From NCBI GenBank assembly GCA_003153435.1, contig PLYR01000032.1, positions 34,600 to 69,952 of the forward strand: 35,353 nt of DNA. The letters are read 5' to 3'. Made by a program: the position numbers and the translations under genes. The stretch's first letter is position 1. Every line of letters starts with the position of its first letter. Source of the DNA: Bacteroidota bacterium (GTDB taxonomy: Bacteria > Bacteroidota > Bacteroidia > Palsa-965). Below are positions 1-35,353 of the stretch, one piece after another. The notes beneath the pieces are model-generated. The model made no database searches. It was not told where the DNA came from and worked only from the letters and a program-made list of their open reading frames with translations.

Positions 1-3000
1 AATTGGTATAACGACACCTATGTAACCTGGCTTGACAGTGCCAAATGGAAATCATCTTTTGGAATGCCACAAAAAGGAATCCCCAATCCAGTAGGCTGGG
101 CTGGTAGAATAGGAGCTACCTCTGGCCCTTGTCAGGGAGGTCATGGTAGCGGAGGTTGGGTAACAGCTACACATTGTCTTGTTGGCCTTGCTAACCAGCC
201 GAGTGTCAGGTTCCGATTTATATTTGGTGCAGGGACCACTTGTAACTCTTATGACGGGATTGCCATTGACGATATTCTAATTCAAAATGCCCCGGTTGAA
301 GTACCCAACTTCTCTGCGGTCTGTTCCGGAGCAAATAGTTTTACGTTTACAAATCTTTCCACACCCTGTACGATTAATAGTTCCTGGTCTTTCGGTGATC
401 CGGGATCAGGAGCCTCGAACAATTCTGTCAGTACAAATCCTTCACATACTTTTTCAGCTCCGGGGACCTACACGGTTACACTCGTCTCGAGCGGCACGTG
501 CAATGCCCCGGCTACAATCTCCATTCCGGTCTCCATCCTTAGCACCTCTATTACACCTGTTGAAGTAACCTGTAACGGCAATAACGATGGATCGGCTACA
601 GCCGTGCCAGCCGGGGGGAGCGGACCATTTACTTATTCCTGGTCTCCGGGTGGACAAACAACATCCATAATCTCCAGCCTTGCGCCCGGAACCTATACGG
701 TAGCAGTATCGGAAGCAAACGCCTGCCCTGTAACAAGCACCATCATCATTACTCAGCCCGGAGTGCTTTCGGCAACTGCTACTCCTACCAGTACAGGATG
801 CGCAAGCAGTACAGGAACAGTTACCATTAGTGGTGTTACAGGGGGTACAGGGCCATACAGCTATAATTTTAATAATCTGGGTTTGTCCGGAACTACCGTA
901 TATAATAACCTTGGGGCAGGAACCTACTCGGTAGTCGTTCAGGATGTGAACGGCTGTACCTACTCAACGTCTGTCAGCGTTTCCAGCAGCACCGGTCCTT
1001 CAATAACATCTTCTTCCGGCACAGCATCACTTTGTAACGCCGCATGTACCGGATCCGCAAATGTTAGTGTTTCAGGTGGCACAGCACCTCTTACCTATTC
1101 CTGGTCACCTAATGGGGGGGCGGCTGCCTCCACTCCCAATACTCTTTGTGCAGGAACCTATACCTGTACGATCACTGATGCGAATGGCTGTCTTACTGCT
1201 CAAACCGTCACCCTTACCGATCCGCCTCTCCTGGTGGTAAGCACGGCATCAATCACTCCCGCAGCTTGTAATACAAGCAATGGATCGGCTGTGCTAAATG
1301 TAACCGGAGGAACTCCTGCATATACCTTTTCCTGGTCAGGAGGAGGTGGAACCAAGGATTCAATAAGCGCTGTCCCGGCAGGTTCTTATACCGTTTCTGT
1401 AACGGATGCGAACAATTGCCCCAGTACCTATACTGTTTCCATCAATAACAATAGCGGACCCAGCGCCACGCTGACTTCTTCTGTCAACCCGGCATGTAAT
1501 GCTGTTTGTTCAGGACAGGCAACCATTAATGCAACCGGTGGGACCGCACCATTAACGTATTCCTGGTCTCCTTCCGGTGGCAATACGACTACCGCAAGCG
1601 GATTATGTCAGGGCGGATATACATGCACCATCACGGACGCGAATAACTGTATCACCACACAAGCTGTTACGATCACCCAACCTGGAGCGCTTGCGATTGC
1701 ACCTTCGAGTACCGCAGTGGCATGTTCAGGAGGGAATACAGGTACTGCATCTGTTGCAGTAACGGGAGGAACCACCGGGTATACCTACTCCTGGTCTCCA
1801 TCCGGCGGAGCCAATTCATTAGCTAGCGGCTTGACAGCTGGAAACTATACCTGTATAGTTGTGGATGCAAACGGATGTAAAGACAGTACTACCATAAATA
1901 TTACCCAGCCTCTCCTACCCATTAGTTCATCAGCTGCAATCACAGGGGCTACTTGCGGACATCCTAACGGATTGGCATATACTACAACTTCCGGAGGATC
2001 GCCCGGTTATACCTATTCCTGGTCATCTCCGGGTGGAAGTGGTGATACACTTGCAAATATTCCTTCAGGAACATACACGTGTATGATTACAGATGCTCAT
2101 GGGTGTTCGCAAGCCGATACGGTCACCGTTACAAATACGGGACTTCCGCCGGTAGCGGTACTCACACCTGCAGGTGCAACTACCTTTTGTCATGGAGACA
2201 GCCTCCTGCTTATTGCCGGAGGAGGGGGAACCTATAGCTGGAGTACAGGAGCAACAACAGATTCAATAATGGTGAATACGGCCGGAACTTACACGGTGTC
2301 GGTGACCAATGTTTGTGGGACCAATCAGGCTTCTACCTCCATCACGGTAACACCTCCGCCAATTGCTGCAGTTGCAGGAAGTAATTGGGTATGCAGTGGA
2401 GATTCTGTAATGCTGACCGCTTCCGGAGGGAATACATTTACATGGAGCACAGGTTCCAACGCCGCTTCCATTTATGTTTCCGTTCAGGGAACCTATACCG
2501 TACAGGTTAGCAATGGATGTGGTATTTCCACAGCCACCTCTGTTCTGACGGTGAACAGTGTCACAGCAAATTTCTCTGCAGACAGTACTCTGGGGTATGC
2601 ACCTTTACCCGTTATTTTTACCAATGGAAGTTCGGCTAACACAACGAGTTGGTTTTGGAGTTTTGGAGATGGAGCTACTTCAACAAGTGTTAATCCATCT
2701 CATACTTATGGTCCGGGAACCTATACGGCATTACTTACGGTTACAGACTCGAATGGTTGTAAGAATACCTATAAAGAGGTGATCATCGTTCATGAATTAC
2801 CATCCTGGATTTGGGTTCCAAATATCTTCACACCCAATGGAGATGGTAAGAATGAAATATTTCAATGTGGATCCCAGAACATTACCGCGTTCGAGATGCG
2901 AATTTATGACCGTTGGGGATTAGAGATGGCGAATATTAATACGGTAGATCAGGGTTGGGATGGACGTACCAAAGCAGGATTGATGGCCACTGACGGTACA

Positions 3001-3078
3001 TACTACTATATAATTCACGCCAAAGGCGGGGATGGAAAAGTTTTTGATTTCAAGGGTTATTTACAACTTATTCGTTAA
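1..3078 (+). CDS. T9SS type B (CHU_C) cell-surface protein with SprB/PKD-like repeats, 5' partial
   Basis: The reading frame is open from base 1, so the gene starts outside the window; the first in-frame ATG (64) is not the true start, because the residues before it match the paralog at 5373-8027. In order: the end of an N-terminal globular domain (conserved SGPCQGG and TTCNSYDGIAIDDI segments), a PKD-like module, seven SprB-like repeats of about 75 residues (GG..YTYSWSPGG, then GTYTCTITDANGC, then VTITQP), two Ig-like modules with paired cysteines, a PKD domain (WSFGDGATS) and a C-terminal gliding-motility-associated CHU_C domain (PNIFTPNGDGKNEIF, YDRWG, GWDG, DGTYYYII). CHU_C is the type B sorting signal of the type IX secretion system, so export to the surface or medium is expected. 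Likely an adhesin or gliding-related surface protein; the ligand is unknown. Confidence 0.9.
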   Translation, partial: NWYNDTYVTWLDSAKWKSSFGMPQKGIPNPVGWAGRIGATSGPCQGGHGSGGWVTATHCLVGLANQPSVRFRFIFGAGTTCNSYDGIAIDDILIQNAPVEVPNFSAVCSGANSFTFTNLSTPCTINSSWSFGDPGSGASNNSVSTNPSHTFSAPGTYTVTLVSSGTCNAPATISIPVSILSTSITPVEVTCNGNNDGSATAVPAGGSGPFTYSWSPGGQTTSIISSLAPGTYTVAVSEANACPVTSTIIITQPGVLSATATPTSTGCASSTGTVTISGVTGGTGPYSYNFNNLGLSGTTVYNNLGAGTYSVVVQDVNGCTYSTSVSVSSSTGPSITSSSGTASLCNAACTGSANVSVSGGTAPLTYSWSPNGGAAASTPNTLCAGTYTCTITDANGCLTAQTVTLTDPPLLVVSTASITPAACNTSNGSAVLNVTGGTPAYTFSWSGGGGTKDSISAVPAGSYTVSVTDANNCPSTYTVSINNNSGPSATLTSSVNPACNAVCSGQATINATGGTAPLTYSWSPSGGNTTTASGLCQGGYTCTITDANNCITTQAVTITQPGALAIAPSSTAVACSGGNTGTASVAVTGGTTGYTYSWSPSGGANSLASGLTAGNYTCIVVDANGCKDSTTINITQPLLPISSSAAITGATCGHPNGLAYTTTSGGSPGYTYSWSSPGGSGDTLANIPSGTYTCMITDAHGCSQADTVTVTNTGLPPVAVLTPAGATTFCHGDSLLLIAGGGGTYSWSTGATTDSIMVNTAGTYTVSVTNVCGTNQASTSITVTPPPIAAVAGSNWVCSGDSVMLTASGGNTFTWSTGSNAASIYVSVQGTYTVQVSNGCGISTATSVLTVNSVTANFSADSTLGYAPLPVIFTNGSSANTTSWFWSFGDGATSTSVNPSHTYGPGTYTALLTVTDSNGCKNTYKEVIIVHELPSWIWVPNIFTPNGDGKNEIFQCGSQNITAFEMRIYDRWGLEMANINTVDQGWDGRTKAGLMATDGTYYYIIHAKGGDGKVFDFKGYLQLIR

Positions 3079-3090
3079 TCTGCATGGTGA

Positions 3091-3122
3091 TTGGTTAGAA
3101 TAAGCTAAAAAGAATATCTTTG
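3091..3122 (+). promoter_or_regulatory. Bacteroidota-type promoter upstream of nupC
   Basis: TTG at 3091-3093 and TATCTTTG at 3115-3122 are 21 nt apart, matching the Bacteroidota sigma-A consensus (TTG/TTTG, about 17-23 nt, TAnnTTTG). Transcription would start near 3128. It lies before, not after, the hairpin terminator at 3145-3177, so nupC transcripts from it would have to read through. Confidence 0.5.
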
Positions 3123-3144
3123 TTTCAAGCCGTAAGGCAAAAGT

Positions 3145-3177
3145 CAGGAATACCCATTGGGCGTTCCTGCTTTTTTT
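3145..3177 (+). terminator. Rho-independent terminator between the CHU_C gene and nupC
   Basis: CAGGAA (3145-3150) pairs with TTCCTG (3164-3169), and CCC (3153-3155) with GGG (3159-3161) across an ATT loop; seven T follow at 3171-3177. It probably ends the upstream CHU_C transcript. A small GCC-GTAA-GGC hairpin (3129-3138, GNRA-type loop) lies just before it and inside the transcript expected from the 3091-3122 promoter. Confidence 0.7.
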
Positions 3178-3224
3178 CCCAGATCCTCGTACCTGCAACT
3201 CTATGTTAAATTGAATCATTAAAT

Positions 3225-4508
3225 ATGGATAGATACTTTGGCTTGTTTGGCGTGGCAGCTATTCTTCTGATCGCATTTCTGATGTCTAATAACAGAAAGG
3301 CGATTAACTTCAGGCAAATCGGAGTGGGTTTGCTTATACAAGTTGGTCTTGCTGTTTTTATTTTGAAGGTTCCGTTTGGACAAACCCTGTTTAGGCACCT
3401 TGGAGATTTCATCACCAAACTTCTTAATTTTTCTGATGCAGGTGCCCGTTTTGTCTTCGGGGTTCTGGTTGATCAATCGAAAATGGAACAGATCTTCGGA
3501 AAGGAGAGCAGCTTTATTTTCTATTTCAACATCATTCCTACCATCATTTTTGTTTCTGCTCTGGTCGGGGTTGCTTATCATATCGGACTTATGCAGTTGA
3601 TTATTTCCTTCCTTGCCAAGATCGTTTATAAGTTGATGAAGGTAAGCGGAAGTGAGGCTCTCTCTAATGTGGCCAGTACGTTCGTAGGGCAGGTGGAAGC
3701 TCAGATTATGATTAAGCCATACCTGGCAGGGATGACCAAATCCGAACTGCTTGCTTCAATGAGTGGAAGTATGGCATGTATAGCAGGTGGTATAATGGCG
3801 GTTTATATGAAAATGGGAGTGCCTGCAAGCTACCTCATTGCAGCCAGTATAATGGCAGCTCCGGGAGCGCTTGTTATTTCGAAACTGGTTTTTCCTGAAA
3901 CGGAGAAATCCCAAACGGGGGGTGCAGTAAAACTTGAAATAAAAAAAACGCACGCTAATCTAATGGATGCTATCATGCATGGGGCGGGTGATGGAATGAA
4001 AGTAGGAGTGAATGTGGTAGCCATGCTTATTGCCGTGATTGCTATTGTATTTCTCATTGATGCCGGCTTAGGCAAATTTGGGCGAGTGCTTTGCAATCAT
4101 ACCGGTATAGCCCATTCTCTGTTGGGTATTGATATGACTCACCTGAGCCTCAAGACCATATTTGGAGCTGTTTTTGCACCCATCGCTTATCTGATGGGAG
4201 TGCCCTGGAAGGAGGCTCATATTGCCGGAAATCTGATGGGAACAAAAATGGCCCTGAATGAGTTTGTTGCTTATCTCGACCTTGTACCTATGATCAAAGG
4301 TCAGGTCATTTCTCCTAAAACAATCACCATTTTAAGTTTTGCGCTTTGCGGTTTTGCCAACTTCTCCTCCATAGCCATGCAGGTAGGAGGAATCGGGGAG
4401 TTGGCTCCTGAACGTAAAACAGATCTTGCAAAACTGGGTTTGAAAGCCATGATCTGCGGAACAATGGCGTCTTACCTTTCAGCAACGATTGCCGGAATCC
4501 TTTTGTAA
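3225..4508 (+). CDS. nupC: Concentrative nucleoside transporter (CNT/NupC family)
   Basis: The 427-residue polytopic inner-membrane protein has the length and signatures of the CNT family, which imports nucleosides with H+ or Na+. Recognisable blocks are the GQVEAQIMIKPYL segment of hairpin 1 (about residue 150), the GTKMALNEFVAY segment in the second half, and CGFANFSSIAMQVGGIGELAP near the C-terminus. Family members usually read GQTEAP in the first block; here Thr is Val and Pro is Gln, at positions that contact the nucleobase in the Vibrio CNT structure as I recall it. The cytidine deaminase gene starts 6 nt downstream, so the pair forms a pyrimidine-nucleoside uptake and salvage operon. 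There is no clear Shine-Dalgarno site; the upstream sequence is A/T-rich. Confidence 0.92.
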   Translation: MDRYFGLFGVAAILLIAFLMSNNRKAINFRQIGVGLLIQVGLAVFILKVPFGQTLFRHLGDFITKLLNFSDAGARFVFGVLVDQSKMEQIFGKESSFIFYFNIIPTIIFVSALVGVAYHIGLMQLIISFLAKIVYKLMKVSGSEALSNVASTFVGQVEAQIMIKPYLAGMTKSELLASMSGSMACIAGGIMAVYMKMGVPASYLIAASIMAAPGALVISKLVFPETEKSQTGGAVKLEIKKTHANLMDAIMHGAGDGMKVGVNVVAMLIAVIAIVFLIDAGLGKFGRVLCNHTGIAHSLLGIDMTHLSLKTIFGAVFAPIAYLMGVPWKEAHIAGNLMGTKMALNEFVAYLDLVPMIKGQVISPKTITILSFALCGFANFSSIAMQVGGIGELAPERKTDLAKLGLKAMICGTMASYLSATIAGILL

Positions 4509-4514
4509 ACATCT

Positions 4515-4940
4515 ATGGAAAAAAAGAAAAGCATATCCGCCCAATTCAAAAACCTTATCAGCCTCTCTGTTTCCGCTGGAAAGAAGGCCTATGCTCCTTA
4601 TTCCAATCTTCATGTCGGAGCAGCGCTCCTGACTGTTAAAGGCCGGATCTTTTCAGGCTGCAATGTCGAAAATGCATCTTTTGGTCTAACCTGTTGTGCA
4701 GAACGCAATGCCATTTTTCAGGCAGTTCGTGAAGAAGGTCCAGGAATGAAAATACGCGCAATAGCCATTTCTGCTGATTCAAAATTTCCTATCCCCCCCT
4801 GCGGTGCTTGTAGACAGGTGATTGCAGAGTTCGTTGCGAAAGATAAGGAAGGAACAGTTGTTATTTTCAAATCAGAAAAAGGTCTTATAGGTCCCAGAAT
4901 AGAGGAGTTACTTCCTGGATTTTTCGAAATGAAGAGTTAA
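4515..4940 (+). CDS. cdd: Cytidine deaminase
   Basis: The 141-residue cytosolic enzyme has the length of homotetrameric cytidine deaminases, which convert (deoxy)cytidine to (deoxy)uridine plus ammonia. The zinc site is intact: CAE with Cys61 and the proton-shuttling Glu63, then PCGAC with Cys96 and Cys99. The substrate-binding NVENASFG segment is at about residues 50-57. The start is 6 nt after the transporter stop codon, indicating one transcript and one pathway: imported cytidine is deaminated for use as uridine or for catabolism. A strong hairpin follows the stop codon. Confidence 0.95.
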   Translation: MEKKKSISAQFKNLISLSVSAGKKAYAPYSNLHVGAALLTVKGRIFSGCNVENASFGLTCCAERNAIFQAVREEGPGMKIRAIAISADSKFPIPPCGACRQVIAEFVAKDKEGTVVIFKSEKGLIGPRIEELLPGFFEMKS

Positions 4941-4947
4941 CCTCCCT

Positions 4948-4972
4948 GATCCTGCCTTGCAGGATCGATTTT
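4948..4972 (+). terminator. Probable terminator after cdd
   Basis: GATCCTGC (4948-4955) and GCAGGATC (4959-4966) form a perfect 8-bp stem with a CTT loop, followed after GA by TTTT. It starts 8 nt after the cdd stop codon. The U-tract is short, and its Ts overlap the TTTG of the next promoter. Confidence 0.6.
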
Positions 4973-4998
4973 GAATTCAAAGAATAATATTAATTTTG
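4970..4998 (+). promoter_or_regulatory. Promoter of the cold-shock protein gene
   Basis: TTTG at 4970-4973 and a perfect TAATTTTG at 4991-4998, 17 nt apart (short end of the accepted range). Predicted transcription start near 5005 gives a 5' leader of about 77 nt containing a CCTGG/CCAGG stem (5013-5017 with 5026-5030). Structured leaders are usual for cold-shock genes. Confidence 0.5.
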
Positions 4999-5081
4999 TG
5001 CTACCCAATACCCCTGGATTCTTCCCCAGGCTTCTTTATCTGATGCTGTCTATAGGTATTAACTGGTAACATCATTATTCA

Positions 5082-5285
5082 ATGAAAAAGGGAGTCGTTA
5101 AATTCTTTAATCCTTCCCAAAAGTTCGGTTTCATTACTTGTACGGAGGATAATAAGGATTATTACGTTCATGTAAAAGATTTGCTTGTTCCTGTAAAACA
5201 AGGAGATAGCGTTATTTTCGAACTCCTTTCCTCCAAAAAAGGGATGAAAGCAATCAAGGTCACCCTGGATGAGACCCCGGCTTGA
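5082..5285 (+). CDS. Cold-shock-domain protein (CspA family)
   Basis: The 67-residue protein is a single OB-fold cold-shock domain that binds single-stranded RNA/DNA and acts as an RNA chaperone. It opens with KKGVVKFFNPSQKFGFI, which carries the RNP1 motif (KFGFI). The RNP2 segment reads YYVHVKDL where the family typically has VFVHFSAI, so one aromatic Phe is Tyr and the other is Val. GDSVIFELLSSKKGMKAIKV is the usual C-terminal strand pair. It has its own promoter and terminates before the next promoter, so it is probably monocistronic. Confidence 0.9.
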   Translation: MKKGVVKFFNPSQKFGFITCTEDNKDYYVHVKDLLVPVKQGDSVIFELLSSKKGMKAIKVTLDETPA

Positions 5286-5306
5286 ATTCCCTGAATATCA
5301 GTCTTG

Positions 5307-5336
5307 TTTGATTTAGCAGGGTTTAGCGTATATTTG
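5307..5336 (+). promoter_or_regulatory. Promoter of the second CHU_C gene
   Basis: TTTG at 5307-5310 and a perfect TATATTTG at 5329-5336, 18 nt apart. The predicted start of transcription, near 5343, lies downstream of the TTG codon at 5304 that would give the longest reading frame. The gene therefore most likely starts at ATG 5373. Confidence 0.6.
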
Positions 5337-5372
5337 ATAGTTAATGAAAACATCCTGAAGGATGTACATAAA

Positions 5373-8027
5373 ATGCAAAAGAAGATGTATCCGGAAACTC
5401 ACGATACCAGTAAATCTCGCTTAAGTCCACGATTCCACCGATCTCTTTTTCTGATCATTTGTATCCTTATTTTTTCCATTAATCAGGTAGGTGCACAATG
5501 TGTTGGTTTGCCTATCAATACCTTTCCATACAATGAAGGTTTTGAAGCAGGACCAGCATGGACTATTAAGGCAGATAGCCTTCACTCCGATTGGGCCTGG
5601 GGAACACCCACCCATCCAACGATTAATACCGCAGGCGGAGGATCGAAATGTTGGATGGTCGGAAGTTTAACCGGATCATTTTATAGATACAAACAAGTTG
5701 CAAGTCTCGAAAGCCCCTGTTTTGATTTCACAGCACTTAACTATCCATGGGTTTCCTTTAAAATATTCTGGGAAGATGAATGGAAATATGATGGTATGTC
5801 TTTTCAGTCTTCCCTGGATGGGGGCCTTACCTGGTCTAATGTAGGTGCTTCTTCAGATCCAGTAGATTGTGAAAATACGAATTGGTTCAATAATGCAAAT
5901 GTAACCTGGCTTGACAGTGCAAAATGGGGTGCAACTTTCGGACTACCCAACCTCGGAATCCCAAAGCCTCAGGGCTGGAGTGGTCGTATAGGTGCTACTT
6001 CCGGTCCTTGTCAAGGTGGTAACGGGAGTGGGGGATGGATCACCGCTACCCATTGCCTTGCAGGACTTGCAGGTAAGCCCAGTGTTCGTTTCCGGTTTAT
6101 TTTCGGAGCAGGAACAACCTGTAATTCTTATGACGGAATTGCAATAGACGATATACTGATCAGTAATGCGCCTGTAGAGGTCCCAAACTTTTCCTCTGTT
6201 TGCGCGGGCTCTAACCTTGTGAATTTCACCAACCTTTCAACCCCCTGTACTATTAACAGCACTTGGAATTTCGGAGATCCTGCTTCAGGAGCTTCCAATA
6301 CTTCTAACCTTTTAAATCCATCTCATACATTTTCAGGACCAGGCACGTTTACGGTGATGCTTACTTCGAGCGGCACTTGTAATGCTCCAGCTTCTGTTTC
6401 GATTCCCGTAATTGTGTTAGGCTCTTCCATTACCCCGGTACAAATTAATTGCAATGGAAACAATAATGGTTCAGCAACGGCTATTCCTTCGGGAGGTGCC
6501 GGGCCTTATACCTACTCATGGACTCCTGGAGGCCTAACAACATCTACCATCTCAAACCTTGCCCCTGGCAATTATACAGTGCAGGTATCTGCTTCCGGGG
6601 CTTGTCCAACCAGCGCAACGGTTACGATTTCACAGCCAACGGTATTAACAGTTTCCGGATCAACAACTGCCGCGAGTTGCGGAACGAATACAGGCACTGC
6701 TACCGGCACTCCTTCCGGAGGAACGGCAGCCTATACCTATTCCTGGAGCCCTGGTGGCGCAGCAACTGCAACGATAACCAATCGTCCTCCTGGAAATGAT
6801 ACCTGTTTTATAACAGATGCTAATGGATGTAAAACATCGGTGCCTTTGGTCATAAGTTCTTCAGGTTCCTTGAGCTCCACTGCAACTCCGGTGCCTTCGA
6901 CCTGTAACCTTGCTAATGGAAGTATCAGCACTACGGTGGCCGGTGGCACAGGAGCTTATACCTATTCCTGGGTCCCTTCGGGAGGAACCGGACCCAATGC
7001 CATCAATCTTTCTGCCGGTACTTATACCTGCAATATAAACGATGCTCTGGGATGCACTAAAATTGATACCGTTATCCTGACAAATACGGGCACATTACCT
7101 CTTGCTTCCATAAGTCCGAGCCCAGATACCATTTGTTCCGGTACCAGCTCCCCGATCACCGCATCGGGCGGAGGTACTTATTCCTGGACTTCCGGTGCAA
7201 CCACCCCTGCCATAAGTGTCAATGCTGCCGGTACCTATGTGGTCTATGTTTCCAATGCGTGTGGAACGGACAGCGCCAAGACCATCGTTACGCTTAAATC
7301 CCAGCCTGCGGTAGTGAATGTCGGACCTACTCAGCTTTGCCCGGGTGCATCCTCAATTTTAACTGCCCCTGTCGGAAACACTTATTCCTGGAGTACAGGT
7401 GCCACCACACCTACTATTACGGAAGGCACAACAGGTACTTATTCGGTAACCGTCACCAATTCCTGTGGCTCCAGTATATCTACTTATACTATAAATGTAA
7501 ATAGCGTGAATGCGTTTTTTACAGCCGACAGTTTATCCGGTAAGTCACCACTGCTGGTTCACTTCACGAACGGAAGTTCTCCTTCAGTGAACAGCTGGAG
7601 CTGGAATTTTGGAAATGGAAGCAGTAGCAATCTTCCTAGTCCTTCCAATACTTTTACAGCACCGGGCTATTATACAGTATTCCTCACGGTTCAGAATGCT
7701 GCAGGCTGTACCGCAGTAGATAGTGTTGTCATACATGTGCTTGACCTCCCATCCTGGGTATCGATTCCGAATGTGTTTACGCCCAATGGAGATGGATCAA
7801 ATGACATCTTTTCAATAAGTTCTTACGGCTTGTTGAATTTCGACATGAAGATTTATGACCGTTGGGGAATTCTTATGACCGACTTCTCCAATCCTGTTCA
7901 GGGTTGGGATGGACGGAACAAAACAGGTATCCTGGCAACCGACGGAACCTATTATTATATTATGAGTGCCAAAGGAAATGACGGAAAGGACTACGAGAGA
8001 ACCGGATTCCTTCAGCTCATTCGATAG
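5373..8027 (+). CDS. T9SS type B (CHU_C) cell-surface protein with SprB/PKD-like repeats
   Basis: ATG 5373 is chosen because GAAGG lies 11 nt upstream and the frame above it overlaps a promoter; ATG 5385 is an alternative. The 884-residue product has a signal peptide (about residues 20-41: a basic stretch, a hydrophobic LFLIICILIF core, cleavage after VGA). Next come an N-terminal domain with several Trp and Cys residues, a PKD-like module, three SprB-like repeats (TYSWSPGG), two Ig-like modules, another PKD-type module (WNFGNGSSS) and a CHU_C type B sorting domain (PNVFTPNGDGSNDIF, YDRWG, GWDGRN). It is a close paralog of the protein at 1-3078 but has three repeats instead of seven. Role: T9SS-exported surface protein, perhaps adhesion or motility. 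Confidence 0.92.
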   Translation: MQKKMYPETHDTSKSRLSPRFHRSLFLIICILIFSINQVGAQCVGLPINTFPYNEGFEAGPAWTIKADSLHSDWAWGTPTHPTINTAGGGSKCWMVGSLTGSFYRYKQVASLESPCFDFTALNYPWVSFKIFWEDEWKYDGMSFQSSLDGGLTWSNVGASSDPVDCENTNWFNNANVTWLDSAKWGATFGLPNLGIPKPQGWSGRIGATSGPCQGGNGSGGWITATHCLAGLAGKPSVRFRFIFGAGTTCNSYDGIAIDDILISNAPVEVPNFSSVCAGSNLVNFTNLSTPCTINSTWNFGDPASGASNTSNLLNPSHTFSGPGTFTVMLTSSGTCNAPASVSIPVIVLGSSITPVQINCNGNNNGSATAIPSGGAGPYTYSWTPGGLTTSTISNLAPGNYTVQVSASGACPTSATVTISQPTVLTVSGSTTAASCGTNTGTATGTPSGGTAAYTYSWSPGGAATATITNRPPGNDTCFITDANGCKTSVPLVISSSGSLSSTATPVPSTCNLANGSISTTVAGGTGAYTYSWVPSGGTGPNAINLSAGTYTCNINDALGCTKIDTVILTNTGTLPLASISPSPDTICSGTSSPITASGGGTYSWTSGATTPAISVNAAGTYVVYVSNACGTDSAKTIVTLKSQPAVVNVGPTQLCPGASSILTAPVGNTYSWSTGATTPTITEGTTGTYSVTVTNSCGSSISTYTINVNSVNAFFTADSLSGKSPLLVHFTNGSSPSVNSWSWNFGNGSSSNLPSPSNTFTAPGYYTVFLTVQNAAGCTAVDSVVIHVLDLPSWVSIPNVFTPNGDGSNDIFSISSYGLLNFDMKIYDRWGILMTDFSNPVQGWDGRNKTGILATDGTYYYIMSAKGNDGKDYERTGFLQLIR

Positions 8028-8189
8028 ACTCTTCAGACTCACCTCCATATTTTTTTACCCGGTTAAGCCGAGCGTTGGACTCCTTCATGGATCAGTTCAC
8101 CGAATTTTAAACTGACCTCCAGATTTCTCCCGTATTTTTAATTGCATAAGAAGTCCGCCTGCTATTATAAATCCGTAAATCTCAAGGCT

Positions 8190-8699
8190 ATGAAAACGCA
8201 GAACAATACTCTTTCGGTATTTCTCGTCGATGACGATAACATGTTTCTGACATCCTTGAAACATAAGTTGCATGAAAAATTCAAGGCTACCATCCGGATC
8301 AGCACCTTTTCTAACGGAGAGGAATGTCTGAGGAAGATTGAAGACAAGCCGGATATAGTAGTTCTTGATTATTGCCTGGATTCACAACCTGGAAATACAC
8401 TAAATGGAATTGAAGTATTGCAAAAAATAAAAAATGCTTCAGAAAAAACAGAGGTTGTTATGCTCACTGGTATGGAACAGCAGGAACTAAAGGAGAGCTC
8501 CTTCCGGTTGGGGGCTTATGAGTTCCTGAATAAAAATGCCACCTCAGCCTATGAGATACAGAATACGATTAAGAACATTATTCATGAAATAATCGTGAAT
8601 AGGAATGCGAAGGAGAACAGGCAGGTGAATTTTATTATGGGTGGAGTCTTCCTGATTCTGGCAGGGTTGATCATTTATCTATACCTGAAATATTTTTGA
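8190..8699 (+). CDS. Single-domain response regulator with C-terminal membrane anchor
   Basis: From ATG 8190 the product is 169 residues; a longer frame from TTG 8142 is less likely. Residues 8-130 are a CheY-like receiver domain: acidic DDD at 14-16, phospho-accepting Asp60 (VVLDY), Thr93 (MLTG) and Lys115 (LNKN), all in place. Instead of a DNA-binding output domain it has a short linker and one hydrophobic helix (about 145-167, GGVFLILAGLIIYLYL) ending at the C-terminus. It should therefore be a phosphorylatable protein tethered to the inner membrane, perhaps a phosphate sink or a docking protein. No cognate histidine kinase is in the window. The stop codon is 1 nt from the end of the convergent PAP2 gene. 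Confidence 0.8.
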   Translation: MKTQNNTLSVFLVDDDNMFLTSLKHKLHEKFKATIRISTFSNGEECLRKIEDKPDIVVLDYCLDSQPGNTLNGIEVLQKIKNASEKTEVVMLTGMEQQELKESSFRLGAYEFLNKNATSAYEIQNTIKNIIHEIIVNRNAKENRQVNFIMGGVFLILAGLIIYLYLKYF

Positions 8700-8700
8700 C

Positions 8701-9354
8701 TTACAGAAATTTCCTGGTCAGGTAAACACTTATCCAGGAGAAGAAAGGTGCTGCAATTACATCAATCGTGTAGTGAACATGCTGAAGAAGTATAAGGCCG
8801 GCCACCAGTAATGTAGCGCAGATAAGTAAGTTCCTCATGGCAGGTGCTGGATTGATGAGACAAATCATCACCATGGTAGAAACATGGCCGGAGAAGAAGA
8901 GATCTTTGGTAATCAGGCCCTGGCTATAAAATGCCCCTCCGATCAGAGGGTCCTGAAGGGGCAGATAATGCAATGCAGGTTCAAGCGGCACTAAATAGAG
9001 GCACGCTATACGGATAAGCATTAACAACGCATAGGCCTGAACACCCTTTATGAATAATTCAGGAAGCGGAATGAGGTTAAGAAAAGTAAGCCCAAGAGAG
9101 AGATAAAGCAGTGGGAAGATTAGCCAGGATACATTAATGGGCTCAAAAAGATTAAGAAAGGTATCGTTCAGGACAACCCCTGGCCTGTGCTGGATATAAT
9201 TGAAAAAATGAGGAATGAAAATCCCGATGGAAATCAACAAAAGCAGGGATGAAATTGCTTTGAACGGGAAGAATGGATTGCCAAAAGCTATTTTCCAGTT
9301 CGTTCTGGAAAGAGAATAGGGAGACGGAAATACTTTAGTATACAGAGATTTCAT
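8701..9354 (-). CDS. PAP2-superfamily membrane protein, sphingomyelin-synthase-like
   Basis: The 217-residue protein has about six hydrophobic segments. Two signatures of the sphingomyelin-synthase branch of PAP2 enzymes (PAP2_C) are present: DLFFSGH at 151-157 and HVHYTIDV with His194 and Asp198, which with His157 would form the catalytic triad. Members move or remove phosphate-linked head groups on lipids at the membrane. Bacteroidota make sphingolipids, so a head-group transfer or phosphatase role is plausible, but the substrate cannot be read from sequence. Convergent with the receiver gene. Confidence 0.75.
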   Translation of the reverse strand: MKSLYTKVFPSPYSLSRTNWKIAFGNPFFPFKAISSLLLLISIGIFIPHFFNYIQHRPGVVLNDTFLNLFEPINVSWLIFPLLYLSLGLTFLNLIPLPELFIKGVQAYALLMLIRIACLYLVPLEPALHYLPLQDPLIGGAFYSQGLITKDLFFSGHVSTMVMICLINPAPAMRNLLICATLLVAGLILLQHVHYTIDVIAAPFFSWISVYLTRKFL

Positions 9355-9504
9355 TCAATTGTTGTCGTTTGGATGGCCTTATGGCAGGGTAAGATACAAT
9401 AATAGCCTGATTTAGCTTAAATTGTCCTTTATGGCACCCTTACAGAGAAGCATTTTTGAGCTACCTGGAGGGTTATTTCTGCAAAATTAGTTTAACTTGC
9501 AGGA

Positions 9505-10335
9505 GTGAAATCAGCCCTTTTACTGCGGAAAAAATCCCTTGCAAGCCTTGGAATAGTTTGCTTGCTATTCTCCATAAACACAGGAGCCCAATCCCTCTTA
9601 TCGGCGAAAGAGATCCCGTTTACCTCTTTTGCAGACACCATAAAGAAGGTGGTTAAAGACACAGCTAAGCCGGCACTCTACCCTCGTTTTATTCTTTATA
9701 TAAGTCCTGGCCTGGGAGGAAATGTCGGAAAACAAATCGGGCAGATTCAGAAAAGTGATATAACGGATGTTACCAATTCAACCTATCTGCTCCATGGCGT
9801 GAAGTATGAAAGACCTGGATTTGATTATGATGTAGGCATTCAGCTGACCGTCTTATCAACCAACAAACTTTTCCTTCGGGCTGGTGTGGGTATTGAAAAC
9901 ATTGTTTACAATGGGGTTTCTCGTGGAACAGTATTTCATACCGATAAAAATGGAGTGCTCTTGGATAGCGCTCAGGAGGAATGGTCTTATACCTTTCAGG
10001 ATGAGTTTCTTCAGGTTCCCCTTTCTTTTTCATATCGTATTTCGGAAGAAGGAAAAAATTATATGGGGATAAACCTGGGTGTTACCGGATCTGCTCTCTT
10101 GCAAGAAACCTGTAGTGGTGTCAGGATAGATGATTTTTCAGTGAAAGGTAAGTTCTCTGCTTTCGGTAGTGGAGGCTTTATCTATGTTTTCCAATCTAAG
10201 CATCCTGGAGAAGGATCTCTGAGTGTTGAGCCCGAAATGAAATACATGCTCAATCCTATGGCAGATCGAAGAGTCATGTGGACCATAGGTCTCCGGGTCG
10301 GGGTGGCCTTTGGATTCAATCAGGCTTCTAACTAA
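9505..10335 (+). CDS. Outer-membrane beta-barrel protein
   Basis: The start is GTG 9505: an in-frame stop lies 12 nt upstream (9493-9495) and no ATG precedes the signal peptide. The 276-residue product has a signal peptide (basic LRKK, hydrophobic SLGIVCLLFSI, cleavage near GAQ). The rest alternates hydrophobic and polar residues in amphipathic strands with Gly and aromatic turns (FLRAGVGIENIVYNGVS, YMGINLGVTGSALL) and a strand-like C-terminus, typical of small Bacteroidota porin-like barrels (PF13568-like). The function is unknown. AGGA directly abuts the GTG, too close to act as a normal ribosome-binding site for it. Confidence 0.75.
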   Translation: MKSALLLRKKSLASLGIVCLLFSINTGAQSLLSAKEIPFTSFADTIKKVVKDTAKPALYPRFILYISPGLGGNVGKQIGQIQKSDITDVTNSTYLLHGVKYERPGFDYDVGIQLTVLSTNKLFLRAGVGIENIVYNGVSRGTVFHTDKNGVLLDSAQEEWSYTFQDEFLQVPLSFSYRISEEGKNYMGINLGVTGSALLQETCSGVRIDDFSVKGKFSAFGSGGFIYVFQSKHPGEGSLSVEPEMKYMLNPMADRRVMWTIGLRVGVAFGFNQASN

Positions 10336-10496
10336 CCGCTTGGTTCCCCTCATTTAGATCTTACCCCTAATGTCCACATCTTCACGTGACCTATATTAAC
10401 GTTCAAATAATATTTCATATAAGATATGGAATCCCTTGCCTGATCAAATAAATAAAATTAAATTAGCCTAATGATATGAACTGACAAATTCAAGTC

Positions 10497-11621
10497 ATGA
10501 TCGAAACGACAGAAAGTCTGGCTGAACAATCACTCAAAGAAGTACTTTGGAAAGCAAATAACTATACCCGGATTATCAATGAGCTGGAAACCGGAGTTCA
10601 TTTTCAGGAATTCTTCAGCCAGTATAGTAGTTCCTCTGTTGTGGATTTCATTAAAAATTATGCATTCAAAAAGGTTTATTGGCATTTTTATGGGGAGAAG
10701 AATCTTCAGTCTCTAAAGGAAGAAAAGAATCAATGGAGCCGTGCAAGCCGCTTTTGTCTGGAATCTATCCTTCAAAAAAAACTTTTTGACCTGCAATGTC
10801 AGTGGAGAGGGAATAGAATTAAACTTCCTGGAATTGAACTTACCTCTCAATTCAAATGGTGGAGTGATCATATCTTCAGTTGCCCTTTTTTGGAGCCAGT
10901 CAACGAAATAGAGGTTGGGTATTTCATGAGATTTTTGCAGGAATCGGATTTGGGTTATCGCTTTCAGGAGAGCATGGAATGGCAAAATTTCAAAGTCATC
11001 AAGAATGATTTTTTAGCGATACCATCCGGTCAAAGAAACTGTTATTATAATACCTGGTACGAGTTTCACAATCATCAAACCGGGAATGATATCTATTTTG
11101 CATTAAATGACGAACGAGGCACGCTCGAACAATATTATTGTCAGCTTGGGGAGCAGGAAGAGACCGGAGAACGAAACATTAATCCCCCAGATTCTCGCCC
11201 CCGGCTTGAATATTCCGATGAAAAGAGGCTCGAGTATTTTTCCTCCCATTTCGATTCAAAAGAATCACATCGTAAATACCTGGAAAAGAAACACTGGCAT
11301 TCTCCATTTAATAGAATAAAGACAGCTCTTATTGAAGAGGATCTGCTCTTTCTGGAACGTCAGAAAGTGAGAGTTCCTATTGAAAGCAATGAAGACTGGA
11401 GAGTCGCTATATACAGAGCTGCAGAGCTGTTCCGAAGGAATAAAACACTTGAAAAACTTCCCATTGTGGCCCGAGATTACTGGGCCCGACTGGATAGTGG
11501 AAAACCCTTTTCAGGAGAAAGAAGAATTTTGGACACCAAAGATTTGGAAAGCGACCTTCTCCGGCAAAAAATCATCCTCGGTAGAAAAAGGAAAGGGGAG
11601 CAGGAAAACCTCGACTTTTAA
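10497..11621 (+). CDS. Uncharacterised protein, tandem paralog 1
   Basis: I do not recognise this 374-residue protein. It has no signal peptide or membrane segment and is rich in Trp, Phe, Tyr and charged residues, so it is probably cytoplasmic. It is related along its whole length to the next gene: shared blocks are QKKLFDLQC.WR (about residue 93), CPFLEP (about 130), a WYEF...IYFAL.DERGT region, a P.ESN.D.R segment near the C-terminus and a terminal GE.E.LDF. The second copy starts 11 nt downstream, so the two are probably co-transcribed after an ancient tandem duplication. I see no TAnnTTTG element in the 161-nt gap upstream. Confidence 0.8.
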   Translation: MIETTESLAEQSLKEVLWKANNYTRIINELETGVHFQEFFSQYSSSSVVDFIKNYAFKKVYWHFYGEKNLQSLKEEKNQWSRASRFCLESILQKKLFDLQCQWRGNRIKLPGIELTSQFKWWSDHIFSCPFLEPVNEIEVGYFMRFLQESDLGYRFQESMEWQNFKVIKNDFLAIPSGQRNCYYNTWYEFHNHQTGNDIYFALNDERGTLEQYYCQLGEQEETGERNINPPDSRPRLEYSDEKRLEYFSSHFDSKESHRKYLEKKHWHSPFNRIKTALIEEDLLFLERQKVRVPIESNEDWRVAIYRAAELFRRNKTLEKLPIVARDYWARLDSGKPFSGERRILDTKDLESDLLRQKIILGRKRKGEQENLDF

Positions 11622-11632
11622 CACGAGAAGAA

Positions 11633-12817
11633 ATGGAACAGGAAGAAAATAAATCTCAAAGCCCTCCGGAAGTGACCCCTGAAGTAGTTTCATTCGATTA
11701 CTTTCAGGGAGACCTGGAGCGGGCATTAAAGCGGAAAGAGCTTTATGATCATTTTCAGGAAGAGATAAGCCGAAGTGAGGAAGCAACAAGTTGGTTGGAC
11801 CAGTTTGAGCCAGAATCTGTAAAACAGTTCATTCGAAAATATGCCGACCAGCGGGCAGAATGGATGACGGAGACCATGGATTTCAAAGAATGGAATGAAA
11901 ATGATTCCCTTGAATATGTCTCAGAGGCGTTTGAGCGGCTGGTCGAAATCCAGCAGAAAAAATTATTTGATCTTCAATGCCTTTGGAGGGCTGAAAAAAT
12001 AGAATTGAGGGATGTTGAAATATGTTTTGACTTTAGGTATTGGGAACAGAGAGTGATGAACTGCCCATTTCTGGATCCTATTTCCCCGGAAGACATCGAC
12101 CTCTATCAACAATATCTCCGCTCCGGTAATTTTGAGGATGAGCAGCCTTTTATGAGCCATTGGCAGGATTACCGGGAAATCAAAGAAGCGTACGAAGAGT
12201 CAGAAGACATGGAGAGAAATTTCCCGGCCTGGTATGATTTCTACAACGGCCTCCGGGGTACTACAGTCTATATGAGCCTTCCGGATATCCGAGGGGAGAA
12301 GGAGGAGGTTTACCTTCAATTGTCACATGAAGATTTTGTTCGGAACAAAAAAAGTGAGCCTCCGGTGGTTCAGGCAGCTAAGGATAACAGACCTTATCTT
12401 TCAACTTATGGAGAAGGCGAAAAATATCTTGTCAGAACATTTGAGGATGCCCTGACGAAGAAGTACTATAAGGCGTATAAAAAACAAATGGGAGATCGGG
12501 ATGGGGAGGATTGGGAAGAATTCCCGTACGAAATTGATTGGCTGGGAATAGAACTTCAGAAGGCAAGGGAGAAGATTCCTGTGCGCTCTAATTCTGATTA
12601 TCGATTTTCATTACTTGATGCAAGGAATAATTATAAGTGGAATAAAATTGCAGATGCTATGCCAGCTGCTTATGACCAATACCTCCTGCACAAGGAAGGT
12701 GGATTGAAATTCAAAGAGGATACTTCCGTGGAACGACTTGAATTTACAAATGGTTGGAGAAGCAGCATATTCAAAGGCCGGAAGCTTGCAGGAGAACCAG
12801 AAACACTGGATTTCTGA
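11633..12817 (+). CDS. Uncharacterised protein, tandem paralog 2
   Basis: This 394-residue protein is a paralog of the preceding one and equally unrecognised. Shared blocks include QKKLFDLQCLWR, CPFLDP, WYDFYN...VYMSLPDIRG and the C-terminal GEPETLDF. It is noticeably more acidic than its neighbour, especially in the first 120 residues and around residues 180-200, while copy 1 is more basic toward its C-terminus. No secretion signal, membrane helix or catalytic motif is visible. Conserved paired copies with different charge suggest subunits of a hetero-complex, but that is inference only. Confidence 0.8.
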   Translation: MEQEENKSQSPPEVTPEVVSFDYFQGDLERALKRKELYDHFQEEISRSEEATSWLDQFEPESVKQFIRKYADQRAEWMTETMDFKEWNENDSLEYVSEAFERLVEIQQKKLFDLQCLWRAEKIELRDVEICFDFRYWEQRVMNCPFLDPISPEDIDLYQQYLRSGNFEDEQPFMSHWQDYREIKEAYEESEDMERNFPAWYDFYNGLRGTTVYMSLPDIRGEKEEVYLQLSHEDFVRNKKSEPPVVQAAKDNRPYLSTYGEGEKYLVRTFEDALTKKYYKAYKKQMGDRDGEDWEEFPYEIDWLGIELQKAREKIPVRSNSDYRFSLLDARNNYKWNKIADAMPAAYDQYLLHKEGGLKFKEDTSVERLEFTNGWRSSIFKGRKLAGEPETLDF

Positions 12818-12840
12818 ATCCTATTAGGAAGAGGAGAAGG

Positions 12841-13209
12841 CTAGTTATAGATTTTTAGTCCGATAATACCGATGAGGATAAAAATAATAAATACCAACTG
12901 AACCATCGAGACGGGCTCTTTCAACATGATTACTTCTACCAGTTTAACTCCTATGAGCGCCGCCGCCATCCAGACCGCAAAGGCTACAGATGGAGGGATA
13001 GTCTTCATTGCTTTTGAAAAACAAATGATATTTCCAACACCAAAAAGGATATACCCAAGCCCTGGCACGAGGAGCATAAAATTTGCCTTATCAGTAAAGA
13101 GAAGAGAAAACTTGAATTCCAGAAGTTTTTTAAACTGAAAATTCTTAAGGCTATAGATCCAGCATATTTCACAGGTGGATGCAATAAGGAGATAAAACCA
13201 GGCTATCAT
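12841..13209 (-). CDS. Small four-helix membrane transporter, SMR/EamA-like
   Basis: The 122-residue protein has four hydrophobic helices. It begins like small multidrug resistance proteins: WFYLLIASTCEICWIYSLK, with Glu14 at the position of the conserved SMR proton/substrate glutamate. SAFAVW-type signature is present as SVAFAVWMAA, followed by LKEPVS before the last helix. SMR proteins work as dimers and export cations such as quaternary ammonium or guanidinium compounds. The start overlaps the upstream stop codon as ATGA, so it is translationally coupled as the last gene of a sugar operon. A flippase-like role similar to ArnE/ArnF is therefore an alternative to drug efflux. Confidence 0.8.
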   Translation of the reverse strand: MIAWFYLLIASTCEICWIYSLKNFQFKKLLEFKFSLLFTDKANFMLLVPGLGYILFGVGNIICFSKAMKTIPPSVAFAVWMAAALIGVKLVEVIMLKEPVSMVQLVFIIFILIGIIGLKIYN

Positions 13210-14129
13210 AGGATTGATTCTTTCTTTTCGTTCTGACTGTTAGCAGGAGGGTGAGAAGCACGATTAGAACCCGATTTAAAGGTGTTCAGAAACGTGTGTC
13301 GTAATCCTAGGTAACGATTGATGTGTTTGTTTTTGCGCAATTTGGTTTCATCCAGACGAGTAAACAAACTTATAAATTGAAAAAAATAATCACTTGGATA
13401 AGGATAGGGAAGGCCATATTTTATGGGTTTGATATTCGGAAGATAAGCGGTTCCGAAAATCCAGTCCCATATAGCGAACTTGGTGGAGTAGTTAGCAAAG
13501 AAGACATCTTTCTGATCGGCGTGGTGCCATTGGTGCATTTCCGGGCCGTTTATGAAATACTGCAGCCTTCCTGATTTCACATTTATGTTTGAATGAATAT
13601 ACATTCCCCAAACCCCGTCGATGCAAGCTTTAATAGGAATAACGATTGGGTTAACCCCAAGGATGACCATCGGTGCAAATTCTATGGTCTGGTTGATAAT
13701 AATTTCAAGGGCGTGAGAGCGCGAACCGGCAATCCAGTCAACAAAAGTAGCCGAATGGTGTGCTTCATGAGTTCGCCAAAGAATTTTGGAATTATGCTGC
13801 CAGCGATGAAACCAATAAATGTAGAAATCGTGGATTACCAGAAAGAATAGAACCTGCCAGATAACCGGCCAGGCTTTTACGATCTGAATATCCGGAAAGC
13901 TCCAGGCATTATTAATGGGTTGAATAATAAAATCAAAGATGACAATTTTCAGGACGTAGTTTTGCACGATAGAATACCAGAAAAAGTCAATCCAGATTCC
14001 CTCCCGCAGAAAAGGAGATCCGGTGCGGTAAGGAAATTTACGCTCCAGAAAAATAAATAGCCCCATGCTGAAAAGCAGAATGGAGGAAGTGATAAATACA
14101 ATCGTGCTTTCTGACAAACTATTTTCCAT
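13206..14129 (-). CDS. Fatty acid hydroxylase / sterol desaturase family membrane protein
   Basis: The 307-residue membrane protein carries the di-iron histidine boxes of the superfamily: His100 with His108 (HDFYIYWFHR), HEAHH at 121-125, His179 and HQWHH at 199-203. These enzymes hydroxylate or desaturate acyl chains or similar lipid-like substrates at the membrane using O2. Several N-terminal helices precede the first box. The start overlaps the end of the NeuB gene by 11 nt and the stop overlaps the SMR gene, so it is firmly part of the operon. In this context it may modify a lipid carrier, an N-acyl group or the lipid that receives the sugar; the substrate is unknown. Confidence 0.85.
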   Translation of the reverse strand: MENSLSESTIVFITSSILLFSMGLFIFLERKFPYRTGSPFLREGIWIDFFWYSIVQNYVLKIVIFDFIIQPINNAWSFPDIQIVKAWPVIWQVLFFLVIHDFYIYWFHRWQHNSKILWRTHEAHHSATFVDWIAGSRSHALEIIINQTIEFAPMVILGVNPIVIPIKACIDGVWGMYIHSNINVKSGRLQYFINGPEMHQWHHADQKDVFFANYSTKFAIWDWIFGTAYLPNIKPIKYGLPYPYPSDYFFQFISLFTRLDETKLRKNKHINRYLGLRHTFLNTFKSGSNRASHPPANSQNEKKESIL

Positions 14130-15015
14130 TCATATGTGGCAGCGGAAACTTACGTAACCTTTTGAGTGGTCCAAGTTCGCTATCGTAGACTTTCTTTATT
14201 CCATCACCCAGTGCAACCTCAGCAGAGCGTATATCTCTTACCATTTTAGCCATTCCTGGCACCTCAACTGAAGCGGCATGATCGGAGCCCCACATGGCCC
14301 TATCGAGTGTGAAGTGGCGTTCCACAAAACAAGCTCCGATTGCTACAGCAACTACCGTAGTGGCGAGTCCTGTTTCATGTCCTGAATAACCTATCGGGGT
14401 ATCGGGGTACATTTCTTGGAGGGTGTTGATCATGCGCAGGTTTAGCTCTTCCGGAGGACAAGGGTATGAAGAGGTGGAGTGGGCGATGAGCAGATTGTCG
14501 GTTCCAATAGCTTTCACCGCATCTACAATTTCATTCGTTGTCGACATTCCTGTGGAAAGGATCAAGGGCTTCCCGGTAGCTTTTGTTTTCTTGATCAGAG
14601 AGATGTCTGTCAATGATGCAGAAGCCAATTTGTAAAGGACAGGATTAAACTGTTCGATAAAATCAACCGATGGTTCATCCCAGCAGGAGGCAAACCAGGC
14701 AATTCCTTTTTCACGACAGTATTTATCAATTGCAGTATATTCTTCAAGCCCGAATTCGGTTTTGCGTTTGTAATCAATATAACTCATTTGCCCCCAGGGA
14801 GTGTCACGCATAATGCTCCACTGATCTTTCGGGACACATAGCTCGGGAGTTCTTTTTTGAAATTTCACCGCATCGCAATGACATTCTGCAGCAGCATCAA
14901 TGAGTTTTTTTGCAATTTCTAGTGAACCATTGTGATTAATACCAATTTCAGCGATCACGTATGATGGTTGTCCATCGCCTATTTTTTTGTTTTTTCCAAT
15001 GTTAATAAGTCTCAT
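14119..15015 (-). CDS. neuB: NeuB-family sialic/ulosonic acid synthase lacking the SAF domain
   Basis: The 298-residue cytosolic TIM-barrel enzyme condenses phosphoenolpyruvate with an aldose to form a 2-keto-3-deoxy acid. Family motifs are intact: AEIGINHNG (22-30), KFQKR (51-55), KLASASLTD (129-137), LSTGMSTTNE (153-162), HSTSSYPCP (179-187), GYSGHETGL (209-217) and VERHFTLDR (231-239), including both metal-binding histidines. The protein stops soon after the SE...KR linker, where the usual C-terminal SAF (antifreeze-like) domain would begin; typical NeuB is about 345 residues. In N. meningitidis NeuB that domain supplies an arginine that contacts the substrate N-acetyl group, so a different aldose is likely. 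A KdsC-like phosphatase sits immediately upstream, suggesting a phosphorylated product. Confidence 0.88.
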   Translation of the reverse strand: MRLINIGKNKKIGDGQPSYVIAEIGINHNGSLEIAKKLIDAAAECHCDAVKFQKRTPELCVPKDQWSIMRDTPWGQMSYIDYKRKTEFGLEEYTAIDKYCREKGIAWFASCWDEPSVDFIEQFNPVLYKLASASLTDISLIKKTKATGKPLILSTGMSTTNEIVDAVKAIGTDNLLIAHSTSSYPCPPEELNLRMINTLQEMYPDTPIGYSGHETGLATTVVAVAIGACFVERHFTLDRAMWGSDHAASVEVPGMAKMVRDIRSAEVALGDGIKKVYDSELGPLKRLRKFPLPHMNGK

Positions 15016-15027
15016 CGCTTCTTTAGT

Positions 15028-15540
15028 TTAAGTTTTGTTTTTACTATGAATAATAAATTCGGCAACTTCCCGGAAACATCCATTGCCACCTTTGTTTGTG
15101 CACTTGTAATGAATGGCATGCTGGATCAGGTCCATTGCATCTGCGGGGCACGCTGCCAGACCAACGGCACGAAGCACTTCAAGGTCGTTTACATCATCTC
15201 CAATGTAGGCAATTTCTTCTGGTTTGAGATTCTTTCGGCTCAGTATTTCCGCTAGTCTTTCTGTTTTATTTTTTACACCGAGGTGCAATTCAGTAATATT
15301 CAGTTTCTCTGCCCGCTTTGCAACAGATGGTGATATTTCACCGGTTATGATACCGGTCTCCACATTACAGATCTTTAACAGGCGTTCCACACCCATGCCA
15401 TCCCGAATAGAGAATCGTTTAAGTACTTCACCTTCTGCACCATAATAAACACCAGCATCGGTTAGTACACCATCACAATCGGTGAGGAGAAGTTTAATTC
15501 TCCCGGCACGGGCACTTACATCTGTTAAATTCATAATCAT
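15028..15540 (-). CDS. KdsC-like HAD phosphatase
   Basis: ATG 15540 is chosen, 1 nt after the SDR stop codon (ATG 15534 is also possible), giving about 170 residues, usual for KdsC-type tetrameric HAD phosphatases without a cap domain. Visible motifs are LLLTDCDGVLTD (motif I, nucleophile and general-acid Asp), ITGE (motif II Thr), a conserved Lys in LGVKNK, and YIGDDVNDLEV (motif III Asp). KdsC removes phosphate from Kdo-8-P; relatives hydrolyse Kdn-9-P or Neu5Ac-9-P. Placed between the SDR and NeuB genes, it probably dephosphorylates the NeuB product before CMP activation. Confidence 0.88.
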   Translation of the reverse strand: MIMNLTDVSARAGRIKLLLTDCDGVLTDAGVYYGAEGEVLKRFSIRDGMGVERLLKICNVETGIITGEISPSVAKRAEKLNITELHLGVKNKTERLAEILSRKNLKPEEIAYIGDDVNDLEVLRAVGLAACPADAMDLIQHAIHYKCTNKGGNGCFREVAEFIIHSKNKT

Positions 15541-15541
15541 G

Positions 15542-16348
15542 TCAGATTGCTGTCCATCCTCCATCCACAACCAGGTTTGCTCCGGTCATATAAGCGGAGG
15601 CATTGGAAGCCAGAAATATCAACGCCCCTTTATAATCCGAAGGAGAAGCCATGCGGCCCAGCAGGGTTTTGTCGGTATAATTTTTTACAAAGTGTTCGTC
15701 CTGGTTATTCTCCACGCCACCAGGAGAAAGCGTATTCACTCTTACTCCTTTAGAACCCCAATAAGCCGCGAGGTAACGTGTAAAGTTAATGATAGCACCT
15801 TTCGTAGCAGGGTATGAGGGGGATTTATAAAAAGAGTGTTTCCCGTTTTTATCTTTGTAAATACTTTGATCCGGGCCTACCATTCCGTAGGTCGAAGCAA
15901 TATTGATGATGCTTCCTGAGCCTTGCTCAGCCATCGGTGTTCCGAATATTTGAGAGCACAGGAAGACCCCGGTTACATTCACCTGCCAGGATTTTTCCCA
16001 CATATCCAGAGGATAGTTTTCAAACATGCTTTGCTTCCCGGCGAGTAGCGGATTTTCAAACATATCATTGATGGCTGCATTATTTACAAGAATATCAATG
16101 TGTTTGTATTTAGAAAGAATGAGGTCTCTTGCGGCTTTTAGAGATTCCGGATTGGTGACATCAGCCGAGAGACCCAGGTGATTTCCACCGAGGGAGTCCG
16201 CCTTTTCTTTGCATGCTTTTTCCTGAATATCACAGACCACAACATTGGCTCCGGCTGCAGCAAGTGCTTCTACATGCTTTGACCCGAGCAGCCCGCAGGC
16301 ACCCGTAACAATTGCGGTTTTATTCTTCAGAGAAAAAAGGTCCATCAT
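15542..16348 (-). CDS. Short-chain dehydrogenase/reductase (SDR)
   Basis: The 268-residue classical SDR has a Rossmann nucleotide-binding motif TGACGLLG near residues 15-22, DVTN, NNAA near residue 92, a catalytic Ser, and Tyr-x3-Lys in SYPATKGA, then a GG(W)-type C-terminus (VVDGGWT). The Asp in VVCDIQ at the end of the second beta strand favours NAD(H) over NADP(H). An unusually long insertion sits between the catalytic Ser and Tyr (the KDKNGKHSFYKS region), as in some polysaccharide-locus SDRs. It is 3 nt from the aminotransferase gene and 1 nt from the phosphatase gene. Likely role: oxidation or reduction of a sugar intermediate. Confidence 0.88.
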   Translation of the reverse strand: MMDLFSLKNKTAIVTGACGLLGSKHVEALAAAGANVVVCDIQEKACKEKADSLGGNHLGLSADVTNPESLKAARDLILSKYKHIDILVNNAAINDMFENPLLAGKQSMFENYPLDMWEKSWQVNVTGVFLCSQIFGTPMAEQGSGSIINIASTYGMVGPDQSIYKDKNGKHSFYKSPSYPATKGAIINFTRYLAAYWGSKGVRVNTLSPGGVENNQDEHFVKNYTDKTLLGRMASPSDYKGALIFLASNASAYMTGANLVVDGGWTAI

Positions 16349-16351
16349 AAC

Positions 16352-17701
16352 TTATCCTTTAACAGCAGCCTGCTTAGGTTTGATATTATAATTACTCACT
16401 TTACGGAAAACCATTTCGAGGGGTTCACCTTTTAAAGCCTCTGCTACCTTATTTGCTTTCACCGCATCTTTAAGCAGGCCGAGTACTTCCCGGTATGCTT
16501 TGAGGGTATAAGAAATATCTTCATCGCTATGCGTAAAGCACATGTTATGAAAACCGGCCCATAGTATTCCCCGCTTGATCATTTCCTGTTGTACAAAACT
16601 TTTGAGAATGAGCGGGTCCCCGGCGGAGGCATCGAAGGTAACGATGGTCCTGCAGTTATAGCCTGAACACTTGGTATAGGATGCAATTCCCAGTTCTTCC
16701 GCTATCTTGTTATATCCATCTTTAAGTAGGGCTCCTTTTTTATCAAGTGCAGCAGCTACATTTTTCTCTTTCATCTCGGTAATGGTGGCTATGGCAGCAG
16801 CCATGGAAAGAGCTTCACCTCCAAAGGTGGTGAAGAAGAACACTTCTTTCTCGAAAAGCTGCATAACATCTTTACGTCCGGTGAGGAGGGAAATTGGCAT
16901 TCCATTTGCAAAGGCTTTTGAATAAACAGCCAGATCCGGTTTTATTCCGAAATACTCTTGAGCACCACCCAGAGCAACCCGGAAGCCAGTCCACATCTCA
17001 TCAAAAATAAGGAGTGTTCCATTCTTCTTACAGGCAGCCTGAACTTTCTGGAGAAAATCATCTTTAGGGGCTTCAAAGATAAACGGTTCCAGGATCACGC
17101 AAGCTGTATCGCTGTCGAGGGAGCTGATCAGAGAATCAATATTGTTATAATCGAAAGTATGGGTGAGATCTTTCACCTCGGAAGGGATTCCTTTATCGCG
17201 GCTTGTGATCCCTATATACCAGTCATGCCATCCGTGATATCCGCAACAAAGAACTTTTGTACGTCCGGTAAATGCTCTGGAAATTCGCACAGCAGCGCTG
17301 CACACATCTGCACCTGTTTTGCTGATCCGGATGGATTCTGCATTCGGAATAATGCTGTGAACGAGTTCGGCAAGTTCAACTTCCATTTCATGCATCAGGG
17401 AAAAGGTGATGCCATCTTTCAGCTGGGTGATGATGGCCTGGTCTACCTTGTCGTAACAATATCCAAGAGAGATAGGACCTATGCCCATGTTGTAATCAAT
17501 AAATTCGTTTCCATCCACATCCCATACATGCGCATCCTTTCCTCTTTTGAGATATTTAGGAGCGACCCCTTTCATAAACTGACCGGGTCCTTTAGCGAGA
17601 GTCTGCGTAACGGGGTGCATAATTTTAGAAGCCCTAGCGTAGAGTTCATCGGAATGAGTGATGTCGGGATAATTTGAATTGAATTCGATTTTGTTTTTCA
17701 T
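16352..17701 (-). CDS. Class III PLP aminotransferase, glutamate-1-semialdehyde aminomutase-like
   Basis: The 449-residue enzyme has the fold signature of class III aminotransferases and is closest in pattern to glutamate-1-semialdehyde 2,1-aminomutase: CGYHGWHDWY (153-162), LIFDEMWTGFR with the PLP-ring Asp234, and the Schiff-base Lys262 in YSKAFANGMP. Given its setting in a tightly packed sugar operon, it is unlikely to be the haem-pathway enzyme. It more likely aminates a keto-sugar or moves an amino group between neighbouring carbons. It starts 3 nt from the split transketolase C-half. A C-terminal tail of about 40 residues is longer than in HemL. Confidence 0.87.
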   Translation of the reverse strand: MKNKIEFNSNYPDITHSDELYARASKIMHPVTQTLAKGPGQFMKGVAPKYLKRGKDAHVWDVDGNEFIDYNMGIGPISLGYCYDKVDQAIITQLKDGITFSLMHEMEVELAELVHSIIPNAESIRISKTGADVCSAAVRISRAFTGRTKVLCCGYHGWHDWYIGITSRDKGIPSEVKDLTHTFDYNNIDSLISSLDSDTACVILEPFIFEAPKDDFLQKVQAACKKNGTLLIFDEMWTGFRVALGGAQEYFGIKPDLAVYSKAFANGMPISLLTGRKDVMQLFEKEVFFFTTFGGEALSMAAAIATITEMKEKNVAAALDKKGALLKDGYNKIAEELGIASYTKCSGYNCRTIVTFDASAGDPLILKSFVQQEMIKRGILWAGFHNMCFTHSDEDISYTLKAYREVLGLLKDAVKANKVAEALKGEPLEMVFRKVSNYNIKPKQAAVKG

Positions 17702-17704
17702 GTT

Positions 17705-18625
17705 TTATGCTTTTGTAAGAGTTTTCTTTTCTAATTCTGTGATAATGTTATGCGCTATTTTTTCTCCTGTAAACCCTTCGAATTTCAGTACTTCCTGCAG
17801 AAGGGCGGGCTTAAACCATTTTTCATGAAGCGCTATTGGAAGAACATGTGCTGTGGTGTGATGACGTAAGAATGTTTCTGCCACCATGGTATAAAGTCCA
17901 CCAGTAAGAAAATGATCTTCGATGGTGACCAGCAGGCGGGAGTTTTTGGCCGCATCCAGTATAGCCTTTTCATCCAGTGGTTTTAAGGAACGCATATTGA
18001 CAAGTCCGACAGAAAGCCCTTCTTTTTCAAGAATTGTTTTTGTCTTCAGAGTTTCTTCGAAAAGCATTCCGTAGACGAGGAGGGTGACATCCGTTCCTGT
18101 GGCAACCACTTCGGCCTTGCCAATTTCGAAAACTGGATTATGCTTGAAATCTGTTTTCCGGATATTAATTCTTACATAAGCCGGATTAGGAGAGGACCAT
18201 ATTTTCGGAAGAGCACCCAGCAAATCCTGTTCATCGGCAGGAGCAAAGACTTGCATCCCTGGTATTCCTCTCATGATTGAAATGTCTTCAATAGCCTGGT
18301 GAGTGGGTCCGTTTCCATCAGATAGAAAACCGGGGATCCAACTGCTAAGCTTAACAGGAAGATTCGGAATACCAAGGTCGGTTCTGATAAATTCAAAGGC
18401 ACGCATCGTAAGAAAGGAAGCGAGGGCATGAACCACAGGAATCCTTCCACGAAGTGCTAATCCAGCAGCCGCTCCAATCATGGTTTGTTCGGTGATACCG
18501 GTATCAATAAAGCGCTCTTTCAGTGTAGCCGGCATGTTTCTCACCAGGGCTCTGTTCTCTGCAGTCATCACCACAAAGCGTTCATCGGCCAGAGCAGTAT
18601 CTCTTAATAATTCTTCGTAGCTCAT
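17705..18625 (-). CDS. Split transketolase, C-terminal half
   Basis: The 306-residue protein contains the pyrimidine-binding and C-terminal domains of transketolase. The Glu that activates thiamine diphosphate is present (Glu46 in DTGITEQTMIG), along with GPTHQAIEDI, the FAPAD segment and the C-terminal RSLKPLD region. Its partner half is the preceding gene (3-nt gap), so the two must form an alpha2-beta2 enzyme. Transketolases move a two-carbon ketol unit between a ketose and an aldose. Split forms occur in archaea and in bacterial secondary metabolism and surface-sugar loci, so this copy is probably dedicated to the operon rather than to the pentose phosphate pathway. Confidence 0.92.
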   Translation of the reverse strand: MSYEELLRDTALADERFVVMTAENRALVRNMPATLKERFIDTGITEQTMIGAAAGLALRGRIPVVHALASFLTMRAFEFIRTDLGIPNLPVKLSSWIPGFLSDGNGPTHQAIEDISIMRGIPGMQVFAPADEQDLLGALPKIWSSPNPAYVRINIRKTDFKHNPVFEIGKAEVVATGTDVTLLVYGMLFEETLKTKTILEKEGLSVGLVNMRSLKPLDEKAILDAAKNSRLLVTIEDHFLTGGLYTMVAETFLRHHTTAHVLPIALHEKWFKPALLQEVLKFEGFTGEKIAHNIITELEKKTLTKA

Positions 18626-18628
18626 GAT

Positions 18629-19486
18629 TTATCGGACTATAAGTGTTTCGGATTCTATGTTGGTCTGCTCAGCACCGTGCAGTTCTTTCAAAAGACTTTT
18701 TATTTCTTCTTTGTTGAAATTACAGAACCAGCGGTCGGCTCGGGCTTCAATACTTGGAAGCCCTTTTCCGCGAATGGTATCGGCAATGATAACACTTGGT
18801 TTATCAGCGGAGAGCGGCAGAGCCCTGAATGCTTCCTCAAGTTGAAGAAAATCATGTCCGTTTATTCTTTTCACCTTGCAACCAAAAGCTTCAAACTTAT
18901 CGGCAAGCGGCTCCAGGGGGATGAGGTCTTCTGTGGCTACATTCGCTTGGAACTGATTACGGTCTATCACAAATGTAAGGTTGTTCAGCTTGTGAGCGCA
19001 GGCAACAAGAACCGCTTCCCAGACTGACCCTTCATTGAGCTCACCGTCACCGGTCACCACTATGACCTTATTGTTCTGCTTTCTCATTCTGCAATCAAAT
19101 GCCACACCCATTGCTACAGATGGGAGGTGCCCAAGCGACCCGGAATGAAACTCTACACCGGGAACATTCCGGTTGGGGTGCCAGTATACAGAGTCGTTGG
19201 TCTGTAAATGATTTTTCAGGCGATCTTTATCCATCAGTCCAAGCTCCGCAAAGGTTCCATAAAGTGCCGGGACATCATGTCCTTTAGAGAGGAACAGATA
19301 ATCTCGTTCGGGGGAGGTAAGGTTGCCTTTGTGGACGTTCAGGAAGTCGGAATAGAGATAGACCAGGAGATCTGCACAAGAGAGTGATGCACCTGTAAAG
19401 CAACCTCCATCGGTACTCAGGTTGATGATATGTTCTCTTACCTTAAGGGCTGTTTGTTCCAGTTGTTTTCTTTTTTCCTCTTTCAT
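18629..19486 (-). CDS. Split transketolase, N-terminal (thiamine diphosphate) half
   Basis: The 285-residue protein is the thiamine-diphosphate-binding domain of transketolase: SKGH with His70, GSLGH with His120, and the GDG...N motif (GDGELNEG at 146-153, closing Asn in VIDRNQFQ). DVPALY and WHPNRNVPGVEFHSG are conserved substrate-side segments. It lies 1 nt from the cytidylyltransferase gene and 3 nt from the C-terminal half. Together the two halves would catalyse ketol transfer, for instance to build or shorten the sugar later condensed by NeuB. Confidence 0.92.
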   Translation of the reverse strand: MKEEKRKQLEQTALKVREHIINLSTDGGCFTGASLSCADLLVYLYSDFLNVHKGNLTSPERDYLFLSKGHDVPALYGTFAELGLMDKDRLKNHLQTNDSVYWHPNRNVPGVEFHSGSLGHLPSVAMGVAFDCRMRKQNNKVIVVTGDGELNEGSVWEAVLVACAHKLNNLTFVIDRNQFQANVATEDLIPLEPLADKFEAFGCKVKRINGHDFLQLEEAFRALPLSADKPSVIIADTIRGKGLPSIEARADRWFCNFNKEEIKSLLKELHGAEQTNIESETLIVR

Positions 19487-19487
19487 T

Positions 19488-20297
19488 TTAAGCTTCTTTG
19501 GTTTGTTCAGGCCTGATTGTTTTCAATTCGTCCAGATGGTTGCGGTACCAATTAACGCCAGCATACCGGCTATTGATCTGGAATATATCAGAGCGCTTAT
19601 CTACGAGGGCCAGGATATCGTTGATGCCGAATTTTGGATTTATCGGGTAAAGTTCGGTGTAAATACGTTCAATGAAACGGTAATCTTCCATATAATCAAT
19701 TGTCCATCGGTGAGACATGGAATAGTCCTTTCCTGATTCCCAGGAAAAGTTGCCTATCCTGAATTTGTCGGGATTTTCCCAGAGATAAGGGGTGGTATGT
19801 TCCCTCTCCAGTTCCCGTTTGGCTTCTTTCCAGGCTTTTTCCAGTGCAGGAAAGGTCATTATTTCCACATCATTACCATCAGGATAAGAAGCAGGGTGGA
19901 GGTTACTTACGTAATCAAATTCGTTGCGGTGATCTAGAAAGAATTGGATTCCCTTATCAATGATAGCAGGGTCTATGAGTGGGCAGTCTGAAGGAATTTT
20001 TAATATGATATCGGCCTGGAAAACTTTGGCAGCCTGATAATGACGATCTAGCAAATCGGTCGGGTGACCCCGGAAACAAATCAGGTTATTTGCTTTACAC
20101 AGTTCTTCAACTGGATTATCGGTGCTGTCGGTGGTTGTTGCAATAACAACGGTTCCGCAAAGCCGGGAAAGCTGGACTCTTTCTGCCATCCGAACCAGCA
20201 ATGGTTTTGAAACGAGGGGAAGAAGGATCTTGCCAGGCAGACGGCTGGAGCCTGTACGAGCCTGAATAAGAGTAAGGATCTTAACTGGCTGTTGCAA
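19488..20297 (-). CDS. spsF: SpsF-type cytidylyltransferase (CMP-sugar synthetase family)
   Basis: The 269-residue nucleotidyltransferase begins LTLIQARTGSSRLPGK (residues 9-24), the CTP-binding signature of the SpsF/CMP-NeuAc synthetase family. IPSDCPLIDPAIID near residue 100 is the metal-binding segment and MSHRWTIDYMEDY is characteristic of the SpsF branch. It should activate the ulosonic acid with CMP, or another sugar acid with a nucleotide. The start overlaps the upstream gene by 17 nt, and the transketolase gene follows after 1 nt. In Bacillus SpsF works with SpsE (a NeuB homolog), matching the presence of NeuB here. Confidence 0.88.
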   Translation of the reverse strand: MQQPVKILTLIQARTGSSRLPGKILLPLVSKPLLVRMAERVQLSRLCGTVVIATTTDSTDNPVEELCKANNLICFRGHPTDLLDRHYQAAKVFQADIILKIPSDCPLIDPAIIDKGIQFFLDHRNEFDYVSNLHPASYPDGNDVEIMTFPALEKAWKEAKRELEREHTTPYLWENPDKFRIGNFSWESGKDYSMSHRWTIDYMEDYRFIERIYTELYPINPKFGINDILALVDKRSDIFQINSRYAGVNWYRNHLDELKTIRPEQTKEA

Positions 20298-21327
20298 GCG
20301 AGAAAGTGTTAAGAGAAGAATGCTGCTTTAAAAAAGCACTGCCGTCGCCGTTGAACTCCACATATCCTTTGCAAACATCGGCAATCATCCGGGCAGAATT
20401 TCCTTCGGTCTGAATCGGCACGAGCCGGTTCAGTTCAGCCAGATCAAAATAAGAGTGAACTTTCTTACCCAGGATAATGCCTACATACACTACCGTGGAG
20501 AATTGGGTGATGAGCTCACTGCAATTGGCGATCATATGATTTATATTTCCTTCTGTAAGAATCAGGGTATCGGCAGGTGCATTATCACGGATCTCCTGAA
20601 CGGCCCTGTCCATCTTCTCATTGGGATGAAGCTTGAAGATCAGTTTTCTGCCGTTGGCAATCTGAACAGCTTCCCGGATAAAGGCAGGGCGGTTATCATA
20701 GCGGAAACATTCCCGGATGTCGGAAGTTGCCACGAGGACAAAATCTTTATGCGGGAAATCATTATTGCGGTTCTCCGCAAGGTTATCGAAATTAGGAATC
20801 CCGGTCACGACAATCTTGGAGGCTTCAGTGCCCATGCGGCTGATATGCCTTTTATATCCTTCCGAAGCGGCGCAATATATATCACAGAGATTGGAAGAGC
20901 CGTTTAAAGAGGTTCCAAGGGCAAGATAACGGGGAAGCTTAAAAAATTTGGTGATCTTTGCTACAATCGTCAGCTCATCTATCATGCCTTCCTGCACCCA
21001 GATGGTTTTAACACCTCTGAAAACTTTGGGCACAATCATATCGGTACAGGCAACAACCAAATCATACCGGTTATTATAGACTGCGGCACAGTAATCGTTT
21101 TTTAAATTATTTTTTTTCAGATAATGGTCAGCTTTTACTTTAAATTCACCCGCCATAACCGTATGATCTAACAGGCCAAGTTTAACAGTCGTCCGGATCA
21201 TAAAATGATTGGCAAAAATCTGACTGAAATAGCAATCATATTCATCCGACAGGAAGGATGAAATCTGATGCATTTGTGAAGTCTGGTTGGGAGAGCCGAC
21301 CAGGAAAATGATTTTTTTTTTCGACAT
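20281..21327 (-). CDS. GT-B-fold polysaccharide biosynthesis protein (glycosyltransferase or 2-epimerase-like)
   Basis: ATG 21327 is chosen because a TACCTTTG promoter element lies just upstream; a longer frame to 21426 would start above that promoter. The 348-residue product has an N-terminal Rossmann-like start (KKIIFLVGSPNQTSQMH), a middle region with IWVQEGM, and a C-terminal half with VTGIPNFDNL, FKLHPNEKM and an ELITQFSTVVYVGIILGKKV segment. These are typical of GT-B proteins from capsule loci that resemble UDP-GlcNAc 2-epimerases or CDP-glycerol-type transferases. No signal peptide or membrane helix. As first gene of the operon it could transfer the CMP-activated sugar or make its precursor; I cannot decide which. 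Confidence 0.7.
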   Translation of the reverse strand: MSKKKIIFLVGSPNQTSQMHQISSFLSDEYDCYFSQIFANHFMIRTTVKLGLLDHTVMAGEFKVKADHYLKKNNLKNDYCAAVYNNRYDLVVACTDMIVPKVFRGVKTIWVQEGMIDELTIVAKITKFFKLPRYLALGTSLNGSSNLCDIYCAASEGYKRHISRMGTEASKIVVTGIPNFDNLAENRNNDFPHKDFVLVATSDIRECFRYDNRPAFIREAVQIANGRKLIFKLHPNEKMDRAVQEIRDNAPADTLILTEGNINHMIANCSELITQFSTVVYVGIILGKKVHSYFDLAELNRLVPIQTEGNSARMIADVCKGYVEFNGDGSAFLKQHSSLNTFSLATAS

Positions 21328-21351
21328 CCGGTACGCAGAGAAATTATGCCT

Positions 21352-21359
21352 CAAAGGTA
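21352..21359 (-). promoter_or_regulatory. -7 element of the ten-gene sugar operon
   Basis: On the minus strand the sequence is TACCTTTG, a perfect TAnnTTTG element, about 25 nt before ATG 21327. No clear TTTG is visible about 20 nt further upstream, so it may be weak or activator-dependent. Confidence 0.45.
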
Positions 21360-21461
21360 GGTAAATTCTCAAAAGAAGGGTAATAATCCACCTTTCCAAC
21401 TCTGTATAAGTAATTAACAATATCAAAACAAATTACGTACTTTTACTGCATTCTAAATGAC

Positions 21462-22619
21462 ATGAAGAATTTATCGGGATTTCTCATCATATTCTTCCTG
21501 TTTTCCTTTAATAATGGCTTTTCACAAAACTCCGACAGCTTACATATTTCACCTTCCCAGGTAGGTGCTGATTCGGCTAAACCAACACTTTATTCCCGGT
21601 TTACGAACATTTTTAAGGATAAAAGCTATGTCATCGCTCCTGAACTTGGCCGAAAGCCGGAAACAGGTGTATTAGGAGGAGTTTTCTGGCTTCAGGTCTT
21701 CCAGCTTTCCAAGCATGCCGATTCAACTACACGCAAATCGAATACAGAAAGCTATATTGATTATACCGAAAAGAAGCAGATCCTTGCTCAGGTCAAGAAC
21801 AACCTCATTTTCAAAAACGAACGCTTTTTTCTGAAAGGAGAAAACTACTACAACAAATTCCCCGACCTCTATTGGGGAATAGGGCCTACAACCACCACGG
21901 CCATGCAACAGCCTGTTTCTTATGAACTTCTCAATATTACCCAGCGCTTACTAACCCGCATCAGTACCCGATATTTTGCTGGAATTGTTTATCAATATGT
22001 CAGTGTTTCGAATGTTCAGTATTCGCATGGGGGAGTGCTTGATTCGGTAAATATATCAGGCACCAAAGGGAGTACAACCTCCGGTGTTGGGTTTGATTTT
22101 TTATATGACTCGAGAGACAATATTCTGAATAGTTATAAAGGTCTTTATCTGGAAGTGTCGGCCATATATAATCAGAAAGAGTTTGGAGGGAACCATTATT
22201 TCAATAATTACACAATCGATCTCCGGGACTTTATAAATTTTGGAGGCAGAAAAGTACTGGCTCTGCAGGGTTTGATCAATTATAATACCGGCGATGTTCC
22301 TTTTCGTCAGATGGCTTGCCTGGGAGGAGATATGATTATGCGAGGTTACTATTTCGGCCGTTTCAGGGACAAGCTGATGGTTGCGGCACAAGCGGAGTTT
22401 CGGTTTCCTGTTTGGAGATTTATCGGATTGACCGCCTTCGTTTCCGGAGGAGAGGTGGCCCCTAATTTTGGTGGGCTCAATTGGCCGGACCTTCAATATA
22501 CTGTTGGATTATGTCTGAGGATTATGATCAACAAATCAGAACGCCTGAACATGGGAATCGATTCAGGAATTGGCAAGAATACATCCGGATTGTATTTCAA
22601 TTCCGGAGAAGCCTTTTGA
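21462..22619 (+). CDS. Omp85-type outer-membrane beta-barrel (surface antigen family)
   Basis: The 385-residue protein has a signal peptide (LSGFLIIFFLFSF, cleavage near GFSQ) and then only a barrel of the bacterial surface antigen type, without POTRA domains. Diagnostic points are amphipathic strands such as GVGFDFLYDSRDNILNSYKG, and GGDMIMRGYYFGRFRDK, which carries the RGY/RGF loop motif that enters the barrel lumen in BamA-type proteins. Such POTRA-less barrels are common in Bacteroidota; substrate and role are unknown. It is divergent from the sugar operon, sharing a gap of about 130 nt. Confidence 0.8.
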   Translation: MKNLSGFLIIFFLFSFNNGFSQNSDSLHISPSQVGADSAKPTLYSRFTNIFKDKSYVIAPELGRKPETGVLGGVFWLQVFQLSKHADSTTRKSNTESYIDYTEKKQILAQVKNNLIFKNERFFLKGENYYNKFPDLYWGIGPTTTTAMQQPVSYELLNITQRLLTRISTRYFAGIVYQYVSVSNVQYSHGGVLDSVNISGTKGSTTSGVGFDFLYDSRDNILNSYKGLYLEVSAIYNQKEFGGNHYFNNYTIDLRDFINFGGRKVLALQGLINYNTGDVPFRQMACLGGDMIMRGYYFGRFRDKLMVAAQAEFRFPVWRFIGLTAFVSGGEVAPNFGGLNWPDLQYTVGLCLRIMINKSERLNMGIDSGIGKNTSGLYFNSGEAF

Positions 22620-22625
22620 TGGTCA

Positions 22626-23243
22626 TTACCTCCAAAAAAATAGCAGTGTCCCGCTCACCGCTCCCAGTAAAAAGCCTATCACCACCTGCATAGGAGTATG
22701 CACTTTCAGATATAAACGGGAAGCACAAACTCCCAGCGTAAGCAGAGAAATGGCCAGATATATTGCTCCAAATCCTTCCGGAGGGTATCTCCAATAAAGC
22801 ACCGTGATGATGGCAAACACCCCCGAAACTCCGGAAGCATGAGTGCTGATTTTCCAGTACCGGTTAATGAGTGTGATACCAGCAATTGTAATCGTACTGG
22901 CCAGCATAGACAAGGTAAGGCCGTCTTTCATCCCTAGTCTCCGAACCAGATAAATCGTGATAGCCACATAAACCAGGAGCAGAAAGATTTGTGGAATCGT
23001 TCGGTCCTTCTGGTTTTCAAGGGTTACCCTGGCAATCAGCTTCATTTTATAAAGCATGAAAATAAGAAGGAAGGAGAATAGAAAGGTGGAAAGGAAGATC
23101 AGGCCAATGGCATGTAGTTTCTCTTCTTGGCTTGTCAGTGTTTCGAGGCCTGGAAAATAAAACAAAAGCAGGATGAAAAGAAAAGTCGGAGCCATGAGTG
23201 GGTTGATCACCACCGAAAGAAGGTTTGCCAGAAATCTTACCAT
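22626..23243 (-). CDS. PAP2-family membrane protein with altered catalytic motif
   Basis: The 205-residue protein has about six hydrophobic helices and residues resembling the PAP2 phosphatase motifs: ENQKDRTIP (motif 1 region), STHASG (motif 2, His) and SRLYLKVHTPMQ (motif 3). In motif 3 the usual Ser-Arg-x5-His-x3-Asp has Gln in place of Asp, so the charge-relay residue is missing. It may be a divergent subfamily using another residue, or a non-catalytic lipid-binding protein. It is convergent with the Omp85 gene (6-nt gap). Confidence 0.75.
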   Translation of the reverse strand: MVRFLANLLSVVINPLMAPTFLFILLLFYFPGLETLTSQEEKLHAIGLIFLSTFLFSFLLIFMLYKMKLIARVTLENQKDRTIPQIFLLLVYVAITIYLVRRLGMKDGLTLSMLASTITIAGITLINRYWKISTHASGVSGVFAIITVLYWRYPPEGFGAIYLAISLLTLGVCASRLYLKVHTPMQVVIGFLLGAVSGTLLFFWR

Positions 23244-23298
23244 GCTTTGCTCGTTTTATTAATTCCCTGCACCAGAATACCGGCTTTTGAATTTTAAG

Positions 23299-23306
23299 CA
23301 AAAATA
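23299..23306 (-). promoter_or_regulatory. Candidate -7 element for the PAP2-like gene
   Basis: Minus-strand TATTTTTG fits TAnnTTTG and lies 56-63 nt upstream of the ATG at 23243. No good -33 element is seen at the expected distance. Confidence 0.3.
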
Positions 23307-23557
23307 GACAGGCCGGGTGAATAAAGGAAATTTGAATGGAAATATACCCAAGTGCCTCAAAAAGAGAGTATAAGACGGAAAATGAAGGCTCCGTTTTCGG
23401 TTTGAGTGAATGCGGAACGATTTACCGGCCTAAAAAAATAAGAATGGATGAAAAGTCGCAAAAATGCATGTAAATACAATAAAAAAGGCCAATAATTGCA
23501 TTAATTCTTTCAATTATTCGATTATTTTCACAAAACCTTATTTTCCGGGAACCCTCA

Positions 23558-23589
23558 TTTGTTCATTTTGCTTATTTCAAGTAACTTTG
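23558..23589 (+). promoter_or_regulatory. Strong Bacteroidota-type promoter
   Basis: TTTG at 23558-23561, then exactly 20 nt, then TAACTTTG at 23582-23589: a full match to the consensus. The predicted start near 23596 leaves about 180 nt of leader before the small lysine-rich gene at 23778. Confidence 0.6.
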
Positions 23590-23595
23590 GGTTAA

Positions 23596-23777
23596 GGTTA
23601 AAGTAACATGGTAAGAATAAAATAAAGCATCTTTAGCAACTTCTTCCTAACCCACCTCCGGTTCTCTGATAAGGACGAATCCAGAGGTTAGATTCTAAGG
23701 ATTTCATAACAGAGAATTTCTAAAAAAGACCGGAGACGTACTTTCATTCCGGTTATGTTGAACGAATAGCATTATTT
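23596..23777 (+). other. Structured 5' leader with mutually exclusive stems
   Basis: This leader lies in the 534-nt stretch without a gene (23244-23777). It holds CTCTG/CAGAG (23664-23668 with 23682-23686) flanked by CTAAC/GTTAG (23647-23651 with 23687-23691). ACCGGAG at 23729-23735 can pair with CTCCGGT at 23656-23662, or its first six bases can pair with TCCGGT at 23748-23753, but not both. The second hairpin ends 24 nt before the ATG. This is the architecture of a regulatory leader, though no known riboswitch class is recognised. The part 23307-23557 shows nothing definable beyond A/T-rich sequence. Confidence 0.4.
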
Positions 23778-23963
23778 ATGGCAAAAGCATCGCGTAAAAA
23801 AGCAAAGAAGAAAGCAAAAAAAGCAAAGAAGTCCCTTCAACCGATTATTGATATCCTGAATGGAGTACCTCCCCGGGAACCTAAACCCGTAAGGTCATTT
23901 ATGGAGATTTACTGGGCAGAAGAATCAGAGGAGCCCGGACGCAGATCCAGAACTGGTTCCTGA
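23778..23963 (+). CDS. Small lysine/alanine-rich basic protein
   Basis: The 61-residue protein starts with a strongly basic tract of Lys-Ala units (residues 2-18), followed by a short hydrophobic helix-like segment (LQPIIDILNG), a Pro-rich linker and an acidic-then-basic tail. The basic N-terminus resembles histone-H1-like or ribosome-associated tails, so nucleic-acid binding is plausible but unproven. A strong promoter and long leader upstream support it as a real gene. It ends 1 nt from the convergent FkbM gene. No family is recognised. Confidence 0.6.
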   Translation: MAKASRKKAKKKAKKAKKSLQPIIDILNGVPPREPKPVRSFMEIYWAEESEEPGRRSRTGS

Positions 23964-23964
23964 A

Positions 23965-24993
23965 TCAATTACCTAAACCGGTGAAACGGCTTTCCAGAAT
24001 ATTCAACCGATTCTGATGGCAGGCAAGGATGTTAATCTGTTCATCGAGGAAACAACGCTCTTCCATTTTAAATTCAAACAATCCAAGCACGGCATCCGGT
24101 GCTGAGGATGGGACGGAGTCTTGTTTACCAGCATGGACTGGAGCTCCCTGATGATCTGAAACAAAGAGTGGTAGGAAAAAGACATATCCAAGATCTTTCA
24201 AAACTCGCATAGGTGCAAGCATCGACTCCGGCGACTCCATGTTTCTGAAATTTTCAAAGAGGATAAAAGGTTTATTGCTTTCGATAGTTTTGTGAGCCCC
24301 AGAAAAAATGGTGGCTTCATGTCCTTCCGCATCTACCTTCATTAACGCTGGAGGAGGAAGAGGGAGCTCATCCAGTCGGGCTCTTTTTATTTTCACTCCG
24401 CTATCCTTCTCCGAAAGCATTGCATTTCCGCTATGAATTCCATCAGGGATGGTGATGAAGGTATCTGAACTGGAATCAGACAATGCCAGACAATGCAACT
24501 GAACCTGAGGAATCAACAAGGCCTGTTTGACAGTACTTTCCAGATCCATAAATGTGGAAGGCATCGGTTCGAAAGCATGAATCTCCCCTTGAAAAGCGGG
24601 ATTGCTCGCCGCATGCAAAGTGAAATGCCCCCAGTTGCTTCCTACATCATAAAAGACATCCTTACGAGTGAGGAGTATATCTATCAGCGCAAGCGTTTCG
24701 GGTTCATAATAGCTGTATTCGGGAAGGTATAAACTATGGAACTGGGTATTTCCGGCCCGGAAAGAAATAGTTGCATTTTTATCCCGGTTGAGGTAAGTAA
24801 AAAGCCCATTGTGTTTCCCCAAGGAGCTCTTCAATAGTCTGAACAAGAATCTGGTTAAAGGCCTCCGTACAAATTTATGAAAGCGCCCCGGTCTTTGTGA
24901 GTAAGCTTGAATATAGATTTTAGCAAGCAAAGGCAGCCTTTCCATCTGGAAGGGCTGCCTGAGAATAACTTTCGAAGAAAAAGACAGTTTCAT
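23965..24993 (-). CDS. FkbM-family methyltransferase
   Basis: The 342-residue protein contains the FkbM SAM-dependent methyltransferase domain: DVGSNWGHFTLHAA (SAM-binding motif I, about residue 117), HAFEPMPSTF (motif II), LHCLALSD, and the FkbM-typical MKVDAEGHEATIFSGA. These enzymes O-methylate sugars or polyketides, and in polysaccharide loci they commonly methylate glycans. The first 80 residues are basic and may mediate membrane or partner contact. No signal peptide. It may modify the surface glycan of the neighbouring operon, but it is not part of that transcript. Confidence 0.85.
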   Translation of the reverse strand: MKLSFSSKVILRQPFQMERLPLLAKIYIQAYSQRPGRFHKFVRRPLTRFLFRLLKSSLGKHNGLFTYLNRDKNATISFRAGNTQFHSLYLPEYSYYEPETLALIDILLTRKDVFYDVGSNWGHFTLHAASNPAFQGEIHAFEPMPSTFMDLESTVKQALLIPQVQLHCLALSDSSSDTFITIPDGIHSGNAMLSEKDSGVKIKRARLDELPLPPPALMKVDAEGHEATIFSGAHKTIESNKPFILFENFRNMESPESMLAPMRVLKDLGYVFFLPLFVSDHQGAPVHAGKQDSVPSSAPDAVLGLFEFKMEERCFLDEQINILACHQNRLNILESRFTGLGN

Positions 24994-25105
24994 TTATTTG
25001 ACAATCCTGAAATTCAAGAGTAAGTATCAGAATGAGTGATGCTCTGAAATATTCAGGGAGCCAAGATATTGTTTATTAACCTCTTTTTGGGTGTGTTTGG
25101 TTGTC

Positions 25106-27664
25106 TTATTTGGAAATAACGATTCTCTTGTTTACTACATGATCTCCATTTGAAAGTTTGACGTTATAGATTCCAGCCGGTAAAGTGCCAGCATCTATAC
25201 TTGTGGTTCCCAAAATATTGGTGCTTAATACCAACTTACCTGTTAAGTCATACACTTCAACCAATTGAGTGCTTGCGAATGGAGTTTCGATCGTGAAGCT
25301 GCCACTGCTTGGGTTCGGGTAAAGAGTAGCCCGGAACGAATCATTCTCCTGATCAGCAACATTTACTTTTTCAATGGATTGTTGGCCGGGCAAATGACTG
25401 TAATCCGGAGCCGTTGCTGTTCTCAATATGCTTGGAGAGGCCAATCTGCCACCGGTCAGAGGCAAAGTAATGGTTTGAGAAGATTGTGCCCAGGGACATG
25501 CGTTATTCCAGGAACCCAAAGTTATTCTGTAGGTATTTCCGTAAGCGAATTCTCCTGCCGGGTACTGCGTGCATTGATTCCCTGGACTAAGACCAGTTGG
25601 ACATGCAACAGGGAAATAAAGGTTTGATGTATAATCCTGCTGAGGCGGCGCGTTATTGATCAGATTAAACGTGGTCGGAAAAGGGTAATTCCACCAATAG
25701 CATGGGTTGTCGTTATCAATCCAATTGGTGCTTCCGGTAGAAGAAAGCTCTTCCAGAATATATTCATAACCGTAGCCTGCTGTTTGTGTAGTAGGAATAT
25801 CACTTGCTATAGCGCTGATAGTTGCATATCCTGATAAACTGGTATTATCCGACAGGTTAAAGGAGGGTATATTGTTTACCGGTGTGATGGTAACACTTGT
25901 TGAAACAGGGCATCCGGAAGGTACAAAGGTTGCGGTTAAGGTATAGGTTGCACTTGTAGAGGGTACGGTGATGGATGTCCCTGAGCCCAAAGAGGTGCCA
26001 CCGCTGGTCCAAACGATTGCATTGTGTGATGAATTTGTATAATTACTGGTTAAGATAGTCGTGCTACCCGAGCAAACAGAGGTATTGCCAGCAATGATCG
26101 GGTGATCAACACAACCCACCAACACCATTGCAGAAGCAGTTGCCATGCTTGTGCAGGAAGTTGTATTTTGAATTGAATAAGTGATTTTATAGTAAGTCCC
26201 ACAAGCCAGAGTATTGCTGCCTGGGATAGTGAATGGGTTGCCGGGTGAACTCGTATAAGTTCCGCTCCATACCGGTGTTGGGTTGTTGCCATATTGATCT
26301 GTACACTGATCGATTTCCCAGGAATAAGAGTTTGGAGTAATGTTTCCAACAGAAGTATAAGTCCCGTTCACCACAATCGGGTTTCCGGCACAAATCTGCG
26401 AAGTAACTACATTCACTGAAGGAGTTAAGCTGGCGTAATTGATCACGTCCCCGTCGATCTGATCAGGCAAACAAAAAATACCGAGCACCCCGTTGAAAGT
26501 TGTCTTTACCTGTCCGCTCATGTAATTGGGATTAAATCCGAAGGTATTTGGGTTGACGCTAAAAAATTTCCCCGTTCCATTGGTAGCAGTAGGGGTTACT
26601 CCTACAATTAAATTAGAGGAAGGCACATATTCAAGTTGAGAACCGTAATAGGAAGACATCGAGTTCACGGTCAGGACATGAGATCCGGGGACTTGTGCCA
26701 CGTTCTGATTCCCTGGGGTGACTACATAAATGCTGCTTTGAGTAGAGGCCCATAAGCGGTCGGATGCATCGTAAACAGCGCCGCTAACTCCATAATCTGA
26801 AAAACTACCATTAAGGGCATAGTATGCGTAAGATCCGGGAACGAGCATATAATTATTCAACTGAAGATCAAAAGCAGTTTGCATGGCAGCAATACCGTTT
26901 GTAGCTCCTCCCCATCCCAGGTGGGTCTGATCGGCTGAGAGTGATAACTGATAGCATTGTGCATTGTTAAGAGAAAACTGGAAGTAACATTTGTTGGGGT
27001 CCATATATGGATAAGAGAGCTGGCGGTCTGTTGCTGCCAGAACATAGGTCTTACTGATATTTGTGGAGCCGATGGTAAACCGGTACAGCCCACCTCGTGT
27101 ATCATCGTGAGGATCATCGGTCGCCAGGGTAAACAAATACCTGACACCGGAAGAAGTCAGTTTGGAAACCGCAAGCCCCTGGATCACAATATCACTGAAC
27201 AGGTAGTTGGGTGAACTGGTGTTTGGAAGGATTGTCCCCGGAGCAGGGATCATGGTTGGGTTGCCGGTGGTGTTGCAATCCACTTCTGCATAAAGGATGC
27301 CCCCGCACATATAAATAACATAGAATTTATTGCAGTCCTCTTTCCCAGGGATGGGAACGATCTCCACTTCCGGACCAAAGGAAGTTCCTCCTCCTACCGG
27401 AGTCGGGAGCTTACCCACGAGTGTGGAATTGGCGCTGTAAAGATTCATGTCCCTGACATAAAATAACAGGTGCCCACTTGCATCATACGCCCCGTTGGTT
27501 GGGGAAGTACTGGTGGTGGACCCTCCAGGAATAGCTGCCGAAGTGGGTGTTGGAGCGTTCATATTGTAATTCATGGGGGGAACAACCCATTGCTCATTTT
27601 GAGACTTGACTTGGTAATAGCTTGCTGTCAGTGCGAGACAGACTAATGCTTTCTTTAAGTTCAT
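25106..27664 (-). CDS. T9SS type A cargo protein with Ig/PKD-like modules
   Basis: ATG 27664 is chosen because a proper signal peptide follows directly (MNLKKALVCLALTASYYQVKSQ); the frame extends to 27712 but that extension lies over the promoter region. The 852-residue product has an N-terminal region of about 400 residues resembling a beta-propeller or lectin-like repeat region (GAYDASGHLLFYVRDMNLY), followed by PKD/Ig-like modules with paired Cys (VCSGSTTILTS). The C-terminal T9SS type A sorting domain begins at LYPNPSSGSFTIE and ends with VNKRIVISK. It is expected to be exported and anchored to the surface or released. No enzymatic motif is seen. A LytTR-like operator lies upstream. Confidence 0.87.
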   Translation of the reverse strand: MNLKKALVCLALTASYYQVKSQNEQWVVPPMNYNMNAPTPTSAAIPGGSTTSTSPTNGAYDASGHLLFYVRDMNLYSANSTLVGKLPTPVGGGTSFGPEVEIVPIPGKEDCNKFYVIYMCGGILYAEVDCNTTGNPTMIPAPGTILPNTSSPNYLFSDIVIQGLAVSKLTSSGVRYLFTLATDDPHDDTRGGLYRFTIGSTNISKTYVLAATDRQLSYPYMDPNKCYFQFSLNNAQCYQLSLSADQTHLGWGGATNGIAAMQTAFDLQLNNYMLVPGSYAYYALNGSFSDYGVSGAVYDASDRLWASTQSSIYVVTPGNQNVAQVPGSHVLTVNSMSSYYGSQLEYVPSSNLIVGVTPTATNGTGKFFSVNPNTFGFNPNYMSGQVKTTFNGVLGIFCLPDQIDGDVINYASLTPSVNVVTSQICAGNPIVVNGTYTSVGNITPNSYSWEIDQCTDQYGNNPTPVWSGTYTSSPGNPFTIPGSNTLACGTYYKITYSIQNTTSCTSMATASAMVLVGCVDHPIIAGNTSVCSGSTTILTSNYTNSSHNAIVWTSGGTSLGSGTSITVPSTSATYTLTATFVPSGCPVSTSVTITPVNNIPSFNLSDNTSLSGYATISAIASDIPTTQTAGYGYEYILEELSSTGSTNWIDNDNPCYWWNYPFPTTFNLINNAPPQQDYTSNLYFPVACPTGLSPGNQCTQYPAGEFAYGNTYRITLGSWNNACPWAQSSQTITLPLTGGRLASPSILRTATAPDYSHLPGQQSIEKVNVADQENDSFRATLYPNPSSGSFTIETPFASTQLVEVYDLTGKLVLSTNILGTTSIDAGTLPAGIYNVKLSNGDHVVNKRIVISK

Positions 27665-27724
27665 AAGGTGTGTTTTTTTTGTGGCGAAAGTATAGGCACA
27701 AAAGAACATCACACCAGAGTTTTA

Positions 27725-27757
27725 GCGAACTGTATGTTTTAGGCTGTGAACTGTATG
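27725..27757 (-). promoter_or_regulatory. Direct-repeat operator resembling a LytTR binding site
   Basis: On the minus strand, CATACAGTTC occurs at 27757-27748 and again at 27736-27727, exactly 21 nt apart; over 12 nt (CATACAGTTCRC) the copies differ at one base. ACAGTTCRC matches 8 of 9 positions of the published LytTR consensus (T/A, A/C, C/A, GTT, N, A/G, T/G). LytTR dimers bind such 9-mers separated by 12 nt. The array ends 9 nt before CTGG (27717-27714), a weak -33, with a weak TACTTTCG -7 at 27692-27685: an activator-dependent promoter is likely. The rest of 27758-27852 holds two imperfect hairpins (CGGGAA/TTCCCG at 27773-27797; GCTTTT/AAAAGC at 27819-27843). Confidence 0.5.
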
Positions 27758-27852
27758 GTCTGTTGATTGAATCGGGAATAGAAGATTCACTTTCCCGTAT
27801 TCCATGTAAGATACTTGAGCTTTTTGTTTAAAACGACAAAAGCATCTGATAT

Positions 27853-28923
27853 TTATTGATTATCCGGAAGAAGGAAAGTATTACTGTCTGCGTTCAGTTT
27901 GCTGATTTCTGTTCTCTTCTCTTCGATAAGAGCCTTCATTGTTTTTAAGTCATCGACATACAGGAGGATCACCCGTGCTGTTTTTACAAATCCAAATGCT
28001 CCGATCACTTGCACCGGTTCATTCAAATAGATAACCAGATTGTGGTTGTCCAGATTTTTAAGGAAGGAAAGTTTGATGGACTCCTGGTTTTTTACTCGTT
28101 GAGCGGAGCATTCCACTTTTTGAATATTACTAATATCTATGATCGTTTCCCCACCCCATAATCCGTTCTTTAGCAGGAGTAAGTTTCCTGAAACCGTTGA
28201 AGGCCTCCGTTTAATCGCTTTAATATGTGCGTAGAGCTGGAGACAAGTGTAAAGACTTAAGGTTGTTAATACGACCGCGATGGTTTTGTTCCAAAGCAGG
28301 AATAATAAGTGCATGCTGGTTGCTTCAATAAGCAGCAGCCCTAGAATGATCCAAAGAATAAACAGAATGCCGCTTTCTTTATAAGAAGTGAATCTGATTT
28401 CTGAATCTTCCTTTCCGGGTTTTCTACAAAAAAAGGCATAATAGAAAACAGATATTTCAGAAGCAAGGACATTGGCAAATAATTCATTCCCTAAAAGGTT
28501 TTTCAGAAAAATGCGGAAATGACACAAAAAATCAGAAGAGGGAAGAATTGTGGATTTTTGCAGTTTATTAGCAACATAAAACTTCCTGATCAGAACGCCA
28601 ATCAGCAGGGCTTCAAATGCGGGTCCGATCCAGGTCTTAAGAGCATGGAGTAAAGGGTTGTTGCCCTTGGTAAGGATCATGCCGGCCAATGCAATACCAA
28701 GAACAAAAATCCGGATGGTGGACCATTTCGAAATGCCGGTCTTCCTGGTTAGCAGCAACCAGAGAAGAGGTGCCGTTATTGCCAAATCGATGATAAGCGC
28801 GGTGGATAATGTTTCAGGATGTCTTTTATATACGGAACTGAAGGTGATAAGAATGCAAATGCTGAAAATGAGTCCTACTGCTATGATGCCAAGCTTAGGA
28901 GATAATTTTGCAGGGTAATTCAT
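27853..28923 (-). CDS. Multi-pass membrane protein of unknown function
   Basis: The 356-residue protein has about six to seven hydrophobic helices in two groups: residues 10-120 (GIIAVGLIFSICILITF, LIIDLAITAPLLWLLL, IFVLGIALAGMIL, and others) and about 185-235 (ILFILWIILGLLLIE, LLFLLWNKTIAVVLT). A soluble C-terminal domain of about 120 residues follows, with alternating strands (LLLLKNGLWGGETIIDISNIQKVEC) reminiscent of membrane-associated PH-like domains (bPH). I recognise no catalytic residues. It ends without a clear U-rich terminator. Confidence 0.7.
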   Translation of the reverse strand: MNYPAKLSPKLGIIAVGLIFSICILITFSSVYKRHPETLSTALIIDLAITAPLLWLLLTRKTGISKWSTIRIFVLGIALAGMILTKGNNPLLHALKTWIGPAFEALLIGVLIRKFYVANKLQKSTILPSSDFLCHFRIFLKNLLGNELFANVLASEISVFYYAFFCRKPGKEDSEIRFTSYKESGILFILWIILGLLLIEATSMHLLFLLWNKTIAVVLTTLSLYTCLQLYAHIKAIKRRPSTVSGNLLLLKNGLWGGETIIDISNIQKVECSAQRVKNQESIKLSFLKNLDNHNLVIYLNEPVQVIGAFGFVKTARVILLYVDDLKTMKALIEEKRTEISKLNADSNTFLLPDNQ

Positions 28924-28951
28924 GATTTGGCAATAAGATATCGTGACACCT

Positions 28952-28959
28952 CAAATTTA
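28952..28959 (-). promoter_or_regulatory. Candidate -7 element of the membrane protein gene
   Basis: Minus-strand TAAATTTG is a perfect TAnnTTTG, 29-36 nt upstream of the ATG at 28923. The -33 region lacks a clear TTTG. A 9-bp hairpin (GTTGAA/TTCAAC core, 29015-29031) lies further upstream, just past the end of the RCC1 gene. Confidence 0.35.
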
Positions 28960-29064
28960 CACAATAGGAGTCTTATTACCTTGAAAATGATTGAATAAAC
29001 GGAGTCTCTCCTCTGTTGAAAAAGCTTCAACGGATAACTTTATTGCTCTTTATAAGCAAGAAAA

Positions 29065-31623
29065 TTATTTACTGATACAAATCTTTATCGTCTTTGTCTG
29101 ACCGTTTGCCAGGAAGGAGGCGAAATAAATTCCTGGACTCAGGCTCAGGTCTTTTACATTAAAGTGATTGCTGTATGCTCCCGGAAGCAGAGATGTGTTC
29201 AGAAGGATGCTCTCCTGTCCAAGCAGGTTTGTCAGTCGCAGTGAAACAACTCCTTCTTCCTGCACCTGATACTGCATGGTCAGGTTGTCGCTGGTTGGAG
29301 AAGGGTATACCTGAAACAGATTCTCATCCGCTTCTTCGTCTGCGAAAGCAGTACGGCCTGTGGCTGGACCAGTTATTATCTTTCGTTTACGGGCTAGAAT
29401 GGTTCCGCAGGAGAATGTGTTTTTATTGGTAGTGGTTCCGTCTCCCAATTCCCCGTAAGTATTATCACCTGTTGCGCAGAACGGATTACGAGTAGGTTGT
29501 AACCCGAAAGCGATGACGCCTCCACTGAATACTCCTGACCAGAGGGTAGCTCCGATCTGAACGGGACTTTGAATCGTCCACACGGTCCCGTCTCCGGCCG
29601 CACCATAGAAATTACTGCCCCAGGACCAAAGTGTTCCATTCGATTTCAAAGCATAGGAATACTGCAAACGATCACCCCCTGTGGATGTTTGAAGGATCCA
29701 GTCGTTGTCGGTTCCAACCTGAACGAGGGTTGGTTGATCGATCAGGGTGCCAATGCCCAACTCACCGTCTCCATTATATCCGCAAGCCCAGAGTGTACCA
29801 TCACTTTTTTCAGCTACTGTAAAAGCAGCACCTGACCGAAAGGCAATCCATTTGTTATCTGTGCCTATCTGCACCGGAGCGTTTTCATTGTTGGTTGTTC
29901 CATCCCCGAGATCTCCATTGTAATTGGCTCCCCAGGCCCAGAGTGTACCGTCGCTCTTCAGTCCAACCGTATGGTCTTCACTTATACCTACAGCTACCCA
30001 TTTATTGTCGGTACCGATTTGTACCGGGCTGTGTTTATCAATCAATGTTCCATCACCCAATTGTCCTAAATTATTTTGCCCCCAGGCCCAGAGGGTCCCA
30101 TTGGCTTTGATAGCCGCAGAGGAGGAGCCTCCTGCAAAAACGGCGGCCCAATCGTTGTCTGTTCCAACCTGGATCGGGCTGGTTTGCGTAACGGTTGTTC
30201 CATTACCGAGCTGACCGTATTGGTCAGAACCCCAGGCCCAGAGTGTGCCGTTGGATTGGAGAGCAATGGTATGAGAATCCCCACAGTTCATGCCATGCCA
30301 ATTGGTAGCTGTTCCGACTTGCACAGGAGATATGGTGCCGGTAGTTGTTCCGTTGCCTAGCTGCCCCCAGTCGTTATGGCCCCACGCCCACATAGTTCCG
30401 TCGGTATTGACACCGGTTGCAAAACTAGATCCTGCACTGATGCTGGAAACAACTTGATCAGTAGTGTGTACCAGGGTCGGAACCCATTTGTTGACCGTTG
30501 TTCCGTCACCCATCTGACCACTGGTATTCAGTCCCCAGGTCCAGAGACTTCCATCCGCCCGGGTAGCATAAGTTGTTGCAGTATAATATCCACCGGCAGA
30601 AGCACCGAAGCTTACCCAATCGGTTCCGGTTCCAATCTGAACAGGGTTTATTCTGGTAGTGGTTGTTCCATCACCTACTTGGCCAACATTGTTGTACCCC
30701 CACATCCAGAGGGTGCCATCCGATTTGATACCACCGAAGTGCATGTAACTTCCAAAATAGCTTACCCAGGTAGAACCTGTTCCTACCTGAGTAGGGTGGG
30801 TGCCGCTCCAGCCCCAATTCCAGAGTGTTCCATCCGATTTCAAAGCAGCGGTATAATAAGTGCCGGCTGAAACACTGACCCATTTATTGTCTGTACCTGC
30901 CTGGACCGGGCTGTTTCGTTGAGCTGTTGTTCCATCGCCGGTTTCTCCGTCGGCGTTGAAACCCCATCCCCAAAGGGTGCCATCGGCTTTGATGGCGTTT
31001 GAATGTCCACCTCCGGCAGAGATATAGACCCATTTGTTATCCGTGCCTAACTGGAAAGGAGTGTTTTTACAAGCTGTAGACCCTATGCCCAGTTCCCCTT
31101 CTCCATTATATCCCCAGACCCAAAGTGTGCCGTCAGATTTGAGAGCAAGAGTATGGTAATCGCCAGCAGCAACACTGATCCAGTGATTATCGGTTCCTAC
31201 CTGAACAGGTACACACACATTGCCGGGTGCAGTACCATTACCGAGCATGCCGGCCACATTACCTCCCTGAACACCTATGTTGGTACCCCAGGACCATAAG
31301 GTTCCATCGGCTTTGATAGCCATTGAGAAATATCCTCCGGCCGAAACAGTGACCCAGGTGTTGTCTGATCCTACTTGTACCGGACTGCTTTTATTGACGT
31401 GGGTTCCGTCGCCCAGCTCTCCATAATAGTTATCGCCCCAGGCCCAGAGGGTACCGCCTCTTATTTCCAGGGTGTGTGTGCTTCCAGCAGAGACCCGTTG
31501 AAAATTTCCTTTATAAGTCAGGTTTCTCTTGGTATCGCGCCGGTTCACTTGTGCAAAAGATGAATGGAAAGTAAAGACAACAAGAATGAGTAATACGAAG
31601 GCTTTTGAAAAGTAGGATTTCAT
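29065..31623 (-). CDS. RCC1-repeat beta-propeller protein with T9SS type A sorting domain
   Basis: The 852-residue secreted protein begins with a signal peptide (AFVLLILVVFTFHSSFAQ). Residues about 40-770 are 13 clear RCC1 repeats of about 50 residues (DGTLWAWG.N..GQLGDGT, then PVQVGTDNKWV, then HTLALKS) plus a degenerate 14th (GDNTYGELGDGT). Fourteen repeats would build two seven-bladed propellers. The C-terminus has a type A sorting domain (VYPSPTSDNLTM to KTIKICISK). The repeats lack catalytic motifs; RCC1-type propellers usually bind proteins, so an adhesin or scaffold is likely. The repeats are similar but not identical at the DNA level. Confidence 0.92.
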   Translation of the reverse strand: MKSYFSKAFVLLILVVFTFHSSFAQVNRRDTKRNLTYKGNFQRVSAGSTHTLEIRGGTLWAWGDNYYGELGDGTHVNKSSPVQVGSDNTWVTVSAGGYFSMAIKADGTLWSWGTNIGVQGGNVAGMLGNGTAPGNVCVPVQVGTDNHWISVAAGDYHTLALKSDGTLWVWGYNGEGELGIGSTACKNTPFQLGTDNKWVYISAGGGHSNAIKADGTLWGWGFNADGETGDGTTAQRNSPVQAGTDNKWVSVSAGTYYTAALKSDGTLWNWGWSGTHPTQVGTGSTWVSYFGSYMHFGGIKSDGTLWMWGYNNVGQVGDGTTTTRINPVQIGTGTDWVSFGASAGGYYTATTYATRADGSLWTWGLNTSGQMGDGTTVNKWVPTLVHTTDQVVSSISAGSSFATGVNTDGTMWAWGHNDWGQLGNGTTTGTISPVQVGTATNWHGMNCGDSHTIALQSNGTLWAWGSDQYGQLGNGTTVTQTSPIQVGTDNDWAAVFAGGSSSAAIKANGTLWAWGQNNLGQLGDGTLIDKHSPVQIGTDNKWVAVGISEDHTVGLKSDGTLWAWGANYNGDLGDGTTNNENAPVQIGTDNKWIAFRSGAAFTVAEKSDGTLWACGYNGDGELGIGTLIDQPTLVQVGTDNDWILQTSTGGDRLQYSYALKSNGTLWSWGSNFYGAAGDGTVWTIQSPVQIGATLWSGVFSGGVIAFGLQPTRNPFCATGDNTYGELGDGTTTNKNTFSCGTILARKRKIITGPATGRTAFADEEADENLFQVYPSPTSDNLTMQYQVQEEGVVSLRLTNLLGQESILLNTSLLPGAYSNHFNVKDLSLSPGIYFASFLANGQTKTIKICISK

Positions 31624-31655
31624 CGGAAATAATTTTGTTGATTTAGATCTAGGAA

Positions 31656-31684
31656 CAAAGTTGGGAAGAAAGCCCTACTGGCAA
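31656..31684 (-). promoter_or_regulatory. Promoter of the RCC1-repeat gene
   Basis: On the minus strand, TTG (31684-31682) and CAACTTTG (31663-31656) are 18 nt apart; the -7 element differs from TAnnTTTG only in its first base. The predicted start is about 30 nt before the ATG at 31623. Confidence 0.4.
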
Positions 31685-31693
31685 TGCTAAGAT

Positions 31694-31741
31694 GAGTAAC
31701 TCCCAGACCCGGTTGAGTAATTAACAGGATTTACTGAGTAA
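31694..31741 (-). promoter_or_regulatory. Three direct repeats with exact 21-nt period, putative operator
   Basis: TTACTC on the minus strand (GAGTAA on plus) occurs at 31694-31699, 31715-31720 and 31736-31741, exactly 21 nt apart each time; the conserved core extends to TTACTCA in all three. The array ends 9 nt upstream of the TTG of the RCC1 promoter, the position expected for an activator contacting RNA polymerase. The motif does not match the LytTR consensus, though the 9+12 geometry does. Confidence 0.45.
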
Positions 31742-31800
31742 ATGGAGGAAGACAGGATGTTTTTAATAGGATGCAGGCAAATAGACAGGAAAGGGAAAAA

Positions 31801-31861
31801 TAACCACTAAGCCTTACCCACAACAATCTTAGTGAACCTTAGTGTTAGTGCCTTAGTGGTA
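31801..31861. repeat. Inverted/direct repeat cluster (CTTAGTG unit), possible dispersed intergenic element
   Basis: ACCACTAAG (31803-31811) and CTTAGTGGT (31852-31860) are a perfect 9-bp inverted repeat. Between and within them CTTAGTG recurs at 31828, 31838 and 31852. It lies in the 300-nt gap 31624-31923 between two divergent genes. Its look is that of a short dispersed intergenic repeat rather than an operator, but other copies cannot be checked from this window. Confidence 0.45.
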
Positions 31862-31901
31862 AAATAAGTATAGCTAAAACTGTTCCATAGGAGGAAACCG
31901 C

Positions 31902-31909
31902 TATTTTTG
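31902..31909 (+). promoter_or_regulatory. Candidate -7 element of the LytTR gene
   Basis: TATTTTTG is a perfect TAnnTTTG, but it lies only 14 nt before ATG 31924, giving a leader of under 10 nt. AGGAGG at 31889-31894 is too far from the ATG (29 nt) to be its ribosome site. No good -33 element is seen. Confidence 0.35.
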
Positions 31910-31923
31910 TTCAAATTCCGAAT

Positions 31924-32802
31924 ATGAACTTCCTTCAGCAGCCCTTTCCTTTTGAATTTCATTTCAAGAAAGACCTGTTCGGGCATTTTTCTGTTGGACT
32001 GCTCATTGCCTTGTTCTTAATTATCTTCCAGCCTTTCGGAGCCTGGCAGTGGCATGATCCGTATAAGATGTTTCACTTCTCCATGTTCGGGGTCATCTCT
32101 TTCCTGGTTTCCTTTTCATCCTCCTGGGCCTTTCATACCTTCTTCAAATCACTGGAAGACAATTGGACCGTAGGAAAACAAATCGCTTTTATCATGAGTT
32201 TCGTGTTGCTTATTTTGTGTTGCAGCTTCCTCTATACTCTGGTCATCGGCACAAATGAATTCAGGCTTTCTTCCTTCCTGCTCTTCTGTCTTTCGGGCTT
32301 CTTCATCGCCTTAGTTCCGGTAACGGTAAATATCTTCTTTATGTATAAGAATTACCAGGCAGCGCATAATAAAGAAGCCGACCGCATCAATCAGCAACTG
32401 GATGAGGGGCTCGCCTCTGAGATCAACCCAGCAACTCTTCCCTCCGACACCCACCTGATCTTTACTGCCGAAAACGGAAAAGACACGCTGCGTCTTCCCG
32501 GAGAATCTATTTTGTATATCCAATCGTCTGATAATTATTCGGAAATCAAGCACATAGGCGATTCCCGCCTGCAAAACACTTTGCTCCGGAGTAGTCTGAA
32601 ACGATTGGAAGGACAGATTACCGTTCCCTATCTCCAGCGCTGCCACCGAAGTTCCATCGTTAACCTTAACAAGGTGAAGCACATACAGGGAAATGCCCAG
32701 GGCTATAAGCTCCATTTTGCCGAAACCACGGAAACCGTTCCGGTGTCCCGGAATTACTCGGAAGCCATCTTATCCGGCCTCGAAGGCTTGAAAAAAGCTT
32801 GA
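31924..32802 (+). CDS. Membrane-bound LytTR-family transcriptional regulator
   Basis: The 292-residue protein has four hydrophobic helices in residues 20-150 (HFSVGLLIALFLIIFQPFG, FSMFGVISFLVSF, IAFIMSFVLLILCCSFLYTL, FLLFCLSGFFIALVPVTV), a linker of about 40 residues, and a C-terminal LytTR DNA-binding domain (about 190-287) with the family segments ILYIQSSDNYSEI, YLQRCHRSSIVNLNKVKHI and VPVSRNYSE. There is no receiver domain, so the signal probably enters through the membrane part. LytTR proteins bind pairs of 9-nt direct repeats and usually activate nearby genes. The two barrel genes directly downstream are the likeliest targets. Confidence 0.9.
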   Translation: MNFLQQPFPFEFHFKKDLFGHFSVGLLIALFLIIFQPFGAWQWHDPYKMFHFSMFGVISFLVSFSSSWAFHTFFKSLEDNWTVGKQIAFIMSFVLLILCCSFLYTLVIGTNEFRLSSFLLFCLSGFFIALVPVTVNIFFMYKNYQAAHNKEADRINQQLDEGLASEINPATLPSDTHLIFTAENGKDTLRLPGESILYIQSSDNYSEIKHIGDSRLQNTLLRSSLKRLEGQITVPYLQRCHRSSIVNLNKVKHIQGNAQGYKLHFAETTETVPVSRNYSEAILSGLEGLKKA

Positions 32803-32808
32803 TGCCTG

Positions 32809-32867
32809 TCCCAGAAAGTTGTCATTCATCCCAAACCTTGCTGATTATCCCAAAGTGTTGACTCTCA
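32809..32867 (+). promoter_or_regulatory. Three imperfect tandem repeats upstream of the beta-barrel promoter
   Basis: Units start with TCCCA at 32809, 32829 and 32848 and each carries TTG 9-10 nt further on (32819, 32838, 32858), so the period is 19-20 nt, two helical turns. The array starts 7 nt after the LytTR stop codon and ends 9 nt before the TTTG of the next promoter. The first unit (AAAGTTG) is near the LytTR consensus; the others are poorer matches. Confidence 0.45.
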
Positions 32868-32876
32868 GCCCTTTTA

Positions 32877-32908
32877 TTTGACATCCCTTTTTTCACGACC
32901 TAGTTTTG
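32877..32908 (+). promoter_or_regulatory. Promoter of the beta-barrel gene pair
   Basis: TTTG at 32877-32880, then exactly 20 nt, then TAGTTTTG at 32901-32908: a full consensus match. Transcription should start near 32915, 42 nt before ATG 32957. Confidence 0.65.
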
Positions 32909-32956
32909 TTTCGGAATACAGACCTCGTTTTTGTCTAAACCTTAACAAAACCAGCC

Positions 32957-33889
32957 ATGAAAAAACACTTCCTCCTCCATGTCCTTTGCCTGCTTAGCGC
33001 AGCGGCTTCCTTTGGGCAGACCCCAGAATTTCAACCCCGACGGAACGGTTCCAACACCTTCTTTTATTCGAAATGGAGGTTTTACGGGTTCAATGACATC
33101 GTCCGCCAGATGGGTGCAGGGGTTATCTATTCACCTCACCCGAACATCGAACTGAATGCAGGATTGGGGTACATCAACTCCTTCCTCTGGCAGAACTATT
33201 CTTTTATTTCGAGCGACGAATACTTCTTCTATCGCGGCGGAGCGCTCAACTTCAGCGCCACCTTTTACTCCAAACGCAACCAGGGCTTTTATTCGGGAGT
33301 ACACGGTTCCTACCGTGCCTACGGTTATAAAAACCAATGGGCTTCACCGGATAACTCTTCTGCATACTATCAGGAATTCCGAAACAAGCAGATGACTTCC
33401 TTGTCGGCAGGCCCTACTATAGGCTATTCTTTCCGCATCCCCAAGGTCTCCATCAACCTCTTCTTAAAAGGAGGACTTGAACTGGCTACCGGAACGGTAA
33501 CAGTGAATGATGTAAAAGGATATTACTCCAACCTTCCTCAGGCTCCATACGCTTATGCCACACATTCGGTCGGTGGGTTTCTGATGGGAGGAATAAGCGT
33601 AGGCTATGGACAGGTTTCCAAACCGGGCAATATGTACCGTTACTATAAGCAGATGTACGAACAACGCATGAAGCCCTTGTTCCTGCAAGCTTCACGGATG
33701 CACCGCAAAGGACTGATCACCTTCGGAGATGTACTCGATGTCCGCAACATGGGCCACGATACTTATGTGGAACTGAGCAAGAATTACATGCAGGCCATTT
33801 TCGATGATGCAGAGATGCAAAAAATTCTGGAACGCGGAGTACAACAGATTCAAAAATTTCTGGAGGAAGCTGTTTCACACAAAGATTAA
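32957..33889 (+). CDS. Outer-membrane beta-barrel protein with C-terminal helical tail
   Basis: The 310-residue protein has a signal peptide (HFLLHVLCLLSAAASFGQ). Residues about 30-220 form amphipathic strands with aromatic girdle residues (YGFNDIVRQMGAGVIY, LNAGLGYINSFLWQ, FYSGVHGSYRAYGY, FLMGGISVGYG), typical of a small outer-membrane barrel. The last about 90 residues are instead charged and helical (KQMYEQRMKPLFLQ to QKFLEEAVSHKD), an unusual periplasmic or surface tail. It is directly downstream of the LytTR gene and its operator, and a second barrel gene follows after 70 nt. Function unknown. Confidence 0.75.
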   Translation: MKKHFLLHVLCLLSAAASFGQTPEFQPRRNGSNTFFYSKWRFYGFNDIVRQMGAGVIYSPHPNIELNAGLGYINSFLWQNYSFISSDEYFFYRGGALNFSATFYSKRNQGFYSGVHGSYRAYGYKNQWASPDNSSAYYQEFRNKQMTSLSAGPTIGYSFRIPKVSINLFLKGGLELATGTVTVNDVKGYYSNLPQAPYAYATHSVGGFLMGGISVGYGQVSKPGNMYRYYKQMYEQRMKPLFLQASRMHRKGLITFGDVLDVRNMGHDTYVELSKNYMQAIFDDAEMQKILERGVQQIQKFLEEAVSHKD

Positions 33890-33959
33890 TCTGAACCCGA
33901 TTTTATAAAAACCAAGATTCCTAACCAATTAACTTAACCATAACCTAAAACCAAACACC

Positions 33960-34574
33960 ATGAAACAAGCAATTACTCTACTCGGACTTTTCCTGATTAC
34001 CTGTTCCCTCCATGCGCAAACGGTGGAACACAAATCCTGCTTTTCATTCGGAGGAGGCAACGAAAGCTACAACGGCCATTTGGGCAACTCCTGGTTCGAC
34101 CCCGGTGAAGAATGGTATGGCTTTGTGCATATGGCTTACAGCCGTTACCTCTGTAAATCATTCGATGTGCAAGCCGGCATCACCTATGGCGACATTGGCC
34201 GCTGCAGGCCCGACGGCGCTGATCCCAGCATACTGAACCTCTATACCCGGATGACTTCAACCTCGCTCACATTCAAATACAAATTCGCCAACGGTTACCT
34301 CCTGAACGAAAAGGCGCGGGTAGCACCTTATGTATTTCTGGGCGGAGCGGTCAACAACATGGAAGATGTGTGGACGCATTACCGTGTAAACGCAGGCTAC
34401 TTCACCTCCCTCAATGGAGGAGCCGGCCTCACCGTCAACCTAACCTCCCGCATCAGCATGGGATATTCCATGGGCTTTGCCTATATGACTACTCCCGGAG
34501 CGTTCGACTTCATCACCACCGGCAAACACGATTGCTATATGCAGCACAATTTTACAATGGGATATAATTTCTGA
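33960..34574 (+). CDS. Small outer-membrane beta-barrel protein
   Basis: The 204-residue protein has a signal peptide (TLLGLFLITCSLHAQ) and then alternating strands with Gly-rich turns (CFSFGGGNESYNGHLG, FVHMAYSRYL, VAPYVFLGGAVNNM, ISMGYSMGFAYMTT) ending in Phe (TMGYNF), the usual recognition end of outer-membrane proteins. It resembles small OmpA/OmpW-like barrels but has no OmpA peptidoglycan domain. The 70-nt gap upstream has no TAnnTTTG and is A-rich before the ATG, so it is probably co-transcribed with the preceding barrel gene. Confidence 0.75.
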   Translation: MKQAITLLGLFLITCSLHAQTVEHKSCFSFGGGNESYNGHLGNSWFDPGEEWYGFVHMAYSRYLCKSFDVQAGITYGDIGRCRPDGADPSILNLYTRMTSTSLTFKYKFANGYLLNEKARVAPYVFLGGAVNNMEDVWTHYRVNAGYFTSLNGGAGLTVNLTSRISMGYSMGFAYMTTPGAFDFITTGKHDCYMQHNFTMGYNF

Positions 34575-34667
34575 GGAAAGAGAGAATACCCTAAAGGATA
34601 AACAGAAAGAGTGAATTTCTTTCTCCGTGCCGGTGACGCCCTTTGTGTTCAATTGAATTTTTTTGTA

Positions 34668-34693
34668 TTACTTTTTGCTTGGCCAAAAAGTAA
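34668..34693. repeat. Palindrome with 10-bp arms
   Basis: TTACTTTTTG (34668-34677) and CAAAAAGTAA (34684-34693) pair perfectly around CTTGGC. It lies in the 333-nt stretch without a gene (34575-34907) and has no following U-tract, so it does not look like an ordinary terminator. It may be part of the same unit as the long inverted repeat 12 nt downstream. Confidence 0.5.
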
Positions 34694-34705
34694 TCAAAAA
34701 GGCCA

Positions 34706-34786
34706 CCACGCGTACCAACTTCAGGATGGATTTGTCGCACAAGCAACGCTGCCAGCCATCCATCCTGAAGTTCGCACTACGCGTGG
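34706..34786. repeat. Long two-part inverted repeat
   Basis: CCACGCGTA (34706-34714) pairs with TACGCGTGG (34778-34786), and AACTTCAGGATGGA (34717-34730) with TCCATCCTGAAGTT (34759-34772): 23 perfect pairs interrupted by a 2/5-nt internal loop, around a 28-nt apical loop. An imperfect third hairpin (GCGAGTACT/AGTACTTCGC, 34804-34830) follows. Such stable, gene-free folds suggest a dispersed miniature element (REP/MITE-like) or a structured RNA. No other copy is in this window. Confidence 0.5.
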
Positions 34787-34907
34787 ACTCCCCAGCGCGC
34801 ACGGCGAGTACTCAAAACAAAGTACTTCGCTCTCTTTCTCCATTCTTCGTATTCCGTTTTATTTTAGGCGATACTCACAGAGTCACAATCTCTAAACAAA
34901 CTTGTTT

Positions 34908-35353
34908 ATGACTAAACAAAAAATTGCCTTCATTGGCCTGGCATTGCTATTGTTTCTTGGCAGAACTTTGTACGGATTAACATCGGAATTCTGGTTCGAG
35001 GATGAACTTCAAATCTACCTCATTGGATTAAAATCGTTCACTACTGCTGCCTGGCCATATTGGGGACCTGATGTAGTTTATACGCACACACAAATCCCCG
35101 GAGCTCTGCAAGGGCTTTTGATCTCCTGTGGCTTTTACATTTGGGCAATCCCTGAAATGCCTACTATTGTTTTAAACATCCTATCGTTTGTCAGCTTATT
35201 CTTTTTTGCCCTTTATATTTCTAAACGAATCCCATCACTTCCCTTCTGGGTGATTTTATGCTGGCTCATGACACTCACCTGGACCATGGATTATGGTACA
35301 AGGGTCGTAAATCCATCTTATGTTTTAGTGTTTTCAATACCCTTTTTTATCAG
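34908..35353 (+). CDS. GT-C-type membrane glycosyltransferase (PMT/ArnT-like), 3' partial
   Basis: The frame opens at ATG 34908 and runs off the window end after 148 codons. The start has a hydrophobic helix (IAFIGLALLLFLGRTLYGL) followed by SEFWFEDELQIYLIGLK, where the acidic pair after an aromatic in the first outer loop is typical of polyprenol-phosphate-sugar-dependent GT-C enzymes such as ArnT and PMT. Further helices follow at FYIWAIPEMPTIVLNILSFVSLFFFALYI (about 85-110) and beyond. It would transfer a lipid-linked sugar on the periplasmic side. Because most of the protein is outside the window, the exact family is uncertain. Confidence 0.65.
   Translation, partial: MTKQKIAFIGLALLLFLGRTLYGLTSEFWFEDELQIYLIGLKSFTTAAWPYWGPDVVYTHTQIPGALQGLLISCGFYIWAIPEMPTIVLNILSFVSLFFFALYISKRIPSLPFWVILCWLMTLTWTMDYGTRVVNPSYVLVFSIPFFI

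Follow-up and report, generated by a model that had tools for sequence, protein, structure and literature searches.

A ten-gene operon of an uncultured Bacteroidota bacterium looks like an uncharacterised pathway for an aminated sialic-acid-like sugar

The window analysed here is a 35,353-nucleotide stretch of DNA from an uncultured Bacteroidota bacterium. Ten open reading frames lie on its minus strand between positions 12841 and 21327, with spacing of 1-12 nt and overlaps of 4-17 nt if ATG starts are assumed for gene 1 (21327) and the HAD phosphatase gene (15540). In order of transcription, they encode a GT-B-like, probable CMP-sugar glycosyltransferase (GT; 20281..21327), an SpsF-type cytidylyltransferase with a TTG start (19488..20297; PF02348, CTP_transf_3, 106.5 bits), and the ThDP-binding half (TKN; 18629..19486; PF00456) and pyrimidine/C-terminal half (TKC; 17705..18625; PF02779/PF02780) of an atypical split transketolase-like enzyme. 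These are followed by a class III, GSA-like PLP aminotransferase (AT3; 16352..17701; PF00202, 158.6 bits), an SDR-family NAD(P) oxidoreductase (15542..16348; PF13561, adh_short_C2, 164.4 bits), a HAD C0 phosphatase of the KdsC/KDN-9-P phosphatase group (15028..15540), and a NeuB-family ulosonic acid (phosphate) synthase (14119..15015; 298 aa; PF03102, 264.5 bits). The last two genes encode a membrane enzyme of the fatty-acid-hydroxylase/sterol-desaturase family (FAH; 13206..14129; PF04116), with His clusters present in 44/44 sequences, and a small SMR/EamA-like membrane transporter that is a possible flippase (12841..13209; PF00893). An earlier, sequence-only reading had described a tightly packed one-strand operon of ten genes here, and the assignments of SMR, FA_hydroxylase, NeuB, HAD, SDR, aminotransferase, transketolase halves and CTP_transf_3 hold in Pfam and NCBIfam. 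It had also placed a promoter element before gene 1, which we do not retain: the window has a single copy of TACCTTTG (21352-21359, minus strand), where chance alone would give 1.42, and no TTG was found 20 nt upstream of it. Inverted repeats were looked for at 23200-24000, and none were found.

Orthologs of all ten genes are present in identical order in three same-genus genomes. Wider conservation of the neighbourhood was examined in the best 80 of 538 relatives, which are not a random sample; two of these loci (L041 and L035) are on the same contig, and L044 and L053 share one strain name. AT3 is encoded at 52 loci, counting L111 (AT3 41% identical) and L076 (AT3 partial). At 49 of these, which span Bacteroidota, Ignavibacteriota and Chloroflexota, the genes identified share a single strand and follow the window's order, with 3 to 10 genes visible as part of the 49 end at contig ends. 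A further locus, L056, has its genes split into two opposed halves and is not colinear. All ten functions, with the HAD phosphatase separate or fused, were found at 23/52 AT3 loci. Conservation of gene order across genomes rules out chance as its origin, and the ten-gene operon is real. Pathway steps are also linked by fusions: HAD to NeuB in 14/80 of these best-matching loci (excluding L055, an apparent fusion by ORF extension), and the cytidylyltransferase to AT3 in L111.

The NeuB domain and the residues Glu23, Lys51, His213 and His234, which we take to be catalytic and which are kept in 85/85 sequences, place the synthase among NeuB-type ulosonate synthases. It falls well below the equivalog cut-offs for N-acetylneuraminate synthase (252 vs 399.65 bits) and pseudaminate synthase (217.6 vs 340.25 bits), and no SAF domain was matched with Pfam or NCBIfam profiles. 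This is the single strong NeuB of the genome (265 bits); a second match, on contig C2, scores 46.8 bits but reaches 124.6 on the KdsA model. The NeuB gene had no DNA match in E. coli genomes.

The phosphatase scores nearly equally on the KDN-9-P phosphatase equivalog NF058599 (156.4 bits, under the cut-off of 180) and the KdsC model (150.5 bits). Aligned to the KDN-9-P phosphatase 3e81, both proteins read TGE...RAEK, while the KdsC chains displayed read TGR or SGR. Glu and Arg are kept in 72/72 sequences and Lys in 71/72, leaving out two matches below 40% identity. The Glu and Lys correspond to Glu56 and Lys67 of BT1713, which we take to be markers of KDN-9-P phosphatases, as reportedly described by Lu in 2009. 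On these sequence markers, the HAD protein suggests that NeuB condenses PEP with an ordinary hexose-6-phosphate to make a KDN-like sugar.

AT3 belongs to the class III aminotransferases by its PF00202 match and by Lys262, presumably the PLP lysine, which is present in 54/54 sequences; on NCBIfam PRK06209 it scores 371.6 bits, under the cut-off of 486. The SDR keeps Ser152, Tyr179 and Lys183 in 56/56 sequences, and although it also exceeds the cut-off of the PF01370 epimerase/dehydratase family (31.9 vs 20.9 bits), its adh_short_C2 score is far higher. In L035, one of the three same-genus genomes, the SDR ORF appears broken, and locus L067 has SDR, HAD and NeuB with no AT3 ortholog.

In Chlorobium ferrooxidans, the same NeuB, HAD and GT are grouped with a cytidylyltransferase, an Fe-ADH and a DegT aminotransferase, a gene row seen again in 3/3 further Chlorobiaceae loci. 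The best solved relative of this aminotransferase is KdnA (5k8b, 276.7 bits; next 164.6), whereas the Fe-ADH is nearer other alcohol dehydrogenases than KdnB (98.7 vs 61.7 bits). The KdnA family aminates a finished ulosonic acid, KdnB and KdnA acting on Kdo; this pair is reportedly described by Gattis in 2013. Among 395 sampled phylum genomes, a draw rich in Chlorobiaceae, this NeuB subfamily was found in 138 (41/171 genera), AT3 in 53, all with NeuB, and the Chlorobi-type KdnA-like enzyme in 80, 76 of them with NeuB. At E <= 1e-140, AT3 and the Chlorobi-type enzyme never occur together (0/395); the window's genome has AT3 plus a Kdo8N-type KdnA that is 39% identical to the Chlorobi one, and the L046 genome has one at 41%. 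Neither aminotransferase was found in 9/138 NeuB genomes, including five with a completeness of 95% or more, and in one Chlorobi genome (G062) HAD-NeuB is present while GT and the KdnA-like gene had no match. Since the KdnA-like genes all fall in one family, the replacement may be a single event. Because a KdnA-like enzyme and an Fe-ADH replace them in Chlorobiaceae, and because the two aminotransferases do not co-occur in the sampled genomes, in which every genome with AT3 has this NeuB, SDR and AT3 most likely add the amine once the ulosonic acid is complete, by analogy with KdnB and KdnA on Kdo.

The kinship of the Chlorobi aminotransferase to KdnA, together with the KdsC score of the phosphatase, could also be read as NeuB acting on a pentose-5-phosphate to give an 8-carbon Kdo-like sugar, with a Kdo8N analogue or isomer as product. 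We consider this unlikely: the phosphatase has the KDN-type Glu/Lys pair and lacks the Arg of KdsC, and a KdsA-KdnB-KdnA set, which the operon itself does not contain, is already present on contig C89 of the same genome, weakening the case for Kdo or Kdo8N as the product.

The transketolase-like halves retain the ThDP and catalytic residues expected of a transketolase (Glu46, His109-Gln110, His70 and His103). In contrast, the ketose-phosphate contacts, which in what we take to be E. coli numbering are H26, H261, R358, S385, H461 and D469, are absent or replaced. The H26 equivalent is F in 43/43 TKN orthologs; in TKC, the D469 equivalent is N in 46/46 and the H461 equivalent I, V or F in 46/46, and Ser occupies the S385 position in 1/46, while Arg152, at the R520 position, is kept in 46/46. 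The genome's housekeeping transketolase halves, on contig C128, retain the contacts; relatives on contig C75 and in two other genomes were considered for the housekeeping role and rejected, as by eye their starts are DXS-like. In a tree built from the window and 47 loci whose AT3 is almost complete, clusters without the pair keep very similar AT3 and SDR; in two such clusters, AT3 is 79-84% identical to that of neighbours that have the pair. No ortholog of the pair was found elsewhere in the genomes of clusters without it, six of which have only transketolase relatives at 28-34% identity, or none. The pair is best described, from its residues and distribution, as an optional, atypical ThDP enzyme.

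These observations bear on the route put forward in the sequence-only reading, in which ketol transfer by the transketolase-like pair and amination by the aminotransferase yield an amino-aldose that NeuB then condenses with PEP. There is precedent in the aminoshikimate pathway of rifamycin, where a split transketolase makes an imino-tetrose phosphate, and both halves are found at 42/52 AT3 loci, adjoining AT3 in the usual order. However, we rejected ketol transfer as the main reading because the pair is optional and its pocket altered, and with a KdnA-type enzyme replacing AT3 in Chlorobiaceae and phosphatase markers pointing to an ordinary hexose-6-phosphate, such a precursor is improbable.

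Gene 1 encodes a protein whose AlphaFold model (pLDDT 90.4) retrieved 8a0c, with CMP, as the first Foldseek row, 2-epimerases following close behind. The first row with VIA was NeuC (Z 17.9), in a list where absence of a family carries no weight as evidence. In a profile search, the best solved sequence was the TagF-like polymerase Cps3D (E 0.0023), with no epimerase up to E 10. HP and QEG motifs are invariant across 38 sequences and resemble those of sialyltransferases. From the model and profile, gene 1 is a probable CMP-sugar glycosyltransferase with a GT-B-like fold, TagF/polysialyltransferase-like. That it is instead a NeuC-like hydrolysing 2-epimerase, the pathway starting from a UDP-amino-sugar and the operon having no transferase, agrees with the VIA-align matches to NeuC and UDP-GlcNAc 2-epimerases and with Epimerase_2 matches in 29/38 orthologs (best E 5.5e-07), but is decidedly doubtful given those profile results and motifs, a window protein under the Pfam cut-off (23.2 vs 30.6), Glyphos_transf matches in 16/38 orthologs, and nine other proteins matching no kinase family to supply a phosphatase.

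We propose, with a probability of about one in two, that the operon encodes the synthesis, activation and attachment of a KDN-type ulosonic acid bearing an amine. Gene families, synteny, fusions, conserved residues and co-occurrence are observed; from them we infer every substrate and the position of the amine. NeuB would condense PEP with a hexose-6-phosphate, mannose-6-phosphate being a first guess, to a 9-carbon 3-deoxy-ulosonic acid phosphate, from which the HAD protein would remove the phosphate. The SDR would oxidise a hydroxyl, most likely the terminal one at C9, and AT3 would transaminate the carbonyl to something like 9-amino-3,9-dideoxy-KDN. SpsF would then form the CMP-sugar and GT transfer it to an acceptor. 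FAH and SMR may serve later, optional steps, in which a lipid-linked product would be hydroxylated and then flipped or exported, and in most lineages the transketolase-like pair may carry out an additional step, for tailoring or for supply. More speculatively, and probably going too far, these genes may define a new class of nonulosonic acid, aminated after condensation by two unrelated aminotransferase/dehydrogenase pairs and carried on a glycan or lipid of both outer-membrane and single-membrane bacteria; where the remodelled ThDP enzyme is present, it would also extend or branch this sugar by transferring an acyl or ketol group to the oxidised tail.

Collectively, these genes resemble an uncharacterised route by which a sialic-acid-like sugar would be built, aminated, activated and attached, with close versions in several phyla. 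The CMP-ulosonic acid pathway of the earlier reading is supported by NeuB, a KdsC-like HAD protein, SpsF and a probable GT. Its "new or little described" acidic sugar stands within the literature searched: no paper describing this gene set was found among openly licensed PubMed Central papers. With the NeuB subfamily in 138/395 genomes, many environmental bacteria may carry an acidic sugar of uncharacterised type, and gene lists for legionaminic and pseudaminic acid would overlook such a pathway.

Among known systems, the split transketolase of Carboxydothermus (6yaj) and the genome's own C128 pair are likewise two-subunit ThDP enzymes with GDG, Glu and His-Gln, but in the operon pair the equivalents of His26, His261, Arg358, Ser385, His461 and Asp469 are absent or replaced in nearly all sequences, that of Arg520 being kept. 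KDN biosynthesis of Bacteroides thetaiotaomicron is reportedly the subject of work by Wang from 2008. It is alike in its NeuB-family synthase, HAD protein with Glu/Lys markers and cytidylyltransferase, whereas the operon adds the SDR, class III aminotransferase, transketolase-like pair, GT, FAH and SMR, and its HAD protein is under the equivalog cut-off. That work (Wang 2008) is cited in PMC6200933. Legionaminic/pseudaminic and spore-coat sps clusters have the NeuB fold and SpsF family in common with the operon, which has a phosphatase and is without their dedicated dehydratase, acetyltransferase, DegT aminotransferase and SAF domain; in agreement with the sequence-only reading, dehydratase, DegT aminotransferase, N-acetyltransferase and 2-epimerase are the best match of none of the ten proteins. 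In the tables of PMC3694923, the O-antigen cluster of Legionella pneumophila serogroup 6 includes NeuB and, next to an acylneuraminate cytidylyltransferase, a gene resembling GSA aminomutase, but also PseG, acetyltransferases and DegT, and the word transketolase does not appear in that paper. Leptospira was set aside as a model: the accessible part of PMC3438082 names no transketolase, and the Leptospira fusion has its phosphatase C-terminal, the reverse of HAD-NeuB here. Although the operon is without the KdsA, KdnA and KdnB of Kdo8N synthesis in Shewanella oneidensis (KdnA/KdnB; 5k8b, 5k8c), the route proposed for it likewise oxidises and then transaminates an ulosonic acid that is already complete, and the Chlorobiaceae version uses a KdnA-like enzyme.

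The operon is a tightly packed set of ten genes on the minus strand (12841-21327 of the window); its contig, C30, belongs to a 4.0 Mb genome with an estimated completeness of 98%. Its transcription order is a GT-B-like protein (gene 1, GT), an SpsF-type cytidylyltransferase, two transketolase-like halves (TKN and TKC), a class III GSA-like aminotransferase (AT3), an SDR, a KdsC/KDN-type HAD phosphatase, a SAF-less NeuB, a protein of the fatty-acid-hydroxylase family (FAH) and an SMR-type membrane protein (SMR). Gene 1 starts at 21327, which matches the start of its orthologs, and the promoter element that the sequence-only reading had placed before it found no more than chance support. A divergent Omp85-domain gene adjoins the operon (21462-22619), and an ORF of Omp85-like size and orientation lies at the same place in three same-genus genomes; at 29065-31623, an RCC1-repeat protein carries a Por secretion tail.

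All ten orthologs occur in unchanged order in three same-genus genomes, with the SDR reading frame apparently broken in one (locus L035 of genome G003, the same contig as L041). Public genomes were scanned by NeuB alignment, and the best 80 of 538 loci, a non-random sample, were compared. Record titles among these best 80 name Bacteroidota, Ignavibacteria and Anaerolineae, and 52 of the loci carry AT3. At 49 of the 52, the genes that were found share a single strand and keep this order; both transketolase halves are present at 42, and all ten functions at 23. The order exceptions are L045 (NeuB ahead of SDR), L056 (its genes split into two opposed blocks) and L111, which is arranged differently and has a cytidylyltransferase-AT3 fusion. 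HAD is fused to NeuB at 14 of the best 80 loci, mainly in Mucilaginibacter. The AT3 tree pairs L077 (Anaerolineae) with L118 (Promineifilum) on a supported branch. Since Anaerolineae are not known to have an outer membrane, their AT3 loci argue against a role in LPS only, although they come from metagenome bins.

Other arrangements were also observed. L036 (11104-14241) and L051 carry a reduced version of the cluster, in which HAD-NeuB-FAH is accompanied by a tandem pair of SMR genes that may encode a heterodimer, and no AT3, SDR or GT ortholog stands alongside. At L117, whose contig was assigned to a bin of the archaeon Methanoculleus, NeuB is 67% identical and the HAD match just 33%, reflecting either transfer or mis-binning. 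A Saprospiraceae variant (L067, 8290-19840) has SDR-HAD-NeuB and, farther along, a GT, an oxidoreductase of the Gfo/Idh type and a further cytidylyltransferase; no AT3 ortholog was found in that genome, and the variant possibly makes a related sugar without the amine.

Among 59 genomes near the window, NeuB identities reach down to 59% and then fall to 39%, which by sequence makes NeuB a member of a discrete group. Because the phosphatase adjoins or is fused to NeuB, a phosphorylated NeuB product is implied. In a profile alignment, HAD and BT1713 (PDB 3e81) share TGE...RAEK; in the KdsC-type chains shown, TGR or SGR stands in place of TGE and the second position lacks Lys. Across 72 HAD sequences, leaving out two matches below 40% identity, Glu and Arg are present in all 72 and Lys in 71. 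Glu56 and Lys67 were reportedly described by Lu in 2009 as marks of KDN-9-P phosphatase. HAD scores 156.4 against the curated KDN-9-P phosphatase equivalog, below its cut-off of 180, and 150.5 on the KdsC model. With moderate confidence, we read NeuB as using a hexose-6-phosphate and yielding a KDN-like sugar.

Kdo or Kdo8N is a less likely product, since the genome already has KdsA, KdnB and KdnA on contig C89 (7930-11080 of L188): KdsA scores 341.8 bits, and the adjoining KdnB (dehydrogenase) and KdnA (aminotransferase) score 427.5 bits to 5k8c and 432.8 bits to 5k8b. The operon therefore probably serves another sugar. The cluster predicts Kdo8N synthesis in a Bacteroidota genome; a passage of PMC6357163 terms Kdo8N a hallmark of Shewanella.

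The sequence-only reading had the precursor aldose made by ketol transfer and amination. A housekeeping split transketolase is encoded separately on contig C128, and the operon pair was set against housekeeping halves, one TKN and two TKC (residues are in what we take to be E. coli transketolase numbering). The operon pair retains the ThDP motifs, and R520 is retained in 46/46. The equivalent of H26 is F in 43/43, that of H461 is I, V or F and that of D469 is N (both 46/46), S385 is retained in just 1/46, the H261 region differs, and the R358 position precedes the protein start. In six genomes without the pair, the closest transketolase relatives are 28-34% identical at best, with none at the cut-off in one; AT3 in two such clusters compared is 79-84% identical to that of pair-bearing neighbours. 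The AT3 tree requires three gains or losses of the pair, at least two on supported branches. The altered substrate positions and the absence of the pair beside very similar AT3s argue against this proposal: the pair probably does not supply AT3 with its substrate, nor is it likely to handle ordinary sugar phosphates in the usual manner.

For amination, Chlorobiaceae offer a comparison. Their genomes have HAD-NeuB, in which NeuB shares 65-71% identity with the window protein (among the best 80 of 538 loci). Away from it, they carry a gene row that encodes a membrane protein, a GT ortholog (44-48% identical to gene 1 in three), a cytidylyltransferase, an Fe-alcohol dehydrogenase and a DegT aminotransferase. 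This row, with families assigned by Pfam for L142, is complete in 4/4 loci examined (L142, L143, L190, L191). The DegT protein of Chlorobium ferrooxidans matches KdnA (5k8b) at 276.7 bits (runner-up 164.6); its Fe-alcohol dehydrogenase scores just 61.7 bits to KdnB, outranked by other dehydrogenases. No AT3 ortholog was found in three Chlorobi genomes tested, and the KdnA-like enzyme (80-100% identity) is present in 13 of 14 Chlorobi genomes; G062 (1.5 Mb), the one without it, has no GT either. We sampled 395 genomes from the phylum (E <= 1e-90 for NeuB, <= 1e-110 for AT3, <= 1e-140 for the Chlorobi-type KdnA-like enzyme). Operon-type NeuB occurs in 138, accompanying AT3 in 53/53 and the KdnA-like enzyme in 76/80 (the other four genomes are 77-91% complete); at these cut-offs the two aminotransferases co-occur in 0/395. 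In 45 of the 53 AT3 genomes, no more than 6 kb separates AT3 from NeuB. Nine of the 138 have neither aminotransferase; five of these nine genomes are 95% complete or better. The 80 genomes with the KdnA-like enzyme all belong to one family, so few independent replacements are represented. The window's own genome has a KdnA of Kdo8N type, 39% identical to the Chlorobi one. The most economical explanation is that SDR with AT3, and Fe-alcohol dehydrogenase with the KdnA-like enzyme, are alternative pairs that oxidise and transaminate one and the same ulosonic acid.

The gene 1 model is GT-B-like (pLDDT 90.4). Foldseek placed a CMP-bound capsule multienzyme at the top (E 1.9e-09) with 2-epimerases close behind; VIA-align ranked NeuC and UDP-GlcNAc 2-epimerases highest (Z 17.9), ahead of polysialyltransferase and TagF (14.8). 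A sequence-profile comparison gives TagF-like Cps3D as the best solved relative (E 0.0023), and orthologs match the TagF family in 16/38 and Epimerase_2 in 29/38. We favour a putative CMP-sugar transferase. FAH, whose histidine clusters are retained in 44/44, is present in 43/47 full clusters and SMR in 31/47; that the product is lipid-linked and that SMR flips it is a guess.

The openly licensed literature searched yielded no description of the full gene combination, of how widely it is conserved or of the exchange of amination enzymes, which leaves standing that part of the earlier description of the pathway as new or little-described. Every enzyme family of the operon is already known, and there is partial precedent: as listed in PMC3694923, a Legionella O-antigen cluster resembles the operon in having a GSA-aminomutase-like gene adjoining a cytidylyltransferase, together with NeuB.

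Follow-up and report, generated by a model that had tools for sequence, protein, structure and literature searches.

The stretch of DNA analysed here (the window, 35,353 nt) contains, on the plus strand at 23778-23963, an open reading frame for a lysine-rich protein of 61 amino acids with a C-terminal MEIYWAEE motif; the ATG lies at 23778 and the stop codon ends at 23963. The gene stands alone; its neighbours are a PAP2-family gene transcribed divergently from it (22626-23243, minus strand) and an FkbM-type methyltransferase gene that converges on it (23965-24993, minus strand). Two related genomes, G001 and G003, carry syntenic orthologs with a protein identity of 41-43% that adjoin the same PAP2/Omp85 genes as in the window. 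G001 also has the convergent FkbM-type gene; the gene at this position in G003 is another one, whose translated flank resembles the end of a recQ-type helicase. On the strength of syntenic orthologs in two sister species, the open reading frame is a real gene. The window belongs to a Bacteroidota genome and encodes type IX secretion domains; the records of the sister species are metagenome-assembled and labelled 'Bacteroidetes bacterium', and we take them, by their names, to come from soil.

G001 (contig C148) and G002 (contig C71) each carry a diverged paralog of the gene. Common to all copies of the family are a strongly basic N-terminus and a YWA[ED] motif near the C-terminus. The small basic protein of the original prediction is thus real and conserved in sister species, with the correction that its Lys-Ala stretch (MAKASRKKAKKKAKKAKKS) is N-terminal and does not form a C-terminal tail. 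Searches with the protein or with family profiles returned no homologs beyond the three orthologs and two paralogs; they covered 59 relatives, 395 members of the class, the order as represented by 12 genomes, and the genome collection. The PAP2 loci of other members of the order have no small YWAE gene alongside. One match in a further genome (G126, locus L009) was dismissed as chance, being located inside an unrelated reading frame of 143 amino acids. No Pfam or NCBIfam family fits the protein, and by either database it is no known ribosomal protein. As far as the genomes searched show, the gene appears restricted to one genus.

The remainder of the window includes several recognizable gene groups. 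A minus-strand cluster (12841-21426), largely collinear in G001 and G003, encodes NeuB, a CMP-sugar-type cytidylyltransferase, a protein with a weak match to UDP-GlcNAc 2-epimerase, an SDR protein, a HAD hydrolase, a class-III aminotransferase, and a split transketolase whose N and C halves are separate genes; its gene content suggests a nonulosonic-acid pathway in which the transketolase step is unusual. Two large surface proteins (64-3078 and 5304-8027) contain SprB repeats, PKD domains and a CHU_C type IX secretion signal, and are separated by nucleoside transporter and cytidine deaminase genes. In G001 and G002, reading frames homologous to these surface-protein genes occur on the contigs that carry the YWAE paralog. 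Positions 29065-31623 encode a protein of 852 amino acids that is built of RCC1 repeats and carries a C-terminal sorting domain for type IX secretion.

Upstream of the small gene, a plus-strand promoter spans 23558-23589, with the -33 element TTTG at 23558-23561 and the -7 element TAACTTTG at 23582-23589, 20 nt apart. The Bacteroidota sigma-ABfr consensus is TTTG/TAnnTTTG (PMC7366714, PMC6847099), with TTTG lying approximately 20 nt 5' of TAnnTTTG, and the window promoter matches it exactly in both elements and in spacing; it also complies with the revised consensus TAHHTTTG of F. johnsoniae (PMC6847099). The full-consensus promoter proposed earlier was therefore found exactly where it had been placed, and it is conserved in sister species. 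The same layout occurs at both orthologs and at the G002 paralog, all of which have an identical TAACTTTG, so that of the promoters at four related genes three are exact and that of the G001 paralog is one base off. The pattern TTTG-N18-22-TANNTTTG occurs four times in the window, where 0.94 occurrences are expected by chance. Reading of the leader for a second, closer promoter revealed no TAnnTTTG. When the intergenic region and gene are aligned three ways, conservation exceeds background only in the promoter, with 11 invariant bases out of 20 at 23581-23600, and in the codons of the YWAE stretch (16/20 at 23901-23920), the leader and the spacer upstream of the promoter remaining at background. 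Between the PAP2 gene and the small gene, positions 23296-23335 strongly resemble G003; the minus strand of this segment contains TATTTTTG, and the segment may be the promoter of the PAP2 gene.

The window promoter differs from other sigma-ABfr promoters in having TAAC-like repeats with 11-nt spacing that run through and past its -7 element. These operator-like repeats (GTAAC, TTAAG and GTAAC; 23581-23607, plus strand), the first of which begins inside the -7 element, have counterparts in all five gene copies of the family: ATAAC/ATAAC/TTAAC and TTAAC/TTAAT/TTCAC at the orthologs in G001 and G003, respectively, and TTAAC/GTAAC/TTAAC and TTTAC/ATAAC/TTAAC at the paralogs in G002 and G001, respectively. 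Genome-wide, the pattern is not enriched over reversed-pattern controls, which implies that any regulon is small or that the repeats serve these genes only, and the neighbours of the best other sites share no common theme. A similar TAACTTTG-TAAC site was seen in G003 (locus L041, 1501-1526), between a CRP/FNR-like regulator, identified by eye from its translation, and a divergent secreted-protein-like gene. Judged by their layout in the five copies, the repeats are probably an operator for a regulator that binds direct repeats. Operators of OmpR/PhoB-family response regulators are direct repeats, as in the PhoP boxes of Bacillus. The window shares with them short AT-rich direct repeats at 11-nt spacing, a layout found in the five gene copies, and differs in that its repeats cover -7 to approximately +12 and are not enriched in the genome; a link to this family is by analogy a lead only.

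Transcription from this promoter would start near 23596, giving a predicted plus-strand 5' leader of approximately 180 nt (23596-23777). The distance between the -7 element and the ATG is 188, 191 and 178 nt in the orthologs of the window, G001 and G003, respectively, versus 31 nt in the G002 paralog. The long leader of the original prediction is accordingly kept in sister species, its start being placed from the promoter. In B. thetaiotaomicron, the median length of 5' UTRs is 32 nt, with 13.5% of them longer than 100 nt (PMC7366714), so a leader of this size is long but not rare. Both paralogous loci (L014 on contig C148 of G001, and L008, 1427-1659) consist of a YWA[ED] gene with the same TAAC-repeat promoter and a leader of approximately 31 nt; there the promoter has been retained along with the protein motif and the long leader has not, so that the repeats are present also where leaders are short.

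Although similar in length in the three orthologs, the leader is mostly unconserved in sequence. It is not unusually stable as a whole (z -0.49), the leader of each ortholog folds no better than its own shuffles, and three-way RNAalifold analysis gave no consensus fold of the three leaders. The sub-segment 23654-23736 is unusually stable at z -2.76, a value obtained with ends picked after the fact. Searches against Rfam gave no match in the window or the leader at the gathering threshold, and none in the leader at a permissive one either; one weak match lay in L002 (2225-2249), outside the leader. The leader contains no terminator-like site or U-run after a hairpin on this strand. A five-codon open reading frame (MVRIK) at 23608 in the window was considered as a leader peptide and discarded, as it is without counterpart in G001 and G003.

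In one alternative reading, the leader has no function of its own and is a spacer whose pairings and whose block shared with G001 (described below) are residue or chance, control being exercised at the promoter only. Conservation at background, the lack of excess stability and of a three-way consensus fold, the absence of the shared block from G003, and paralogs that manage with 31 nt are all consistent with such a reading, which we regard as possible, if doubtful. Against it stand the retention of leader length in the three orthologs and two properties of the block, namely a similarity to G001 that, under two of the four scoring schemes, no real tile out of 558 reaches, next to an upstream spacer that cannot be aligned, and the compensatory changes in one of its hairpins.

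It had been proposed that ACCGGAG (23729-23735) pairs with either an upstream CTCCGGT (23656-23662) or a downstream TCCGGT (23748-23753); in a two-state switch of this kind, the choice between these pairings would control translation of the small protein. All three motifs are present at these positions. When the window leader is folded alone, both pairings are isoenergetic (-35.9 kcal/mol) and of comparable probability; the balance shifts with the chosen 3' end, the upstream pairing having probabilities of 0.48, 0.61 and 0.16. When the whole mRNA is folded, both fall below 0.01 and ACCGGAG pairs within the coding region instead. The end of the downstream strand lies 25 nt upstream of the ATG, and the start-codon region is unpaired to 58% in one state versus 59% in the other.

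Comparison with the sister species separates the two pairings. The upstream pairing, referred to here as P0 (23656-23735, plus strand), can be re-formed in G001, where six of its seven pairs are kept, including one compensatory pair and one G-U. G001 also has a downstream TCCGG; there, however, the middle strand GTCGGA directly abuts the downstream TCCGGA, and because the two are adjacent no loop remains and the alternative hairpin, formed in the window by ACCGGA (23729-23734) and TCCGGT (23748-23753; plus strand), cannot exist. Its appearance in the whole-leader RNAalifold output is an artefact of gap columns that hide the missing loop. The G003 leader contains no such triple and forms neither pairing. 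Conservation of the mutually exclusive pairing is thus not supported, and of the two pairings originally described only the upstream one has a counterpart in G001. Among dinucleotide shuffles of the leader, 0.2% contain a GC-rich triple of 7+6 nt, as do 8 of 704 overlapping 184-nt tiles taken from the window; to meet such a triple in a stretch of 35 kb is therefore no surprise. The leader lacks the two mutually exclusive conserved structures of a riboswitch-type element, and it neither hides the start nor contains a terminator in one state, predicted accessibility being equal in both. A conserved two-state switch is not supported and the leader is probably not a true switch; we consider translational control by such a choice quite unlikely.

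The leader does share one segment with G001, a plus-strand block at 23654-23704 whose local alignment scores above real-sequence tiles in most scoring schemes. Its score was reached by 0/558, 27/558, 6/558 and 0/558 real tiles of the G001 contig under four schemes; the block is known from two sequences only, and its ends were chosen after the similarity had been seen. Window and G003 leaders have no similarity, and nothing of the block occurs in G003. Since the spacer 5' of the promoter is unalignable between the window and G001, the block is probably under some constraint, as judged from this sequence comparison.

Two predicted plus-strand hairpins fall within the block: P1 (23663-23687), in which TCTCTG (23663-23668) pairs with CAGAGG (23682-23687) and the sequence of both strands is kept in G001, and P2 (23688-23698), in which TTAG (23688-23691) pairs with CTAA (23695-23698) and two of four pairs are compensatory in G001. 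RNAalifold returned P1 within the block, and on the block alignment gave P0, P1 and P2 together unprompted, at z -4.5 to -5.9 with 0/2000 column shuffles as good. This column-shuffle test is too lenient, since P0 was already known when the segment's 3' end was set, and we therefore based our judgement on a stricter null in which the best placement is re-chosen each time. Over the window and G001, 31 of 32 cells are paired and covariation amounts to three compensatory pairs (two in P2, one in P0) in two sequences, the element being absent in G003. Under the strict null, p is ~0.03 for the whole fold, ~0.015 for the P2 letters and ~0.16 for the P0 strand, which makes the P2 hairpin suggestive and leaves the P0 pairing not established. 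The invariant U-G of P1 and the G-U in the P0 of G001 favour the plus (mRNA) strand. In the window, the state with P0, P1 and P2 exceeds the minimum by 7 kcal/mol; the minimum-energy fold retains P0 and has a longer alternative helix inside it. A covariance model built from the two sequences (R1) and searched against 30 relatives matched only the genome of the window and G001; all others had E >1.

Candidate structured 5' leaders of Bacteroidota such as Flavo-1 and the ribosomal-protein leaders resemble this one, a long 5' UTR before one gene that may contain a hairpin element. The present leader differs from them in having no Rfam match, an element in two species only, and a downstream protein that is no known ribosomal protein. 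The long 5' UTR may hold a lineage-specific RNA element, for which support is modest.

Autoregulation, in which the lysine-rich protein would bind its own leader hairpins and repress or stabilise its mRNA, is consistent with the strongly basic N-terminus in all copies and with a long leader that has a possible hairpin element. Basic N-termini, however, are not specific to RNA binders, and the G003 ortholog without the element, together with paralogs without the long leader, argues against autoregulation as a general property of the family; we consider it highly unlikely. A narrower version, a genus-specific leader RNA in which P0 closes tandem P1 and P2 and which is bound by its own YWAE protein, is likewise a long shot; if true, RNA and protein would form an autoregulatory pair of recent origin that is limited to a single genus of soil Bacteroidota.

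The gene, its promoter and the repeats are conserved, as is, in G001, the block. The reading we prefer, with roughly even confidence, is a promoter-controlled single gene with a mostly spacer leader, lineage-specific hairpins and no two-state switch. The locus would be a transcription unit with a single gene, in which the housekeeping Bacteroidota sigma factor and RNA polymerase would start near 23596 from the strong TTTG/TAACTTTG promoter. The TAAC repeats in the -7 element and the first transcribed bases would probably act as an operator for a direct-repeat-binding regulator, and the level of the small lysine-rich protein would be set mainly at the promoter/operator. Most of the leader of approximately 180 nt would be spacer free of constraint. 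Hairpins kept in one sister species would form in the middle of the leader (23654-23704), perhaps with P0 closing them, and would most likely tune mRNA stability or translation in that lineage.

These results define a small orphan family with a basic N-terminus and a conserved YWA[ED] C-terminus, whose promoter is unusually well conserved and is accompanied by operator-like repeats. The leader is an example in which length is retained while sequence turns over. Should the hairpin element be confirmed in further species, it would represent a young leader RNA specific to its lineage.
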